A DNA stretch of 64,000 bases, taken from contig JAUTCQ010000017.1 of NCBI GenBank assembly GCA_030673845.1, positions 186,001 through 250,000 of the forward strand. The letters run 5' to 3'. The position numbers and the translations under genes are program-made. Positions 1-64,000 of the stretch are shown here, piece by piece (position 1 is the first letter of the stretch; each line of letters begins with the position of its first letter). The notes below the pieces were generated by a model that was given only the letters and a program-made list of their open reading frames with translations, searched no databases and was not told where the DNA came from. The stretch comes from Verrucomicrobiota bacterium JB022 (GTDB lineage Bacteria > Verrucomicrobiota > Verrucomicrobiia > Opitutales > Oceanipulchritudinaceae).

Positions 1-2
1 CC

Positions 3-119
3 GGCTGGGAGCTACCCGCCGACGAGCAGCGCGAGACTTACCTCGCCTGGCTCAGCAAGACGATCCCACGCCCCGAGCTGCACATGCGCGCCTTCTTCAA
101 TGCCCGAGCCAGCGCGTGA
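3..119 (+). CDS. C-terminal end of an unidentified protein (cut by window edge)
   Basis: An open frame enters from the left edge and ends at TGA 117-119. The 38 visible residues include the stretch LPADEQRETYLAWLSKTIPR and end in NARASA. Their mixed hydrophilic/hydrophobic composition and GC-rich third positions look like real coding sequence. No family can be recognised from so short a tail. The downstream 210 bases have no gene, so this is the end of a transcription unit. Confidence 0.5.
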   Translation, partial: GWELPADEQRETYLAWLSKTIPRPELHMRAFFNARASA

Positions 120-333
120 CGCGTGCACACGCTCGCAACAGTCGCTCCGCCAGTCTTGACGTCTGCCGGTAGAGGCACTTTTTCGAGCACGTTGGATTGC
201 TTTTGGTCCTGAGGACCAAAAAGAACGCCCCCTGCTAGCGACAGGGGGCATACTGGTAATCCCAACGAAAGGAGGTCGGAATGGAAATCCTATTCCTGAT
301 TTCGGTTTAGAAACGTTCCGAAGTCAAGCCTGC
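120..333. other. Intergenic region with two hairpins
   Basis: No convincing gene lies here. Two perfect inverted repeats are visible. Bases 201-209 (TTTTGGTCC) pair with 213-221 around a TGA loop. Bases 227-234 (GCCCCCTG) pair with 242-249 around a 7-base loop. They sit between two convergent genes, a partial plus-strand gene ending at 119 and a minus-strand gene ending at 334. Transcription termination for both strands is the simplest role. A clean T-tract is missing after the second stem. Confidence 0.4.
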
Positions 334-2589
334 CTACGGTGCGCTGAACTCCAGTCGGTAGAGCTGAGCTTCGGCGGTGCTGGGAGCGGCGACTTCAAAT
401 TCCAGCGTGTCGAAGACCGTCCACTCGCTGTCCCCTTCGCGCAAGAGCAGTTCGGCACGCAAGGTCTGGCCCGCTACGTCGATCGTCATCTCGCCGACGG
501 TCACTTCGAGCGTGATCGGGCTGCCTGCGGAGAGGCCGTAAGCGCCCGGGTTGGCGAGCACGGTATCGATGCCTTCCTGACGGGCGGTGTCGACTTGGGG
601 GGCCGTATACAGGCCGTAGTCGCCCGGGCTGGCCACGACGGTGTCGATCCCCGCTTGGCGGGCGGCATCGCGCTCTGTGGCGGTAAAGAGGTTGTAGCTG
701 GCAGGGTTGGAGACGACGGTGTTGATGCCCTCCTGCCGCGCCGCTTCCACTTGAGCGGCGGAGTAGAGCCCGAGCAGCCCGGGATTGTCACTGATGGCGT
801 CGACAAAGGCCGAGTCGTCGTGGGTCGGGTCGAGCCCGTTGTCGACCTCCTGCTTGTCCGTCAAACCATCGCCATCGGTGTCTTTTTTGGTATCGTCGGT
901 GCCGTAGAGCACATATTCCTGATACGCCGTCAGGCCATCGCCGTCGGCATCGGTCAAGTCTTGCCCAAAGTTGGCGGTGATCTCTACATCGTCGGTCACG
1001 ATGATTTCCAGCGGGTTGGTGCTGCCGGTCGCCCCGCCGCTCCACTCGGTAAAGACGTAGCCCAACCTGGGCTTGGCGGTCAGCGTCGTCTCCTTGTCGT
1101 GCTCGACCTGAAAAACGCCGATCACGGTGCCCGCGTTGTCCGGCGCGACGACGGGGGTGACGGTATGGATCAGCTCAAGCTCGTTGCCATCCTCGTAAGG
1201 GCCGAAGTCGACCACATCGTCCTGCACCCGGCGAAAGTTCGACATATCGCGCGCGAGCCCTTCGGTCGTGTTGCCATCGGCATCAAGGTCGCGCCGGTCG
1301 GGCGGCACCAGCGCGTTGCTGCCTGCGTTGATCGCCGGAGAGCCGGCGGCGTGGCGGAAGCCATCGTCGAGCGTGCCGAGGCGGCCGTCGAGCCCCAGCG
1401 GGTTTTGCGCGTCGCGGAATAGAGGCTGGGCATTGACGATCTCGGGGATGCTGCCGGTATAGCCCGGGATCATGACCGGATGGAAAGGCGAGGGCAGGGG
1501 AGTGCCCGGGTCGAAGAGGCGATCTTGGGCGAGGCTGCCAAGGACGACGATGGAATTGGTGGTGGGAGAGCCCGCAAAGAGGTAGCTGCCGGAGTTGGCC
1601 AGCTGCGGCTCGTAAAAGAGCGATTGCGCGGCGGAGGTCCTCGAGCTGACCGGCTGCAAGAACGTCGTACGCACAAAGGCGACTTGCGAGAAGGTTTCGC
1701 GCCCGGTGGCCGGCGTCCCGGTGCTGGGATCGAGCGAGGCGTTGAGCAACATGGTACGGCTCAGCAGTGGGCTTTTGCCCAGCGTTACGGCCGGGCGTGC
1801 GCTGCTGACGTTCGTTACGACCACCGTATCGGTCTCGTGCAGTACGGCGTCAATCGCGCCCTCGACCCAAGTGTTGCTAAAGCTGCCCTCCAGGCGGACG
1901 CGCCCCGTGCTCTGGCTGAAACGGCTGCCGTCGGCCTCGATCGCGATTTCCCCGGGCGTCCCGAGGTTCACGAACAGATCCGTGTTGGACAGGTCGGGGT
2001 TGATATTTGTCAGTTGGGAATCCTCGACGAAGAAGCGCCCGGCGTCGGCGGCAAAAGGCTGGGTGCTGGTCGTGACGCCCGCCACCACGCAGCGGCGCAG
2101 GCGCGTATTGGCCTGGATGTGCACGATGGCGCCCGAGTGGGTCGTGCCCGTGCGGTCAAAGCGCAAACGCTCCAGCACGGTCTCGGCCTCTACCGTAGCG
2201 TAGTCGACCGTCACCAGCCGCTGGCTGTAGGCCCCGGCCCCGAGGTCGCCGCTGAGCACAGTCGCCGCGCCTTGGGTCGGGCGCTGGCTGGGCGCAGTCT
2301 CGGAGCCCAGAAAACCACCCCGCAAGACGATGGGTTGGTCGAGGTGAAAACTGGCCGTGGTATCGTTGTTGTCGATCCCCGTCCCCATGTCCGGGTAATA
2401 GGTGCCCTGAGCGATCCAGACCTCGTCCCCCGCCTGCAGTTGCTGCAGCGCATTCTGCAGGTAACGATAGGCCGAGCCCCAACTGGTGCCATCGCCGCCA
2501 GGCTCCGCCGCCTGATTGACGTGGATGATGCGTGCGTGGCCGGCAGTGGCGAGCAGGGCGAGACAAGAGAGGCTCATGCACCGGAACAT
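334..2589 (-). CDS. Secreted beta-helix protein with InlB-type, DxDxDG and 26-residue repeats
   Basis: The protein is 751 residues and probably secreted. It starts with a hydrophobic signal segment (LSCLALLATAGHA); a second in-frame ATG at 2577 is an equally possible start. Residues of about 25-480 look like a right-handed parallel beta-helix of the pectin-lyase-like type, with repeated short beta strands and 'VLSGDLG' and 'GGFLGSE' turns. A bacterial InlB B-type domain follows (GYVFTEWSGGA ... EITANFG). Then come two calcium-binding DxDxDG motifs (DADGDGLT, DTDGDGLTD). Near the C-terminus are three copies of a 26-residue repeat and a fourth start, then a final beta-rich domain. No catalytic residues are recognised. 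It could be an adhesin or a carbohydrate-binding or lyase-like surface protein. Confidence 0.75.
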   Translation of the reverse strand: MFRCMSLSCLALLATAGHARIIHVNQAAEPGGDGTSWGSAYRYLQNALQQLQAGDEVWIAQGTYYPDMGTGIDNNDTTASFHLDQPIVLRGGFLGSETAPSQRPTQGAATVLSGDLGAGAYSQRLVTVDYATVEAETVLERLRFDRTGTTHSGAIVHIQANTRLRRCVVAGVTTSTQPFAADAGRFFVEDSQLTNINPDLSNTDLFVNLGTPGEIAIEADGSRFSQSTGRVRLEGSFSNTWVEGAIDAVLHETDTVVVTNVSSARPAVTLGKSPLLSRTMLLNASLDPSTGTPATGRETFSQVAFVRTTFLQPVSSRTSAAQSLFYEPQLANSGSYLFAGSPTTNSIVVLGSLAQDRLFDPGTPLPSPFHPVMIPGYTGSIPEIVNAQPLFRDAQNPLGLDGRLGTLDDGFRHAAGSPAINAGSNALVPPDRRDLDADGNTTEGLARDMSNFRRVQDDVVDFGPYEDGNELELIHTVTPVVAPDNAGTVIGVFQVEHDKETTLTAKPRLGYVFTEWSGGATGSTNPLEIIVTDDVEITANFGQDLTDADGDGLTAYQEYVLYGTDDTKKDTDGDGLTDKQEVDNGLDPTHDDSAFVDAISDNPGLLGLYSAAQVEAARQEGINTVVSNPASYNLFTATERDAARQAGIDTVVASPGDYGLYTAPQVDTARQEGIDTVLANPGAYGLSAGSPITLEVTVGEMTIDVAGQTLRAELLLREGDSEWTVFDTLEFEVAAPSTAEAQLYRLEFSAP
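532..786 (-). repeat. Three and a quarter tandem 26-residue protein repeats
   Basis: Within the beta-helix protein the unit [NS]P-x2-Y-x-L-[YF]-[ST]-A-x2-[VR]-[ED]-x-AR-Q-x-GI-[ND]-TV-x3 occurs three times and begins a fourth time. The period is 78 bases. The units diverge mildly at DNA level, so the tandem is old enough to have drifted but still keeps the GLYT/NLFT and ARQxGI(D/N)TV core. It lies directly after the DxDxDG module and before the last domain. Confidence 0.8.
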
Positions 2590-2649
2590 GCCCGCAATGA
2601 GCCCCGACTCCGCCGAAGTTTCAAGCGCCGCCCGGAGAAAGGACGTAAG

Positions 2650-3855
2650 CTACCACTTTATCTGATACGAAAGCAATCGGCTGTCATTCTGCCCGTCCCA
2701 GGCTGGAGACCACTGGAAACTCGATCGCAGGCGCAGGCGTCGAGCGGTAACGTCTGCCTCAATCACAACCTCCCCTGTTTTGCCGGGATGTGTTAGAGTA
2801 GCGCGTGCAACTTCCACGCCGTCACTGCTGATCTGGACAAGTTGGTGCTGACCAGAAGGTAGTATCGGATTGCGCAGGCTGAGGGTAAGCGGTTGATGGG
2901 GTGGTAAATAAATCTCTGCGTTGGCTTCGGCCCAGCGGAAGCCTTTCACCTCGGGCGGGAACATGCCTTCAAGCGCGACGGTTTCGGAGGCTGCCGGACG
3001 TTTTAGCACGTCCTTGAAAAACTTGTCCGAGGTTGAGGCGAGCAGGAAATTGAAGTGCTTCACGCTCTGCTTTTGGGTGTTCAGGCGTTGCTGATCCTGG
3101 GGCTGTTCAAGATTGAACCAGCCGTTGATCGAGCTGAAGAACTCAAAGTGGCTAAAGCCCGTCATCTTGAGCATGCGCACGAGTTGGTCGCGGGAATAAG
3201 GGCGTTCGAGCGTCTGGTATTTTTCCATTACCTCCAGCAGCTCGGCCGTCTCTTCAGGGGTGCCAGCGCGTACGCCTTCCAGAATGCAGAGCACGCCATC
3301 TTCCTTGAGCGAAGCGCGAACATTCTCGAGCGCCGAGATGGGGTCGACAAAGTGGTGCAGGGCCGACTCGATGATTGCAGCGTCGAAAGGCTCCTCGCCT
3401 TCGATGGGGCCTTCCTCCAGATCGTGCGTAATAAAACGGGCGGACAAGGGGACGTTGGCCCCATAGGGCGGGGCAGGTTCGGTTTCGCAACGCTCGCGCG
3501 CCAGCTCCAGCAGATCGGCGCAAATATCGGTGCCGACGACTTGGTAACCTAATTTTGCGAGGTAGTGGGAAATCCACCCCGGGCCGGCCGCTACATCCAA
3601 TACCCGCGCCCGCATCGGAAGATCCATCGTTTCAAAGGCATTCAGGAAGCGGTAGATATGGTCATAGAACGACTTGTAGTCGGGCCCGCCGATGAAGGGC
3701 TTTGCCATCAGGTAAGCTCGGTTGCCATCCCCGCCTTGCTGGATGAGGTTGGAAACGTAGTCAATCGCCCCCTTTTTCCAGTCCACCCCTGCCGGGATGT
3801 GCTTATTGATTTCTGCGAGGAAAGCGGCGCGGTCTTCAGCGGGGGAACTGCTCAT
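2650..3855 (-). CDS. Class I SAM-dependent methyltransferase with a C-terminal beta domain
   Basis: The 401-residue product has a classical Rossmann methyltransferase core. Motif I is VLDVAAGPGW, followed by the acidic end of beta-2 in VVGTDI. Motif IV-like AAIIESALHHF and the post-motif LKEDGVLCILEG are also present. An N-terminal segment of about 90 residues precedes the core, and a C-terminal segment of about 100 residues looks like a beta sandwich. The ATG at 3855 (MSSSPAED) was chosen because the reading frame upstream is low-complexity and overlaps the SelW-like gene. The substrate is unknown. Methyltransferases of this layout often occur in surface glycan or lipid modification. It is the last gene of a group with the SelW-like and diadenylate cyclase genes. 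Confidence 0.8.
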   Translation of the reverse strand: MSSSPAEDRAAFLAEINKHIPAGVDWKKGAIDYVSNLIQQGGDGNRAYLMAKPFIGGPDYKSFYDHIYRFLNAFETMDLPMRARVLDVAAGPGWISHYLAKLGYQVVGTDICADLLELARERCETEPAPPYGANVPLSARFITHDLEEGPIEGEEPFDAAIIESALHHFVDPISALENVRASLKEDGVLCILEGVRAGTPEETAELLEVMEKYQTLERPYSRDQLVRMLKMTGFSHFEFFSSINGWFNLEQPQDQQRLNTQKQSVKHFNFLLASTSDKFFKDVLKRPAASETVALEGMFPPEVKGFRWAEANAEIYLPPHQPLTLSLRNPILPSGQHQLVQISSDGVEVARATLTHPGKTGEVVIEADVTARRLRLRSSFQWSPAWDGQNDSRLLSYQIKW

Positions 3856-3904
3856 CGGTTCTGTAGATGTGGCCTGAGCAGCCCATTGTCGAACGTATTT
3901 TAGC

Positions 3905-4204
3905 CTACGCCTCGGCCTTGCTGCGGTCGAGATGGCCCAGCTCGCGGTCGGGGGCGGTGAGGTCGCGGATGCGGCGCTTGAGGTCGGCGATTTCGGGGAA
4001 GCCGTTGTCGACGCGGCGGTCCCAGATCGTCTGGCCATCGAGCTTGATCACATACGTGCCCTGCTCGGCGGAGATGATGCGCACCTCCGCCAGCTCGCCG
4101 CCAAAGGTGGCAAACAGCTCTTGCGCGGTGTAGCCAGCGCGCAGCCACCAGCGGCAGCCGGGGCAAAAGTGGATTTCGACGACGGGGCGGGCAGGGGTGC
4201 TCAT
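3905..4204 (-). CDS. SelW/Rdx-family CxxC thioredoxin-like protein
   Basis: This 99-residue protein matches the bacterial SelT/SelW/SelH (Rdx) family. It has an N-terminal beta strand, the redox motif CPGC (residues 14-17), then R-x-x-x-x-A-x-ELF, a G-rich turn and the family 'I(K)LDGQTIWDRR...GFPEI..LK..IRD' ending. The first Cys position holds Cys and not selenocysteine. Such small proteins are thought to act in thiol redox chemistry, but their partners in bacteria are mostly unknown. It starts 7 bases after the stop of the diadenylate cyclase gene and lies 49 bases before the methyltransferase, so the three are probably co-transcribed. Confidence 0.85.
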   Translation of the reverse strand: MSTPARPVVEIHFCPGCRWWLRAGYTAQELFATFGGELAEVRIISAEQGTYVIKLDGQTIWDRRVDNGFPEIADLKRRIRDLTAPDRELGHLDRSKAEA

Positions 4205-4211
4205 GGGAAAA

Positions 4212-5501
4212 TCAACCGGCGTTGTGGGTCCAGTAGGTCACCTGGTCCTGATGATGAGCGATGAAGCGCACGCTGGAATCTTGCGAGATCACGATGCCCA
4301 ACGCCTCCGGCTCGGCCAGCACGAGGCGGTAGACCGAGCGGTGGCGGGTACCGTCGGCCCGAGGGTCGCGCGGCTCCAGAATATCGCCCTCCAGGTCCAT
4401 CGCTTCCATCACCGAGATCAGGTTGTGCGGCACGCGGATTTCGGAGCCAAAGCTCAACGTCTCGAAGCGGCGGGTCAGCACCAGCGCGCCATCGACCCGC
4501 ATGAAGTCGGCGTAAAAGCGGGCCAGCTCAAAGAACGCCTCGTCCAGCTCTTCCAGCCCACCGTCGCGGCTCTCGCGGTAGATGCGCCAGATCTCCTCCA
4601 GGTTGTCCGCCGGGCCGGCGAGTTGACCGAGCCGGCAGACGATTTGGGACGTGAGGCGCCGGAACCGCAAGTCCGACCCCGAGGTGCTGAGGCTGTATTT
4701 CGGCTCCAGCCACTGGTCGGCCATCGTGCGCCCGCGCTCGCCCGAAGGCAGGATGAGGATCGTGCCGCCGTGCGAGCTGATGCGGATCAGGCTGATCATG
4801 CGGCGGATGAACTGCTGCGCCAGCCGCCGGATCAACACCGCGAGCGTCAACGTCGTCCAGTGCGTAAAGCCGTAACGCTCGCGCAGCTCCTCGATCAGGC
4901 CGCTGCGGGCGCGCGCAAAACGGTCGCCCAGCCAACGCGCCTGAAAGACGTCGAGGCCGCCCAGGCTCGTCTGGTGCCCAAACACCTCCGCCACCTGCTG
5001 GTCGTCGAGGTAAAAAGTGATGCGCCCCGGGTCACGCAGGTGCAGCACGGGGAAGCGGTGCTTGCGCTGGCCCAGGCGGCGGCCCCCGTGCACCGCGTTC
5101 ATCCAGTTGGTGCCGCTGTTGATGACGCCCCAGATCTGGAACTGGTCCTTCTCGCGCCACACGCCGAGCAACGAGTGGAAAAAGCCGGCCGCCGGGCTCA
5201 GGCGACGCAGCTCGTCGGCCGTCAGCCGGCGCGGGATCTCGAAACGGTGCACCTGCCAGCCACTCGGCGGCCCATCGTCGGAGTCGAACACCATCGGCGG
5301 CGCGAGCACGATGCGCGCCTGCACCGCGCGCCCCTCTTCGCGCAAAAGGCTGGCCGCAAACAGCAGCTCGATCAGCTCCGACACCTCTTCCTCGTCCGGG
5401 CACTGCGCCAACCCCTCCAGCGACTGCAACAGTAGCTGGTGGATGTGCGTGCGCTCGGCACTGAAACGCGAATCGGAAGTCAAAAGGGTGGCAGCGTCCA
5501 T
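4212..5501 (-). CDS. Divergent diadenylate cyclase with N-terminal sensor domain (DACNV-DAC type)
   Basis: The 429-residue protein ends in a DisA_N/DAC-like domain. It carries the two signature motifs of c-di-AMP synthases: DGA at about residues 337-339 and GTRHRS at about 384-389 (GTRHRA in most family members), followed by the hydrophobic strand EALGIVISQDSSVRFI. About 330 residues precede it. They include the segments GVINSGTNW and FPVLHLRDPGRI, which resemble the probable sensor domain (DACNV) described by comparative genomics in front of some DAC domains. No membrane segment is seen, so the enzyme should be cytosolic. The predicted reaction is 2 ATP to c-di-AMP. Ser in place of Ala in RHRA leaves activity open. 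It heads a three-gene group. Confidence 0.72.
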   Translation of the reverse strand: MDAATLLTSDSRFSAERTHIHQLLLQSLEGLAQCPDEEEVSELIELLFAASLLREEGRAVQARIVLAPPMVFDSDDGPPSGWQVHRFEIPRRLTADELRRLSPAAGFFHSLLGVWREKDQFQIWGVINSGTNWMNAVHGGRRLGQRKHRFPVLHLRDPGRITFYLDDQQVAEVFGHQTSLGGLDVFQARWLGDRFARARSGLIEELRERYGFTHWTTLTLAVLIRRLAQQFIRRMISLIRISSHGGTILILPSGERGRTMADQWLEPKYSLSTSGSDLRFRRLTSQIVCRLGQLAGPADNLEEIWRIYRESRDGGLEELDEAFFELARFYADFMRVDGALVLTRRFETLSFGSEIRVPHNLISVMEAMDLEGDILEPRDPRADGTRHRSVYRLVLAEPEALGIVISQDSSVRFIAHHQDQVTYWTHNAG

Positions 5502-5704
5502 CGGGCAAGACCGGTCAAACTTTGTCTCTCACCTCAAGATGGCCGCCTTTTGCCAGCTGGCAAGGCCACACCCCACCACTAAACGCCTTTCCCGTCTCCG
5601 CCCGCCCCGAGAACGCCCACATGCCGAGCCACCGAAACGCCACCCACCGCTTTTTCCGCTCGCCAACGCACCCGCTCCCCGCCTAGATAACCCCCTTTCC
5701 CTAC

Positions 5705-5758
<54 letters not shown>

Positions 5759-5777
<19 letters not shown>

Positions 5778-7405
5778 CTGTTTGGTGCTTCTTGGGGTTT
5801 TCTTCTCCAATCCTTCGTGTACAGAACACTGGTATTTGAAAGATCCAAAACACGATTTGCATCTATGATGCGCATAGCTGCTTCACCATATTTGTCGGTT
5901 TCATCTATAGAAATGAAAATTTGAGTTTTAAGGGTGTTGTAGGCTTGAAGTATCCTTGAAACCGCCATGTTTTCAATATTCTTAAATAAAACAGAGTCGT
6001 GTATAAGGACGGGGATGTTTGCGGTTGAAGCTACTGATAAGTCTAATAGTATCAGGTTTGCATAAGCAGTTCCGGTTCCTGTATCTTCAAAGACATCAAA
6101 GGTGTAGTTGTTTGTGTTCAGTGTTATGTGAGGGCTTTTCTTCTGCTCTCCGTAGAGTTGAGCGGTCAGGGTTTGTATTTCTTCATTTATGAGGTTCTGA
6201 ATATTTGATAGTTGCCTGTTGGTTTCTTCTTGTAATTCGATTTTGAATTTCTTGGATTCAGCTTCGTGTTTGACTAGCGCCTCGTAGAATTGAGTGGTAG
6301 ATGATATGTACTCGTGTTCACGAGCTAGGCTGTAAACTTTGTCGATGATTGGCTTGGGGTTGTCTAAATCTTTTAAAAGCGAAGACAATTTGTCATCCAA
6401 GCGATTGATTTCTTCATCTATGGTGTTGACGGCTACTGTCAGTGACATAATCGACTCCTCAATTTCCTTTTTGAGGATGCGAGATATTGCGGAATGAAAT
6501 TCCTCGACTTGGGATAGCCTTTCTGTATCCAAACCTGGAAACAGCTCCTTGAGCGGCTTGAAGGTTTTGCTGGTAATATAACGACTTTCTTTGAGTGAGC
6601 GGGTTGCGCGATTGAGGCGGGATTCAAGTTTGATTTTTGATTGAGTGAGATCGTCTTTTTGGAATTTAATCTCTTTTACTTCTTTTGAGGATAGCTTAGA
6701 TATGCTTAACGATGATCTTGATAATTCTTTTCTAATCTCAGAGAATTCTTCATCGATTGTTTGCTTTCGTTTTGTGCTTATTGTATAGGCAGTTTTGCTG
6801 ATTTGAGGAATTACCCTTTGCTTCTGTGCTTTCTTGATGGCATTCTTTTTATCTTCGTGGTGGTGATATTGCGTTGCTAATGGCTCGATTGAGTTATAAC
6901 TTAAATAAAGCTTCAGTAGAAATTCAATGGAGTCACTCCCCCGCGCTTTGGGTGCAGGGTCGAGAGGCCTTTTGGGGTTAAGGTTGTCCCTTCCCCAGAC
7001 TCTTGTGAAAAGTGATGCTATCGATCTAAATGAGAGGCCCGTAGGGCTTAGGTTGTAGTGTTTCTGCAAAAATTCACGAAATTCTTTTACATCAATTGAT
7101 CCCTCAGAAGTGTAATCTGAACCGCACTGGAACACGCGATCCGGATTTCCAGTATCCCTGAAAAAATAAAATTCTCTATTGTCGAATCGGAACTTGAATA
7201 AATATTTATGGTGGCCTAGTTCAGATATGACGTCTGCGTTTGTGCTTAGGAAGGTGTTTCCTCCAAATACGAAATCGACTACCATTAAAAACGTAGACTT
7301 ACCGATTGAATTGGTTGCGACATTGTCTCCGGTGATGACATTCAGCCCACTTTTGAATTGTGCTGGGTTGCGTCTGAATTTACTGCATCGAATTTCGGCT
7401 AGCAT
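5759..7405 (-). CDS. ABC-3C system SMC-like ATPase (DUF2326 type)
   Basis: The 548-residue protein is an SMC/RecN-like ATPase of the kind found in ABC three-component conflict systems. An N-terminal head carries the Walker A motif NSIGKST (about residues 32-38) within SGLNVITGDN..., and 'FxxDNREFYFFRDTG'. A long charged, coiled-coil middle (about 190-400) follows. The C-terminal half-head has Walker B-like IPVLIHDS and the strand TQIFISIDETD. The last residues, GPTRI, are read from the complement of the tRNA 3' end, and the stop TGA lies in the tRNA T loop. The gene is much richer in A/T than its surroundings, a sign of transfer. It overlaps the middle-component gene by 7 bases. By analogy, ATP-driven sensing on DNA would license the HNH effector. 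Confidence 0.82.
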
Positions 7406-7620
7406 GGCGTGATTAACTCGGTGTGTGGATCTAGTCCGATTTTGTTTAGGATGTAAAGAATGTCTAAGATTAAAACTAGATCATGGATATTCTCGTGATT
7501 TCTCGTGAACTGTTCTGCTAGTTGGTTGACGTGGATTCCGGTGTTTATCAGTGATAAAACGTGTGGCGTCTTTGAAAGTAGAGATTCATCAAGTGGAATT
7601 GTTTTATTAGGGAAGATCAT
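7399..7620 (-). CDS. ABC-3C middle component, MC6-like
   Basis: This 73-residue protein begins MIFPNKTIPLDESLL and continues with predicted helices ending in ILDILYILNKIGLDP. This matches the short middle components of ABC-3C systems, whose members typically open with M-hydrophobic2-P-x-K-H/T-I. It looks like a small wHTH-like adaptor linking ATPase and effector. It overlaps the HNH effector gene upstream by 4 bases (ATGA) and the ATPase gene downstream by 7, so the three proteins are translationally coupled. The low GC content matches its two neighbours. The specific MC6 subtype is a tentative assignment. Confidence 0.72.
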   Translation of the reverse strand: MIFPNKTIPLDESLLSKTPHVLSLINTGIHVNQLAEQFTRNHENIHDLVLILDILYILNKIGLDPHTELITPC

Positions 7621-8384
7621 TCGAATATTTCGCAGTTTTGGATGTAGTAAGACGTCAATATTTCTGCAGCTTCCATGTTCTCCGATTTGGTTTTTGTTTT
7701 AATCCAGTCAACAATGCTGTAGTAGATTTGTTGCTTTGAAAAATTCTTTCGTCTTAGTTGGAGGAAAAACGCTCTAACTTGTGTGGCAATTATTGTAGTT
7801 GAATTTGGTTCGGTAGTTTCAAGAGCTTTTAGGTGATTTGTGATAACCTCATAGTAGTCTGAGACGTTATGTTTTATTTTTCGGATTGTTGGCTTTTGGA
7901 TATCATTATTTATTTTATTGTCGATTGTTTTTGCGTTGTAGTTAAGACTGCTTGTAAGGTCCTCTTCGGATGCTAAATATAGAAGGTTTATCACTTTTCC
8001 TATAGATTTTTCTAAGGTGCTATCTCTGTATAAGCTTATTCGGTCTTCGAGGTGAATGAATTCCTTCTTAATGCTGAGCAGGCTTCTGTATTCATCTATT
8101 GTTCTTGGCTTGTCAAAAATCGTATGGCAATTCGGACACAAAGGTATTAAATTATCTTCGTGATTTGGATCGCCATCTCCTAGTCGCTCTTCATCCTTTA
8201 AGAGTTCGGCCTCCTCCTTTGTCGGATTTAGTGGGTAGATGTGAGCTATCTCGTAATGACCGTTAGTTCTGCCGTTCTTTTGGTAAAACAAAGCTAAGTC
8301 ACACTTTGGGCAACTCGACCTTGCTTGTGCAAGCAGCTTGATTTTAGTAGGTTCTGATAAAGACTTTCTGCCGCTTTTTCCCAT
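7617..8384 (-). CDS. ABC-3C effector: HNH endonuclease fused to an ABC-3C C-terminal domain
   Basis: The 255-residue protein has an N-terminal HNH nuclease with two zinc-binding CxxC knuckles (CPKC near residue 25 and CPNC near 100). It has the catalytic-type segment EIAHIYPLNP and the closing NLIPLCPNCHTIFD. The remaining 130 or so residues are helical and end in WIKTKTKSENMEAAEILTSY, consistent with the C-terminal adaptor (CTD) of ABC-3C effectors. It is the first gene of the three-gene unit and would be the DNA-damaging effector, held inactive until the ATPase/middle-component complex senses invasion. That mechanism is inferred from the described family, not from this sequence. The AT-rich composition shows recent acquisition. 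Confidence 0.82.
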   Translation of the reverse strand: MGKSGRKSLSEPTKIKLLAQARSSCPKCDLALFYQKNGRTNGHYEIAHIYPLNPTKEEAELLKDEERLGDGDPNHEDNLIPLCPNCHTIFDKPRTIDEYRSLLSIKKEFIHLEDRISLYRDSTLEKSIGKVINLLYLASEEDLTSSLNYNAKTIDNKINNDIQKPTIRKIKHNVSDYYEVITNHLKALETTEPNSTTIIATQVRAFFLQLRRKNFSKQQIYYSIVDWIKTKTKSENMEAAEILTSYYIQNCEIFE

Positions 8385-8665
8385 TTTAGCCGCTACAGTT
8401 TAAGGAGTAATGAGAATTTACCGCCCGATTGTGAGCCGTAATTTTGTAGGCATGGCGCCTAGGTTAGATTTCCACCGCCTGCTGGGGTGAATATATTATA
8501 GGATGCGCTAACGGAAGCAAGCTTTATTAGTTTACAGTAGCTAGACATGCGGAGGAACCATGTTCTATACCCCCCTCCTCCCAAAACCGCCCGATCTGTC
8601 TTGAACCCTTGGGAGGGCGCGCCTACGGTTGGGGCACCTATCTTCCCCAACCCGTATTGACACAC
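8385..8665. other. Intergenic junction between AT-rich island and GC-rich backbone
   Basis: No gene is visible. The AT-rich composition of the defence genes continues to about 8550 and then changes to the GC-rich chromosomal style. I found no repeat of the tRNA 3' end, integrase remnant or transposon end here. A 9-base word, CCGCCCGAT, occurs twice (near 8423 and 8588), but it is too short to be called an attachment site. The promoters of the leftward HNH gene and the rightward GH28 gene must both lie here. Confidence 0.5.
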
Positions 8666-10705
8666 ATGTTCCGCCCCTTCCTCCAATCCGTTCTCCTCGT
8701 GGCGGGTGCGTGGTTCGCCCATGCGGCCAGCGCCCAGGATCAAGACATCATCTTCGAAGCTGAAAGCGGCAAAGTCACCGCGCCCTATGAAGTGGGCCGC
8801 GACGGCGAAGCCTCCGAAGGCCGCTACGTCTACGCCCCCAAGAGCGTGCCGATGGCCCAGGAGCGCAGCCAGTCCAAAGGCCAGGTGGTCTACGAAGTCG
8901 AAGTGCCCGCCGATGGCACTTACGAGCTGTGGGCCAAGGTGTTCACGCCCGGCAAGCCCCGGGTTCGCGAAGACTCCTACTATGTCAGCTTTGCCGGTCG
9001 CGACCTCGTGTGGCGCGTGCACGACTGGGCCGACAACTGGGTCTGGCGCCGCTTCACGACCGAAGACGTGACCGAGAACATCTCGTTTGACCTGACCAAG
9101 GGCAAGCACCGCCTCGTGCTCGGCCACCGCTCGTCGGAAACGATGCTCGACCAGCTCAAGCTCGTGCCTGCCGGCCAGGCCGACGCCTTTGCCGGCATCG
9201 ACCCCTCCGAGATCCGCGCCAAGGACACCCAGCGCTACACCAACCTGTCGCCCTACTTCGACATGCCCGACCTCGAAGTGCCCAACATCCCCGACCGCGA
9301 CTTCGACGTGCGCGACTTCGGGGCCAAGGGCGACGGCACCACGATGAACACCCATGCCATTGCCGACGCCATTGCCGCAGCGGTCAAGGCCGGCGGCGGC
9401 CGCATCGTCATCCCCGAAGGCCAGTGGCTGACCGGCCCCATTCACCTCAAGAGCAATACGGAGCTCCACGTGTCGAAGGGTGCCACCGTGCTCTTCAGCA
9501 AAAACCGCGACGACTACCTGCCCGTCGTGTTCTCGCGCTGGGAAGGCATGGAGCTGTGGAACTACAGCGCGCCCATCTACGTCTACGGCGCCACCAACGT
9601 CGCCATCACGGGAGAAGGCCTGCTCAACGGCCAGGGCGAAGCCTGGTGGGAGTGGAAGACGACCAAGCAGAAGGAAGCCGCCCCCGCGCTCTACCAGATG
9701 GTGGTCGACGGCGTGCCGCCCAACGAACGCATCTTTGGTGACAAGTTCGAAGGCCTGCGCCCCAGCTTCGTGCAGTTCGTCTCCTGCCGCCGCGTGCTGA
9801 TCGAAAACGTCACCTTTACCAACGGCCCGATGTGGACGATCCACCCGATCTACGTCAACGAGATGATCGTGCGCGGCGTGAAGGTGAAGACCGTCGGCCC
9901 CAACAACGACGGCATCAACCCCGACTCGACGCAGAACATCCTGATCGAAGACAGCTACTTCTCCACCGGCGACGACTGCATCGTGCTCAAGGCCGGCCTC
10001 AATGAAGACGGCTGGCGCGTGGGCCGCCCGACCGAAAATGTCGTCATCCGCCGCATCTACGGCAACGAAGGCCACGGCGGCATCGTCGTCGGCAGCGAAA
10101 TGTCGGGCAGCGTGCGCAACGTCTACGCGCACGACAGCGTCTTCGTCGGCACCGACCGCGGCATCCGCGTCAAGTCCATGCGCGGCCGCGGCGGCGTGGT
10201 CGAAAACTTCTGGGTCGAGCGCCTGCGCATGAAAGACATGGGCGGCCAGGCCATCCGCCTCAACGAGTTCTACGGCAGCAGCACCGTGCAGCCCCTGACC
10301 GACGTGCCCCCCTCGTTCCGCAACTTCACCTTCCGCGACATCGAGTGCGACGGCGCGGCCCGCGCGATCGAGATGATCGGCCTCTCCGAGATGCCCATCC
10401 GCAACATCACGCTCGAGAACATGCGCATCAAGGCCAACCAAGGCTTCATCACCACCGACAGCGCCGACATCACCATCCGCAACGTCCACATCGCGCCCGA
10501 AAAAGGCCCGGCTTTCGAAATCGTGCGCAGCCACGACATCACCATCGCCGGCAGCGAGCAACCCACCGCCGACGCGCCCTTCCTCGTCGTGCGCGGCAAG
10601 GAATCCAGCGACATCACGCTCAGCCAGGTCAAGCTCGCCGACACCGAGAAAAAAGCCATCGCCTTCGAAGACAGCGCGAAGAAATCCGCCGTCACCGTCG
10701 AGTAG
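8666..10705 (+). CDS. Secreted GH28 polygalacturonase/rhamnogalacturonan hydrolase family enzyme
   Basis: The 679-residue protein has a signal peptide (FLQSVLLVAGAWFAHAASA). A beta-sandwich CBM-like domain (about 25-175: EAESGKVTAPYEVG ... HRLVLGHRSSETMLDQLKLV) precedes a GH28 beta-helix (about 210-650). The four GH28 signatures are present: NPDS with D420, GDDC (435-438) with the Asp pair 436/437, GHG (469-471), and the R-x-K pair R501/K503. These make hydrolysis of alpha-linked galacturonic acid or a related uronic acid, with inversion, very likely. Exo versus endo action and chain type cannot be read from sequence. The ATG at 8666 was chosen because it immediately precedes the signal peptide. 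A clear terminator follows, so the gene is monocistronic. Confidence 0.9.
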   Translation: MFRPFLQSVLLVAGAWFAHAASAQDQDIIFEAESGKVTAPYEVGRDGEASEGRYVYAPKSVPMAQERSQSKGQVVYEVEVPADGTYELWAKVFTPGKPRVREDSYYVSFAGRDLVWRVHDWADNWVWRRFTTEDVTENISFDLTKGKHRLVLGHRSSETMLDQLKLVPAGQADAFAGIDPSEIRAKDTQRYTNLSPYFDMPDLEVPNIPDRDFDVRDFGAKGDGTTMNTHAIADAIAAAVKAGGGRIVIPEGQWLTGPIHLKSNTELHVSKGATVLFSKNRDDYLPVVFSRWEGMELWNYSAPIYVYGATNVAITGEGLLNGQGEAWWEWKTTKQKEAAPALYQMVVDGVPPNERIFGDKFEGLRPSFVQFVSCRRVLIENVTFTNGPMWTIHPIYVNEMIVRGVKVKTVGPNNDGINPDSTQNILIEDSYFSTGDDCIVLKAGLNEDGWRVGRPTENVVIRRIYGNEGHGGIVVGSEMSGSVRNVYAHDSVFVGTDRGIRVKSMRGRGGVVENFWVERLRMKDMGGQAIRLNEFYGSSTVQPLTDVPPSFRNFTFRDIECDGAARAIEMIGLSEMPIRNITLENMRIKANQGFITTDSADITIRNVHIAPEKGPAFEIVRSHDITIAGSEQPTADAPFLVVRGKESSDITLSQVKLADTEKKAIAFEDSAKKSAVTVE

Positions 10706-10733
10706 GGTAGGGCGGTTAGCTCAGTTTCCTTTC

Positions 10734-10767
10734 ACGCCACCGGCCGATGAGGCTGGTGGCGTTTTTT
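10734..10767 (+). terminator. Rho-independent terminator after the GH28 gene
   Basis: A 12-base-pair stem (ACGCCACCGGCC with GGCTGGTGGCGT, one G-U pair) with a 5-base loop is followed by a run of T (10762-10767). It lies 28 bases after the GH28 stop codon. Confidence 0.92.
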
Positions 10768-10830
10768 GTATCACCAGGCGGTCGCTTATTTTTAAACAAT
10801 TTCTTATCGCAGCGTTAAGTAGTTTTGATT

Positions 10831-10860
10831 AGGAGGATGGCGGATTCAATCCGCCTCTGC
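10831..10860 (+). promoter_or_regulatory. Shine-Dalgarno separated from ATG by a hairpin
   Basis: A perfect AGGAGG (10831-10836) lies 24 bases before the ATG at 10861, too far for normal initiation. Between them, GGCGGAT (10839-10845) pairs perfectly with ATCCGCC (10849-10855) around a TCA loop. Folding this stem leaves 2 + 5 = 7 unpaired bases between AGGAGG and ATG, the optimal spacing. The alternative start ATG at 10837 directly abuts AGGAGG and would add eight non-signal-peptide residues. Confidence 0.55.
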
Positions 10861-13800
10861 ATGAAAAAAACTATTCTAACCCTATCCGCGCTACTCTCTG
10901 CATCCTCTGGTGCGTTTGCGCTTTCTACCCCGACTGCTGAAGGGGTCTACATCCTGTCCGACCATGAAATCACGGCGGACGGCGACTGGAGCGACGATCT
11001 CGCTGCTCTCATCACCGACATTCAAGCCGTCGGTTATGGCACCATTGTCATCAATCAAGCCACGCCGCTCGACGACAGCCTGACGATCCCGAACGAGATC
11101 ACGCTGCGTTTTGAAAACGGCGGCTACCTCGACCTCCGCGGCACCACGCACCTGCTCACCCTGAACTGCTCGATCCACGACACCATGCAGTGGGTCATGC
11201 GCCTCGAAGCCCCCAGCAACGTCACCGGCAGCATCAACAACAGTTGGGTGCGCCCCGAGTGGTATGGGGTCGACGCCAACGGCAAGGCCGCCGGTACCGC
11301 TGGCGATGAGGTCGCCATGCGTGCCGCAAAGCGGACGGGGACCCACATCGCGATTCACTCTCCGCTTACTTTCCGGGACTCCTATCTGGTGGAGGAACGC
11401 TACACGCTTCGCTTCGAAGAGCAGGGCTCTATTTCGATGGACGGCGTTGGAAAAACGCTAACGCTACGGGGCACCATTGAAGATACCCTTCAGTATATCA
11501 TCAAGGCCGATGAAGACGAACTGGTTGGCCGCATGAAATACACGTGGACGCGCCCCGAATGGTTCGGAGTCTCCACCAACGGTCTGCCTGCCGAGACGAC
11601 AAGTGGATCAGAGGCTGGCGACGAGCGCGCACTCATGAAGGCGCTCAAGGTCGGCACCCGCGTCCTTTCGACAGGTGTCTATGAGATCTACCAGACGATC
11701 GACTTGACCAGCACGAGCGGACACTGGCCGTGGCGAAGCACCATTTGGCACGGGACGCAGCATGGCGTGGACCGCGGGGAGATCCGCCGAATGCGAGATG
11801 TCGTTGCATTAAGATTAAAAGGCGTGGAGGGCGCGGGCGACTCGAATCAAAGAGTTCAAGGTTTTGAGATCGACTCCCTTGTCTTCGCAGATAAGGGAGG
11901 GCAACAAGGCCTTGTTGCGCCCACTAGCACCATGGTAGAGATTGCGAATTCGGCTTCATTGGTATTTATCAACAAGCTATATATCGATACGTGGCCCACT
12001 TGCACTCAATTGCTTCTGAGCGAGGTGTGGGATGCACGGATAAACAATTCAAGATTCAAGATCGACTCCTATTTGCTTTTGCCAGCACAACAGGCGCTAT
12101 ATGGTGGGGTCGGGAAGCCAATGATCAAGCTGCAGGGTGCCGATCGAACTGCAAACGAGATATTCTTCGTCGGGTGTCATTTCGAGCGGTTTTTCGGCAC
12201 CGCATTTCAGGCCGCGAATGGCGGTAATGGCAGTAACCACATTCGTTTGAGTGACTGTAAGTTCGAAGGTGATTTCGGAACAGACGGCAATGGGAATGGC
12301 TTGCCGGTGTTCGACCTCAAGGACCTCAACCAGATCAGCTTCAGCTATGTGACCGTTACCCCGGATTCACATTGGATTTCGGGGACGCAGGAGGAAGGAG
12401 GGTCGATCGTTGGAGCGATAGACATGCCGGGTATTATTCGCACCAGCAACGTTAGAGGTCTAAAGGGAGACATCGACTGGAAGATTCGAAATATGGGGGG
12501 AGCTACCCTCGCAAGTTTCGTTTATGGAGACCTTCGGAGCGCTGATCTCGATGTTCATTTCTACGCTTCAGGTGGGGAGGATCAGGATCTTAATAATCTG
12601 TATCTAAATGACAGTGATCCAAATAAGCAGTTCAAGCTTGCACGGCTCACAACCGACAATGAATTGGTGAATATCCGATTCCTGTCATCAGTTGCAGATG
12701 ATGCCAGTCGCATGGTTCATGTTGGTACTAGCCGCTATGAGAAAACCAGGTCTGATGAGCTTTACGTTCAGGATAAGGCTGTGGTGTTCGGAAACGCTGC
12801 TGTTTATGGATTGCTCAATATCAAAGGAGATGGGCAGCCGAATATCGAAGCCTACTCAGCGATCTCAACGTTGCAAAGTGAGGTTTCCACGCTGGATACC
12901 ACTCTGACCTCTGCGCAGGCCAGCATAGCCACCAATTCGACCGCCCTTGCAGGCAAGCTCGACGTGTCGCCTTCTGGTACCGTCTCTGGCCCCACGGATG
13001 GTGACGGCTTTCAGAACTTCGCCCATCCGATTTCCAGCTCCAAGGTGGAAGTGCTAGATGCGATGTCGGTCGATGGATACACGAGCGTTGATCTTGGCCC
13101 CACCGGCCAGACAAATGGCGTGGCCGATTCGCCGCAGTGGTACCGCATTGCTCGCCTTGCCAAGCAGGATGGGACGACCGCTACCAGCGCACTCATTCAG
13201 GGGCGCCTGATGGCAAGTGCCAAGGGCTACTGGTCGCAGAATTCCGGTTATACCGCCGAGTTCTCCTTCGGCTCCCGCGGCGACGGTGCAGCCATCGTTC
13301 CTCTGCTCGACGAGTCTGGCCACGGCGGCTATAACGGCTCCTACGCCAACAACGACAACCACCGTTGGGCCGTCTACGAGGAAACGATCAACGGAGATGA
13401 CTTCTATGTGCTCTACTACCGCCAAGGTAGTGGCTCGCGTTTCGCACACCTTCAGTTTGCCATTGGGGGGAGCACCGTATCCATCCTGCAGCCTGTTGCT
13501 TCGGCGACCGGAAATACCGAAGCGCCCGCCACTTCTGGCACGCTTGTCTGGAGTAGCATGAACGGGGTTCGTCAAGGCATCAACAACGGCGCAATCAATA
13601 CCTTCAACTCGATTGTGGCGATCAACGCCAAAGCTTACGATCTACAGCATCAAGGCTACCACCTCTACGTAAACGGCAAAATCTACGCCAGTGAACTGGT
13701 GACCGACCAGAACACCTATGCGGACTTCGTCTTCGAAGATGACTACCCTCGCCCGAGAATTACGGATTGGGAAGCGTTCATCGAGGAAAACGGGCACTTG

Positions 13801-13989
13801 CCTGGCGTTCCGTCGGCCGAAGAGACCAAGAACGGTGTGCCGATCGGACAGCTTCAGCAAGCCATGCTGCAGAAGATCGAAGAGCTGACCCTGATCGTCA
13901 TCGACCAGAACAAGGCCCTGGAAGAGCAAAAGGCCGCCATCGAAACGCAGCGCGAAGAGCTCGAACAACTGCGCACCCAGCTGCGGTAA
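10861..13989 (+). CDS. Large secreted tail-fibre/tailspike-like protein
   Basis: The 1042-residue protein has a signal peptide (KKTILTLSALLSASSGAFA). Residues of about 30-250 hold two related units, each with a beta-helix strand pattern and a conserved end, VRPEWYGVDANG and TRPEWFGVSTNG; the 'RPEWFG' element is typical of phage tailspike and pectate-lyase-superfamily beta-helices. A long beta-helix follows (about 270-640), then heptad-like STLQSEVSTLDTTL, a beta-rich domain, and a C-terminal tail-fibre element (YVNGKIYASELV, HLPGVPSAEE) ending in a coiled coil. The block of about 11790-12860 is richer in A/T than the ends, suggesting a mosaic gene. No other phage genes are nearby, so it is probably a trimeric surface adhesin or enzyme. 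A terminator follows. Confidence 0.7.
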   Translation: MKKTILTLSALLSASSGAFALSTPTAEGVYILSDHEITADGDWSDDLAALITDIQAVGYGTIVINQATPLDDSLTIPNEITLRFENGGYLDLRGTTHLLTLNCSIHDTMQWVMRLEAPSNVTGSINNSWVRPEWYGVDANGKAAGTAGDEVAMRAAKRTGTHIAIHSPLTFRDSYLVEERYTLRFEEQGSISMDGVGKTLTLRGTIEDTLQYIIKADEDELVGRMKYTWTRPEWFGVSTNGLPAETTSGSEAGDERALMKALKVGTRVLSTGVYEIYQTIDLTSTSGHWPWRSTIWHGTQHGVDRGEIRRMRDVVALRLKGVEGAGDSNQRVQGFEIDSLVFADKGGQQGLVAPTSTMVEIANSASLVFINKLYIDTWPTCTQLLLSEVWDARINNSRFKIDSYLLLPAQQALYGGVGKPMIKLQGADRTANEIFFVGCHFERFFGTAFQAANGGNGSNHIRLSDCKFEGDFGTDGNGNGLPVFDLKDLNQISFSYVTVTPDSHWISGTQEEGGSIVGAIDMPGIIRTSNVRGLKGDIDWKIRNMGGATLASFVYGDLRSADLDVHFYASGGEDQDLNNLYLNDSDPNKQFKLARLTTDNELVNIRFLSSVADDASRMVHVGTSRYEKTRSDELYVQDKAVVFGNAAVYGLLNIKGDGQPNIEAYSAISTLQSEVSTLDTTLTSAQASIATNSTALAGKLDVSPSGTVSGPTDGDGFQNFAHPISSSKVEVLDAMSVDGYTSVDLGPTGQTNGVADSPQWYRIARLAKQDGTTATSALIQGRLMASAKGYWSQNSGYTAEFSFGSRGDGAAIVPLLDESGHGGYNGSYANNDNHRWAVYEETINGDDFYVLYYRQGSGSRFAHLQFAIGGSTVSILQPVASATGNTEAPATSGTLVWSSMNGVRQGINNGAINTFNSIVAINAKAYDLQHQGYHLYVNGKIYASELVTDQNTYADFVFEDDYPRPRITDWEAFIEENGHLPGVPSAEETKNGVPIGQLQQAMLQKIEELTLIVIDQNKALEEQKAAIETQREELEQLRTQLR

Positions 13990-14015
13990 TCTAGTTTTTC
14001 ATTGCGCCACATCCC

Positions 14016-14044
14016 AGCGGAGGTTTTCCACCTTCGCTTTTTTT
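14016..14044 (+). terminator. Rho-independent terminator after the tail-fibre-like gene
   Basis: AGCGGAGG (14016-14023) pairs with CCTTCGCT (14031-14038), one G-U pair, with a 7-base loop. Seven consecutive T follow. It starts 26 bases after the stop codon at 13989. Confidence 0.85.
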
Positions 14045-14058
14045 GCGCCCCCTTCCCG

Positions 14059-15063
14059 CTACACCGCCACCCCACGCTGCGCCGACCTCCAGCGGCCGGG
14101 GGATTCGCCTTCCCATTGCTGAAAGGCGCGGAAGAAGGAGTTGGCGTCGCCGTAGCCGAGGAGGAAGGCGGTTTCGTTGAGCTCGAGCGACGAGTGAAGC
14201 AGGTAGTGGCGGGCCAGCTCGCGGCGGGCGGCTTCGAGCACTTCCTGAAAGGTGCGGCCCTCTGCGGCGAGGCGGCGCTGGAGGGTGCGGGCGCTCATGC
14301 CCAGTTCGCGGCTCACACGGCCGATGGTGGGGCGCTCGCCGGCGAGGAGGCGCTTGATCACGCCCTTCACGCGCTCGGGCAGGGTGCGTTCGGCCAGCTT
14401 GGCGGCCAGCTCTTGCTCCAGTTGCGGCCCCAACATGCGAAAGATCTCCGGGTTGTGGGTGAGGAAGGGCCGGTCGAGGTCGGCGCTGTGGAAGATCAGC
14501 GCATCGTGGCCGGCATTGAAGCGCACGCTGCACCCAAAGTGCCGCTCGTAGAGCTCCCGGTGGGCCTCCGGGCGGCGCATCTCCAGCCGCACGGGGCGCA
14601 GGGGCTGGCCGGTGCCGCGCTGGAGCAGCATCATCATGGAGGCAAAGCACATGTCCATGAGGCTGGGGGGCTCCGGCGCATCCTTGAGCAGCCAGATAAA
14701 CGACACCGCTGCCTCGCCGTCGCGCTCCTCCACGTGCACCTCTTCGGGGCAGACGAGCTGTTTGTAGCGCGCCAGCCGCTGGATCGCGTCGCGGAAAGAG
14801 CGGGCGTAGAGCGCGGCGATGATCAGCGGGTCGTAGTGCTCGATCTGGTTTTGGCTGCCGAAGGCGAGGCCGATGTCGGGCCGCTGGCTCAGCTCCGTCA
14901 TCGCCGTCCAGAGGGCAAACATCTGGGCGGTGTTTACTGCGACCACATCCTGGTCGAACAGGCTCAGCGGCAGGCCGGCGTGGCGCAATACGGCGGCGGG
15001 CGAGAGGCCGAGGTCTTCGAGGCGGCGCAAGACCTGGCCGTGGAGCTTGAAGCGGTCTTCCAT
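14059..15063 (-). CDS. AraC-family transcriptional regulator (Arabinose_bd N-terminus)
   Basis: The 334-residue regulator has a C-terminal AraC double helix-turn-helix: IGRVSRELGMSARTLQRRL, then ELNETAFLLGYGDANSFFRAFQQWEGESPGRWR. It has the large N-terminal ligand/dimerisation domain of the OruR/'Arabinose_bd' group (about residues 10-190, with DIGLAFGSQ). The ATG at 15063 is preferred; a GTG at 15084 would add seven residues (VYPPPP). It follows the SDR gene by 75 bases on the same strand and may regulate it. Effector and target are unknown. Confidence 0.88.
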   Translation of the reverse strand: MEDRFKLHGQVLRRLEDLGLSPAAVLRHAGLPLSLFDQDVVAVNTAQMFALWTAMTELSQRPDIGLAFGSQNQIEHYDPLIIAALYARSFRDAIQRLARYKQLVCPEEVHVEERDGEAAVSFIWLLKDAPEPPSLMDMCFASMMMLLQRGTGQPLRPVRLEMRRPEAHRELYERHFGCSVRFNAGHDALIFHSADLDRPFLTHNPEIFRMLGPQLEQELAAKLAERTLPERVKGVIKRLLAGERPTIGRVSRELGMSARTLQRRLAAEGRTFQEVLEAARRELARHYLLHSSLELNETAFLLGYGDANSFFRAFQQWEGESPGRWRSAQRGVAV

Positions 15064-15138
15064 GGGCGGGGGCGGATACACCACAACCCTACCCGCACAA
15101 GGGCGGGCAGGGCAATGGCAGGTTCGTGTGGAGTAAGT

Positions 15139-15882
15139 TTACAGCTGCTGGGCGGTCGGGCGCACGAGCACCTCGTTTACGTCGACCGCCGGGTCTTCGT
15201 CGATGGCATAGGCTACGGCGCGGGCGATCGAGTCGGCGGGGATGCGCAGGGCGGCAATGCCACTGAGGGCCTCCTTGGTCGCGCCGTGCTTCACGCCGTC
15301 GAGCAATTCGGACTCCACCGCGCCGGGGCTGATGATCGTTGTGCGCAGGTAGGGCTTGGCTTCCTGGCGCAGGCCTTCGGTGATGGCGCGCACGGCAAAC
15401 TTGGTGCCGCAGTAGACGGCGCTGCTGGGGAACACCACGTGCCCGGCCACCGACGACACGTTGATGATGTGGCCGCTCTGCTGGGCCTTCATGTGGGGCA
15501 GGGCGGCGGCGATGCCGTAGAGCACACCCTTGATGTTTACGTCCACCATCTGGTTCCACTCGTCGAGGCGCTTCTCTTCGAGCGGGGAGAGGGGCATGAG
15601 GCCGGCGTTGTTTACCAGCACGTCGATGCGGCCGTAGGTGTCGATCGCGGCTTGCACGAGGGCTTCGAGGTCGTCCGCTTTGGTGACGTCGGTGGCGCGG
15701 GCGATGGCCTTGCCACCGGCGGCTTCGAGTTCCTTCACGAGGGCGTCGAGGCGGTCTTGGCGGCGCGCGCCGAGCACGACGTTGGCCCCGGCCTTCGCGA
15801 GGCGGCGAGCGATGGCTTCGCCGATACCGCTGCTGGCTCCGGTGATGACGACGGTTTTTCCTTGGATATTGTCTTGGCTCAT
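15139..15882 (-). CDS. Short-chain dehydrogenase/reductase (classical SDR)
   Basis: The 247-residue enzyme shows all classical SDR marks: the cofactor motif TGASSGIG (14-21), NNAG (91-94), catalytic Ser at 143/144, and Y157-x3-K161. Arg residues after beta-2 (GARRQDR) favour NADP(H). It resembles the YdfG/serine-dehydrogenase-like SDR group ([27 protein letters not shown]). The true substrate cannot be told. It is transcribed toward an AraC regulator gene and away from the class V aminotransferase gene, with a shared 237-base promoter region. Confidence 0.9.
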
Positions 15883-16119
15883 GGTCGACAGCTTATCCTA
15901 AAAACCCCGTCACGTCATTGGCAGGGCGCGCCAAGCCATATGCAAATCGCGCCAAGTGAAGAAGTGGTTTACATTTTCGGGCTTCCGCCCTAGTCGTTGG
16001 CATCGCCAGCAGTGCTTCCTGTTCCCCGAGCGGGGTGGGATGGCGTTCGCGCGTTGCCGGGTTTTGCTCCCGGCTCTGTGGCCGATCCCCTCCTTGCGCC
16101 CTTCAACCACTCAGAGCAC

Positions 16120-17412
16120 ATGGAAGCATCAACGCATACTACTGGCAATGGACAGGCCCTCGTGGCCCCGCCGCGTCATCTGACGCGCAAGCAATTTCTC
16201 GCCACCCTCGGCCTCGGCGCCCTGGGGGCCAAACTGGGCTTCGCGGCCCCGGCACCGGAGGCAGGCATTTCTCCGGCGAATTGGCGGGAGGTGGCGGGCA
16301 TGTTCAGCTTCAGCTCCGGCATTGCGCCGATGAATGCCGCCAACCTCTGCCCCTCGTTCGATGCGGTGGAGGCGAAGGTCTTTGAAGTGACGCGCAACCT
16401 CAACCGCGACGTGTCCTTCAACAACCGTGCGAAGTTTGCGGGCATCGTCCAGAAGGCCCGTGCCGCGCTGGCGGACTACCTCAACGTGGGCCCCGGCGAT
16501 GTCGCCTTCGTGCGCAACACCAGCGAGGCCAATTCGATCATCAACAACGGCTTCCCGCTCGGACCGGGCGATCAGGTGCTGCTCTGGACCGAAAATCACA
16601 CGACCAATTACCTGGCGTGGGAAAAGCGGCAGGAACGTTTCGGGTTCGAGATCAAGCGGGTCGAGCTGCCTTGGAAGACGCCGCCCAGCAAGAGCGCGGT
16701 GGTGGAGTTTTTCCGCCGCCAGATCGAGCCCGGCAAGACGAAGCTCTTCACGTTTACTGAAGTTTCCAACGTCTCCGGCCTGAAGCTGCCCGCGAAGGAG
16801 CTTTGTGAGATGGCTCACGAGTTCGACGTTTTTGTCCACGTCGACGGCGCGCAGAGCTGGGGCGCGCTCGATCTGGACCTTGCCGACATGGGTTGCGACA
16901 GCTTTTCCGCCAGCGCGCACAAGTGGTTCTGCGGCCCCAAGGAGGTCGGCATTCTCTACGTGAAGAAGGAACACGCCCCGAAGATCTGGCAGTACAACTT
17001 CGGCTATGGGGCCGAGCCGGGGGCCACCGTCGACGCCACCGACGCCCGCCGTTTCGAGACCCTTGGCCAGCGCGACGACGCCGCCCTCGCCGGGATGGCC
17101 GAAGCGATCCGGCTCCACCGCGCCATCGGCAAGCGAGCGGTGCACGACCGGGTCGTGTTTTTGGCCGACCGCCTCAAGCAGGGCCTGTTGAAGAACGGCG
17201 CGAACCTCGTGACGCCCGAGAGCAGCGAATTCAGCCACGGTGTCGTGATCGTCGAGGTGCCGGAAGCCCGCCGTGCCGAGGTTGCCAATGCCATGTATGA
17301 GCAATACGGCATTGCCTGTGCGCCCACCGGTGGCCTTCGCATCTGCCCCCACATCTACAACACCGAAGCCCAGGTCGACCGCGCCATCGCCGGGGTCAAG
17401 GCGCTCGTGTAG
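16120..17412 (+). CDS. Exported class V aminotransferase-fold PLP enzyme (isopenicillin-N-epimerase-like)
   Basis: The 430-residue enzyme belongs to fold type I PLP enzymes of aminotransferase class V. Visible features are VRNTSEANSIINNGF in the cofactor phosphate site, DGAQSWG with the Asp contacting the pyridine N, and the Schiff-base Lys K268 in SASAHKWFCGPKEVG. The C-terminal small domain ends in GGLRICPHIYNTEAQVDRAI. Before the catalytic part is a leader (LTRKQFLATLGLGALGAKLGF) that looks like a Tat signal with RK in place of RR. This would place the folded PLP enzyme outside the cytoplasm, as in several egtE/isopenicillin-epimerase-like proteins. The ATG at 16120 was chosen because upstream sequence is unlike protein. 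Substrate unknown. Confidence 0.85.
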   Translation: MEASTHTTGNGQALVAPPRHLTRKQFLATLGLGALGAKLGFAAPAPEAGISPANWREVAGMFSFSSGIAPMNAANLCPSFDAVEAKVFEVTRNLNRDVSFNNRAKFAGIVQKARAALADYLNVGPGDVAFVRNTSEANSIINNGFPLGPGDQVLLWTENHTTNYLAWEKRQERFGFEIKRVELPWKTPPSKSAVVEFFRRQIEPGKTKLFTFTEVSNVSGLKLPAKELCEMAHEFDVFVHVDGAQSWGALDLDLADMGCDSFSASAHKWFCGPKEVGILYVKKEHAPKIWQYNFGYGAEPGATVDATDARRFETLGQRDDAALAGMAEAIRLHRAIGKRAVHDRVVFLADRLKQGLLKNGANLVTPESSEFSHGVVIVEVPEARRAEVANAMYEQYGIACAPTGGLRICPHIYNTEAQVDRAIAGVKALV

Positions 17413-17440
17413 GGGCTGAGAGTTTGGGCAAGGGGAAGTG

Positions 17441-17459
17441 GCACCCAAAGGGTGCTTTT
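17441..17459 (+). terminator. Short intrinsic terminator after the PLP enzyme gene
   Basis: GCACCC (17441-17446) pairs with GGGTGC (17450-17455) around AAA and is followed by TTTT. The stem is only 6 base pairs, but it is GC-rich and placed 29 bases after the stop codon. Confidence 0.6.
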
Positions 17460-17676
17460 CACATGGGAGCGTCAACCGGAAGTCGCCTCCGGCGCCTTCC
17501 GGCTAGCTGCTCGCACCCTTGCGGGTGCTTATTCTCCTGCCGGTGCCTTTCAGGCAGTTCTTGCATCCCGGAGGGATGCCAGCGCCTAATCGAGCCCCGC
17601 AATCCCTGCCACACCTCCCCAAATCAGATCGGCGCAGAGCGCCGCACTCCATATCCCATTGGGTTTTTTCGGACGC
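17460..17676. repeat. Intergenic region with REP-like palindromes
   Basis: No gene is visible in this gap between convergent genes. It holds a series of small GC-rich palindromes: GCACCC-TTGC-GGGTGC (17513-17528) and GCATCCC-GGA-GGGATGC (17563-17579), close in style to the terminator hairpin at 17441. Similar palindromic clusters occur near 56305-56361. They resemble repetitive extragenic palindromes, but this cannot be established without the rest of the genome. Confidence 0.4.
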
Positions 17677-17708
17677 AAAAAAACCGGAGACCCTGGGCGG
17701 ATCTCCGG
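17677..17708 (-). terminator. Intrinsic terminator closing the 22-kb catabolic operon
   Basis: Read on the minus strand, CCGGAGA (17708-17702) pairs with TCTCCGG (17690-17684) across an 11-base loop, followed by seven T (17683-17677). It lies 29 bases after the stop codon at 17738. It is the first convincing minus-strand terminator after 39646. Confidence 0.88.
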
Positions 17709-17737
17709 CGGTTCAATTCACGTGCGTTACGTCGGCC

Positions 17738-19354
17738 TTACAGGGCCTTGCCGTCGGCGCGGGTGCCGCAGAGCACGACTTCGATGCCCAGCAGGCGGGC
17801 GAGCTCGGCCTTGGCCTGGAGGCAGGCGTCGGCGGCGGCCGCATCGGACGCGTAGGCGACGTTGAGGTGGTTGGCCTTGTGCTTGGCCATCATCTGGTCG
17901 CGATTCACGCCATAGAGCACGGCGTGCATGATCGGCCACTGGGGGGTGGTCTCGTTGAGGCGACGCTGGGTCTCGGCTTCGGGCAGGTTGATCGCCTTGG
18001 CGCGGCCGATGTCCATCTTGAGACGGTTTTCCTCGATGTAGACGCGGCTCCAGATGAGTTCGCCTTCCTTGGCGACGCCTTGCAGCGACGCACCGCCCTT
18101 GCGGAAGAACATCGGGGGCTGGCGGAAGCCGTGGCTGCCCGACCATCCACCTACGTGGTGCTCGACCGGGGCGGCGCCGCTGATCAGGAACACCCACACG
18201 TATTCGTCCGTCGTGCCCGACTGGTCCCAATCGCCCCAGCGCAGGTCGTGCAGGGTCGTTTCAGGGGCTTGGCCGAGCGCGCGGTGCACGCGGTTGGTCA
18301 GGATGGCGTCGAGGCCGGCGCACTCGTCCACTTCGTTGAAGTGGGGGTAGGGCAGGCCTTCCTTGATGATCTGGCCGGCGGCATTCTTGACCGGGGGGCG
18401 CTCCGTGCTGTTGAGCATACCTTCGACGAGGTCGGAAGCGGCGCAGAGGTCCTTCAGGCCCTGCTGATACTGGATGCCGATGGCTTCGCAGCCAAACTCG
18501 TCACCAATGCGGCAGGCGGCGATGTACATCTTGCACTGCTCGATCACCTGCTCGCGGGTCAGCTCGGTGGCCGGGTCTTCGCCGTAGTGGAAGTTGAAGC
18601 CGCGTTCTTCGATAAAGCGGTAGGCTTCCTCGGCCTCGGCGTCGGACACCTCCTGCATGGCGGCAAAGAGGGCGCTCTGGCTCAGGCGCTCCTTGTAGAC
18701 TCCCGTGCGGAAGAGCAGCTCGTCCGGGATGGCGGCGTTATACATGCCCATGCAAAACTCGTCGAAGACGCCCATGATGGACTTCTTGCGGTCGAGGTCC
18801 TGCGCGATGGCTTCGGCGACCTTCACCGTGTCGGCGTTGATGCCGTCGGCCTTGTAGGGGCGGGTGTGGCTGAGGTCGTGCTTTACCTTGCCCTTCTTCA
18901 GCCAGCGCTCGAGGTTTTCCTGGAAAGCCTTGTCGTTCTTGAAGTCCTCGCTCCACAGCGTGCAGTACTCGACGCCCGCCTTGGTCAGCGAGCCGTTGAG
19001 GTTGAGCATACCGACGAGGCCCGGCCAGGTGCCCGACCAGTTGGCCACCGTGAGGATCGGCCCGCGGTGGGAGATCAGGCCCGCCAGCACGTGGTGCGAA
19101 TACTGCCACACGGCTTCGGCCACGATCAGCGGCTGGTCGCGGTCGATGGAGGCAAACACGTCCATACCCTCGCGCTGGCTGGCGATAAAGCCATGCTTCT
19201 CTGCCGCCTTGTAGGGGTGGGCGCGGCGGATGGTGTAGCCCAGGGAGGCCACTACGTCCGACAGTTGTTGCTCCATGGCCGCCTGTTCAGGCCAGCACTG
19301 TTGGTTGGCCGAAAGGCGAAGGTCGCCGCTGGCCACGAGAAGAACTTCTTTCAT
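17738..19354 (-). CDS. L-fucose isomerase-fold sugar isomerase
   Basis: The 538-residue protein is related to the L-fucose/L-arabinose isomerase superfamily. The N-terminal Rossmann-like half includes [17 protein letters not shown] and [16 protein letters not shown]. The middle carries the cofactor/metal-site region [30 protein letters not shown]. The C-terminal half aligns by eye with E. coli FucI around [14 protein letters not shown] and the ending [13 protein letters not shown]. It would interconvert an aldose and a ketose with a divalent metal. It follows fucP by 57 bases and is the last gene of the operon, which fits L-fucose or a related deoxy sugar. Exact substrate is open, because a second isomerase of this fold lies at the head of the operon. 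Confidence 0.75.
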
Positions 19355-19411
19355 GATCTGAATCGATTAAGGGGATCTCTAAAGACTGGGGGTGTAAGGC
19401 AGCTCCACCGC

Positions 19412-20812
19412 CTACGCGAGCGCCGGGTCGCGACGCTCCATGCGTTGGGCGAGGTAGCCGTAGAGGGCGATCATGACAAAGCAGACGGCAGGAAGGAAGA
19501 ACGAATAGCGCACGGATTCCAGCGCGATGCCCAGCACGTTCTGGTCGGGCCCGTCGATGATTCGGCCCATCAGGGGCGGCATCAAGGCGCCGCCCACGAT
19601 GGCCATGATCAGCCCGGCGGATCCCAGCTTGGCGTCGTTCGGGGTCAGCCCCTCCAGCGCGATGCCATAGATCGTGGGGAACATGATCGACATGCAGCCC
19701 GAGATGCCGATGAGGAAATACAGGCCCGCCATACCCGGGGCGAAGATCGCGCCGAGGGTGCAGATCAGCGCGCCGATGGCCAGCAGCGCCAGCATCTTGC
19801 CGGGGTTGACGTATTTCAGCAGGTAGGTGCAGATAAAGCGGCCCGCGAGGTGAATCGCCATCGCGATGAGGTTGTAGCCCTGTGCTTCGGCGGCAGAAAG
19901 GCCGAGCAGGATCATTCCGTAGTGGATGATGAACGTCCAACACATGATCTGCGCGCCCACGTAGAAGGCTTGCGCCAGAACACCCCCGAGGTAGTGGAAG
20001 GTCATCAGGCGCTTGATCAACCGCCCGAGGCTGATCTGTTCGCTCTCGTCGCCCGCGTCCGGCATCTTCGAGAAGAGGAAGAGCGCCAGCACGCCGAGCA
20101 CGATCACGGCGATCGTCACATACGGGATGATCACCACCGAAAGGTCGTGCGCCACCATTTGCTGGTGCGCGGCGGGTTCATTCGCCGCAAAGGCTTCCAT
20201 CGACTGCGTTACCAGCCCGTCGACTTCCGACGGCAGCATGGTCGCGTATTCCGGATTGGCGGCGACTTCCGCTTCGCGAAACTCGGCGATCTGCAGGTTG
20301 GGCAAGATCAGGAAGGTCGCGACCGCCATGCCCGTGAGCGAGCCCGCCGGGTTGAAGGCCTGGGCGAGGCTGAGGCGACGGGTGGCCGTTTCCGGCGGCC
20401 CCATCGAGAGGATGTAGGGGTTGGCGCTGGTCTCGAGGAAGGCGAGACCAAACGTCAGCACGTAAAAGCCGACCAGGAAGAGGTTGAACTCCATCATCGT
20501 CGCCGCCGGGATCGTCAGCAGCGCGCCCAGGGCGTAAAGCCCCAGGCCGATGTAGATACCCCACGCGTAAGACACCTTGCGGATGATCAGCGCCGCCGGG
20601 ATCGCCATCGTGAAGTAGCCGCCGTAGAAGGCGAACTGCACCAGACTGCTCTGCGCATTGCTGATGAGGAAGACTTCCTTGAACACCCGCACCAGCGGGT
20701 TGGTGAAGTCGTTCGCAAAGCCCCAGAGGGCAAACAGGCTGGTGACCAGGATGAACGGGTAGATGTACTGCGGCGGGACGACCGGTAGCTTTTTCGCGGG
20801 GGTATCGCTCAT
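19412..20812 (-). CDS. fucP: FucP-type L-fucose:H+ symporter family transporter (MFS)
   Basis: The 466-residue protein has about 12 membrane segments and FucP-family features. The TM1 segment is FALWGFANDFTNPL. The loop element LETSANPYILSMGPPETATR contains the conserved Glu equivalent to the proton-coupling residue of E. coli FucP, followed by RLSLAQAFNPAGSLTGM. It resides in the inner membrane and imports a deoxyhexose, or another monosaccharide in related members, with protons. The position between a GH106 rhamnosidase and an isomerase fits uptake of released L-fucose or L-rhamnose. Substrate is inferred. Confidence 0.85.
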   Translation of the reverse strand: MSDTPAKKLPVVPPQYIYPFILVTSLFALWGFANDFTNPLVRVFKEVFLISNAQSSLVQFAFYGGYFTMAIPAALIIRKVSYAWGIYIGLGLYALGALLTIPAATMMEFNLFLVGFYVLTFGLAFLETSANPYILSMGPPETATRRLSLAQAFNPAGSLTGMAVATFLILPNLQIAEFREAEVAANPEYATMLPSEVDGLVTQSMEAFAANEPAAHQQMVAHDLSVVIIPYVTIAVIVLGVLALFLFSKMPDAGDESEQISLGRLIKRLMTFHYLGGVLAQAFYVGAQIMCWTFIIHYGMILLGLSAAEAQGYNLIAMAIHLAGRFICTYLLKYVNPGKMLALLAIGALICTLGAIFAPGMAGLYFLIGISGCMSIMFPTIYGIALEGLTPNDAKLGSAGLIMAIVGGALMPPLMGRIIDGPDQNVLGIALESVRYSFFLPAVCFVMIALYGYLAQRMERRDPALA

Positions 20813-20850
20813 GGACGTGGGTTGGTAGGAGGAAGGGGAGAGAGGCGCGG

Positions 20851-23628
20851 CTAGCGCTGCGGCTGGTGGTGGCGGAGTTCCACCGGCCCCATCATGCCAT
20901 AGGGCTGTGCGGAGTTATTGCCAAACACTTCCTTGTGCGCCTCGCGAAGTTGGTTGTTCAGCGTGGTGCTGACTTCCACCTGCAGGGTGTTTTCGCCCGG
21001 CTGGAGGTGCTCGGTCACGTCGACCACCGGGTGCAGCGGGTTGAGCGTGGGCAGCGTCTGGCCATTGAGCGTCACCTGTGCGGTGTCGAAGACTTCGCCC
21101 AGGCTCAGCGTCACCGTGCCACGGTCGAGCCACTCGGCGGGCACCTCGACTTCGGTCGTGTAGCGGCCCAGGCCCGAGGTAAACTCATGACCGGGCAGCT
21201 CCGTCCACGGCTGCAGCGTATCGAGCGCCACCTCGTGCTCGGTCTTCTTCGTTTCGGTGGCCTTATCGCCCGGCGTCCAGGCCTCGATCGTCAGCTGCCA
21301 GTCGCCGAGGGTCAGTGTGTCGGCCACGGGGCCGAGCGGCTGGTGCTCCTTGGCTTGGGGGAAGGTGCCCTTGGGGGCGAAGGCCAGGATGCGCGAATCG
21401 CCCGGGGAGAGCGACACGGGGATCACGTAGCGGTCGCCTTCGCGTTGGGCCTGCGGCAGCAGGAAGATCTCGCCCGTCCACGGGTCGAACTCGAAGGCCT
21501 GGGCACCCTTGGCGCTCGGGCGGATCGAGACAGGCACCTCGCCGGTGGCGTCCTTGCCTGCGTTGGAGAAGTAGAAGTAGTCGATCTTGCCGTCGCGGCG
21601 GTGCGCGTGCACGAGCGAAGCGTTCGGGTGCTTGACCGGGCGGTCGAGGTCCAGCTTGGCCACCGCTTCGCCAATCGACTCACGGTCGGGCACGTTGATC
21701 ACGTTGGGCAGCTTGAGCAGCTTGTCGAAGATCTTCTTCAGCTCGGCCTCTTCGCCCTTTTGCGGCAGGCCGGAGGTGGAGGGTTGCGACCAGTCGCCGA
21801 CCACGATCATGGGCAGCTTGCCCTTGCGTGCGTAGTCGTAGAGCTTCTCCGCCGTCTGCACCGGCATGGTGATGCTCTTGCCGCGGAAGGCGTTGCCCTC
21901 GAAGGCGAGCAGCTGGTAATTCGCGCCGTCGGGTGCGAGGCGGCCGTTCTTGGCCTTCGCCAGCGGCAGCTCCAGCAGCGAGGGGGCGACAAAGGAGTGC
22001 GTCCAGCCGGTGGCGTCGCCCTCGGTGGTGAACCACGGGGCGCCAAAGCCCGAGCCGGCATAGCCTTCCTGACGCAGGAACGCCACGTCGACCTGCGGCT
22101 TGCCCTGCTGCAGCACCCATTGCACGCGCGCAAAGTAGTCGGCAATGTCGGGCACGTGTTGCCAGCTCGGCTGACGCGGCCCCCAGGCCTCGGCGTAACC
22201 AGGGCCGGTTCCATAGGGCGAAAAGGCCGCGAAGCCCGGCCACTTCACGTCCGGCACTTCGGCATACGCGTAGCCGTGGAAGAAGGTCTGGTTGACCCCC
22301 GCCGCGAAGATCGGGTTGAGGGTCGTCAATACCCGCTGCCAGGTGGTGCTGTAGGCTCCGCCGGCATAGGCCGCCGCTTCGTTGGACATCACGGTATGGC
22401 CGCCCATGTCGCGCCCGCCCGCCAACGAGCGGTAGTCGTCGAGGTTCTTGAAGCCGAGCGACTCGCCTTCGACGATGTCGAGGTGTGCGGCGGAGAGCAT
22501 GGCGTCGGTCGGCATGCCATAGGGCTGCGTGCGCAGGCCGAGGCCCAGCTCCGCCGCCCAAGCCTGCAGGGCGTGCTGGTGGTGCTCCATGTAGAGTTGC
22601 CACAGGACATCCCAGAAATCGTGCACCACTTGGCTTCCGTTGTAGCCCTCATAGGTGATGATGTTCTTCTCGTGCTCCTGCACCACCAGCGGCAGGTAGG
22701 GCATCAGGTCGTAGCCCTTGCGCTTCTGGAACTCCTGGGCAAAGCCGGGGGTCCAGATGGTGGAGTCGGTCTCCATTTCGAGGGAGTCTTCGAACAGGTT
22801 GCCGCCCGCGTCCTTGATCAGCTCGCGCAGGTGCGGGTTGAGGATGTTCTGCTCCCAAAAATCGGTTACGGCGCGTGTGCCGGCCTCGCTGAAGTGGTCG
22901 ACCACGTAAGACTCGGGCTCGGTATGCGGCCCACGCTCCGGCTGTTGAGCCGAGCCGCGTAGCCAGTAGGCCAATACGACCCATTCGCCGTCGGAGGGCG
23001 GCGTCCAGTGGATCACACCGTCGCGCACCTTGTCGGTCACATCGACGAGCGAATCCTGCTGCAGCACCCACTTGCCCTTTTCCGCCGGGTCGCCGGAGAC
23101 GACGCGTGCGGCCTGCACAAAGCGCAGCTCCTGGCGGTTTACGCCGCGCTCTGCATGCACGCGAGGCTGCGGCACTTCCATGGGGAAGCTGCCTTGCCCA
23201 AAGCCTACCGCCAGCTCCTTCATGGCTGCCGGGTGGTCGGGGTCGACGGTGGGCACGGCGGCGGGCCAAGACGGCCCGATCGTCAGGTCGAGCTCCATGC
23301 CATGCTCGCGCGCCGTCTCGAAGGCTACGGTAACAGCGTCGACCCAAGGCTGCGTGCCCCAACCGTGGGTGTCGGGGGCGAGTTCGCGATCGCGCACGCT
23401 GTGGTGCACGTCGGCGATTTCGGCCCCGCCAAAGCCAGCGGCAGCCATGTCGCGCACTTCACGGGCGATTTCGGCGTTGTCCACCAGCCCATGCGGCCAC
23501 CACCAGCGGAACTTGGCCTGATATTCACGGCCCGGTTGGGCAAATTCTTCAGCACGGTCAGCTTGGGCCACGACCGGCAAAACAACCGGCAGCAGGGCCA
23601 AAAGGGTCAGGTTTCGGAGGGGATTCAT
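20851..23628 (-). CDS. Exported GH106-like alpha-L-rhamnosidase
   Basis: The 925-residue protein has a signal peptide (LTLLALLPVVLPVVAQA) and resembles GH106. Early it has KFRWWWPHGLVDNAEIAREV followed by AAGFGGAEIADV, the typical opening. Later comes DHFSEAGTRAVTDFWE, the acidic cluster GNLFEDSLEMETDSTIWTPG, a catalytic-region stretch EGESLGFKNLDDYR, and a C-terminal beta-sandwich domain (GLGRYTTEVEVPAEWLDRG). GH106 enzymes are calcium-dependent alpha-L-rhamnosidases acting on rhamnogalacturonan side chains. It is probably periplasmic. It lies between a BASS transporter (12 bases) and fucP (38 bases) in the operon. Confidence 0.83.
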   Translation of the reverse strand: MNPLRNLTLLALLPVVLPVVAQADRAEEFAQPGREYQAKFRWWWPHGLVDNAEIAREVRDMAAAGFGGAEIADVHHSVRDRELAPDTHGWGTQPWVDAVTVAFETAREHGMELDLTIGPSWPAAVPTVDPDHPAAMKELAVGFGQGSFPMEVPQPRVHAERGVNRQELRFVQAARVVSGDPAEKGKWVLQQDSLVDVTDKVRDGVIHWTPPSDGEWVVLAYWLRGSAQQPERGPHTEPESYVVDHFSEAGTRAVTDFWEQNILNPHLRELIKDAGGNLFEDSLEMETDSTIWTPGFAQEFQKRKGYDLMPYLPLVVQEHEKNIITYEGYNGSQVVHDFWDVLWQLYMEHHQHALQAWAAELGLGLRTQPYGMPTDAMLSAAHLDIVEGESLGFKNLDDYRSLAGGRDMGGHTVMSNEAAAYAGGAYSTTWQRVLTTLNPIFAAGVNQTFFHGYAYAEVPDVKWPGFAAFSPYGTGPGYAEAWGPRQPSWQHVPDIADYFARVQWVLQQGKPQVDVAFLRQEGYAGSGFGAPWFTTEGDATGWTHSFVAPSLLELPLAKAKNGRLAPDGANYQLLAFEGNAFRGKSITMPVQTAEKLYDYARKGKLPMIVVGDWSQPSTSGLPQKGEEAELKKIFDKLLKLPNVINVPDRESIGEAVAKLDLDRPVKHPNASLVHAHRRDGKIDYFYFSNAGKDATGEVPVSIRPSAKGAQAFEFDPWTGEIFLLPQAQREGDRYVIPVSLSPGDSRILAFAPKGTFPQAKEHQPLGPVADTLTLGDWQLTIEAWTPGDKATETKKTEHEVALDTLQPWTELPGHEFTSGLGRYTTEVEVPAEWLDRGTVTLSLGEVFDTAQVTLNGQTLPTLNPLHPVVDVTEHLQPGENTLQVEVSTTLNNQLREAHKEVFGNNSAQPYGMMGPVELRHHQPQR

Positions 23629-23640
23629 GGGAGGGGGATG

Positions 23641-24924
23641 TTATTCGGAAGAGGGTTTGTCCACCGGGTGCTTTTGCCAGTAGTTGGCCAGGATGGAGCC
23701 GGAGATGTTCATCCACGGGCTGAAAACGGCCGAGGCCAGGCCCAAAGTGCCCAGCATGCCCATCGAGCCCGCGATACCGGAAGCCATTCCACCATTCTGC
23801 AGGCCCACTTCCAGTGAAACAGTACGAGCGGAATTGCGGTCGAGGCCCAGCAGGCGGCTCATCCAGTAGCCGAGGATATACCCCGCAGCGTTGTGGATCA
23901 CGGCGGCGGCGAAGAGCAAAAGGCCCACGCGCAGCAGGTCGTCGCGCCCGGCGGCAGTGGTGACGGTAGTAAAATAGACGATACCGACCATCGAGAGCAG
24001 CGGCATCAGGCGCTCGATCTGCGGCAGGCCGCGCACCAGTAGGTGATACACCAGGCCGATCACGATCGCACCCGCCACAAAGCCCACGATCCCGATGAAC
24101 GGCAGCAGCGACTCCGGCGCATGGGCCGTCCAGAAGCCCCAGGCACCCAGAGCCAACGATCCAAGCCAAGCCAAGCTGAGCAAGGCGAGGAAGCCGACCA
24201 CCTTCCAGCCTGTCGCGGAGGCCGTCTTGAGGTAGTCGTGCAGCATGGCCGAGCCGATGGGCACCACCACGATCTTGATGATCTGCAGCATCATGCCCAG
24301 GAAGACCACCTCCACCATCGTCCCCGCCAGCAGCTTCATCATGAAGGGCGTGGCGAGCGGGGCGGCGAGGGTGGCGACGGCCGTCACGGTGACCGACAGT
24401 GCGAGATTGGCCCGGGCGATGTAAGCCATCACGTTGGAAGCCAAGCCGCTGGAGCACGCGCCGATCAGGATGATCCCAGCGGCAATCTCGGGCTCGAAGC
24501 CGAACGCCCTGGCAATAAAGTAGCCGCTGAACGGCATGATCGTGAACTGGCAGACCATCCCGATCAACACCCCGCGCGGCGAGCGCACGACATCGCTGAA
24601 GTCGCGCAGGCTCATCTGCGTGCCCATCCCAAACATCACCGCCTGCACCACAAAGAGGATCAACCACTTGTTGCGCAGGTCGAAATCGCCCACGTAGAGC
24701 AGCTCCTGCGGGTAGAGCAGGCCCGCTACGACGGCGGTGAGGATCCAGGCGGTATATTGGTAGCCCCCGAGGGCGGGGATCGCTCCCAGCCCAGGCGCAA
24801 AGAGGACGCAAGCGATCAGCGCCGCTGGCTGCCACAGCCCCGCATTGCCCAGGGCGAGGCCCACAAGGAATACGATGAGGGCGACAGCACTGCCGGCGAG
24901 GAGGGCTTGGCGGAATTTCTGCAT
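23641..24924 (-). CDS. BASS-family (bile acid:Na+ symporter-like) transporter
   Basis: The 427-residue membrane protein has about 10-12 hydrophobic segments and the family hallmark GACSSGLASNVMAYIARANL, followed by ALSVTVTAVATLAAPLATPF. BASS proteins import organic anions with sodium; several bacterial members carry keto acids. The gene sits between an Asp/Glu-racemase-fold protein (58 bases) and the GH106 gene (12 bases). Its neighbours RuBisCO-like protein and DUF1537 kinase act on sugar acids, so uptake of a sugar acid or lactone is a reasonable guess. The C-terminal 15 residues (YWQKHPVDKPSSE) are cytosolic and charged. Confidence 0.85.
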   Translation of the reverse strand: MQKFRQALLAGSAVALIVFLVGLALGNAGLWQPAALIACVLFAPGLGAIPALGGYQYTAWILTAVVAGLLYPQELLYVGDFDLRNKWLILFVVQAVMFGMGTQMSLRDFSDVVRSPRGVLIGMVCQFTIMPFSGYFIARAFGFEPEIAAGIILIGACSSGLASNVMAYIARANLALSVTVTAVATLAAPLATPFMMKLLAGTMVEVVFLGMMLQIIKIVVVPIGSAMLHDYLKTASATGWKVVGFLALLSLAWLGSLALGAWGFWTAHAPESLLPFIGIVGFVAGAIVIGLVYHLLVRGLPQIERLMPLLSMVGIVYFTTVTTAAGRDDLLRVGLLLFAAAVIHNAAGYILGYWMSRLLGLDRNSARTVSLEVGLQNGGMASGIAGSMGMLGTLGLASAVFSPWMNISGSILANYWQKHPVDKPSSE

Positions 24925-24982
24925 GGGGTGGGGGGTAAGGAGGGGTGAGACACGGGGTAAGAAGAGAAGACGTTACGGAAAA

Positions 24983-25642
24983 CTAACCTAAGATCGTAGC
25001 CAGGTGCTGCATGGCCAAAGGCGGGCTGGCCAGGATCGGCACCTTGCGCTCGCTTTCCGAGAGCGTGCCGACCACGCGGGCCATGGAAGCCTGTGCCAGC
25101 ACGATCACGTCGACCTGCTCCATCAGCTCGCGCAGGGCGGCGGCCACCTTGGCGTCGTGCGTGGCAGAGTCGCCGCTCATCAAGGCCTCAAAGGCACCTT
25201 CGCACAGGCGGGCGGTCAGCTCGATCTGCTTGCCGGCGACGGCTGCGCGGCGCTCCACCAGGTCGGCCGTCGGGTCGAGTGTGGTGGGCAAGGTGGCGAT
25301 CACGCCGATCTTCTTGCCGGTGCGCACCGCTTCGTCGGCCATCGGCTGGTCCACGCGCAAAACGGGCACCGAGGTCAGCGCGGCAGCCGCCTCGACGGCA
25401 CGCCCGATGGACGAGCAGGTGACGAGGATCTGGTCCGCACCCGCATTGGCGGCGGAGGCCACATGGTCGACCACGCGGCGGGCCGTCTCGGGCGTCAGCT
25501 TGCCCTTGCGGATCACGTCCTTGATCAGGCTGTCGTCGGAAAGGTGAAACGTCTCGACGCCGGGGAGGTGCGTCTTGGCGAGGTCCTGGAAGATGGGGAC
25601 CAAAGTGGCGGAGGTGTGGAGGAATCCGAGGGTCTTGGGCAT
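24983..25642 (-). CDS. Asp/Glu-racemase-fold protein lacking the second catalytic Cys
   Basis: The 219-residue protein has the two-domain Asp/Glu racemase fold. It has an early LGFLHTSATLVP and the first active-site motif VTCSSIG with C76. The second catalytic Cys of this superfamily is expected after the strand DVIVLA, but the sequence there is LAQASMAR. A one-Cys enzyme is unlikely to be a normal two-base racemase; decarboxylase or isomerase relatives with one Cys are known in the fold. The ATG at 25642 is preferred over 25675 because it avoids overlapping the kinase gene and starts at the first beta strand. Neighbours suggest a role in sugar-acid metabolism. Confidence 0.8.
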   Translation of the reverse strand: MPKTLGFLHTSATLVPIFQDLAKTHLPGVETFHLSDDSLIKDVIRKGKLTPETARRVVDHVASAANAGADQILVTCSSIGRAVEAAAALTSVPVLRVDQPMADEAVRTGKKIGVIATLPTTLDPTADLVERRAAVAGKQIELTARLCEGAFEALMSGDSATHDAKVAAALRELMEQVDVIVLAQASMARVVGTLSESERKVPILASPPLAMQHLATILG

Positions 25643-25661
25643 GGTGAGAGGCTTTTTCGGT

Positions 25662-27020
25662 TCAGAGGTGACCACGTTGCGCGGCCAGGAAATAGTCGGG
25701 AGCGCCGACCTGGCCGCCTTTGAAATTCAGTTGCACGCCGTCGAGGGTGGAGCTGGGGGCGCGGGCGCGGCAGAGCGGAGCGCCGCTGGCAAAAGGCGCG
25801 TGCATCTCCACCGCCTGGATTCCCATCGCGCGGCCCGCATAGCTCGACGAGTCGCCGCCGGCAATGATCACGCGTTCGAGGTTGACGGCACCAGCCGACT
25901 GGCGGGCCACTTGCCCCAACGCGGTGCCCAGCACCTTGGCGGTATCGACGCCGGAGGGCACGCGCACCTTCAGCCGGGGGTCATCGGGGCCCGAGCAGGT
26001 GTGCACGACCACAGATTGGCCGGCGCGGAGGGCCTTGACGGTGCGCTCCAGCGGCTCGCCGAGGTGCGTCACTTGCCCGGCCAGCAGCGAGGCGGTATCG
26101 AGGGCCACTTCGGCAAACCCGGCCTCGCGGGCGGCGGCGATCTGCGCGGCTGTCACCGGCGATGCGCTGCCCGAGATCACCAGCAGGGGCTCGACCGCTT
26201 CGGCGGGCGTCCACGCGGCAGGGGGCGTCAATTCGCCGGTTGATTGCCAGTGCAAGCCCAGCGCGCGCCCGAGGCCCGACGAGCCGGCGCAAAACAGCGG
26301 CTGCTCGGGAGTGCCGTAGGGTGCGAGCAAGTGGCCGATCGTCTCCAGGTGGCGCTCTTCCAGCGCGTCGAAGAAAATGATGCGGTGGCCCGTCTTTACC
26401 AGCTCCGCGAGGGCCGCACGGGCCTCCTCCAGCGGGCGGCTGAGCTGCGTCACGTCGATCAGGCCGATCTTGAGGTCGGTCTGGCGGGCCAGGTGGCGGC
26501 GCAAGTCGCTCTCGTCGGCAGGCGTCACCGGGTGGCGACTCATCGACGGGTGGCGGTCGAGGCGGTGGACTTCGCCCGTCTTGCCCGTGCCCAGGCGCGC
26601 AAAGAGGTTGCCAAACGCGCAATAGCGGCCCAGCGCGGGCGCGCCCACCACGACCGGCACAAAGGGCGAGTCGAAGATCTCCAGCCCGATCCCGATCGCA
26701 TGGCCGATGCTGCCCACCTTGGGCGACGAATCGAAGGTGGAGCAGACCTTGTAATGGACGAAGGGCGCGCGCAGGTTTTTCAGGCGCTTGAAGGCGGGCC
26801 GCAGCGTGTCTTCCATCGAGGAAGGCGTCATCGAGCGGCTATGCCCGGCGATGCCGACCGCCTGGGCCTGCGCATGGCGGGCCAGCGTGGCGGCGTCGGG
26901 CACGTCGAGCAGCAGGATGGTGTGCGCACCCGCCAGCGACAACGATTCGAGGGCATCGGTCGAGCCGGTGAAGTCGTCGCCGTAAAAAGCCAGTTTCAAC
27001 TGCGTCGCGCGGTCGGGCAT
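25662..27020 (-). CDS. Four-carbon/branched acid-sugar kinase (DUF1537, OtnK/OiaK family)
   Basis: The 452-residue protein has the diagnostic N-terminal substrate motif YGDDFTGSTDALES (about residues 13-26) and GIAGHSRSM. The C-terminal nucleotide-binding domain ends with IIAGGDSSSYAGRAMGIQAV. DUF1537 members phosphorylate threonate, 3-oxotetronate or, in D-apiose catabolism, 3-oxo-isoapionate (OiaK). The start ATG overlaps the stop of the RuBisCO-like gene by one base. This tight pairing with an RLP is the arrangement known for OiaK-OiaX, so 3-oxo-isoapionate kinase is the leading hypothesis. Tetronate kinases remain an alternative. Confidence 0.85.
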   Translation of the reverse strand: MPDRATQLKLAFYGDDFTGSTDALESLSLAGAHTILLLDVPDAATLARHAQAQAVGIAGHSRSMTPSSMEDTLRPAFKRLKNLRAPFVHYKVCSTFDSSPKVGSIGHAIGIGLEIFDSPFVPVVVGAPALGRYCAFGNLFARLGTGKTGEVHRLDRHPSMSRHPVTPADESDLRRHLARQTDLKIGLIDVTQLSRPLEEARAALAELVKTGHRIIFFDALEERHLETIGHLLAPYGTPEQPLFCAGSSGLGRALGLHWQSTGELTPPAAWTPAEAVEPLLVISGSASPVTAAQIAAAREAGFAEVALDTASLLAGQVTHLGEPLERTVKALRAGQSVVVHTCSGPDDPRLKVRVPSGVDTAKVLGTALGQVARQSAGAVNLERVIIAGGDSSSYAGRAMGIQAVEMHAPFASGAPLCRARAPSSTLDGVQLNFKGGQVGAPDYFLAAQRGHL

Positions 27021-28261
27021 CAGAGAGGGCCGAATTTATCCCACGAGGGCTGCAAATCGGGATAGGTGGCGAGGGCCTGCTGGGCCGTGAGGCCTTCGAC
27101 CGCCGCCTGCCACCAGCGTTGCAGCGAACGCACGCCAGCGGCGGGGCCATCCGGGTGGGCCATGATGCCACCCCCGGCCTGGTAGAGCAGGTCGGTCGTC
27201 TGTGTGCGGCGGTAGGTCTCGGGGGCTTGCGCGCCCCATTGGCCGGAGGAGACGACGGGCAGCGGGTTTTTGCCGCCGAGGAAGGGCGCGGCGCAAGCCT
27301 CCATCGAGGCCACCACCGAGTCGTCGTCTTCCCAGAACTTGTTCGCAATGCCGTTGACGTGTAGCTGGTCCACCCCGGCGAGGCGCCACAGCTTTACCAT
27401 CGCGGTGTAGTCCATGCCGATCATCGGGTGACGGGTCATCATGCCCCAGCCATTGCGGTGGCCGTGGATGGCCAGCTCGCCCCGGTCGCAAATCTTCTTG
27501 CTGGCCACCATGCCTGCGCTCACGAGGCTGATCATCGCTGCGGTGCCGCCAGCCGCCACGATGGTATCGTAGTGGCGCTGCATCGCGTCCAGCTCGTCGG
27601 TGAGGTTGAAGGCATACATTACCTTCTTGCCCGTGCGGTCGGCGTGGCGGTTGATCACGTCCATCACCGCCTTCACGCGGGCGTCAAACGGCGAGTGCGG
27701 CGGGTTGGCCATCAGCTCGTCGTCCTTGATGAAGTCGATCCCCGCCTCCACCAGCACGCGTACAATCTCGGCCGTCTGCTCTGGCGAAAGGCCGACGCTG
27801 GGCTTGATGATCGTGCCGATCAGCGGACGGCCTTCGACCCCCGTCAGCTTGCGGCAGCCCTCGACCCCGAATTTGGGGCCGGAGAAGTGCTGGGCGAAGC
27901 TCGCGGGCAGCTCGATGTCTTGCAGGCGCAGGCCGGTAAACTGGCGGATCTCGTACAGGTTGCCCTGGATGGTCGAGATCAGCGTCGGCAGGTTGTAGCC
28001 CACATTTTCCAGCGCCCACGAGATGGTGACGCGGGCGCGGCGGTAGGCCCCGCTCTTCTTGCCGCCCGGCAGGCTGGGGGAGCCGCTCGCGCCGAGGTCT
28101 TCGATCGCCTCCACGCGGGCGGCAAAGCGTTCGCGCAGCTCATCGGTCTCGCCCGGGACGGCCACGAAGGTGCCGCACGATTGTTCGCCCGCGAGCACGG
28201 CGGCCGCGTCGGCGACCGCCACCGGGGTTTCGATCAGGTAAGTAGCGCGAATACGTTCCAT
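27020..28261 (-). CDS. RuBisCO-like protein (form IV), possible 3-oxo-isoapionate-4-phosphate-cleaving enzyme
   Basis: The 413-residue protein is a RuBisCO large-subunit homologue. It keeps the active-site Lys in GTIIKPS (K153) and the carbamylation/metal triad in FIKDDE (K179, D181, E182). It also keeps HGHRNGWGM, LHVNGIANKFW and the phosphate-binding GGGIMAHPDG. The true RuBisCO loop 6 region is altered (VSSGQWGAQ), so it is an RLP and not a carbon-fixing enzyme. RLPs next to DUF1537 kinases are known to be 3-oxo-isoapionate-4-phosphate decarboxylases or transcarboxylase/hydrolases of D-apiose catabolism. The ATG at 28261 was chosen because the upstream frame is Pro-rich noise that would overlap the rhamnosidase gene. 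It is translationally coupled with the kinase. Confidence 0.87.
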   Translation of the reverse strand: MERIRATYLIETPVAVADAAAVLAGEQSCGTFVAVPGETDELRERFAARVEAIEDLGASGSPSLPGGKKSGAYRRARVTISWALENVGYNLPTLISTIQGNLYEIRQFTGLRLQDIELPASFAQHFSGPKFGVEGCRKLTGVEGRPLIGTIIKPSVGLSPEQTAEIVRVLVEAGIDFIKDDELMANPPHSPFDARVKAVMDVINRHADRTGKKVMYAFNLTDELDAMQRHYDTIVAAGGTAAMISLVSAGMVASKKICDRGELAIHGHRNGWGMMTRHPMIGMDYTAMVKLWRLAGVDQLHVNGIANKFWEDDDSVVASMEACAAPFLGGKNPLPVVSSGQWGAQAPETYRRTQTTDLLYQAGGGIMAHPDGPAAGVRSLQRWWQAAVEGLTAQQALATYPDLQPSWDKFGPL

Positions 28262-28262
28262 G

Positions 28263-30977
28263 CTAGGCGCTGGGCAGGGTGGAGGTGATGCGGTAGGTGC
28301 CGGCGGGCAGGGTGGTGACAAAGCGACCGTCGGCGGCCAGGCCTTGCGCTTCCTGGCCGTCGATACGCGGCGTCACACCCTCTGCGGCGGGGATGGAGAC
28401 CTCCGCCTCGGTGTTGGCCGGGATGGTGATTTCCCAGTTAAAGCTGGTGCCTTCCTGCTTCCACGAGCTGGCGACCTCGCCGTGCATCGTGCGGTAGCTG
28501 GCCTTGGCATAGTCGAGGCCCTTGCCGGGGAACGGGCGCAGGCGGAAGTGCTGGAAGCCCGGCTTTGTCGGGTCGACTTCGATGCCCGCCACGTAGCGGT
28601 AGAGCCACTCGCCGATGGAACCGAGCGAGTAGTGGTTGAACGAATTCATCAGCGGGTCGAAGAAGCCGCCTTCTTCCGTCCAGCCGTTCCAGCGCTCCCA
28701 GATCGTGGTGGCGCCGTGCTTCACCGGGTAGAGCCACGACGGGTAGGTGTCTTGCAGCAGCAGGCGGTAGGCGACGTCGTTGTGGCCCGTCTCGGAAAGG
28801 ATCGGGTTGAGGAAGCGGATGCCGACAAAGCCCGTGCTGAGGTGCCAGTCGAGCTTACGGATGTTTTCCACGAGGTGGTCGGCGGCGGCCTTGCGCAGCT
28901 CCTGCGGGATCAGCTCGAAGTCGAGCGCGAGGAGGTAAGCCGTCTGGGTGTCGACCGTCAGGCTGCCGTCGGGGCGCAGGAATTCCTTTTGGAAGGCGGC
29001 GCGCACGCGCTCGTACATCTGCTGGAAGCGCTCGGCATCGTCCTGCTTGCCGAGGGCCTGCGCCATGTGCGCCATCTTCTTGGCGTCGTCGGCCCAGAAG
29101 GCCGTGGCGAGCAGGTTTTTCATCGGCGAGTGGGTGCGGAACTCGCGGTCCGACGGGATGCAGAGCCAGTCGCCGTAATTGTTGCGCAGCTCGTTGAGGC
29201 GCAGGTATTCCGGGTTGGTGCGCTCGAGGTAGGAAAGCCATGCGACCATCGCGCCCCACATGCGGTCGATCAGGCGGAAGTCGCCGTAGACCTGCCACAT
29301 GGTGTAGGGGATGATGACGCCCGCGTCGGCCCAGGCGGCACCGCCCACGAGGTCGTCGAGGCCGATAAAGTTGTCGTCTTCACGCAGGCGCGGCGCGGTG
29401 TCGGGGAAGATGCCGTCCTCGGTCTGCGCGTCGGTCACGTCGGTCAGCCACTTTGTGAAGAAGGCGGCGACATCGGCGTTATAGGCGGCCGTGCGGCAGA
29501 AAATCTGGGCGTCGCCCATCCAGCCGAGGCGCTCGTCGCGCTGCGGGCAGTCGGTGGGCACGCTGAGGAAGTTGTCCTTTTGCGACCACACGCCGTTGAG
29601 CCACAGGCGGTTGACGTCGGGGTTCGAGCACTCGAAGTGCCCGGTGGCCGGGGTGGCGCTCTGGATCATGCGGCCGGTCGCGGCGCCCTCGGGCGGCGCT
29701 TCATCAAGCCCGCTGATCTCGAAATACTGGAAGCCGTGGAAAGTGAAGTGCGGGCGGAAGTCCACCTCGCCATTGGTGCCGACCACGATCTCGTCTTCGG
29801 AGGTGGCGCGGCGGAGGTTCTCGGTGTAGAGCTCGCCTGCGGGCGTGAGGCGCTCGGCGTGGCGGATCTTGATGCGCGTGCCGGGCTTGGCCTTGGTCTT
29901 GAGGTAGACCCAGCCGGCGATGTTTTGCCCGAGGTCGTAGATGTAGACGTTGGGGCGAATCTCGGTGCGGCTGATCGGCTGCAGGATCTGCGTCTCCTGC
30001 ACCGGCTCGGCGCGCTGGGCCACGAGGGGCACGGTGGGCGCTTCGACCGGGAGGGAGGGCAGCCACTTGCTTTCGTCGAAGCCCGGGCCGTTCCAGTTCT
30101 TCTGCTTGCGCATGCCGTCGTAGATCTCGCCCAGCATGAAGTCGGATCGGCGGATCGCGCCGGTGTCGCAGCGCCAGTCGGGGCCGGTGCCGTAGACGAC
30201 GGTTTCGCCGTTTTCCAGCTCCAGTTCCAGTTGCACCAGCAGGCTGTTGACGAGCGAGCCGTAGCGCGCACGCGTCTCCTGCCAGCCCACGTAGCCGCTC
30301 CACCAGCCGTCGCCCAGGATGATGCCGATGGCGTTGCCGCCGTCGCGCAGCATGTCCGTCACGTCAAAGGTGCGGTACTGGATGCGGTGGTCGTAGTCGG
30401 TCCACTCGGGCACGAGGTAATCGCGGCCGATGTTCTCGCCGTTGAGGAAGAGCTCGATCACGCCGCGTGCGGTCGCGTAGACGGTGGCCCGCTTGACGCG
30501 GGTGGTGACGTCGAAGCCCTTGCGGAAATAGGTAGGCGTACCCGGCTCCGTCAGCGTCGGCTCGACGGCTTCCGGGTCGCGCTTGAGGATCTCCGGGTCG
30601 TAGGAGATCCATTGGGCCGACCAGTCGCTGGGCTCAAGCAGGCCCATCGACCAGCGGCCGATTTCCGAACTGACGACCGCGCCCGCATCGTCCCACACCG
30701 TCACCTGCCAGCAGACTTCCTGACGCGAGGCGAGGGGCTGGCCGGCGTAGGCGACATGGGTGGTGCGGCGGCTCTCCACCCGCCCGCTGTCCCAGAGCAG
30801 CTCGCGGTCGCCCGCGAGGGCTTCGGGGGAGGTGGCTACCTGGATGCGGTAGGCCTGTTGACGCGCGCCGCGGCGGGTGGACTGAAGGGCCCAGCTGAGG
30901 CGGGGCGCCTTTTCGTCGATCCCCAGCGGGTTCGTCAGGTATTCGCAGCGGAGGTGGGTGACCGTCAGTTCGGGCAT
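28263..30977 (-). CDS. Cytoplasmic GH78 alpha-L-rhamnosidase
   Basis: The 904-residue protein has the GH78 plan. Two N-terminal beta-sandwich domains (LTVTHLRCEYLTNPLGID ..., LFLNGENIGRDYLVPEWTDY) precede the (alpha/alpha)6 catalytic domain. The latter has the signature DCPQRDERLGWMGDAQIF, which holds the general-acid Glu, and the second catalytic region HGATTIWERWNGW. A C-terminal beta domain ends in PRIDGQEAQGL. No signal peptide is present, so it should hydrolyse imported oligosaccharides or glycosides in the cytoplasm with inversion, releasing L-rhamnose. One base separates its stop from the RLP start codon. It lies 27 bases after the small membrane protein gene. Confidence 0.92.
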   Translation of the reverse strand: MPELTVTHLRCEYLTNPLGIDEKAPRLSWALQSTRRGARQQAYRIQVATSPEALAGDRELLWDSGRVESRRTTHVAYAGQPLASRQEVCWQVTVWDDAGAVVSSEIGRWSMGLLEPSDWSAQWISYDPEILKRDPEAVEPTLTEPGTPTYFRKGFDVTTRVKRATVYATARGVIELFLNGENIGRDYLVPEWTDYDHRIQYRTFDVTDMLRDGGNAIGIILGDGWWSGYVGWQETRARYGSLVNSLLVQLELELENGETVVYGTGPDWRCDTGAIRRSDFMLGEIYDGMRKQKNWNGPGFDESKWLPSLPVEAPTVPLVAQRAEPVQETQILQPISRTEIRPNVYIYDLGQNIAGWVYLKTKAKPGTRIKIRHAERLTPAGELYTENLRRATSEDEIVVGTNGEVDFRPHFTFHGFQYFEISGLDEAPPEGAATGRMIQSATPATGHFECSNPDVNRLWLNGVWSQKDNFLSVPTDCPQRDERLGWMGDAQIFCRTAAYNADVAAFFTKWLTDVTDAQTEDGIFPDTAPRLREDDNFIGLDDLVGGAAWADAGVIIPYTMWQVYGDFRLIDRMWGAMVAWLSYLERTNPEYLRLNELRNNYGDWLCIPSDREFRTHSPMKNLLATAFWADDAKKMAHMAQALGKQDDAERFQQMYERVRAAFQKEFLRPDGSLTVDTQTAYLLALDFELIPQELRKAAADHLVENIRKLDWHLSTGFVGIRFLNPILSETGHNDVAYRLLLQDTYPSWLYPVKHGATTIWERWNGWTEEGGFFDPLMNSFNHYSLGSIGEWLYRYVAGIEVDPTKPGFQHFRLRPFPGKGLDYAKASYRTMHGEVASSWKQEGTSFNWEITIPANTEAEVSIPAAEGVTPRIDGQEAQGLAADGRFVTTLPAGTYRITSTLPSA

Positions 30978-31004
30978 AAGAGGGGGCGATGGAAAAGGGC
31001 CGCG

Positions 31005-31214
31005 CTAGATGCGGCCGGTGGTTTCTTCGGGTTCTTTTTCTTCCAGGTCGGTCGGCTTCATCCAGAACGGCGCGGTGCCGAACCACAGCAGCATGCCGAC
31101 GGCCATCAGCGTGTAATGGAAGTCGATGTCGATCACACCCATGAATACGAGCACCGGGGGGATGATCGAGAGGGCCAGGCCCACGTAGGAGATGTAGGGA
31201 AGGATCTGTTTCAT
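31005..31214 (-). CDS. Small two-helix membrane protein, probable transporter partner
   Basis: The 69-residue protein has two hydrophobic segments (SYVGLALSIIPPVLVFMGVI and YTLMAVGMLLWFGTAPFW) and a charged tail (DLEEKEPEETTG). Its ATG at 31214 lies 4 bases after the stop of the NCS1-family transporter gene, so it is probably translated with it. Small two-helix proteins next to transporters are known as accessory subunits in other symporter families. An assembly or stability factor for the NCS1 permease is the most likely role. I do not recognise a named family. Confidence 0.65.
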   Translation of the reverse strand: MKQILPYISYVGLALSIIPPVLVFMGVIDIDFHYTLMAVGMLLWFGTAPFWMKPTDLEEKEPEETTGRI

Positions 31215-31218
31215 GGGC

Positions 31219-32703
31219 TTAGGCCTGGGCGGTTTGGGTGAGGTGGGCGGGGGCGTTCTTCTGCTGGATCGTCGAGCAGACCACATACAGGATCATGGCG
31301 GCGATCCAGGCGGGCAGGGCAAGGAACATCAGCTCCACGTGCAAGTCGGCAATGAAGCCGGGCACGATGTCGTTGATCCACTTGAGGAAGGCCACGTTGT
31401 CCTTGGCCCAGAGCAGCCAGAGGGGCAGGAAGCTGCCGATCCAGGCGACAAAGGTGGGCCAGCTGAAGCCGATGTTGGCCAGCTCGGCGAAGTTGCGCTT
31501 CAGCCCGATCTTGGGCAGCACCCAGTAATCCATCAACACACAGGCGCCGAAGGGCAGGAAGAAGAGGCCGTAGGAGGCCACCACGAGGTCGAGGCTCTTG
31601 AGCAGGGCCGGGATACAGGCCAGCACGATCATCACGCCACCGGCGAGGAAGGTCACCTGCCAGCGTTGCCAGTTGGGCGTCGCCACCTGGATGGCCAGGC
31701 CGGCGCGGTAGAGCGTGGGGTTGGCGGTCGTCCAGCCGGCGATCACCACCAGGATGGCACCAGCGAGGCCCGCGCCGAGGAAGCCGATCTCACCAGGGGG
31801 GAAGCTCGTGGCACCTTCGTTGATCTTGACATAGGCCGCGCAGAGCAGGGCGGAGGAGATCCAGGCCATGAAGTGGCCGATATACATCCCGAAGGCGGAG
31901 GCGAAGCCACTCGTCCACTTCTTGGCGTAGCGGAAGATGGTGATATCGCTCATGCCCAAGTGTTGGGCGGCATTGCACAGCCAGGCAAAGCCCGCCACGT
32001 GCCAGAAGGTATACTTCGAGAAGCCCTCGAAGGGCACGCCCGTGAAGATCTTCTCGTCGAAGACCGTCCAGAGGTCGCCCAGGCCGGTTACGCCCAGCTG
32101 GGGCAGCACTGCGATGCCGCAAGCGGCGAAAACGAGCGCCATCCAGGGCGCGCAGATCTTGGAAAAGTGCGCCAGCTTCTCGAAGCCGAGCACCGCGAGC
32201 ACTGCGATGACGGCCCCGACGAAGACGGCCAGGGTAATCCAGCTCGGGCTGGCCAGCCACGCGCTCGACTCCGGATTATGAATCGCGGGGAAGAGCAGGG
32301 AGACCGCCGAGGTCGATACCTGCACCATCGCTCCCGCCAACAAGCACAGCACCACCGCATACAGGGCGCTGTAGATCACCATGAGGTAGGGGCCTGCAAT
32401 CTTCTTCAACTGCCAGTAGATCGTCAGGCGCGTCTTCACCGCAATGGGGGCGCAGATCAGCGCCCAGCTCAAGACGGCGAGCAGGTTGCCCACGATCAAA
32501 CCAAGGAAGAAGTCCTTGGCCGTGACACCATGAGCCAGCATCAACGGCCCGAGGACCAGCTCGGTGCCGGCCACGTGCTCACCCGCGAACATCGCGATGA
32601 ACGTCTTGTGGCCGTGCAGCTTGTTTTCCTTGATCGGCTCGCGATCATACTCATAGAGCGCGTCGAGGCGATCGACGAGCGAGGAGGATTCGGGTTGGCT
32701 CAT
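31219..32703 (-). CDS. NCS1-family (purine/cytosine permease-like) transporter
   Basis: The 494-residue protein has about 12 membrane segments and NCS1 features. TM1 is FIAMFAGEHVAGTELVLGPL, followed by an early conserved 'LGNLLAVLSWALICAP'-type segment. The later elements GWTTANPTLYRAGLAIQ and DYWVLPK also match; the first is the NCS1 'T/N-x-N/A-x-Y' region. NCS1 members carry nucleobases, hydantoins and vitamins with Na+ or H+. Its place inside a glycan-degradation operon, between GH127 and GH78 genes, suggests that members of this subgroup carry a sugar or sugar acid. That is inference. Confidence 0.8.
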   Translation of the reverse strand: MSQPESSSLVDRLDALYEYDREPIKENKLHGHKTFIAMFAGEHVAGTELVLGPLMLAHGVTAKDFFLGLIVGNLLAVLSWALICAPIAVKTRLTIYWQLKKIAGPYLMVIYSALYAVVLCLLAGAMVQVSTSAVSLLFPAIHNPESSAWLASPSWITLAVFVGAVIAVLAVLGFEKLAHFSKICAPWMALVFAACGIAVLPQLGVTGLGDLWTVFDEKIFTGVPFEGFSKYTFWHVAGFAWLCNAAQHLGMSDITIFRYAKKWTSGFASAFGMYIGHFMAWISSALLCAAYVKINEGATSFPPGEIGFLGAGLAGAILVVIAGWTTANPTLYRAGLAIQVATPNWQRWQVTFLAGGVMIVLACIPALLKSLDLVVASYGLFFLPFGACVLMDYWVLPKIGLKRNFAELANIGFSWPTFVAWIGSFLPLWLLWAKDNVAFLKWINDIVPGFIADLHVELMFLALPAWIAAMILYVVCSTIQQKNAPAHLTQTAQA

Positions 32704-32751
32704 ATTGCAGGGTGACCTGTTGGTGGGAGTCGGGGGTAAGGGAGCCCAGGT

Positions 32752-34803
32752 CTAGCGGCGGGGGATCCAGACGGTCATCTCGGTGTCGCCGCGATTATCC
32801 CAGGCGTAGTAGGGAATCAGCGTGAGGTTGAACGTCTTGGGCTTCGCCGTCGAGACTGGACGATAGAGCGTTTGCAGATCCCATTCTTCGTCCGGCAGCT
32901 GCAGGGCGGGAATGGTGATGGTTTTGACCGTGGTGTTGACGATGTGCATCTCGCCAAACTTGGCCTTGGATGTCGCCTTCGGGTCGACCGCGATACGGTC
33001 GATGTCCACGCCCTCGGGCAAGTCGTTGGACTCCACGCAGTAGACGAGCGGGCCGTATTGCACGGCCACCTGGTTGCGGGAATCTTCGACGTGCGGGTGG
33101 GCTTCGTAGAGCGTCACTTCAAAACCGATGTCGAGCAGCACCTCGTCGCCGGCTTGGAACTCGCGCTCCAGATCGTAGTAGGTACCAGGCTCGAGGTCGG
33201 CCTTCACGGCCTTGCCGTTGACGAGCAGGCGGTTGGTCTTGGCCTTCGACCACTCGGGGATACGCAGCTTCAGCGTCGTTTCCTTGGCCGGGGCCTCTTC
33301 GATCACCAGCTTCACCGCGCCGGCCCACGGATAATCCGTTTCCTGGCGCAGCTTGATGCGGTCGCCGTTCTTCCACTCGGTATCGAGGGTGTTGGCGCCG
33401 TAGAGGTGGACCCACAGGGTGTCGTCGGAGAGGCCGTAGAAGTAGTTATGCGTCTCGGCGATGGTGCGCAACACGTTGGGCGGGCAGCAGAAGCTCGACT
33501 TGATGTTGGGCGTGCGTTCGCGCGACCAGCGCATGTCGACCGGGAAGTCCTGGCTCTTGCGCAGCGCGTTGACGTAGAAGAAATGGGTGCCTTCGAGGCT
33601 GATGCCCGGCATCACGCCATTGTAGAGCGTGCGCTCGTAGAGATCGGCGTAAGAGGCGTCGCCCGTAAGGGTGAGCATGCGCCAGTTCCACAGGTTGTAG
33701 CCGATGGTGGCGCAGGTCTCGTTGTAGGCGGTGGTGTTGGGCAGCTCGTAGTTCATGCCGTACGCCTGGTGGACGAGCTTGATCTGCGAGTGCTGGGAAG
33801 AGCCGTTGGGGGAGGCGCCGTCGTAGAGCGCACCCGTCATGCCGGTAATGTAGAGCTTCTGGTTGGCTACATTGTCGGCGATGAGGTCGAGCGGCTGCAT
33901 CAGAGTGTCGTCGCCATTCTCGGCCACCACGTCGGCGACGCCCGCGTAGAGGTAGTTGGCGCGCACGGCGTGGCCCACGGCCTCCGTCTGCTCGCGGAAG
34001 GGCTGGGCATCCTGATTGTGATCGCTGCCCACGTCCTCGGGCACGAGGTTGCGGATGTCGATCATCTTCTCGCCCAGGCGCAGGTAGCGCTCCTCACCCG
34101 TCACGCGGTAGAGCTCCATCACGCCCATGTAGTGCGAGGGGCAGATGGCGTTGAGGGCCAGCTCTTCGGGCACGTTGTCGGCGAGGCCTTCGATGTAGTC
34201 GGCCGCCTTGATGCCCAGATCGAGCATCGTGCGCTTGCCGGTAGCGCGGTAGTGGATGATGCCCGCAGTGATCAAGTGACCCATGTTGTAGGTCTCGAAG
34301 TGCTCGCGGTCCTCGAATTCATGAGCTCCGGCGACGCCCTGGCGCTGCGGGATGATCACCTTCGTGTGCAGGTAGCCGTCTTCACGCTGGGCCTTGCCGA
34401 CTACTTCGATGATCTCGTCCATCAGCTTGTCCAGCTCCGGGTCCTTCGTCACCGCGTAGACCTGAGCGACGGATTCGAACCACTTGAGGAAGTCGCCGTC
34501 GTTGAAGGGGGGGCCGTGGAAGTGGCCGTCGCGACCATTGCCGAGACCGGCGGCGAGGAGATAGTTGGACCAGGCGTGGCTTTCGTAGTCGTCCTGGAAG
34601 AGATCCCACATGTAGGGGATCATCGAATCTTGGAGCACTTCAAAGCGCTCCCCCCAGAAGCCTCCGTTCCAATGCACATCGTCGATGTCGACCATGTATT
34701 GGGTGGTGTGCGGGGAATTGGAGGTATCTACCAAAGGTCCGCCGGCGGCCGAAACGAGGCTGCCGACACTGCAAAGGGCTAAGAGGGAGAACGCTTTATA
34801 CAT
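32752..34803 (-). CDS. Exported GH127-family (DUF1680) glycoside hydrolase
   Basis: The 683-residue protein has a signal peptide (AFSLLALCSVGSLVSAAG) and an (alpha/alpha)6 barrel with beta domains. The zinc/cysteine site of GH127 is intact: NETCA supplies E362 and C364, and SSFCCPP supplies C439 and C440, one of which is the nucleophile. GH127 enzymes are mainly beta-L-arabinofuranosidases; one member of the Bacteroides RG-II system removes aceric acid. The signal peptide places it in the periplasm or outside. It is 6 bases from the FGGY kinase gene and 48 bases before the NCS1 transporter gene. Confidence 0.9.
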   Translation of the reverse strand: MYKAFSLLALCSVGSLVSAAGGPLVDTSNSPHTTQYMVDIDDVHWNGGFWGERFEVLQDSMIPYMWDLFQDDYESHAWSNYLLAAGLGNGRDGHFHGPPFNDGDFLKWFESVAQVYAVTKDPELDKLMDEIIEVVGKAQREDGYLHTKVIIPQRQGVAGAHEFEDREHFETYNMGHLITAGIIHYRATGKRTMLDLGIKAADYIEGLADNVPEELALNAICPSHYMGVMELYRVTGEERYLRLGEKMIDIRNLVPEDVGSDHNQDAQPFREQTEAVGHAVRANYLYAGVADVVAENGDDTLMQPLDLIADNVANQKLYITGMTGALYDGASPNGSSQHSQIKLVHQAYGMNYELPNTTAYNETCATIGYNLWNWRMLTLTGDASYADLYERTLYNGVMPGISLEGTHFFYVNALRKSQDFPVDMRWSRERTPNIKSSFCCPPNVLRTIAETHNYFYGLSDDTLWVHLYGANTLDTEWKNGDRIKLRQETDYPWAGAVKLVIEEAPAKETTLKLRIPEWSKAKTNRLLVNGKAVKADLEPGTYYDLEREFQAGDEVLLDIGFEVTLYEAHPHVEDSRNQVAVQYGPLVYCVESNDLPEGVDIDRIAVDPKATSKAKFGEMHIVNTTVKTITIPALQLPDEEWDLQTLYRPVSTAKPKTFNLTLIPYYAWDNRGDTEMTVWIPRR

Positions 34804-34809
34804 GATTAT

Positions 34810-36300
34810 TTAGGAGGAAGAAGGGGAGTTGAGAAGTTGCTGTACGGCGGCTTGCCAGCCGAGGTAGGCCTCGGAAGTGGCACTGCCATTGTTGACGGGT
34901 TCATAACGGATATCGTAGCGCGGGGAGGCGGCGATCGCGTCCAGGGAGTCGAATTCGCCTTGGCCCAGCATGCCGGCGAGCACGGCCCCGAGGGGCGAGC
35001 ACTCCGACACGGTGTTGATGCTCAGTTCGACGCCGACGAGGTCGGCCACAAATTGCATGAGGAAGCGATTCGCAGTCGGGCCGCCATCCCCGTAGAGCTG
35101 GGCGACCTGGATGTCGTCGTTGCACATGGCATCGAGCGCATCCCGGATCTGGTAGGCAATGGATTCGAGGCCCGCCCGGGCCAGGTGGCGGCGGTCGCTC
35201 TGGCTGGTGAGGCCGACGATCGCTGCCTTGGCGGCGGGAGCCCAGTGCGGCAAACCGAGACCGGAGAACGCGGGGACCAGGTAAACCCCGCCATTGTCTT
35301 CCAGTTGCGTCGCCATTTCTTCGCACTCGGCGATATCGTGGATCAGCCCCAACTGGTCCTTCAGCCACACCAGCGTGGAAGCGGAGCTGATGATGATGCC
35401 TTCGAAGGCGTAGGTAGGCACGCCGTTGTGCACCCAGGCGAGCGTGGTGACGACGCCCTTGGGGGCCGGGACGATCTCGTGGCCGATGTTGAGCAGGATG
35501 GAAGAGCCCGTGCCGAAGGTGACCTTGGCACCGCCGGGCTCGTAGCAACGCTGAGCAAAAAGGGAGGCCTGCGAGTCGCCCATTACACCCACGATCGGGA
35601 TCGGCTGCTCCAGCGCGCCGCCGAGGGTCGTTTCGCCAAAATGGGCCGTGCACTCGCGCACTTCCGGCAGCGACTGGCGGGGCACACCGAAGAGGCCGCA
35701 CAGCTCGTCGTCCCACTGGCGGGTGGAGATGTCGAAAAGCAGGGTGCGGGAGGCGTTGGTGTGGTCGGTCGCGAAGACCTCGCCGCCCGTCAGGCGGTGG
35801 ACGAGGTAGGCGTCGATCGTGCTGGCGCAGGCCTGACCCGATTCGAGCGCGGCGCCGATCTGCGGCTCGTTTTCGACCAGCCACTGCAGCTTGGAGGCCG
35901 AGAAGTAGGCGTCGACGAGCAGGCCCGTCTTGCGCTGGATGGTTTCCTCATGGCCTGCCGCGCGGTGTGCCTTGCAGATGTCGACGCTGCGGCGGCACTG
36001 CCACACGATGGCGCGGCGCAGAGGCTTGCCCGATGCCCGGTCGAACACGACCGTCGTCTCGCGCTGGTTGCAGATGCTGAGGCTGCGGATCTCCTTGCGG
36101 TGTTCGCGGTGGCGCTCCAGCAGCGTCTTGAGCACGATCAGCGTATTCTGCCAGATCTCCTCGGCATCGTGCTCCACCCAGCCGGGCCGGGGGAAGTGCT
36201 GCGTGTGCTCGCGCGAAACTTTATCTACGACGCGGCCCTCCCGGTCAAACAGGAGGGCTTTCGTCGCCGAGGTACTCTGATCGAGGGCGAGGAATAACAT
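34810..36300 (-). CDS. FGGY carbohydrate kinase, glycerol-kinase-like
   Basis: The 496-residue protein has the two-domain ASKHA fold. It has LALDQSTSATKALLFD (phosphate 1), CNQRETTVVFDRASGKP, VGVMGDSQASLFAQRC with the catalytic Asp of FGGY kinases, FGTGSSILLNIG and the adenine-side YGDGGPTANRFLMQFVAD. Sequence style is closest to glycerol kinase. Its partners are a split transketolase and a sugar isomerase, which is not a glycerol context. D-apulose kinase, an FGGY member acting just before a split transketolase, and other ketopentose or erythrulose kinases are therefore alternatives. The ATG at 36300 follows the transketolase gene by 67 bases. Confidence 0.85.
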   Translation of the reverse strand: MLFLALDQSTSATKALLFDREGRVVDKVSREHTQHFPRPGWVEHDAEEIWQNTLIVLKTLLERHREHRKEIRSLSICNQRETTVVFDRASGKPLRRAIVWQCRRSVDICKAHRAAGHEETIQRKTGLLVDAYFSASKLQWLVENEPQIGAALESGQACASTIDAYLVHRLTGGEVFATDHTNASRTLLFDISTRQWDDELCGLFGVPRQSLPEVRECTAHFGETTLGGALEQPIPIVGVMGDSQASLFAQRCYEPGGAKVTFGTGSSILLNIGHEIVPAPKGVVTTLAWVHNGVPTYAFEGIIISSASTLVWLKDQLGLIHDIAECEEMATQLEDNGGVYLVPAFSGLGLPHWAPAAKAAIVGLTSQSDRRHLARAGLESIAYQIRDALDAMCNDDIQVAQLYGDGGPTANRFLMQFVADLVGVELSINTVSECSPLGAVLAGMLGQGEFDSLDAIAASPRYDIRYEPVNNGSATSEAYLGWQAAVQQLLNSPSSS

Positions 36301-36367
36301 CGGGGCTTCAGAAAAAGGGGACGCTCCCTGCGGGGAACAGGGAGCGGTGGGGAAAATATAAACAAAC

Positions 36368-37369
36368 CTAACCGAGGATTTCGCGGGCCACATCGCTGAG
36401 GCCCTCCATCGAAATCCCGTAATGGCGGAAGATGTCGGACTGGCTGCCCGTCACCGTATACTCGTCGGGGATGCCGACGATGCGGAACTTGCAGGGCAAG
36501 CCCGATTGCGCGATCACCGAGGCACAGGCTTCGCCCAGGCCGCCGTTGACCATGTGCTCTTCCACCGTCACCACGCGACCGCAGTCGCCGGCTGCTGCCA
36601 GCACGGCTTCCGTATCGAGCGGCTTGACCGAGGGGAGGCTGACGACGCGGCACTTGTAACCGCCGTTTTCCTCGAGGTAGGCGGCGGCGAGCAGCGCGTG
36701 GATCGTCGCTTCGCCGGTGGCGAGGAAGGCCAGGTCGCTGCCTTCGCGGAGCACGCGGGCTTCGCCGAGCTTGAAGGGCTTGTCCGTCGCGGGCAGGTCG
36801 TAAAGCGCGGCCTTGCCGAAGCGGAGGTAGACGGGCTTGTTGTGCGCGGCGGCGGCCTTGACGGCTTCGGCGGCCTCGTAGTTGTCGCCCGGGGCCACGA
36901 TCGTGATGTTGTTGATCGCGCGCAGCACGGCAAAGTCGTGCAGCGAGTGGTGCGTGGTGCCGAGCGCGCCGTAGCTGACGCCGGCGCTGATGCCCACGAC
37001 CGTCACCGGGTGGTCGGAGTAGCAGATGTCGTTCTTGATCTGCTCCAGCGAACGGGCGGTGAGGAAGCAGGCGGGGGACACGGCGAACACGTTCTTGTCA
37101 CCCGAGGCGAGGCCGGCGGCGACGCCCACGAGGTTCTGCTCGGCGATGCCGATTTCGACGATCTGCTTGGGCAGGGCGTCGCCAAAGGGCTTCAGCTTGC
37201 CCGAGCCGCGCGAGTCGCTCGTCACCGCGATGATCGAGCGATCGGCCTTGCCCAGCTCGAGCATCACGTCGGCGAAAACTTCGAGGTTGGCGCGGCCCTT
37301 TTTCAGGCCCAGCTTTTCCGCGACGGCCTTGGCCGCCGGGCTGTACATGGAGGGGGCGGGGGCGCTCAT
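36368..37369 (-). CDS. Transketolase-like protein, C-terminal subunit (Pyr + C domains)
   Basis: The 333-residue subunit holds the pyrimidine-binding domain (VTSDSRGSGKL ... VEIGIAEQNLVGVAAGLASG, whose Glu activates thiamine diphosphate; then AGVSYGALGTTHHSLHDFAV) and the C-terminal domain (GDCGRVVTVEEHMVNGGLGE). It pairs with the N-terminal subunit gene upstream, overlapping by 4 bases. Split transketolases outside core metabolism include apulose-4-phosphate transketolase (AptAB) of D-apiose catabolism. The FGGY kinase gene downstream fits that pathway, with xylulose-5-phosphate and dihydroxyacetone as products. A generic C2-transfer role in pentose metabolism cannot be excluded. Confidence 0.9.
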   Translation of the reverse strand: MSAPAPSMYSPAAKAVAEKLGLKKGRANLEVFADVMLELGKADRSIIAVTSDSRGSGKLKPFGDALPKQIVEIGIAEQNLVGVAAGLASGDKNVFAVSPACFLTARSLEQIKNDICYSDHPVTVVGISAGVSYGALGTTHHSLHDFAVLRAINNITIVAPGDNYEAAEAVKAAAAHNKPVYLRFGKAALYDLPATDKPFKLGEARVLREGSDLAFLATGEATIHALLAAAYLEENGGYKCRVVSLPSVKPLDTEAVLAAAGDCGRVVTVEEHMVNGGLGEACASVIAQSGLPCKFRIVGIPDEYTVTGSQSDIFRHYGISMEGLSDVAREILG

Positions 37370-38217
37370 GCGGAAACCACCTCCAGTTGGGCGAGGGCTG
37401 CGTCGATTTCGGCGTAGGCGCGGCTCAATTCGTCAGCGGTCGGCACCTTGTGGTGCCACTGTCCGGCGTTTTCCATAAAGCTGATACCCTTACCCTTGAT
37501 GGTGTCGGCAATGATCATGTTGGGCTTGCCCGGTTCGAGCGGCCCCTTGAGGGCGTCGGTGAGGGCGGCGTAGTCGTGGCCGTCGATGCGGCGCACGGCC
37601 CAGCCGAAGGCTTCCCACTTGTCGACCAGCGGCTCGTTGTTCATCACGGCGCTGGTGGGGCCGGTGATCTGCAGGTGGTTGCAGTCGATGATGGCGGTGA
37701 GGTTGTCGAGGCCGTAGTGGGCACCCGCGAGGGCGGCTTCCCAGTTCGAGCCTTCGGCCAGCTCGCCGTCGCCCATCAGCGTAAAGACGCGGTAGGGCGC
37801 ATCGTCGAGCTTGGCGGCGATGGCGTTGCCGACCGCGATCGGCAGGCCGTGGCCCAGGGCGCCCGTGTTTTGCTCCACGCCCGGGATCTTGCGGGTGGGG
37901 TGGCCGACGAAGTGCGAGTTGTAGCAGCAGAGCTGTTCGAGCTCCTCTGCCTTGTAGAAGCCCTTGTCCGCCAATACGACGAAGAGTGCCTCCACGGAGT
38001 GGCCCTTGCTCTGGATATAGCGGTCCCGCATCGGGTCCTTGAAGGTCTCGGGGGAGACGTTGAGGATCCGGTTGTAGAGGACGTTGAGGATATCCAGGCA
38101 CGAGAGGCTGCCGCCGGTGTGGCCGGCGCCGGCATGCGAGATCCAACGCAGGACGTCGCGGCGATATTGCAGCGACTTCCGGGCGAGGTCTTGGTCAGTG
38201 AGCGCTTGGGTTGGCAT
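37366..38217 (-). CDS. Transketolase-like protein, N-terminal TPP-binding subunit
   Basis: The 283-residue subunit carries the thiamine diphosphate/metal site GDGELAEGSNWEAALAGA continuing to IIDCNHLQITG (GDG-x26-N type). It also has the phosphate-site elements SHAGAGHTGGSLSCLDILNVL and GHGLPIAVGNAIAAKLD. It forms the first half of a split transketolase; its stop overlaps the start of the second-half gene (ATGA). It follows the isomerase gene by 7 bases. Confidence 0.92.
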   Translation of the reverse strand: MPTQALTDQDLARKSLQYRRDVLRWISHAGAGHTGGSLSCLDILNVLYNRILNVSPETFKDPMRDRYIQSKGHSVEALFVVLADKGFYKAEELEQLCCYNSHFVGHPTRKIPGVEQNTGALGHGLPIAVGNAIAAKLDDAPYRVFTLMGDGELAEGSNWEAALAGAHYGLDNLTAIIDCNHLQITGPTSAVMNNEPLVDKWEAFGWAVRRIDGHDYAALTDALKGPLEPGKPNMIIADTIKGKGISFMENAGQWHHKVPTADELSRAYAEIDAALAQLEVVSA

Positions 38218-38224
38218 GGTCTCT

Positions 38225-39646
38225 TTAGGCTTCCGATGCGTGGTGGTAGACGCCCCAGCCGAGATACTTGGCGAAGGCTTCCTCGAGGATGCCGGCCGTA
38301 TGGGAGGCGTTCATCACCACATGGTGTTCAAATCCTTCTTCGCAGATGTAGCGCATCAGGCGCTGGAGCTGCGGCACCTGGGCGACCGCACGGTTGCCGA
38401 AGGTCTTCAGCTCGTCATTGGTCAACTGGCCCTGGCCGACGTAGGCGCGGATGGTGCCGTTGATGTCGTCGGTCGTGATGCGGCCGTAGGTCAGCGGGGC
38501 TGCCGGGGTGCGGCCGTCGAGCGCGCCATAGGTGTTCTCTTCGCCCACCGTGGTGCCGAGGATCGGCGCGGTCGAAACCTTGGCCTTGTCGAGGAACGAC
38601 TTGGCCCAGTTGCCGCAGTGGAAGAGCACGCACTTGTCGAGGTCGTCGCCGTAGTTGTTGTTCCAGTCCACCAGTGCGCTGGGGGAGTTGGAGGCGAGCT
38701 GCATGGCATACATGGTCAACACGCCGGTCACGTCGACTTCGCAGGCGCTGGGCAGGAAGTTCTCGCTCATCATGCTCATGCTGGTGCACACGTTGCAGCC
38801 GTGGTTTTGCTGCACGGAGGTCCAGCACTGGATGGCGGTGGCGTCGAGCGCGTTGGCCGTCACGAATTCATCGAGCACCACGCCGAGGCGGGCCATCTGG
38901 ACCATCTTGGGGCTGGGCACGCTGGTGGTGTCGGCGTAGGCGTTCATCTCCGCGATCTTGGCGAGGAGGCGCTGGTCCTGTTCACCGATCTTCTGGGCGC
39001 TGCCGAGGATTTCGGAGAGGTCGACCGTGGTGACGGAGATGCCGTTGCGCTCGAGGATCTTCTCGCTGTAGCGCACGGTGTTGAAAGCGCCCGGGCGGGC
39101 ACCCACGGCACCGATGCGGACGCCCTTCATGCCGCGCACCACGCGGCAGACGCCCAGGAAGCGCTCGAGGTCGGCGCGGAAAATGGGGGAGGTGGGGTGG
39201 ACGACGTGCTGCGTGGTGAGCGAGTAGGGGATACCGGCCTGGCGCAGGTTGTTGCAGACGGAGATCTTGCCGCAGAAGGCGTCGCGGCGGCGGATCACGT
39301 CGAGGCGGTTCAGGTCGTCCGGGTAGCCCTGGATGAGCACGGGCACGTTGAGGCCGGCCAGCTTGAGCGTGTCGGCCACGCCCTTTTCGTCGCCAAAGTT
39401 GGGCAGGCACACGAGCACGCCACCGATCTTGTCGCGATTGGCGCGGAAGAGTTCGGCGCAGGCGCGCGCGTCGGCATGCGTCTCTACGCCGCCGAGCTTC
39501 GTGGTCGATTCATCGAGCATGACCGCTTCGATGCCCATTTCGGCCAACAGCTTACTGACGTCTTCGCGGGCTTCGGGGACCAGCCGATCCGGAAAGAAGT
39601 CGCGGTTGCCAAAAATGACACCAAGGGCAAACGGGGTGTTTTTCAT
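38225..39646 (-). CDS. L-fucose/L-arabinose isomerase-fold protein, first gene of the operon
   Basis: The 473-residue protein belongs to the fucose/arabinose isomerase superfamily. It has Rossmann-like N-terminal domains (VLVCLPNFGDEKGVADTL, VPVLIQGYPDDLNRLDVI, CGKISVCNNLRQAGIPYSLT) and VRIGAVGARPGAFNTVRYSE. A metal-site region with CWTSVQQNHGCNVCTSMSMM and SACEVDVTGVLTMYAMQLAS follows. The Glu and Asp in the latter match metal-ligand positions of the family. The C-terminal half has LFHCGNWAKSF and FEHHVVMNASHTA. It probably isomerises the sugar that the FGGY kinase and split transketolase then process. The ATG at 39646 is preferred over 39706, whose extra 20 residues are not family-like. Confidence 0.82.
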   Translation of the reverse strand: MKNTPFALGVIFGNRDFFPDRLVPEAREDVSKLLAEMGIEAVMLDESTTKLGGVETHADARACAELFRANRDKIGGVLVCLPNFGDEKGVADTLKLAGLNVPVLIQGYPDDLNRLDVIRRRDAFCGKISVCNNLRQAGIPYSLTTQHVVHPTSPIFRADLERFLGVCRVVRGMKGVRIGAVGARPGAFNTVRYSEKILERNGISVTTVDLSEILGSAQKIGEQDQRLLAKIAEMNAYADTTSVPSPKMVQMARLGVVLDEFVTANALDATAIQCWTSVQQNHGCNVCTSMSMMSENFLPSACEVDVTGVLTMYAMQLASNSPSALVDWNNNYGDDLDKCVLFHCGNWAKSFLDKAKVSTAPILGTTVGEENTYGALDGRTPAAPLTYGRITTDDINGTIRAYVGQGQLTNDELKTFGNRAVAQVPQLQRLMRYICEEGFEHHVVMNASHTAGILEEAFAKYLGWGVYHHASEA

Positions 39647-39804
39647 GAAAAAAGCAGTGAAGTTTAATGAAATGGCAGGATAGGCTGGATTTTCAATAGA
39701 ATTCATCCAGCTTGGAACTCACGGGTATCATAGAATAAGCATCGCGCTTGTTCCACCCGAATATTCGTTGATTCTCCCCGGATACTAAGGTCTGATCGCC
39801 ACGC
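39647..39804. promoter_or_regulatory. Divergent promoter region of the operon and its AraC regulator
   Basis: This 158-base AT-richer gap separates the leftward 15-gene operon from the rightward AraC gene. It holds a perfect 10-base palindrome, CGAATATTCG (39758-39767), central enough to be a regulator site. I cannot assign -35/-10 elements with confidence. Confidence 0.5.
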
Positions 39805-40653
39805 GTGTTTCATTTTGATCCCAGCCGCCCCGACTTCGCGCCCTACGGATTCACCTGCGTCCGTTGGGTGCCCTCGCTGATGAAGCGGCCCGACCACCAC
39901 AACGAGATCGAGCTGAACCTGCTGTGGGAAGGCTCCGTCACCTACCTGCTGGGCGCAGGCAAGGTGCAGGTCGAGGCCGGGCAGCTCAGCCTCTTCTGGG
40001 CCGCTATCCCGCACCAGATCATCGATTTCAGCGAAAACGCCGGCTATTTCGTCGTCACGATCCCCTTTGCGTGGTTCCTGCAATTTCGCCTGCCCGAGCG
40101 CATCGTCCAGCCCCTCTTGCGCGGCGAGATGGTGCAGGAGCTCGACCCCGCTCGCCGCGAGCTGGACCTGCGCCTCGTGGAGCAGTGGGAGCGCGATCTG
40201 GGCCTGCCCGGCACGGAGCCCCAGCAAGTGGCCCTCGCCGAGATGGAGGCCCGCCTGCGCCGCCTCGCGCTGACCCACCCGACCGATTCTGCACCCGATC
40301 GTGCGACCAATCTGGCCGAGGGCGGGTTGAACAAGGCGGAGCAAATGGCCCTCTTCATCGCCCGCCGCTACACCGAGCCGCTGACCGTCGAGGCAATCGC
40401 CGGCGCGGTGGAGCTGCACCCGAACTACGCCATGGGCCTCTTTCGCACCGCTTTCGGCACCACCCTGATGGATTATTTGTTGCACCACCGCGTTTCGCAT
40501 GCGCAGCGTTTATTGGCCACCACCGACCGCAAGATCGTCGACCTCGCGCTCGAGTCCGGCTTCAGCTCCCTCAGCCGCTTCAACGACGCCTTCCGCAAGA
40601 CCTGCGGCGTGACGCCCCGCGAATACCGCCGACAGCACGCCGTGAAGGTTTAA
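39805..40653 (+). CDS. AraC-family regulator with cupin-like N-terminus
   Basis: The 282-residue regulator has an N-terminal cupin sensor (HHNEIELNLLWEGSVTYLLG ... AGQLSLFWAAIPHQIID) and a C-terminal AraC double HTH. The latter comprises LTVEAIAGAVELHPNYAMGLF and KIVDLALESGFSSLSRFNDAFRKTCGVTPREYRR, the standard AraC signature. The start is a GTG at 39805. It is transcribed away from the 15-gene operon with a 158-base shared promoter region, so it is the obvious candidate activator of that operon. The inducer is presumably a released sugar. Confidence 0.93.
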   Translation: MFHFDPSRPDFAPYGFTCVRWVPSLMKRPDHHNEIELNLLWEGSVTYLLGAGKVQVEAGQLSLFWAAIPHQIIDFSENAGYFVVTIPFAWFLQFRLPERIVQPLLRGEMVQELDPARRELDLRLVEQWERDLGLPGTEPQQVALAEMEARLRRLALTHPTDSAPDRATNLAEGGLNKAEQMALFIARRYTEPLTVEAIAGAVELHPNYAMGLFRTAFGTTLMDYLLHHRVSHAQRLLATTDRKIVDLALESGFSSLSRFNDAFRKTCGVTPREYRRQHAVKV

Positions 40654-40658
40654 TTTTC

Positions 40659-40809
40659 AGCCGCAGATGAACGCAGATTTACGCATATAATGATGAAACC
40701 CAAGGCTACTTACACCTTTCGCCCACCTTTGACCCCAGCTCTGCACAGAACACATTTTTGATCCAGTATTTCTGCCTTTATCCGCGTAAATCTGCGTCCA
40801 TCTGCGGCT
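40659..40809. repeat. MITE/REP-like element with 32-base terminal inverted repeats
   Basis: The left arm (40659-40690, AGCCGCAGATGAACGCAGAT...) and the inverted right arm (40778-40809) match at about 29 of 32 positions, enclosing an 87-base spacer. Each arm also has an internal 12-13-base periodicity (GCAGATGAAC / GCAGATTTAC). The element fills the gap between the AraC gene and the beta-helix gene almost exactly. Nearly the same word is common in intergenic regions of environmental bacteria. No transposase is near. Confidence 0.72.
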
Positions 40810-40838
40810 AATAAAAGACCTTTCAATCCCTTTCCCCT

Positions 40839-42707
40839 ATGACGACATCCCCGACACGCTTCTTCTCGCTCGCCGCGCTCTTGGGCTGCCTGGTGACGCC
40901 GCTCGCGGCCCAACCCCACGAAATCTGGGTCTCGCCCGATGGTGACGACGCCCAAGCTGGCACTCAAGACGCCCCGTTGGCCACGATAGAACGCGCTCAG
41001 CGGCAGGCCCGCGACCTGCGCCGCCTGAAGGATCCGGCCATCGCCGAAGGCATCCGCATCGTCATCCGTGGCGGCACCTACCGGCTCGACCAGCCCATGC
41101 TCGTGCGTTGGGAAGACTCCGGCACCGCCGAGAGCCCCACCGTGTTCGCGGCGGCCGAGGGCGAGCGCCCGGTTATTTCCGGCGGTGTGTCGCTCGAAGG
41201 CTGGCAGCAGCAGGCCAATTCGCCCCTGTGGGTGGCTGATGCGCCGCTCGTGGGCGACCGTCCGCTCCAGTTCCGCAACCTCTGGATCAACGGCGAGCGC
41301 GGCCAGCGTGCCCGCGAGGCCGATGGCGAAGACCTGCACCGCGTGCTCGCCTGGGACAAGGAGAACGAGGTGGGCGTGATCGAGGCCAGCGCCGTCGAAG
41401 GCCTCGGCGAACCGGCCGGGCTCGAATTTGTGATCCACCAGATGTGGGCCATCGCGATCCTGCGCGTGAAGTCCATCGAGATCGACGGCGACGAGGCGCG
41501 CCTGCAGTTTCACCAGCCCGAGCATCAAGTGCAGTTCGAGCACCCCTGGCCGCCGGTGGTGATCAACGAAGAATACGGTAACTCCGCCTACTACCTCGCC
41601 AACCGTCTCGAGTTCGTCGACGAGCCCGGCGAGTGGTATCAAGATCCGAAGAGCGGGAAGGTCTACTACTACCCGCGCGCGGGTGAGACGCCGGCCAAAG
41701 CCGAGGTGATCGCGCCGGTGCTGGAAACGCTGGTCGAGGTGGCCGGTGCGCCGGGTTGGCCGGTCGAGCACGTGGAGTTCGAAGGCCTGCAATTTTCGCA
41801 CACCACCTGGATGCGCCCTTCGGAGTTTGGCTACGTGCCCCTGCAGGCCGGCTTCTATATGTATGAGGCCTACAAGCTCAAGCAGCCCGGCACGGAAGAC
41901 AAGGCGGGTCTTGAGAATCAGGCCTGGGTGGGCCGCAAGCCGGGTGCCGTCGAGCTGCGTTACACCCAAGGCACGGCCTTCCGTGGCTGCTTCTTTGAAC
42001 ACCTCGCCTCCAGCGGCCTCGATTACGTGATCGGTGCCAAGCACGACACGGTGGAGGGCAACGTCTTCCGCGACATCGGCGGCAACGGCTTTGTCGTCGG
42101 CCCCTTCCAGGAAGAAGGCGTCGAGACCCACATCCCCTACAACCGCGCTCCGGAAGTCGACCACTGCGTCGGCACCCGCTTCGTCAACAACCTCGTCAAC
42201 GACGTGGCGCACGACGACTGGGGCTGCGTGGGCGTTGCGGCCGGCTACGTGAGCGAAATCGAGATCGCGCACAACGAGATTTCCGATGTGGCCTACTCCG
42301 GGATCAGCCTCGGCTGGGGCTGGACGCGCACCGAGACGGTGATGCGCGACAACCGCGTGCAAAACAACCACATCCACCACTTCGGCAAGGCCATGTACGA
42401 CACGGGTGGCATCTATACGCTCTCCAACCAGCCCAACACCGTGATCAGCGGCAACGCAGTCCACACCATCTACCGCCCGCCCTTCGTGCACGACCCCTAC
42501 CACTGGTCCTACATCTACCTCGACGAGGGCTCCGCCAACATTACGATCGAGAACAACTGGGCCGAGGGGATCAAGTTTTCCACCAATGCCAACGGGCCCG
42601 GCAATGTCTGGCGCAACAACGGGCCCGACGTCAGTGACGAAGTGCGCGAAAACGCGGGCCTGCAGGGTGAATACCGTTCGTTGCTGCAGTTTGCGACCGT
42701 GAAATAG
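40839..42707 (+). CDS. Exported right-handed beta-helix enzyme, GH141-like
   Basis: The 622-residue protein has a signal peptide (FFSLAALLGCLVTPLAAQP) and a parallel beta-helix. The start IWVSPDGDDAQAGTQDAPLA, then IVIRGGTYRLDQPMLV and SGTAESPTVFAAAEGERPVI, is typical of a large family that includes GH141 (alpha-L-fucosidase and xylanase members). Later coils carry FVNNLVNDVAHDDWG, YSGISLGWGW and YDTGGIYTLSNQPNTVI, with clustered Asp/Glu suitable for catalysis. The GH141 assignment is by overall resemblance only. It is not in the operon but lies right after its regulator, which supports a related role in glycan breakdown. Confidence 0.68.
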   Translation: MTTSPTRFFSLAALLGCLVTPLAAQPHEIWVSPDGDDAQAGTQDAPLATIERAQRQARDLRRLKDPAIAEGIRIVIRGGTYRLDQPMLVRWEDSGTAESPTVFAAAEGERPVISGGVSLEGWQQQANSPLWVADAPLVGDRPLQFRNLWINGERGQRAREADGEDLHRVLAWDKENEVGVIEASAVEGLGEPAGLEFVIHQMWAIAILRVKSIEIDGDEARLQFHQPEHQVQFEHPWPPVVINEEYGNSAYYLANRLEFVDEPGEWYQDPKSGKVYYYPRAGETPAKAEVIAPVLETLVEVAGAPGWPVEHVEFEGLQFSHTTWMRPSEFGYVPLQAGFYMYEAYKLKQPGTEDKAGLENQAWVGRKPGAVELRYTQGTAFRGCFFEHLASSGLDYVIGAKHDTVEGNVFRDIGGNGFVVGPFQEEGVETHIPYNRAPEVDHCVGTRFVNNLVNDVAHDDWGCVGVAAGYVSEIEIAHNEISDVAYSGISLGWGWTRTETVMRDNRVQNNHIHHFGKAMYDTGGIYTLSNQPNTVISGNAVHTIYRPPFVHDPYHWSYIYLDEGSANITIENNWAEGIKFSTNANGPGNVWRNNGPDVSDEVRENAGLQGEYRSLLQFATVK

Positions 42708-42719
42708 GGGCGAGCGCTC

Positions 42720-42773
42720 GCGAAACGTAGTGGGATTTCATGAACGAGGCATGAAAAATCCCATTGCGTTCGC
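42720..42773. other. Long imperfect hairpin downstream of the beta-helix gene
   Basis: GCGAAACGTAGTGGGATTT-CATG (from 42720) pairs with CATGAAAAATCCCATTGCG-TTCGC (to 42773) over about 22 positions with a 2-base bulge and a 7-base AACGAGG loop. It lies 13 bases after the stop at 42707. The rest of the gap to 42903 shows no gene. It may act as terminator or be part of a dispersed repeat; there is no T-tract. Confidence 0.5.
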
Positions 42774-42902
42774 TTACCCGAAATGCAAGGCTGTGGGGTA
42801 AACCCCGCGCAGTTACCCCTGTCTGGCTCTCGGCCCTCCCCAAGGTCGAGTAGTAGGGCGACTGCATCAGAGCGGGGTGCCCCTTCCACTACTCTCCTCG
42901 GT

Positions 42903-45900
42903 ATGTTAAAAAGTTCCCTCATCCGCCCTGCCCGCGTTTCCACGTGCTGGGCCTTGATCACGATGGCGCCGGTTTGGGCGTTTGGCCAAGGCTCCAACGA
43001 TCTGATTGCCTACGAAGGCTTCGACTATGCCGTCGGTGCCGAGCTAACCGCCACCGGCACCTACAACGGCGGTACGGGCTGGGGTAGCGGCTGGGCCACC
43101 AACCAAGGGGGCGACGCCACTATCCGCCAGGCGGGCATGTTTTATCGCGATGCTTCCGGTTACCGCCTCGAAATTGGCGGTCGCTCGGTGCTGGCCACCG
43201 GCGAAGGCTCCAACCTCGGCCTCTGGCGCAATCTCGCCAGCCAGGTGACCGGCAACATCGGCGACACCGTCTACCTCTCGTTCATCGCGCGGAATGTTGG
43301 CCAAAAGGCGGACATCAATGATCCCGATTGGGGTACGTTGCCGCTGCGTTTCAAGACGGTCTACCCTATTCCTGCGGGCGTTTCCGTTCAGAAAGCAGGC
43401 ACAACCACTGCCAATGCTTTAATCGGGCACCCGTTGGACCAACTGAGCGCCACGCCTACAACTGTGCGCAATTACCAGAGCTGGCAGGTCGCCAGCAAGT
43501 CCACGACGGTTGATTCCAATACCCCCGATGATCAAGTGACCTTTGTCGTGGTGCGCTTCGACTTTATCGATGCTGGCGGTGGAGCAGTCGGGACCAAGGT
43601 CTCGCTCTTTACCAACCCCCAATTGGGGGATGAGGGCGTGAATGCGCCCGTGTCGCAAAATATCACCAGTAGCGGTGCGGCATACGCACTCAAAGGCGCG
43701 GATTTTGCGGCGATTGGACTACAGGCCTCCGCGGGCACCGCCGTGGCTCCGGCATCGCAGATGGAGTTCGACGAAATTCGCCTCGGTCGCACCTGGGCTT
43801 CGGTTACGCCGAGCAAGCTGGATGACGGCGACGGCGACGGCATCCCGGACGTCGACGACCCGGACGACGATAATGACGGCATCCTGGATGCGGATGACCC
43901 CGACGATGACAATGATGGCCTGACCGACGCTGAAGAGGCGATCCTCGGTACCTTCCCGACTTACGCGGATTCCGATCTGGATGGCGTCATCGACGGTGAA
44001 GACGCTTTCCCGCTGGACAGCAGCGAATGGGCTGACACCGATGGCGATGGCATCGGCAATAATGCCGACCTCGACGACGACGACGACGGCATTCCAGATG
44101 TCGATGAGGTCGCGGCCGGGACCGACCCGCTGAAGGCCGATACCGATAGCGACGGCATTGATGACCCGGATGACGTCTTCCCGCTCGATCCTGAGGAATG
44201 GGCCGATACCGATGGTGATGGCATAGGAAACAATGCCGACCTCGATGACGATAACGATGGCTCTACTGACGAAGAGGAGGCATTGGCCGGCACCGATCCT
44301 CTGAACCCTGACACCGACGGCGACGGCGCGCTCGATGGGGCGGACCCGCTCCCGCTGAGCGCGGCCCCTGCGTTCCCAGGTGCCGATGGCGCCGGCCGCT
44401 ATACCAGCGGCGGTCGTGGCGGTATCGTCTATCACGTGACGAGCCTCGACGGCGAAATCGACGGCGACCGCAGCAACACCCCCGGCACGCTCCCCTACGG
44501 CCTCAACGACGCCAACTTTACGGTCGACGGCGTGGTGCAGCCCCGGGTGATCGTCTTCGATGTGGGCGGCACAATCTGGCTCGGCCAGCGCGCATCCGTC
44601 AACAACGTGGGCTGGGATACCCAAGATCCGATTACGGCGGGCTCGCACATCACCATTGCCGGCCAGACGGCACCCGGCGGCATCGTGATCGCCGGCGGTG
44701 GCCTCAAGACGGGCGGAGAAAACCTGATCGTGCGCAACCTGATCATCGCTCCGGGCTATGGCGGTCGCGGCTTCACCCCGCAGTCGGATGATTTGCCCGA
44801 TTCCTTTACCTACGATGCGATGAATGTCTCGTCGCACAAAGTGATGGTCGACCACGTTACGACCATTTTTGCGACCGACGAAACCATCTCGGTCGACGAA
44901 CGTGCGGACCATGTGACGATCCAGTACAGCAGCATCTCGCAAGGTCAGAATTACCCGCAGGCCGATGCGGAGGCGAGTGGCGTCAAATACACCGGCCACG
45001 CCCTCGGTTCGCTGGCCCAGCCGGGCACCGACGCCAAGGTCAGTATCGTCAACAATCTTTACGCGCACCAGAAGGGCCGTTTGCCCCGCATCGGCACCGA
45101 AGTCAGCAAGCTGACCGATCCGACGCGCGGCGCCTATGTCGACTTCCGTAACAATGTGGTCTACAACTGGCTCGGCACGGCTGGGACAGGCGCGGGTGGC
45201 CAGCCGGCGCAAGCCAATTTCGTCAACAACTTCTATCTCGCAGGCAACGGCGGCTGGGACCCCATTGGTGGGGCCGATACCGGTTTGCACCTGGTGGATG
45301 GTGGCACGGGAGTCTTCTCCGGCAACGACACGGCCCTGACGCTCGTCTACCACGCGGGCAACATGATCGACCGCAACAAGGACGGCGACGCGGACGACTT
45401 CCAGCTCGTGACCGAGGCCGGGGTGTCGAGTGCCTTCACCTCGCTCACACGACAAGCCCAGCCCTTCAGTGAAGTGCCCTACTATGGCACGACGCTGCCA
45501 GCCCGTGACGCTTTCGACCGTGTCGTGAGCTTTGCCGGGGCCAACTGGAACAACCGCCACCCGATCGATGCCCGCATCTTTGAGGAGACGGCGACTGTTA
45601 CCGGCTTGATCATCGACTTCGCCGATCCGTGGCATGGCACCGAGTGGAACGACCTGATGGCCAAGCGCTCGGCAACTCGCCACGGCGGGGTAGGCGGCAC
45701 GGGTGACTATGCACGCCCGGCTGGTTACGATACCGACGGCGACGGCTTACCGGACGCTTGGGAAAAGGCGATGGGCCTCGACCCGAACGTGGCCAGCGCC
45801 AACGGCGATTCCGACCGCGACACCTACACCGACATCGAGGAGTTTGTGAATGCCCTCGGCGCCTTCCCGGCCCCGGCAACGCTGGTGGCGGACAAGAGCG

Positions 45901-47060
45901 GGCGCTTCGAAGTCTACGCCAACTGGAGCCAGGACTGGCAGCCTTCGCACTACGACGCAGCCTTGATCGACGGCGTGACCATGACGCTCGATAGCCCTGG
46001 CCAGATGGTGGGTGCCCTTGAGGTGGCGAACAGCGGCGAGTTGCAGATCAGCGGCGGTTGGCTGCATGTGCTCGGGAAACTCGACTTGACCGGCAACCCG
46101 ACGTCAATAGAAGGGGCTGGCACCATCACTCAGACCGGAGGTGTTGTCATCGTTGACGACATGCTGACGCTCAATGGAGACCCCTACGTCCTGGACGGGG
46201 GCATCTTGGATGTCGATACGGTGGTTTGGAACTCGAGCCTCGGCCTGAATTTTAACAGTGGCACCCTGCATGTCCGCTCCATCAACAGTAACCTCTCGGT
46301 CAAGGGCACCCTTGCGCCGGGGAGGAGTGCGGAAGCGGTCACAATTCATGCTGCATTGGATGGAGACGCCTCGGGGATTTCTCGAATTGGCACCACCTCC
46401 GTGGGCGGCGACATGTGGATCCATTCTGGCGGTACTCTCGCGATCGATATTGCGAATGGATCCTCGGCGGACAAGCTGTCGGTGGGGAATGGCCTCTCGC
46501 TGGATGGTAACCTGAGCGTCAATCTGCTTGATGGTTATGTGCCGGCCTCCAATACAAGCTGGACAATCGCATCAGCCGGCAGTGTCAGCGGCAGCTTCCA
46601 AGCAGTGCCCGAAGGCTTCAGTGTTTCCGTATCGGGTAACAATCTTGTCCTCACCTACATTGGCGACAGTGCACCGCTTGACACCGACAACGACGGGCTG
46701 GCCGACATCTACGAAACAGGCACCGGCGTCTACGTATCGGAAACCGATACGGGCACGGATGCGAACAACCCAGACAGTGACGGGGATGGCCTGCTCGATG
46801 GGGAGGAAGTCAATCTCTACGGCAGCAACCCTAACGAACCCGATCGCCCCTACGTCGATCTCACCATTGAGACGACCGGCCTCAAAATCTGGTTCGAGGG
46901 TCTCAATGGTGCGCCTTATGTGCTCGAAACCTCCGCCGACCTTGAAACCTGGGAATTCTGGCGGAACGTGGAAGGCACGGGCGAGCTGCAGGAGCTCCCG
47001 GTGGACGGCTTGGACACGACGCCGTTTTATATTCGGGCTCGCCAAGGATCTACACGTTAG
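42903..47060 (+). CDS. Multidomain secreted PL1 pectate lyase-like protein with DxDxDG modules
   Basis: The 1385-residue protein has a signal peptide (ending VWAFGQ) and a beta-sandwich N-terminus of about 290 residues. A calcium-binding thrombospondin-3-like block follows (about 306-480, many D-x-D-x-DG). A PL1-type beta-helix (about 489-880) has PAFPGADGAGRYTSGGRGG, ITIAGQTAPGG and NLIVRNLIIAPG. The latter contains the VDHVTT...ISVDERADHVTIQYSS strand of the lyase active cleft. After a single DTDGDGLPDAWEKAMGLDPN motif comes an autotransporter-passenger-like beta-helix (about 992-1240), a second DxDxDG block (about 1258-1325) and a beta domain (YVLETSADLETWEF). It probably cleaves polygalacturonate outside the cell. 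The ATG at 42903 precedes the signal peptide. Confidence 0.85.
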   Translation: MLKSSLIRPARVSTCWALITMAPVWAFGQGSNDLIAYEGFDYAVGAELTATGTYNGGTGWGSGWATNQGGDATIRQAGMFYRDASGYRLEIGGRSVLATGEGSNLGLWRNLASQVTGNIGDTVYLSFIARNVGQKADINDPDWGTLPLRFKTVYPIPAGVSVQKAGTTTANALIGHPLDQLSATPTTVRNYQSWQVASKSTTVDSNTPDDQVTFVVVRFDFIDAGGGAVGTKVSLFTNPQLGDEGVNAPVSQNITSSGAAYALKGADFAAIGLQASAGTAVAPASQMEFDEIRLGRTWASVTPSKLDDGDGDGIPDVDDPDDDNDGILDADDPDDDNDGLTDAEEAILGTFPTYADSDLDGVIDGEDAFPLDSSEWADTDGDGIGNNADLDDDDDGIPDVDEVAAGTDPLKADTDSDGIDDPDDVFPLDPEEWADTDGDGIGNNADLDDDNDGSTDEEEALAGTDPLNPDTDGDGALDGADPLPLSAAPAFPGADGAGRYTSGGRGGIVYHVTSLDGEIDGDRSNTPGTLPYGLNDANFTVDGVVQPRVIVFDVGGTIWLGQRASVNNVGWDTQDPITAGSHITIAGQTAPGGIVIAGGGLKTGGENLIVRNLIIAPGYGGRGFTPQSDDLPDSFTYDAMNVSSHKVMVDHVTTIFATDETISVDERADHVTIQYSSISQGQNYPQADAEASGVKYTGHALGSLAQPGTDAKVSIVNNLYAHQKGRLPRIGTEVSKLTDPTRGAYVDFRNNVVYNWLGTAGTGAGGQPAQANFVNNFYLAGNGGWDPIGGADTGLHLVDGGTGVFSGNDTALTLVYHAGNMIDRNKDGDADDFQLVTEAGVSSAFTSLTRQAQPFSEVPYYGTTLPARDAFDRVVSFAGANWNNRHPIDARIFEETATVTGLIIDFADPWHGTEWNDLMAKRSATRHGGVGGTGDYARPAGYDTDGDGLPDAWEKAMGLDPNVASANGDSDRDTYTDIEEFVNALGAFPAPATLVADKSGRFEVYANWSQDWQPSHYDAALIDGVTMTLDSPGQMVGALEVANSGELQISGGWLHVLGKLDLTGNPTSIEGAGTITQTGGVVIVDDMLTLNGDPYVLDGGILDVDTVVWNSSLGLNFNSGTLHVRSINSNLSVKGTLAPGRSAEAVTIHAALDGDASGISRIGTTSVGGDMWIHSGGTLAIDIANGSSADKLSVGNGLSLDGNLSVNLLDGYVPASNTSWTIASAGSVSGSFQAVPEGFSVSVSGNNLVLTYIGDSAPLDTDNDGLADIYETGTGVYVSETDTGTDANNPDSDGDGLLDGEEVNLYGSNPNEPDRPYVDLTIETTGLKIWFEGLNGAPYVLETSADLETWEFWRNVEGTGELQELPVDGLDTTPFYIRARQGSTR

Positions 47061-47089
47061 ATAGCGTTCCGGCACACCTATCTTCTCCT

Positions 47090-47770
47090 ATGATACTCCT
47101 GAAAAATAAAAGCCACGGTCTGAGGGCTGTGGCCCTTCTCGCCCTGTTCCTGGGGCCGCTGGTGGGCTTCACCGGCTGTGAAACAACGGGTGGCGACAAC
47201 GCTGAAAGTGGCCGTTCCTCCGTGGGGCAAACTTCACAGCCGCTCAACCTCCTGGATACAATGTATGCGGCCCGCACGGCGATGACTTCGCTGGCAGACG
47301 GCAGTGCTTCCAATCCGCAGGAGGCGATGGCGACAGTAGCTAACGCTTACCCGCGCTTCAGCGAATTTGCTAACGCAATGCAGCGGTTGAGTCGTTCATT
47401 TGATTCGGCGGACCCGACCGAGTTTTGGCAAAAGCTTTCCGAGATGGGGAGCATCTACCAAATCAATTATATTGGACATTCGTCAGGTGAGCTTCGTCGC
47501 ATTCAAAAAAACTCGCTGCGCAGCTTGAGAGTGGAGATTGCCGATCTGCAGCGGCAAGTCGAAATCTATGGAGAGACTTACGCCGAGTTACTGGCTGCGG
47601 TCGGAACTACCCCTACGGTGGAAGCCTACCAGCAGAACATTCCGACGATCAATTTGCTGACCCAGCAAAGTGTGGCGCTGGACAAGGAGCTGCGTGACTT
47701 CTCCACCTCGTTGAGCCGTATCTCAAGCTATCTACAGGGTGCCGGTTTTAGTGGTGCGCCAGATTGGTAG
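47090..47770 (+). CDS. Predicted lipoprotein of unknown function
   Basis: The 226-residue protein begins with a lipoprotein signal: basic residues, a hydrophobic core and a lipobox-like FTGC with the Cys near residue 30, followed by ETTGG. The mature part is helical, with a likely coiled coil (SLRVEIADLQRQVEIYGETY) and Gln/Ser-rich linkers. No family is recognised. It sits 29 bases after one PL1 gene and 148 bases before another, separated from the latter by a terminator. It is probably co-transcribed with the upstream lyase and may be an envelope anchor or structural partner. Confidence 0.7.
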   Translation: MILLKNKSHGLRAVALLALFLGPLVGFTGCETTGGDNAESGRSSVGQTSQPLNLLDTMYAARTAMTSLADGSASNPQEAMATVANAYPRFSEFANAMQRLSRSFDSADPTEFWQKLSEMGSIYQINYIGHSSGELRRIQKNSLRSLRVEIADLQRQVEIYGETYAELLAAVGTTPTVEAYQQNIPTINLLTQQSVALDKELRDFSTSLSRISSYLQGAGFSGAPDW

Positions 47771-47793
47771 AAGAAACTCTCCTTTTCTTCCCC

Positions 47794-47827
47794 AGCCGTA
47801 TCGCCTTAGCGGGCAGACGGCTTTTTT
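47794..47827 (+). terminator. Intrinsic terminator after the lipoprotein gene
   Basis: AGCCGT (47794-47799) pairs with ACGGCT (47817-47822), with a partly paired interior (CGCC/GGGC), followed by six T. It lies 23 bases after the stop codon at 47770. Confidence 0.78.
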
Positions 47828-47918
47828 GTGCTCACTAGTCAACACGTTGACGCCCGTGCGGCTCGCGAAAGTTGCCCGAGGCGGCCAAGCTCTGGAGGCA
47901 ACCCCATCTACTACGATT

Positions 47919-49352
47919 ATGCTGGATCCCCATTCGCTTCGTTTACCAGTGTTTGCTTCGCTGGCCCTGCTCGGTGCAGGGGGCAGTATGTTTGGCCAGG
48001 CTACGCCGCAGATACCGGCCTTCCCCGGCGCGGAAGGAGCGGGCCGGGAGGCTACCGGAGGGCGGGGTGGGGCGGTCTATGAAGTCACGAACCTGCACGA
48101 CGACGGGCCGGGCAGCCTGCGCGCGGCAGTCGAGGCCAAAGGGCCGCGCACGATCGTTTTTCGCGTCTCCGGCACCATCCCGCTGGAGTCGAACCTCCGG
48201 ATCCGCGAGGGTGATTTGACCATCGCCGGCCAGACGGCCCCGGGCGACGGCATTTGCCTCGCCAATTACACCCTCAACGTCGCAGCCGACAACGTGATCA
48301 TCCGCTTCCTGCGCGTGCGGGTGGGCGACCGGGGAGGGCCGGAAGGGGCGAGCGGCCGCGATGCGCTCTCCGTCGGCGGCACCGACCGTGTGATCATCGA
48401 CCACTGCACCTTCTCGTGGTCCATCGACGAAGCGGCCAGCGCCTATTTCAACACCCGCTTTACCCTGCAATGGTGCATCGTTTCGGAAAGCCTGCGCGAG
48501 TCGCTGCACCCCAAGGACGCCCACGGCTATGGTGGTATCTGGGGCGGGCAGGGCACCACCTTTCACCATAATCTCCTGGCGCACCACTCATCGCGCAATC
48601 CCCGGCTCAACGGCAGCCGCGGTATGCCCCGCACGATCGACGGCACCGATTTCCAGCGTGAAGAGACGGACCTGCGCAACAACGTGATCTACAACTGGAC
48701 GATCAACAGCGCCTACGCTGGCGAGCCCCGCAGCGACGGCCTGCCCTCGCGCTACAACATCGTGGGCAATTACTATAAAGCCGGGCCCGCCACGCCCGAG
48801 CGCACCGCCGCCCGCATCTTCAACCCCACCCCGGTCGACGGCTACTACAGCGAGTTCTACGTCGCCGGCAACATTACCACCGCCTCCGAGCAGACGACGG
48901 CCGACAACTGGCGCGGGATGCACGTGAGTAAAGGCGAAACCATCCCCGAAAGCGCCCGCCGGGCCGAGCCCGTACCGCTGCCGCCCATCGCTGCGCAGAG
49001 CGCGGAAGAGGCCTACGCCCAGGTGCTGGCCGAGGCGGGCGCCGTCTTCCCCACGCGCGATGCCGTCGACGCCCGGGTGGTGCAGGAAGTTCGCGACGGC
49101 ACCTACCACTTTGGCGACCACGGCCTCATCGACTCGCAGGAGCAGGTGGGCGGCTGGCCGGAACTCCGCTCGGCCGAGGCCCCCGCAGATCGGGACCACG
49201 ACGGGATGCCTGATGCCTGGGAGGAAGCCCACGGCCTCGACCCCGCCGATCCGGCGGACCGTAACCTCGACCGCGATGGCGACGGCTACACCGCGCTGGA
49301 GGACTACCTCAACGGTCTCGTGGCGCATTTGCCTTCAGCGCAAGCGAGGTGA
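47919..49352 (+). CDS. Secreted PL1-family pectate lyase
   Basis: The 477-residue protein has a signal peptide (LRLPVFASLALLGAGGSMFG) followed by the PL1 beta-helix: IPAFPGAEGAGREATGGRGG, GPGSLRAAVEAKGPRTIVF, DLTIAGQTAPGDGI, NVIIRFLRVRVGD and RVIIDHCTFSWSIDEAAS. The short loop GNPRLNGSRG-like segment (SSRNPRLNGSRGMPRT) contains the Arg expected as catalytic base in PL1. The C-terminus has one calcium-type motif (DRDHDGMPDAWEEAHGLDPA) and DRDGDGYTALEDYLNGL. It is shorter than, but related to, the lyase at 42903. The ATG at 47919 was chosen because the 60 upstream codons run through the terminator at 47794-47827. A terminator follows at 49445. Confidence 0.87.
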   Translation: MLDPHSLRLPVFASLALLGAGGSMFGQATPQIPAFPGAEGAGREATGGRGGAVYEVTNLHDDGPGSLRAAVEAKGPRTIVFRVSGTIPLESNLRIREGDLTIAGQTAPGDGICLANYTLNVAADNVIIRFLRVRVGDRGGPEGASGRDALSVGGTDRVIIDHCTFSWSIDEAASAYFNTRFTLQWCIVSESLRESLHPKDAHGYGGIWGGQGTTFHHNLLAHHSSRNPRLNGSRGMPRTIDGTDFQREETDLRNNVIYNWTINSAYAGEPRSDGLPSRYNIVGNYYKAGPATPERTAARIFNPTPVDGYYSEFYVAGNITTASEQTTADNWRGMHVSKGETIPESARRAEPVPLPPIAAQSAEEAYAQVLAEAGAVFPTRDAVDARVVQEVRDGTYHFGDHGLIDSQEQVGGWPELRSAEAPADRDHDGMPDAWEEAHGLDPADPADRNLDRDGDGYTALEDYLNGLVAHLPSAQAR

Positions 49353-49437
49353 AGATTCATGAAATTGTAACGCGATTTTTTGAAGATTCATAGGGATTTC
49401 ATTTGACCGAAGCTTCTGGGTTGGATTGGCTTGATGC

Positions 49438-49461
49438 ACCCCGTCCCCTTCGGGGTTTTTT
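49438..49461 (+). terminator. Intrinsic terminator after the PL1 gene
   Basis: CCCC (49445-49448) pairs with GGGG (49452-49455) around TTC, extended weakly on both sides, followed by TTTTTT. The 49353-49437 interval shows a repeated 11-base word, TGAAGATTCAT (near 49351 and 49381), and no gene. Confidence 0.72.
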
Positions 49462-49492
49462 AGCTACTACCCTTCCCCCCCAGAACTCACGC

Positions 49493-52459
49493 ATGTCTTT
49501 CTCCCGTAACTCCGTGCGCGCGGTGCTGCTTGGCTGCAGCTTTGCCGCCAGCCTGTCGGCCGGCCCCCTCAGCTTCTTCCTGAACAGCCCCGCGACGTAC
49601 TCTTCTTCACAGACTTCCAACGAAGCCTTGCCCATTGGTAACGGCAAGCTGGCCGCCCTCATCTACGGCGGCACCTCGCAGGAAATCATTCAGTTCAACG
49701 AAGACACCGTCTGGGCGGGCACCGTCAACGATTACTCGCAACCCGGTGCAGTCGATTGGCTCGACGACATCCGCGAATACGTCTGGAAGGGCGAAGGCGT
49801 CAACGCCTGGAACCTCGCCGCGCGCGACAATTTCATGTCGATCCCGCTGCGGCAGAGCCCCTACCAGCCGGCCGGCAACCTGCGCCTCAATTTCAACCAC
49901 GGCAGCACGAGCGACTACAAGCGTGCGCTCGACCTCGAGACCGGCACCACCAGCGTCCAGTACACCAGCGGCGGCGTCACCTACACCCGGGAGATGTTCG
50001 CCAGCTACCCGGACCAGGTGATCGTGGTGCGCCTGACCGCCAGCCAGCCGGGCTCCCTCACCTTTTCCTACGGCCTCGATACGCAGCACACCCGCAGCAG
50101 CGTTTCGACCGAGGGCAACCAGCTCGTGCTCGACGCGCAAGTCAACGTCGACGTGGACACCCGCCGCAACCAGACGAGCGACGTGCACTTCCAGTCGCGC
50201 GTGCGCATCCTCAACGACGGCGGCACCGTCACCCCCAGCGGGAACAGCATTTCCGTGGCGGGCGCCAACAGCGTGACGCTGATCATGAGCGTGGCGTCCA
50301 ACGTCGAGAGCTTCGACGACCTCTCCGCCGACCCCGAAGCCCGTACCCTCGCCGTGCTCAATGCGATCGACGGCAAGAACTACGACGCCATCCGGGCCGA
50401 CCACCTCGAAGACTTCGAGGAGCTCTTCGACCGCGTGAGCCTCGACCTCGACGGCCCGTCCAAGGACAACCTGCCGATCGATCAGCGCCTCGATGCGATC
50501 GACGCCAGCGCCAATACCGAGGCTGCCCGCGTCGCTGCACTTTCGCAGGACGTCAACCTCGTCGAGCTGAGCTTGCAGATGGGCCGATACATGCTCATCA
50601 CCGGCTCCCGTGCGGGTTCTCAGCCATTAAACCTCCAGGGCAAGTGGAACAACGAACTCAACCCGTCATGGGAGAGCAAGATGACGCTCAACATCAACCA
50701 GGAGATGAACTACTGGTTGGCTGAGATCGGTAATTTGAGCGAGACCCACGTGCCCATGGTCGATCTCGTGCGCGACCTGACCGAGTCGGGCCAAAAGGTC
50801 GCCGAGCGCCACTACGGGGCCGACGGCTGGATGGTCCACCACAATACCGACCTCTGGCGCGGTGCAGCCCCGATCAACAACCCCGGCGGCCTCTGGCCTT
50901 CCGGCGGTGCGTGGCTCAGCATGCACCTGTGGTGGCATTACCAATACAGCAAGGATCCCGCGATCCTGCAGGAAATTTACCCGCTGATGAAGGGCGCGAC
51001 TCTGTTCTTCGACGACTTCCTCGTCGAAGACCCGCGCGAAGGCTACAACAGCTGGCTCGTGACCAACCCGACCCACTCGCCCGAGCAGCCCCAGACCGGT
51101 CTGGGCGACGAAGGCGAAATCGTGGCCGGCACCACGATGGACAACCAGCTCATCCGCGGCCTCTACAACTACATGATCGAGGCGAGCGAAATCCTCGATG
51201 TGGATGCCGACCTGCGCGCCCAGTGGATCAGTAACCGCGACCGCCTGCCGCCCAACATGATCGGCCGCTTTGGTCAGTTGCAGGAGTGGCTGGAAGACGT
51301 CGACTCGCCCAACGACCAGCACCGCCACCTTTCGCCGCTCGTCGCGATGTTCCCGGGCGACGAGATCACCCCGCAGCATACGCCCGAATTTGCCGAAGCC
51401 GTCAAGGTAAGCCTCGACCGCAAGGGCGACGGCACCAACAACACTTCCTGGAGCCAGGCCTGGAAAATGTGCCTGCGCACCTCGATGGGCGAGGGCGACC
51501 ACGCTTTCCGCATCCTCGCGAACCTCTTCGCCAAGTCCCATACCGACAATATGGTCTTCTCCCGCAAAGGCGGCGAAAACCAGATCGACGGCAATATGGG
51601 CTCGGCCGCCGGTGTCGCACAAATGTTCCTGCAGAGCGACCGCGGCGAGATCGAGCTGCTGCCCGCGCTCCCCAGCGCCCTCGCCTCCGGTAGCGTCAAA
51701 GGCCTCAAGGCCCGCGGCGGCTACGAAGTCGACATCACCTGGGAAAACGGTGCGATGACCGAAGCGACCATCCATGCGGTGGACTCTGGCACTGCGCGCG
51801 TGCGCTCGGCCACGCCGCTCAACGTGAAGCTCGACGGCAACCTCGTCTCCGCCCCGGAAGTCGAAACCGGCGTCTACCAGTTTAACGCCATTGCCGGCCA
51901 GACCTATGCGGTGGCTGCTGGTGAGCCCTATTCGGGCCCTATCGACAGCGATAACGACGGCCTGCTCGACTCGGTCGAGACCAACACCGGCGTCTACGTC
52001 TCGCCGACCGACACCGGCACCGACCCGCTGAAGGCCGACACCGACGGCGACGGCATCGAAGACGGCGTCGAGATCACCATGTATTCCACCGACCCGACCG
52101 AAGCCGATACCGACGGTGACGGCATCGACGACGGGGTGGAAGTCGCCCTCGCCAGCCTCGGCTTCGACCCGCTGGTCGACTCCAGCTCGCTCATGGCCGT
52201 GCTCCAGGCCAACGCCCAAGCCGTGGGTCTCTACACCCGCGAGCAACTTGAAGCGCTGGCCGCCGCCCCGTTGATCGCGGTGCAAGACGGCAAGATCGTG
52301 CTCGATCTCTCGCTCGTCGCTTCCGCCGATGCCGAGAACTGGCAGCCCGTAAACCTTTCCGCCTCCGATGTGTCCGTGCAAGACGGCGACGTCCGCATCG
52401 AACAGCCGGCCCCCAGTGGCGTCCAGTTCTACTACTGGAGCCCGGCCAGCGTCGATTGA
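49493..52459 (+). CDS. Secreted GH95 alpha-L-fucosidase/galactosidase with DxDxDG tail
   Basis: The 988-residue protein has a signal peptide (RAVLLGCSFAASLSAG) and the GH95 layout. The N-terminal beta domain has NEALPIGNGKLAALIYGGT and IIQFNEDTVWAG. The (alpha/alpha)6 barrel has NINQEMNYW (N400, N402, expected to assist the water) and GWMVHHNTDLWRGAAP. HLSPLVAMFPGDEI and QIDGNMG (D699, expected base region) also fit. GH95 enzymes cleave alpha-1,2-L-fucosides or, in the RG-II system, L-galactosides by inversion. A DxDxDG module (about 820-900) shares the sequence ETNTGVYVS-x-TDTGTD with the PL1 protein at 42903. The last segment resembles the GLYT repeat of the 334-2589 protein. The ATG at 49493 precedes the signal peptide. 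Confidence 0.92.
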   Translation: MSFSRNSVRAVLLGCSFAASLSAGPLSFFLNSPATYSSSQTSNEALPIGNGKLAALIYGGTSQEIIQFNEDTVWAGTVNDYSQPGAVDWLDDIREYVWKGEGVNAWNLAARDNFMSIPLRQSPYQPAGNLRLNFNHGSTSDYKRALDLETGTTSVQYTSGGVTYTREMFASYPDQVIVVRLTASQPGSLTFSYGLDTQHTRSSVSTEGNQLVLDAQVNVDVDTRRNQTSDVHFQSRVRILNDGGTVTPSGNSISVAGANSVTLIMSVASNVESFDDLSADPEARTLAVLNAIDGKNYDAIRADHLEDFEELFDRVSLDLDGPSKDNLPIDQRLDAIDASANTEAARVAALSQDVNLVELSLQMGRYMLITGSRAGSQPLNLQGKWNNELNPSWESKMTLNINQEMNYWLAEIGNLSETHVPMVDLVRDLTESGQKVAERHYGADGWMVHHNTDLWRGAAPINNPGGLWPSGGAWLSMHLWWHYQYSKDPAILQEIYPLMKGATLFFDDFLVEDPREGYNSWLVTNPTHSPEQPQTGLGDEGEIVAGTTMDNQLIRGLYNYMIEASEILDVDADLRAQWISNRDRLPPNMIGRFGQLQEWLEDVDSPNDQHRHLSPLVAMFPGDEITPQHTPEFAEAVKVSLDRKGDGTNNTSWSQAWKMCLRTSMGEGDHAFRILANLFAKSHTDNMVFSRKGGENQIDGNMGSAAGVAQMFLQSDRGEIELLPALPSALASGSVKGLKARGGYEVDITWENGAMTEATIHAVDSGTARVRSATPLNVKLDGNLVSAPEVETGVYQFNAIAGQTYAVAAGEPYSGPIDSDNDGLLDSVETNTGVYVSPTDTGTDPLKADTDGDGIEDGVEITMYSTDPTEADTDGDGIDDGVEVALASLGFDPLVDSSSLMAVLQANAQAVGLYTREQLEALAAAPLIAVQDGKIVLDLSLVASADAENWQPVNLSASDVSVQDGDVRIEQPAPSGVQFYYWSPASVD

Positions 52460-52527
52460 GGCCGATTTTGACCCAAGAGATTGGGGAGTGTAAATGGTAA
52501 GCCGGGGGGCTTACTAGGTAGTAATTG

Positions 52528-52567
52528 AGGGTGCCGCCTTTTGGAGGCGGCACCCTCTGTTCTTTTT
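52528..52567 (+). terminator. Intrinsic terminator after the GH95 gene
   Basis: GGGTGCCGCCT (52529-52539) pairs perfectly with AGGCGGCACCC (52545-52555) around a 5-base loop; TCTGTTCTTTTT follows. Confidence 0.9.
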
Positions 52568-52605
52568 GGGCGACTGGAGTCGGCGTCTGCCTCTCGGCCC
52601 GGGCC

Positions 52606-52640
52606 AAAAAGAAGCTGCCGGACCTTGCGGGTCCGGCAGC
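52606..52640 (-). terminator. Intrinsic terminator of the CoA-transferase gene
   Basis: GCTGCCGGACC (52614-52624) pairs perfectly with GGTCCGGCAGC (52630-52640). On the minus strand the stem is followed by TTCTTTTT (52613-52606). It lies 37 bases after the stop of the leftward gene ending at 52678, back to back with the GH95 terminator. Confidence 0.9.
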
Positions 52641-52677
52641 TGGGGGGATAGTCGGGAAGATAAAGCTGCGGTGCGCG

Positions 52678-54180
52678 CTACTTGCTGCTCCACTCGGTGC
52701 CGGCCATGGAGCCGGTTTCGAGGAAGCGCTGGTGCATCTTGAAGGCGCGGTCGAGCGTCTGCGGCGTGTGGCCGCCTTGCACGTCCTTGGAGTAGCCGCG
52801 CAGCACGTCGCGGTAGTCCGGGTGGGCGCACTTGTTGATGATCTCCAGCGCGCGCTCGTGCGGGTCCTTGCCCCGCAGGTCGGCCACGCCCTGCTCGGTC
52901 ACCACCACCTGCACGCTGTGCTCGCTGTGGTCGAGGTGGCTGCAGAGCGGCACGATGGGGCTGATGGCACCCTTCTTGGCCAGGCTGGGGCAGGTGAAGA
53001 CGGAGATGTAGGCGTTGCGGGTAAAGTCGCCGCTGCCGCCGATCCCGTTCATCATGTCGTTGCCCATGATGTGGGTGGAGTTGACGTTGCCGAAGATGTC
53101 GACCTCGATCGCGGTGTTGATCGTGATGACGCCGAGGCGGCGCACGACTTCCGGGTTGTTGGAGATTTCCTGCGGGCGCAGGATCATGCGACGGCGGAAG
53201 AAGTCGAAATTGTCGTAGACCTTCCGCATCAGCTCCTCGTTGATCGTCAAGGAGGTGCCGCTGGCAAACTTGATGCGGTCGGCCTCCATCAGGCCGATCA
53301 CGCTGTCCTGGATCACCTCGCTATACATTTCGAAGGCGGGGATCTCCGGGTGTTCGCCCATCGCGCCGAGCACGGCGTTGGCGATGTTGCCCACACCGCT
53401 CTGGATGGGCAGGAACTCGCGGGGGATGCGGCCTGCGCGCATTTCGGCGGCGAGGAAGTCGGCCACATTCTGCCCGATCTTGTTGGTGATCGGGTCGGAG
53501 TCCTTGAAGCCCGCCACCTCGTCGGCCATGTCGTTGTAGACGACGCCCACGATCTTGTTGGGGTCGATCTTCACCACCGGGGAGCCGCAGCGCTGGCGCA
53601 CGCTGAAGACGGGGATCTCGCGACGGCGGGGCGGATCTTCCGGCTCATAAATGTCGTGCAGGCCGTAGAGGGACTTCGGGTGGAAGCGGTTGATCTCGAT
53701 GATCACCTTTTCCGCCTGATTGAGGAAGGTGTTGGCGGCGCCGACGCTGGAAGTCAGCGTGATCTCGCCATCGGGCGTCACTTCGGCGGCTTCGACGATG
53801 GCCCAGTGGAACTTGCCGAGGAAGCCGTAGCGCACCCACTGCTGGAGCAGCGAAAGGTGCATGTCGAAGAAGCGCGTGCGCCCCTCGTTGATCGCCTTGC
53901 GCAGCGAGCCGTTGCTTTGGTAGGGCGTGCGCCAGGCAATCGCGTCGGCCTCGGCCAGCACCCCGTCGAGAGACTGCCCGGTGGAGGCACCGGTGACGAC
54001 GCCCACCTGGAAGGGGCGACCCGCTTCATGTTCAGCCCGGGCGCGTGCAGCGAGGGCGCGGGACACGACCTTGGCGGCGCCCGCCGGGGTAAACCCGCTG
54101 AACCCGATCGTCTGGCCGTGCTGGATCAGCGAGGCGGCTTCCTCCGGGGTCATTTCGGTGTAGGGCATGGCAGTCTTCAT
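52678..54180 (-). CDS. Acetyl-CoA hydrolase/CoA-transferase family (succinyl-CoA:acetate CoA-transferase type)
   Basis: The 500-residue enzyme is a class I-like CoA-transferase of the Cat1/AarC/Ach1 family. It has HGQTIGFSGFTPAGAAKVV, SVGAANTFLNQAEKVIIEIN, FLPIQSGVGNIANAVLG, the active-site Glu region FEMYSEVIQDSVIGLME and GNDMMNGIGGSGDFTRNAY (glycine-rich CoA loop). EHSVQVVVTEQGVADLRG also fits. It probably moves CoA between succinyl-CoA and acetate in acetate or fermentation metabolism. Length fits the family (about 500). The ATG at 54180 has AAGGAA about 12 bases upstream; longer starts add non-homologous residues. It is divergent from a MarR regulator gene across 187 bases. Confidence 0.9.
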   Translation of the reverse strand: MKTAMPYTEMTPEEAASLIQHGQTIGFSGFTPAGAAKVVSRALAARARAEHEAGRPFQVGVVTGASTGQSLDGVLAEADAIAWRTPYQSNGSLRKAINEGRTRFFDMHLSLLQQWVRYGFLGKFHWAIVEAAEVTPDGEITLTSSVGAANTFLNQAEKVIIEINRFHPKSLYGLHDIYEPEDPPRRREIPVFSVRQRCGSPVVKIDPNKIVGVVYNDMADEVAGFKDSDPITNKIGQNVADFLAAEMRAGRIPREFLPIQSGVGNIANAVLGAMGEHPEIPAFEMYSEVIQDSVIGLMEADRIKFASGTSLTINEELMRKVYDNFDFFRRRMILRPQEISNNPEVVRRLGVITINTAIEVDIFGNVNSTHIMGNDMMNGIGGSGDFTRNAYISVFTCPSLAKKGAISPIVPLCSHLDHSEHSVQVVVTEQGVADLRGKDPHERALEIINKCAHPDYRDVLRGYSKDVQGGHTPQTLDRAFKMHQRFLETGSMAGTEWSSK

Positions 54181-54367
54181 TCTGGGTATTTCCTTATTAG
54201 AAGTGCTTAAGATGTGAGAATTTCTATTAAGGCAAGCTACAGTCTTCAAGCGCATAATCGAGCGAATCGGCATTTTTCGCCTGCCGCCGTTTTTACCGAC
54301 AGTTTTGCCCCGAGGCAGAAATTTGCTTGAATTTGCACGCAAAAGGCGGCTTCATCCTCGCGGTCCT

Positions 54368-54859
54368 ATGCCGCTGGAAGAGTCAGTCCTCTCTGCACAG
54401 ACGTTGGGTCTGTCGGATGAACAAGCACAACAAGCCTTTATCGGTTGTGCCTGCTTTAACCTGCGCAAGGCCAGCCGCGCCATGACGCAGATTTACGACG
54501 ACGTTTTGCGTCCGTTGAATCTGCGCAGCGGCCAGTTCGCCTTGCTCATCGGGATCCGCCTGCTCGGGCGTCCCACGATCCAGGAGCTGGCCGACCTCAC
54601 GTGGCTCGACCGCTCTGCGCTCAGCCGCAACCTCCGCCCTCTGGAAGCGCGTGGCCTGCTGCAGATCGAGCCGGGGAAAGACCGCCGCACCCGCCGCATC
54701 ACCCTCACCGAGATGGGCGACGAAGCGCTGTGCGAGGGCTACGAGCGCTGGCAGGAAGCCCAGGTCAAGACCGAGACCCTGCTCGGCCCCCAGCAGCTCA
54801 ACGGCCTGCTCGCCCAGATCGGCGAAGTCTGCGGCCGCCTCAAGCCCGAGCAGAATTAG
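54368..54859 (+). CDS. MarR-family transcriptional regulator
   Basis: The 163-residue protein has the MarR winged helix-turn-helix: QFALLIGIRLLGRPTIQELADLT, LDRSALSRNLRPLEARGLL (recognition helix) and the wing EPGKDRRTRRITLTEMG. Helices on both sides form the dimer interface. It has an N-terminal CACF motif whose two Cys could sense redox state. The ATG at 54368 follows a non-protein-like stretch. It is divergent from the CoA-transferase gene, its most likely target. Confidence 0.9.
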   Translation: MPLEESVLSAQTLGLSDEQAQQAFIGCACFNLRKASRAMTQIYDDVLRPLNLRSGQFALLIGIRLLGRPTIQELADLTWLDRSALSRNLRPLEARGLLQIEPGKDRRTRRITLTEMGDEALCEGYERWQEAQVKTETLLGPQQLNGLLAQIGEVCGRLKPEQN

Positions 54860-54900
54860 CCCCGCTTGACGGCCCCTGCGGCCCGTGATTGAATACCTTC

Positions 54901-55146
54901 ATGCAGGTGCGAATCAGCAATCGGCGACAGGTCACCTTCCCAAAGAAGATGATGGAGCAGTTGAACCTGAAAGAGGGCGATGTGCTGGAATTGACTGAAA
55001 CAGCCGAAGGGGTGCTATTGCGCCCAAGCACTTTTTCTACCGAGGGTTTCGGCTCCTTGAAGCATTTGATTCCGAGCGGACTGCCCCCGCTGGATCTGGA
55101 AAAAGTACGCTATGAAGCCGCCAGCGACCCAAGTCTTCGGGATTGA
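54901..55146 (+). CDS. AbrB/MazE-type antitoxin
   Basis: The 81-residue protein has the swapped-hairpin AbrB DNA-binding domain: MQVRISNRRQVTFPKKMMEQ, then LNLKEGDVLELTETAEGVLLRP. A C-terminal tail (about residues 45-81) should neutralise the toxin. Its stop lies 35 bases inside the VapC toxin gene, the usual coupled arrangement of toxin-antitoxin pairs. The ATG at 54901 is preferred to a TTG at 54889. Confidence 0.85.
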   Translation: MQVRISNRRQVTFPKKMMEQLNLKEGDVLELTETAEGVLLRPSTFSTEGFGSLKHLIPSGLPPLDLEKVRYEAASDPSLRD

Positions 55147-55528
55147 TACCTCCGTCCTGCTCCGCTTGTTGACTGCCGATCCGGAGCCGGACTATATCAG
55201 GACGGTTGAGGCGCTGAAGCAACTAAGGGACGAAAACCCTGGCGTCGCTTTTGTCGCATCCAATCAGGCGATTGGGGAAGCTTATATCGTGCTGCAGAAG
55301 TTTTACCAGATATCCAAGCAGGTCGCCCGAGAATCGCTCTTCAAGGTGCTTTCGCGGTCTTCCATCTCCCCTCAAAACGGCCAACCGGTGCTGGATCTTT
55401 TGCGAGAAAAGGGCGGCTGTGGGCTGATGGACCGCCTCATTGCTCAAGGCTACGCCCAGGTGGGCGCGACCATTCTCACGAACGACCGCAAAATGGCACA
55501 GTTGCCAAACGCGCGGCTTTTGTTCTAG
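55112..55528 (+). CDS. vapC: VapC-like PIN-domain toxin
   Basis: The 138-residue protein is a PIN-domain ribonuclease. The acidic residues for Mg2+ are present: D12 in GIDTSVLLRLL, E56 in IGEAYIVL, D107 in LMDRLIAQGY and D125 in TILTNDRKM. It would cleave RNA unless bound by the AbrB-type antitoxin encoded just upstream (35-base overlap). The rsmG gene starts 9 bases after its stop, so the pair sits directly in front of a conserved housekeeping gene and may share a transcript with it. Confidence 0.88.
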   Translation: MKPPATQVFGIDTSVLLRLLTADPEPDYIRTVEALKQLRDENPGVAFVASNQAIGEAYIVLQKFYQISKQVARESLFKVLSRSSISPQNGQPVLDLLREKGGCGLMDRLIAQGYAQVGATILTNDRKMAQLPNARLLF

Positions 55529-55537
55529 GTCTACGGG

Positions 55538-56266
55538 ATGGCATTGGAGTTGGTGCAACAGTTCTTCCCCGATCTTTCCCCGCGGCAGCAATCGCAGCTC
55601 GAGCAGCTTGCGGTGCTGTTCCGTGAGTGGAACGACAAGATCAACCTCGTCTCGCGCAAAGACATCGACCATTGGGAGGAGCACCACCTGCTGCACTCGC
55701 TCTCGCTGGCCAAGCTGGCCCCATGGGAGCCGCGCACCCGCGTGCTCGACGTGGGGACGGGTGGGGGGCTGCCCGGCCTGCCCCTCGCGATCCTCTTCCC
55801 GGAGGTGCAGTTCTTCCTCTGCGATTCCATCGCGAAGAAGATTCAGGCCGTGTCGGACATGGCGCAGCAGCTCAAGCTCCGCAACGTGCAGGCCGTGCAC
55901 AAACGCGCCGAGCAGCTCGAAAGCAAGTGGGAGTTTGTGACCGGCCGGGCCGTTACGGCGCTGCCGAACTTCCTGCCCTGGGTGGTGGACAACGTGCGCG
56001 CGGGCGGCACCGAAAAATTTCCGCACGGTGTGCTCTACCTCAAAGGCTCGCTCTACAAGGAAGAGCTGGAGCAGCTAGGCGTGCAGCCCTTTGCGGTCTA
56101 CGACCTCCACGAAGTCTTCCCGCGCGAATATTTTGCGGAGAAGTATCTGATCCACCTCGACGCAAGCGCGCTGGCCCAGCACGTAAAGCCTTGGGAAGAT
56201 CCGGTGCTCGTCGCCCGCAAAGCCAAGAAGGCGGCCGTCAAAAAAGGACGTCCCCCGCGCAAGTAG
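55538..56266 (+). CDS. rsmG: 16S rRNA (guanine-527-N7)-methyltransferase RsmG
   Basis: The 242-residue protein matches RsmG (GidB). It has LAVLFREWNDKINLVSRKDI near the N-terminus, the SAM motif VLDVGTGGGLPGLPLAILFPE, then CDSIAKKIQAV, and VTGRAVTALPNFLPWV. It methylates N7 of G527 in 16S rRNA in the cytoplasm. Its loss gives low-level streptomycin resistance in other bacteria. The C-terminal Lys-rich tail (KKAAVKKGRPPRK) is extra. It follows the VapC gene at 9 bases. Confidence 0.95.
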   Translation: MALELVQQFFPDLSPRQQSQLEQLAVLFREWNDKINLVSRKDIDHWEEHHLLHSLSLAKLAPWEPRTRVLDVGTGGGLPGLPLAILFPEVQFFLCDSIAKKIQAVSDMAQQLKLRNVQAVHKRAEQLESKWEFVTGRAVTALPNFLPWVVDNVRAGGTEKFPHGVLYLKGSLYKEELEQLGVQPFAVYDLHEVFPREYFAEKYLIHLDASALAQHVKPWEDPVLVARKAKKAAVKKGRPPRK

Positions 56267-56289
56267 GGCAAGGTCCGCCTGATACTTGA

Positions 56290-56366
56290 GCGTTGATCCA
56301 GCATCCCGGTGGGACACCACCGGGGCTGTGCACCCGGGAATCTGCGCCCCGGAGGGCGTGCTACCG
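56290..56366. repeat. Palindromic intergenic cluster between convergent genes
   Basis: CCCGGTGG (56305-56312) pairs perfectly with CCACCGGG (56317-56324) around GACA. CGCCC (56345-56349) pairs with GGGCG (56354-56358). The style (GCATCCCGG..., GCGCCCCGGAGGGCG) matches the cluster at 17513-17579. It may terminate rsmG and the leftward permease gene. No T-tract is visible. Confidence 0.4.
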
Positions 56367-56368
56367 CC

Positions 56369-57181
56369 TTACAGGTAGTTGGCGAAGTTGGGTCGCAGTC
56401 GCGCGAAGAGCTTGTAGCCGAGGAAAAAGGTCAGGAAACCGCAAAACCACAGGTAGACGACGGCACGCCAGTCGAAAGGCTGGTTCCATAGCGTCACATC
56501 GCGGCTCAGCTCGATTGCGTGCAGCAGCGGGTTGAGGTTGAGCCAGCGGGCGATGGACGGCGGGATCTCGTCGGGCGAATAAAAGACCGCGCTCGCGTAA
56601 AACACCACCTGGGTCAGGAACTGGACGATCTGGGCACTGTCGCGGAAAATGACGCCGATGGCGCCCAAGGCCCAGCCCAGCCCGTAGGCCATGAGGATGA
56701 CCGGAGCGATGAAGAGCGGCAGCCACAAAGCCTGCACCGTCAGCCCATGCCCCAACACCACCAGGCCCACCAGGTAAAGCAGCAGGGAGATCAGCGCCTT
56801 GTGCAGCACGCTGCTGATCGCCGCCGCGGGCAACAGCTCGACCGGGAAGACGATTTTTTTGACGAAGTTGGCGTGGTTGACCACCGTGCCGGGAGAGATC
56901 GACAACGTCTCGTTGATCAGGTTGACGAAGACCAGCCCCATAAAAATCCCCAGCGGGAAATCGAAGCGACCTTCGCCCTCGTTACCGAACGAGCCGCCGA
57001 GAATCAGGCCGAACACGACCGTGTAGACCCCCAGCTGTAGTAGCGGGTGCAAGACCGACCAACCCCAGCCCAGCAGGCTTCCCTTGGTCTGTTCGTCGAT
57101 CTTGCGCTGGCTCAGTTGCAGGAACAACTCCCGGAACCGGAAGATAGAAGCGCCTGGAAATGACGATGCTACGGATGGCAT
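56369..57181 (-). CDS. ABC-2 type permease for polysaccharide/lipopolysaccharide export
   Basis: The 270-residue membrane protein has six hydrophobic segments and the Wzm/KpsM/TagG pattern: FLQLSQRKIDEQTKGSLLGWG with WSVLHPLLQLGVYTVVFGLI, and NANFVKKIVFPVELLP in the first half. FYSPDEIPPSIARWLNLNPLLHAI, the typical 'SP...IP...NP' motif, comes before the last helices. It would form the channel for exporting an O-antigen-like or capsule glycan. The partner ATPase is not in the window. The ATG at 57181 starts at the expected N-terminus; the open frame upstream runs antisense through the AONS-family gene and is not homologous. Confidence 0.88.
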   Translation of the reverse strand: MPSVASSFPGASIFRFRELFLQLSQRKIDEQTKGSLLGWGWSVLHPLLQLGVYTVVFGLILGGSFGNEGEGRFDFPLGIFMGLVFVNLINETLSISPGTVVNHANFVKKIVFPVELLPAAAISSVLHKALISLLLYLVGLVVLGHGLTVQALWLPLFIAPVILMAYGLGWALGAIGVIFRDSAQIVQFLTQVVFYASAVFYSPDEIPPSIARWLNLNPLLHAIELSRDVTLWNQPFDWRAVVYLWFCGFLTFFLGYKLFARLRPNFANYL

Positions 57182-57298
57182 AATGCGTTGGGCGGTAGTG
57201 GCAGGACGTTGACACCACCAAACACATGGGTATAGCCATAGGATAAGCTGTTTGGCAATCCTAGCTCTCACGGGGGTAACCAGTAACACTTCGCAGCC

Positions 57299-58522
57299 TT
57301 GTTTGAATCCTTGAGTTTTCCATTGCGCCGCCTCGCGCGCCGCGCACGCAACAATAGCATTGCCTCCCGCTGCCAGCAGGATGCGGCTACTCAGGCACGT
57401 CTGCGCTTCGAGCCCTGGTATCTCCACCTCGACCGCCAGCGCGGGGCCCACGTCTACAAAGACGGGCAAGACCTGATCATGCTTTGCAGCAATGATTACC
57501 TGGGGCTGACGGATCACCCCAAGGTGCAGGCCGCCGCGCAGGAAGCCATCCGCACCTGGGGCACCAGCACCACGGGAGCCCGCATGGCCAACGGCTCGCG
57601 CTCCTACCATCGGGAGCTGGAGGACAAGCTGGCGGCGTTTCTGAACGTCGAGGCCTGTCAGGTGCTCAGCGCGGGCTACCTCGCCTGCCAGACTTCGATT
57701 GCCACTTTTGCCCAAAAAGGCGACCTCATCCTGGTCGACCGCAACGTGCACTCCTCGCTCTGGGCGGGCATCAACCAGACGCCCGCCCGGGTCGAACGCT
57801 TTGCGCACAACAACCCGCGCGACCTCGAAGACATCCTGCGCACCGAAGACAAGCAGGCGCCCAAGCTGCTCGTGATCGAAGGCATCTACTCGATGGAAGG
57901 CCACGTGGCCCGCCTGCGCGAGATGCTCGACCTCTCGGCAGAGCACAACTGCTTTGTGGTGCTCGACGACGCCCACGGTTTCGGCGTGCTGGGCGAGCGC
58001 GGGCAAGGCACCGTCAACCATTGCGGCTGCGAAGGCGAAGTCGACCTTGTGGTCGGCAGCCTCTCCAAGTCGCTGGCCAGCACGGGAGGCTTCCTCGCAG
58101 GCGACAAGGCGCTGATCGAATACCTGCGCACCCACTCCAAGCAGACGATTTTCAGTGCGGCGCTCAGCCCCAGCCAGGCCGCCGCCGCCAGCACCTCCCT
58201 CGACGTGCTGATCAACGAGCCCGAACACCGCGCGCGCCTCTGGGAAAATACCCGCTACTACCTCAAAGGCCTGCGCGAGCTCGGCATCGACACCTGGGGC
58301 AGCGAAACACCCGCCGTGCCCCTGGTCGTGGGCGACCGTGAGCGCACCTACCGCATCTGGAAGCAGCTGCTCAAGGACGGCGTCTTCACCGTCATGGCCA
58401 TTGCGCCCGCCGTGCCTCCCGGCAAAGACCTGCTGCGCACTGCCGTCTCTGCCCGCCTCTCGCGGCAAGACCTCGACAAGGCGCTCGAAGCCATCGGCCG
58501 GGCCTTCAAGAAACTCGCATGA
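57299..58522 (+). CDS. Alpha-oxoamine synthase family PLP enzyme (BioF/KBL/SPT-like)
   Basis: The 407-residue enzyme belongs to the alpha-oxoamine synthase group. Features are CSNDYLGLTDHPKV, GARMANGSRSYHRELEDKLA, VLDDAHGFGVLGERGQGT with the PLP-contacting Asp and His, and the Schiff-base Lys K257 in GSLSKSLASTGGF. These enzymes condense an acyl-CoA with an amino acid: 8-amino-7-oxononanoate synthase, 2-amino-3-ketobutyrate CoA ligase or serine palmitoyltransferase. No biotin genes are near, and the overlap with a glycosyltransferase gene suggests sphingolipid-like or cell-surface metabolism. The start appears to be TTG at 57299, since no ATG fits before the conserved part. Confidence 0.85.
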   Translation: MFESLSFPLRRLARRARNNSIASRCQQDAATQARLRFEPWYLHLDRQRGAHVYKDGQDLIMLCSNDYLGLTDHPKVQAAAQEAIRTWGTSTTGARMANGSRSYHRELEDKLAAFLNVEACQVLSAGYLACQTSIATFAQKGDLILVDRNVHSSLWAGINQTPARVERFAHNNPRDLEDILRTEDKQAPKLLVIEGIYSMEGHVARLREMLDLSAEHNCFVVLDDAHGFGVLGERGQGTVNHCGCEGEVDLVVGSLSKSLASTGGFLAGDKALIEYLRTHSKQTIFSAALSPSQAAAASTSLDVLINEPEHRARLWENTRYYLKGLRELGIDTWGSETPAVPLVVGDRERTYRIWKQLLKDGVFTVMAIAPAVPPGKDLLRTAVSARLSRQDLDKALEAIGRAFKKLA

Positions 58523-59253
58523 GCCCCGCCCAGCCCGCGCGTGCCGCTCTGGTGACGCTCGCCATCGGCAAGATGCCCTGGCTGCGCCATACCGAGCCCT
58601 GGCGTGAGGCCTATGCCGCCCGGCACGGGCTCGCCTACGTGCGGCTCACACAGCCCCGCGTGCGCAAGGTCGTCCGCTGGTTCAAGCCTCGGGTCAACCT
58701 GTATCTGGAGAAGTTCCAGCTCTACGATCTGTTCCCGCAGTTCGAGCGGCTGCTCTACGTGGATGCCGACGTGATCCTGCACCCCCGCGCCCCCAATTTC
58801 CTCAACCTCGTGCCGCCGGACGAGCTGGGCGTGGTCTATGAAGACCTCTACCACGAAGAGCCGAAACGGCTGGAAGAATGGGAGCGAGCCCAGCAGCGCC
58901 TCGGGCCGTTGCCAAAGCCGCCGGCGGGCTATTTTAACGCGGGGGTCATGGTCATGGGCCCCCACCACCGCGAGCTCTTTACCACCAAAGGCCGCAAATT
59001 TGCCTCCGGGCGCTGGCCCGATCAGAATACGCTCAACTACTATGCCGTGCGCGACCACTACGCCCTGCGCGTGCTGCCCGCCCATTGCAACCTCATGCCC
59101 GTAGCCGGTGAGGCCTTCGAAAACGATACGCTGCGCCGCCGCGCCTGGGCCATCCACTACGCCGGTCGCGACAAAGCCCTGATGGAGGGCGACGACGCCT
59201 ACTTCCGCGAAGCCTACGGCCGCCCGATCGACTTCTCGCGAGCCGCGAGCTGA
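58519..59253 (+). CDS. GT8-like glycosyltransferase
   Basis: The 244-residue protein has a GT-A fold with the metal-binding D-x-D in RLLYVDADVILHP, preceded by KFQLYDLFPQFE. It has GYFNAGVMVMGP and RWPDQNTLNYY, all typical of GT8-type retaining transferases. A late H in WAIHYAGRDK fits the metal-binding His of the family. The start overlaps the AONS-family stop by 4 bases (ATGA), so the two are coupled. The nearby ABC-2 permease supports a role in surface glycan or glycolipid synthesis. Donor and acceptor are unknown. Confidence 0.82.
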   Translation: MSPAQPARAALVTLAIGKMPWLRHTEPWREAYAARHGLAYVRLTQPRVRKVVRWFKPRVNLYLEKFQLYDLFPQFERLLYVDADVILHPRAPNFLNLVPPDELGVVYEDLYHEEPKRLEEWERAQQRLGPLPKPPAGYFNAGVMVMGPHHRELFTTKGRKFASGRWPDQNTLNYYAVRDHYALRVLPAHCNLMPVAGEAFENDTLRRRAWAIHYAGRDKALMEGDDAYFREAYGRPIDFSRAAS

Positions 59254-59278
59254 ACGGCCTGCTTGGCTCGTCGCGTGC

Positions 59279-60193
59279 CTACTTCAAGGCGTCCTTGGCG
59301 CGGTCGAGGGTGCGCTTTTCCTCTTCGGTCAACGAGCCGAAGCCCTGCGTATTGATCTTGTCGAGGATGCGGTCGACCTCCTGGCGCACGTCTTTGGGGG
59401 TGCCCTTGCTCAGGTTGACCTTGTATTTGCCCGTCTTGGCCGGCTTGGGGCGGTTGCTCGCCTTCGTCTTGCCAAATTGTTGCCCAAACTGCGGCACCGA
59501 AGCAGCGGCGGGTTTTACGCCCTGGACGATCGAGGTGAGGGTGGGGCGGTTCATCAGGTAGCGATGATACAGGAAGCCACCCAACATGCCGCCGACGTGT
59601 GCCGAGGCCGAGTCGGCCGTCAACGACGTGCCCGGCAGCTCGTTGAAGAGGAAATTGAAGCCCTCCAGCACCAGCGTGAAGTAGAGGATGTATTTGGCCT
59701 TGATCGCGATGGGCGGGAAGATCATGCGGATCTCCTCATCCCATAGCATCAGGCACAGGATCGTGAGCATGCCCAGCACGGCGGCGGAGGCCCCGATCAC
59801 CGGCACCTGCGGGAAGGCGAAGAGCCGCGTGACGATGAACAGCGCCGCCCCCATCAGCACGGTGAAGAAAAAGATTTCGAGCAGCCGCACCGATCCGAGC
59901 ACGCCCTGCACGTAGCGCCCGATAAAATAAAGGCCGACCCCGTTGAACAGGATATGCCAGAGGCTCGTCGGGTCATGCAGGAAGCCGTAAGTGATCGGCG
60001 TCCAGACAAACCCGCGCATCAGGTTGCTCAGGCTCAGCGCCCCGAACTCCGTCAGGAGCGGCATTCTTACCCAGTGTGTCAGAACCGCCTGCAGGACAAA
60101 CACGACGCCCAAGGTGATCAAAAGCCCCTTGAGCGCGTCAAATCCCGCATAGCCGCGTTCCGGCTGCATGTAGTTCCGATTGTAGATCCCCAT
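59279..60193 (-). CDS. Rhomboid-family intramembrane serine protease
   Basis: The 304-residue protein has six membrane segments with the rhomboid dyad: S136 in VIGASAAVLGML and H199 in SASAHVGGMLGG. It has the TM-1 family element WTPITYGFLHD...WHILFNGVGLYFIG. A soluble C-terminal tail of about 90 residues ends in a helical motif (EEEKRTLDRAKDAL) found on many rhomboids of related phyla. It would cut single-span membrane proteins within the inner membrane. The ATG at 60193 is chosen because the upstream extension is not family-like. GASA in place of GASG is a modest variation. Confidence 0.9.
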   Translation of the reverse strand: MGIYNRNYMQPERGYAGFDALKGLLITLGVVFVLQAVLTHWVRMPLLTEFGALSLSNLMRGFVWTPITYGFLHDPTSLWHILFNGVGLYFIGRYVQGVLGSVRLLEIFFFTVLMGAALFIVTRLFAFPQVPVIGASAAVLGMLTILCLMLWDEEIRMIFPPIAIKAKYILYFTLVLEGFNFLFNELPGTSLTADSASAHVGGMLGGFLYHRYLMNRPTLTSIVQGVKPAAASVPQFGQQFGKTKASNRPKPAKTGKYKVNLSKGTPKDVRQEVDRILDKINTQGFGSLTEEEKRTLDRAKDALK

Positions 60194-60342
60194 CGTTCGG
60201 AAACTGCAGTAAGGCACATTCTCTACCGAGGTGCAAGACACGGAAGCACTTGCCGTAGCGGTAAAATTCACCAGCCCGTCGCGCATATCCGCCCCTAAAG
60301 CTGGCTTTACTTGAGTGAATTTCCTGCTAGCGTAGTGCTCGT

Positions 60343-60579
60343 ATGGCGGACAAAGCTGACAAATGGCCCGAGAATGTGGCAGGTAAGTTCTACGTCGATG
60401 AGCAATGTATCGACTGCGACCTCTGCCGCGAAACCGCGCCCGACTTTTTTACCCGTAACGAAGACGGCGGCTACTCCTTCGTCTACAACCAGCCCAAGAC
60501 GGTTGAAGACATGGACCTCTGCATGGAGGCCCTTGAAGGCTGCCCGGTTGAAGCTATCGGCGACGACGGCAACGAGTAG
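60343..60579 (+). CDS. Small [4Fe-4S] ferredoxin
   Basis: The 78-residue acidic protein binds one [4Fe-4S] cluster through CIDCDLC and the distant CP (GCPVEAIGD). This is the single-cluster ferredoxin pattern C-x2-C-x2-C ... C-P. A second Cys pair is absent from the middle, where the residues are acidic. It acts as a soluble electron carrier; partner unknown. A strong terminator follows, so it is a single-gene transcript. Confidence 0.9.
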   Translation: MADKADKWPENVAGKFYVDEQCIDCDLCRETAPDFFTRNEDGGYSFVYNQPKTVEDMDLCMEALEGCPVEAIGDDGNE

Positions 60580-60606
60580 GTCGGGCACCCAACCCACTCT
60601 TTTACC

Positions 60607-60642
60607 AAAGCCGGAGCAGAACCCATCTGCTTCGGCTTTTTT
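60607..60642 (+). terminator. Intrinsic terminator after the ferredoxin gene
   Basis: AAGCCGGAGCAGA (60608-60620) pairs with TCTGCTTCGGCTT (60626-60638), one G-U pair, followed by TTTT. The stem is 13 base pairs. Confidence 0.92.
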
Positions 60643-60735
60643 GTTCTTCGGCCCTCATCGGGCTTGCCGGGGGGCTGGGCCGACGGTAGGAATAGCGCCC
60701 TGTTCGTCTTTCTTCTTTCACCCGATCCTCACCTC

Positions 60736-61533
60736 ATGAAGCTATTACCTGCTGCCTGTCTCGCGCTGGCCTTTGCCCCCCTGGCCTCCGCCAGTGTATC
60801 CCTCTTCGATACCGCGGCCAGCGTGGATGATTTCAACGTCCGCATCAGCTACAACGGCAGCAGTGACGCCGCCGACTATACCGCGACAGGCGGCCTCTCG
60901 GGCAGCGGCGCCGTGCAGATGAACGGCAGCTACGAATCCCAGGCGTGGATCGCGCAAAACGGCTTCAGCTTTGCCCCCGGCACCACCTACACCGTCTCCG
61001 CCTACCTGAGGGCCGACAGCTACGCCGGCATCGGCTTCACCTACTCACCCACCGCCGCTACTGGCGCGCTATATCCCGATAACTCGATCCTGCACGGCGT
61101 CAACGCCAACACGCCCCAGTATTTCGACCTGAACAGCACCGGCACCAGCTACGCTGCCGACGAGGGTTTCTGGGACAGCACCGGCGCACTCCAGAACACC
61201 GTTTCCTCGCCAGCCGCCTTCGCGGTGGGCGACTGGGTTTACATGTCGCTGGCGATCACTTACAACGGCACCGACTATACCGCCGATTACGCCGCCCGCC
61301 TCAGCGACTCCAACGGCAACCTGGGCGCCGCCATCATCGAAGGCTCGCAGAATTTCAGCAACTCGGGGCTCTCGTCTTCCGGCACGCTCTACCCGTTCTT
61401 CTATTTCGACGGGGGCTTTGGCACGCCCACGGTCGACAATTTTGCGGCCTCGGTGCCTGAGCCACGCACCTACGCTGCGCTAGCCGGCCTGACTGCCCTC
61501 GCGGTCGTGGGCCTGCGCCGCCGCCGCGCCTGA
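60736..61533 (+). CDS. PEP-CTERM sorting-signal protein
   Basis: The 265-residue protein has a signal peptide (LLPAACLALAFAPLASA), a mature beta-sandwich domain resembling a concanavalin-like or CBM fold (VDDFNVRISYNGSSDAADY ... VDNFAA), and a classic PEP-CTERM tail. The tail has VPEPRTYA, a hydrophobic helix and a final RRRRA. Such proteins are processed and sorted to the cell surface by an exosortase. It is not clear what it binds. It lies alone between two terminators. Confidence 0.9.
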   Translation: MKLLPAACLALAFAPLASASVSLFDTAASVDDFNVRISYNGSSDAADYTATGGLSGSGAVQMNGSYESQAWIAQNGFSFAPGTTYTVSAYLRADSYAGIGFTYSPTAATGALYPDNSILHGVNANTPQYFDLNSTGTSYAADEGFWDSTGALQNTVSSPAAFAVGDWVYMSLAITYNGTDYTADYAARLSDSNGNLGAAIIEGSQNFSNSGLSSSGTLYPFFYFDGGFGTPTVDNFAASVPEPRTYAALAGLTALAVVGLRRRRA

Positions 61534-61714
61534 AAGCAGGAAGTGTGTCCCTTTGCCTGCGGCGGTCGGATGATGTCCGGCCGCCGTTTCTGCTTTAGAA
61601 GTCGCTCATGCTTGAGAACGTTGTTTCAGCGTCGCTTTCTCACTTATTGCCTTGCGGGCTTGGCGAGAGCGCGATTGCCGGTTAAAATGCCTCTCCGTCG
61701 CAAAGGGTCCGGCC

Positions 61715-63451
61715 ATGAAGTTTATCAACAAAGACAAGGCACAACTGATTCAACGCCGCCTTACGCGCCTTTATGGCGACAAGGCCCCTCGCCTGATGGA
61801 GCGCTTTTACATGCTGCTCGGGCGTTACGGCATCGGGGAAGATGTGGCGACTCACACGCGTTACTGGGACGAATACGACGTCGCCCTCATTACCTACGCC
61901 GATTCGCTGCAGGACGACAGTCAGGCACCGCTCAAGGTGTTGCACCAGTTTGCCAACAAGCACCTGCGCGGAGCGGTGAGCATCATCCACCTGCTGCCGT
62001 TTTACCCCTGGTCGAGCGACGATGGCTTTAGCGTGATCGACTACCGCAAGGTAAAGTCCGAATACGGGGGCTGGAGCGATGTGGAGCAGATCGGCGGGGA
62101 CTTCGGCCTGATGTTCGACCTCGTGCTCAACCACTGCTCGCGCGAAGGCCGCTGGTTCAAGGACTTCGTCACCGGCATTGCCCCGGCGCGCGACTACTTC
62201 CACGTGCTCGACCCGAAGACCGACACCTCCGAGGTGGTTCGCCCGCGCCCCTGGCCGCTGCTTACCCGCACGGCCACCCGCGACGGCGAGGCCTGGGTGT
62301 GGACGACTTTCAGCGAAGACCAGGTCGACCTCAACTGGGCCAACCCCGACGTGCTCTTCGAGTTCCTCGACATCCTCTTCCTCTACCTCGCCAAAGGCTG
62401 CCGGATCTTCCGCCTCGACGCGGTGGCGTTCCTCTGGAAAGAGCTGGGCACCAACTGCATCCACCGCCCCGAGACGCACGAGGTGGTGAAGCTCTTCCGC
62501 GACGTGGTCGACATCGTGGCGCCCGACGCCGTGATCATCACCGAGACCAACGTGCCCCACGAGGAAAACATCAGCTACTACGGGCAGGGCGACGAGGCGC
62601 ACATGGTCTACAACTTTACCCTGCCGCCCCTCATGCTGCACAACTTGCTGCGGGAGGATTCGACCCTGCTCACCGAGTGGGCCAAGAGCCTGCCCGAGCT
62701 GCCGGAGGGGCAGACCTTCTTCAATTTCACCGCCTCGCACGACGGTATTGGCGTGCGCCCCCTGCAAGGCCTGCTCGCCGAAGACGAACTGCAGTGGGTC
62801 GTCGATCAGGTGCGGGAAAAGGGCGGGCGCGTCTCCATGCGCGCGCTCGGCGACGGTACCGAGCGCCCCTACGAGCTCAACATCACCTACGTCGATGCGA
62901 TGGGGGATGCGGACAACGAAGACCTCGGCGTCGCGCGCTTCCTTTGCTCCCAGGCTGTGGCGCTTGCCTTCCGCGGCATGCCCGCCGTCTACATCCACAG
63001 CCTGCTCGGCACGCCCAACTGGCAGGAAGGGGTCGCCGAGACCGGCCACAACCGCACCATCAACCGCCGCAAGTGGCACGTGGGCGAGTTGACCGATGCG
63101 CTCTCCGATCCGGAGAACAAGCAGGCGCGCATCTATGGCCGCTATTTGCAATGGCTCCGCCGCCGCGCCGGGCATCCCGCCTTCCACCCCGATGCGAAGA
63201 TGGAGATGCTCGACCTCGGCTCAAAGCTCTTCGGCTTTGTCCGCAAAGGCCGCCACGGCAACCAGCACATCGTCTGTATCTTCAACTTCAGCCGCGAAGA
63301 GCAAAAAGTCTCGCTGGCAGACTTGCACCCGAAGCTGGCCGAAGCCGGCACCGCCCGCGACATCCTCAACGCCAAGGACGTGAAGACCGGCCCCAAGGCC
63401 AAGCTGACGCTCCAGCCCTTCTACGCCCATTGGATCGCCCTAAACGTGTAG
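61715..63451 (+). CDS. GH13_18 sucrose-phosphorylase-like enzyme (possible glucosylglycerate phosphorylase)
   Basis: The 578-residue alpha-amylase-family enzyme is of the sucrose phosphorylase type. It has HLLPFYPWSSDDGFSVIDY, the nucleophile D235 in RIFRLDAVAFLWKE, the acid/base E277 in IITETNVPHEEN and D343 in ASHDGIGVRPLQGLL. The short loops and DYFHVLDP are as in GH13 subfamily 18. Members phosphorolyse sucrose, sucrose 6-phosphate, glucosylglycerol or glucosylglycerate to glucose 1-phosphate. The 'FNFTASHDGIG' region and long length favour the glucosylglycerate type, but not decisively. No signal peptide, so cytoplasmic. The ATG at 61715 was chosen at the first homologous residue. Confidence 0.85.
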   Translation: MKFINKDKAQLIQRRLTRLYGDKAPRLMERFYMLLGRYGIGEDVATHTRYWDEYDVALITYADSLQDDSQAPLKVLHQFANKHLRGAVSIIHLLPFYPWSSDDGFSVIDYRKVKSEYGGWSDVEQIGGDFGLMFDLVLNHCSREGRWFKDFVTGIAPARDYFHVLDPKTDTSEVVRPRPWPLLTRTATRDGEAWVWTTFSEDQVDLNWANPDVLFEFLDILFLYLAKGCRIFRLDAVAFLWKELGTNCIHRPETHEVVKLFRDVVDIVAPDAVIITETNVPHEENISYYGQGDEAHMVYNFTLPPLMLHNLLREDSTLLTEWAKSLPELPEGQTFFNFTASHDGIGVRPLQGLLAEDELQWVVDQVREKGGRVSMRALGDGTERPYELNITYVDAMGDADNEDLGVARFLCSQAVALAFRGMPAVYIHSLLGTPNWQEGVAETGHNRTINRRKWHVGELTDALSDPENKQARIYGRYLQWLRRRAGHPAFHPDAKMEMLDLGSKLFGFVRKGRHGNQHIVCIFNFSREEQKVSLADLHPKLAEAGTARDILNAKDVKTGPKAKLTLQPFYAHWIALNV

Positions 63452-63458
63452 AAAGAGA

Positions 63459-63485
63459 AAGGAGTGGCGATAAAAGCCACTCCTT
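63459..63485 (+). terminator. Intrinsic terminator-like hairpin after the GH13_18 gene
   Basis: AAGGAGTGGC (63459-63468) pairs perfectly with GCCACTCCTT (63476-63485) around a 7-base loop. It lies just after the stop at 63451. The following T-tract is weak. Confidence 0.65.
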
Positions 63486-63516
63486 GCGGTCTGTTTAGCT
63501 AAAATGTGGTGAGATT

Positions 63517-63786
63517 TCAGCGGGGTGCATGCTTGCCCGCCGGGCCGGCAAAGATGCGCGGCGTCTCAATGGCGAGCACCTTTACCTCGTTGGCCACCGC
63601 TCCGGGCGTAGCTTTGACGAAGTTCTCGGTCGCCTTGATCACAGGCTTGGCGCTGATCTTGGGCGTGTCTTCGTCGAAAATTTCGTAGCCGAGGGCACCA
63701 AGGGCAAAGAGGGCGAGGCCGATCGCGCCGAGGCGAACCAGATTTACCACGGCATAGTAGACGGTGCGGGAAGAGATACCAATCAT
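63517..63786 (-). CDS. Small single-helix membrane protein of unknown function
   Basis: The 89-residue protein has one clear hydrophobic segment (VVNLVRLGAIGLALFALGAL) and a charged, Lys/Glu-rich tail (FDEDTPKISAKPVIKATENF). The helix starts after TVYYAVVN, a layout also seen in the partial protein encoded upstream (RYYAARTAISIVLGTALLML). No family is recognised. It follows that gene by 48 bases. Confidence 0.6.
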   Translation of the reverse strand: MIGISSRTVYYAVVNLVRLGAIGLALFALGALGYEIFDEDTPKISAKPVIKATENFVKATPGAVANEVKVLAIETPRIFAGPAGKHAPR

Positions 63787-63834
63787 GGCGTTTACAGGGT
63801 TTTTCCAGAGTCTTGCAGCTTGCGTGCCAAGGCC

Positions 63835-64000
63835 TTAAAAGCCCTTGAGCGCCACCAGCGGCCAGCACAGCGTGAGCATCAGCAGGGCAGTGCCGAGGAC
63901 AATCGAAATCGCCGTCCGCGCAGCGTAGTACCGATGCTTGGAGCGATAGACGCTCGGCACGCGGCGGGAGTTCAAACTGGGGCTGAAGGCGAAGGAAAGC
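63835..64000 (-). CDS. C-terminal part of a small membrane protein (cut by window edge)
   Basis: The last 54 codons of a leftward gene end at TAA 63835-63837. The visible end has a basic stretch (RSKHRYYAART) and then a membrane helix (AISIVLGTALLMLTLCWPLV) closing with ALKGF. It looks like a close structural counterpart of the protein at 63517. The start lies outside the window. Confidence 0.62.
   Translation of the reverse strand, partial: LSFAFSPSLNSRRVPSVYRSKHRYYAARTAISIVLGTALLMLTLCWPLVALKGF

Follow-up and report, generated by a model that had tools for sequence, protein, structure and literature searches.

Which substrate is handled by a RuBisCO-like protein (RLP) whose gene is tied to that of a DUF1537-type kinase? 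The question is raised by a 64,000-nucleotide stretch of the Verrucomicrobiota bacterium JB022 genome (hereafter the window), in which the RLP gene (27020..28261, minus strand, 413 aa; Pfam RuBisCO_large, E 1.4e-62) and the kinase gene (25662..27020, minus strand, 452 aa; Pfam SBD_N + NBD_C) overlap by one base, base 27020 being common to the RLP stop and the kinase start. A first-pass annotation, whose coordinates and overlap for the two open reading frames we confirmed, read the pair as a candidate oxidative apionate branch lying beside an apulose branch. It also placed both proteins in the right superfamily, as the best NCBIfam models are OiaX for the RLP (510 bits; equivalog NF042437) and OiaK for the kinase (438 bits; equivalog NF042436). 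Both scores are under the curated cut-offs of 700, so that by sequence the pair belongs inside the apionate-type superfamily and outside the curated OiaX and OiaK families. Two further assignments were tried and rejected: the RLP as a methionine-salvage enolase (128–166 bits, far under its OiaX score; 128 bits for MtnW, whose cut-off is 513.6) and the kinase as a 3-oxo-tetronate kinase (195 bits, far under its OiaK score).

The two genes lie within a run of 14 minus-strand genes, from 39706 down to 17738, that looks like a pectin (rhamnogalacturonan-II, RG-II) utilisation cluster; a gene at 39805, AraC-type-looking by eye, points away from it. The run begins with an isomerase of the fucose-isomerase fold (38225..39706; C-terminal domain PF02952, weak SftI match), a split transketolase (36368..38217; N-terminal subunit 37366-38217, C-terminal subunit 36368-37369; Pfam) and an FGGY kinase (34810..36393, start probably near 36300; Pfam FGGY_N/C). 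These genes (34810-39706) are likely an apiose/apulose set, separate from the RLP and its kinase, although the isomerase is not of the xylose-isomerase-like type known for D-apiose. We also weighed whether the FucI-like, transketolase and FGGY genes might belong to the RLP route, and discarded the idea since they occur in only 6–8 RLP loci among the best 80 of 580. Next come a GH127 hydrolase (32752..34803), a membrane permease (31219..32703; NCS1 cytosine/purine-like by eye, no Pfam match at 1e-3, one relative, 57% identical, at locus L035) and a GH78 alpha-L-rhamnosidase (28263..30977; Pfam) that adjoins the RLP upstream. The kinase is followed by an Asp/Glu-racemase-like gene (24983..25675; PF01177, E 4.9e-24; homologues begin at ATG 25642), a BASS-family sodium symporter (23641..24924; PF01758, E 1.3e-30), a GH106-like gene (20851..23628; PF17132, E 5.7e-47), a FucP-like gene and a second FucI-like gene (17738..19354, 538 aa; weak fucose-isomerase C-terminal match, no NCBIfam match, one relative, 58% identical, at locus L006).

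To see which genes travel with the pair, related loci were collected by a contig scan and the best 80 of 580, a sample biased towards close relatives, were compared. Of these 80 loci, 74 have a kinase gene after the RLP gene, and the gap is below 60 bp in 52 of the 66 racemase-context loci measured; the coupling is therefore not due to chance. A racemase-like gene is present in 68/80 loci and a BASS transporter in 63/80, racemase-context loci nearly always having the latter. The gene set is thus larger than two genes: the RLP/kinase block also includes the racemase-like gene and that of the BASS transporter. By contrast, a gene of the ApnO family (PF16896) takes the place of the racemase-like gene in 6 of the 80 loci, accompanied in some by ApnL, a Gfo/Idh gene and ABC transporters; this is the known oxidative apiose set. 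None of the 80 loci combines the two contexts. At the genome level, PF16896 was found in 6/6 ApnO-context genomes versus 1/44 other RLP genomes (Fisher p 4e-7, a value that ignores shared ancestry); the genome of locus L057 carries the racemase context plus a PF16896 gene, the match to which is split in two (G035:C4:107515-107965). A likelihood tree places every one of the 52 racemase-context RLPs, that of the window among them, in a single clade (SH-aLRT 98), with annotated OiaX far outside it and the ApnO-context RLPs also apart.

Other arrangements were observed in the course of this comparison. A third context, with a VOC-family gene near the RLP and a TRAP transporter and without the racemase-like gene, occurs in Azospirillum, Sulfitobacter and Haloterrigena (L085:7444-10579; L087:7454-10503; L086:6551-10650); the VOC gene is directly upstream of the RLP in L085 and L087, with which the protein of PDB 3nwr groups. 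Rufibacter tibetensis (L082) has the four-gene block on a mobilizable plasmid (NZ_CP012644.1), where a pectinesterase gene comes after it. An acidobacterial locus (L071:4515-5447 and L071:9995-11284) has an RLP outside the main clade and without an adjacent kinase; its racemase-like gene (51%) lies on the opposite strand, some 5 kb from the RLP. In Sinorhizobium fredii (L083:6931-10238) aldo/keto reductase genes flank the annotated oiaX and a 3-keto-5-aminohexanoate cleavage gene is close by, possibly another pathway variant.

The whole-genome search for D-apionate oxidoisomerase and apionolactonase, also proposed in the first-pass annotation, matched neither. The JB022 genome, which is 97% complete, gave no match to PF16896, a model that matched 6/6 positive genomes, nor to the ApnL model NF049900, which recognises the protein of L084 and, weakly, that of L081. 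Since neither ApnO nor ApnL was found, the oxidative apionate route was rejected as the main reading; the missed OiaX and OiaK cut-offs and the separate RLP clade also speak against it. What survives of the original proposal is its chemistry, as phosphorylation of a branched beta-keto sugar acid followed by RLP action is plausible, whereas apionate as the source of that acid is unsupported. One might still suppose that an unrecognised oxidoreductase makes 3-oxo-isoapionate for the kinase and the RLP. This would agree with OiaX and OiaK being the best-matching models and with the occurrence of the same pair next to ApnO in other genomes, but no ApnO-family gene was found in 43/44 relatives or in JB022, no conserved oxidoreductase accompanies the RLP block in the gene neighbourhoods of the best 80 of 580 loci, and a racemase fold, having no nicotinamide site, cannot supply the oxidation. 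The window moreover holds the separate pentulose kinase/transketolase set described above. The distribution of apiose-releasing enzymes, to which we return below, bears on the same supposition.

A clue to the substrate came from the glycoside hydrolases around the RLP. RG-II-type enzymes near the RLP include BT1020-like (in a few racemase-context loci), GH106 and GH78 proteins, and the commonest extra gene is GH127, found in 34 of the best 80 of 580 loci; 31 racemase-context loci carry it, and in 21 of these it is the gene next upstream of the RLP. The window GH127, which by eye has an apparent signal peptide, scores 683 bits to PDB 5mqo (50% identity) and 387 to the next structure; we take 5mqo to be BT1003 of Bacteroides thetaiotaomicron. 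A tree nests 5mqo within the RLP-linked GH127 clade (support 0.987), apart from arabinofuranosidases. At the positions corresponding to HypBA1 142/194/322, the window protein, 5mqo and all 39 RLP-linked copies have the same F/C/Q residues, whereas the arabinofuranosidases and paralogues tested have H at 142 and H or N at 194; the Q of reference 7exu at 322 is taken to be an engineered change. HypBA1 H142 and H194 bind the sugar (PMC10850190), and BT1003 is an aceric acid hydrolase (PMC5698469, PMC10850190). The Gln found throughout the aceric-type clade at the acid/base position, HypBA1 322, is an observation of its own, and judging from the residue these enzymes may use another mechanism or substrate-assisted catalysis.

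Aceric acid, a rare sugar acid with a branched skeleton, is a hallmark of RG-II, which is the most complex of the pectins. Is its release correlated with the RLP across genomes? Among 289 Verrucomicrobiota genomes, the RLP (at least 69% identity) is present in 10, the racemase-like gene (at least 65%) in the same 10, and a strong GH127 (>900 bits) in 11, these 10 among them. Among 201 Sphingobacteriaceae genomes, the RLP is found in 25 and GH127 in 57; all 25 RLP genomes have GH127, and 32 of the 57 GH127-bearing genomes lack the RLP. The apiosidase family (PF13204) occurs in 80/201 Sphingobacteriaceae, including 25/25 RLP genomes, and part of the co-occurrence signal thus reflects general RG-II use. 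Within these 80 apiosidase-positive genomes, however, the RLP is present in 25/57 with GH127 and in 0/23 without it (Fisher p 3e-5, kinship ignored), showing that the RLP follows aceric acid release more closely than apiose release. Apiose is likewise an RG-II sugar, and the apiosidase-family genes of the 25 RLP genomes, together with the one in the genome of the window, would suit a supply of 3-oxo-isoapionate by a hidden oxidoreductase; the 0/23 count is at odds with it and, with the evidence from ApnO, ApnL and gene context, makes us regard that explanation as improbable. Slightly less probable still is that the module serves some other sugar acid, branched or keto, from RG-II or a related pectin, its tie to GH127 being one of general RG-II use. 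The many RG-II enzymes associated with the module, apiosidase among them, would fit such a substrate, as would the 13/25 Sphingobacteriaceae in which GH127 and the RLP are far apart or on different contigs; set against these are the better prediction of the RLP by GH127 than by apiosidase and the position of GH127 directly upstream in many loci. No branched carboxylated sugar of RG-II other than aceric acid is known to us.

From sequence, gene context and co-occurrence we infer, with somewhat more confidence than doubt, that the RLP, the DUF1537 kinase, the racemase-like protein and the BASS symporter constitute a module for the catabolism of L-aceric acid released from RG-II by GH127, a reading that extends to both its substrate and its reactions. 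The structures of the acids concerned are compatible with this. L-Aceric acid is 3-C-carboxy-5-deoxy-L-xylose, 3-oxo-isoapionate is HOCH2-CO-C(OH)(COOH)-CH2OH, and the ketose isomer of the former is the core of the latter plus one methyl group. Accordingly worded as a proposal, the exported GH127 would free aceric acid from RG-II and the BASS symporter would import it; the racemase-like protein, using one catalytic cysteine, would convert the aldose into the ketose HOCH2-CO-C(OH)(COOH)-CH(OH)-CH3; the kinase, whose predicted substrate is this ketose, would phosphorylate it at C1; and the RLP would transfer the carboxyl to the adjacent carbon and hydrolyse the C–C bond, yielding 3-phosphoglycerate and L-lactate. 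These are the products expected if the reaction reportedly carried out by OiaT is applied to the aceric-derived substrate, the L configuration at C4 giving L-lactate. No aldolase would then be needed. Nor would any oxidation, which would explain why no dehydrogenase accompanies the block and why a non-redox protein of the racemase fold stands in place of ApnO. This complete scheme, an undescribed pathway that combines an aldose-ketose isomerase of the racemase fold with an RLP-catalysed split, is more tentative than the module as such, and we hold it to be possible without calling it probable.

The least certain step is the isomerisation. The racemase-like protein (structure model pLDDT 96) matches Asp/Glu racemases in a fold search; a phmmer search against PDB sequences gave no match, whereas profile and fold searches did. 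Cys87 is kept and Gln195 occupies the site of the second catalytic Cys in 77/77 sequences, the Cys-to-Gln change being visible in an alignment with allantoin/hydantoin racemase. The pair of catalytic cysteines of a two-base Asp/Glu racemase is thus not present, and a single Cys with Gln195 fits one-base proton transfer better than two-base racemisation. We predict that the protein is the aldose-ketose isomerase of aceric acid; to our knowledge, no such isomerase is known in the Asp/Glu-racemase fold. The BASS symporter is predicted to import the free sugar acid, and an acid-type transporter in place of a sugar ABC system fits acid import.

The RLP could also act more simply. With aceric acid as the substrate, it might be a plain decarboxylase as OiaX is, giving a 5-deoxy-pentulose 1-phosphate from which a class II or rhamnulose-type aldolase encoded elsewhere would produce dihydroxyacetone phosphate (DHAP) and acetaldehyde. 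OiaX is its closest named model, and for an RLP acting on a beta-keto acid of this kind the simplest reaction is loss of CO2. Yet an inspection of conserved neighbours revealed no aldolase, and the active site points elsewhere. K153 and K179/D181/E182, as the first-pass annotation had seen, are kept, and they are invariant in 68 aligned RLPs, as are K308, T31, H268 and R269. The same annotation held RuBisCO loop 6 to be lost: the GKxxG motif of true RuBisCO is indeed gone (NKFWE), but its lysine remains as K308, which aligns with the loop-6 lysine of 2cwx. E26, N101 and H301 are invariant outside two annotated rhizobial OiaX, which have D, G and Q instead, so that the window RLP does not show the OiaX pattern. 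We match K153, K179, D181 and E182 to RuBisCO K175, K201, D203 and E204, T31, H268 and R269 to T65, H294 and R295, and E26, N101 and H301 to E60, N123 and H327. The retention of RuBisCO-type residues that are replaced in annotated OiaX speaks for an OiaT-like enzyme and against a plain decarboxylase of the OiaX type; decarboxylation followed by a remote aldolase therefore seems unlikely to us, if less so than the two explanations weighed above. Judging from these residues, the RLP (predicted structure pLDDT 86) is predicted to act on a phosphorylated 3-C-carboxy-5-deoxy-pentulose, as a transcarboxylase/hydrolase.

If L-aceric acid is the substrate, the cluster is not one in which two routes for the same branched pentose share an operon, as first proposed; its gene partners point to aceric acid, and the cluster is better read as serving two different branched sugars of RG-II. 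A literature search that covered few subscription papers returned the description of an aceric acid-releasing enzyme, and no cellular use or breakdown route was found in it. The four genes are a directly testable candidate for aceric acid use. If true, the proposal would give RuBisCO-like proteins a new substrate and possibly the Asp/Glu racemase fold a new reaction, and it provides a sequence signature for finding aceric acid users in Bacteroidota, Verrucomicrobiota and Planctomycetota. More generally, RLP + DUF1537 pairs should not be given the apionate label by default.

How does the module compare with known systems? The nearest is the oxidative D-apiose pathway, reportedly described by Carter et al. 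2018 (Nat Chem Biol; cited in PMC6302742) with OiaK and OiaX or OiaT. It shares with the window a homologous DUF1537 kinase and RLP, and for both the same chemistry is proposed, on a branched 2-hydroxy-3-oxo acid; in contrast, no ApnL or ApnO was found in the JB022 genome and the block in the window holds no ApdH candidate, having instead the racemase-like protein, the BASS transporter and an RLP of a separate clade. OiaX (NF042437), a 3-oxo-isoapionate-4-phosphate decarboxylase and the closest named family, has the carbamate lysine, K153 and K308 in common with the window RLP and differs, in the two annotated rhizobial proteins examined, at E26, N101 and H301. The window GH127 belongs to the same subclade as BT1003 (5mqo) and carries the same F/C/Q sugar-site signature, but is 50% identical to it and is encoded among genes proposed to break down the released acid inside the cell. 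With the Asp/Glu/hydantoin racemase superfamily (PF01177), finally, the racemase-like protein shares the fold and the first catalytic cysteine, whereas Gln replaces the second and the proposed activity is that of an isomerase rather than a racemase.
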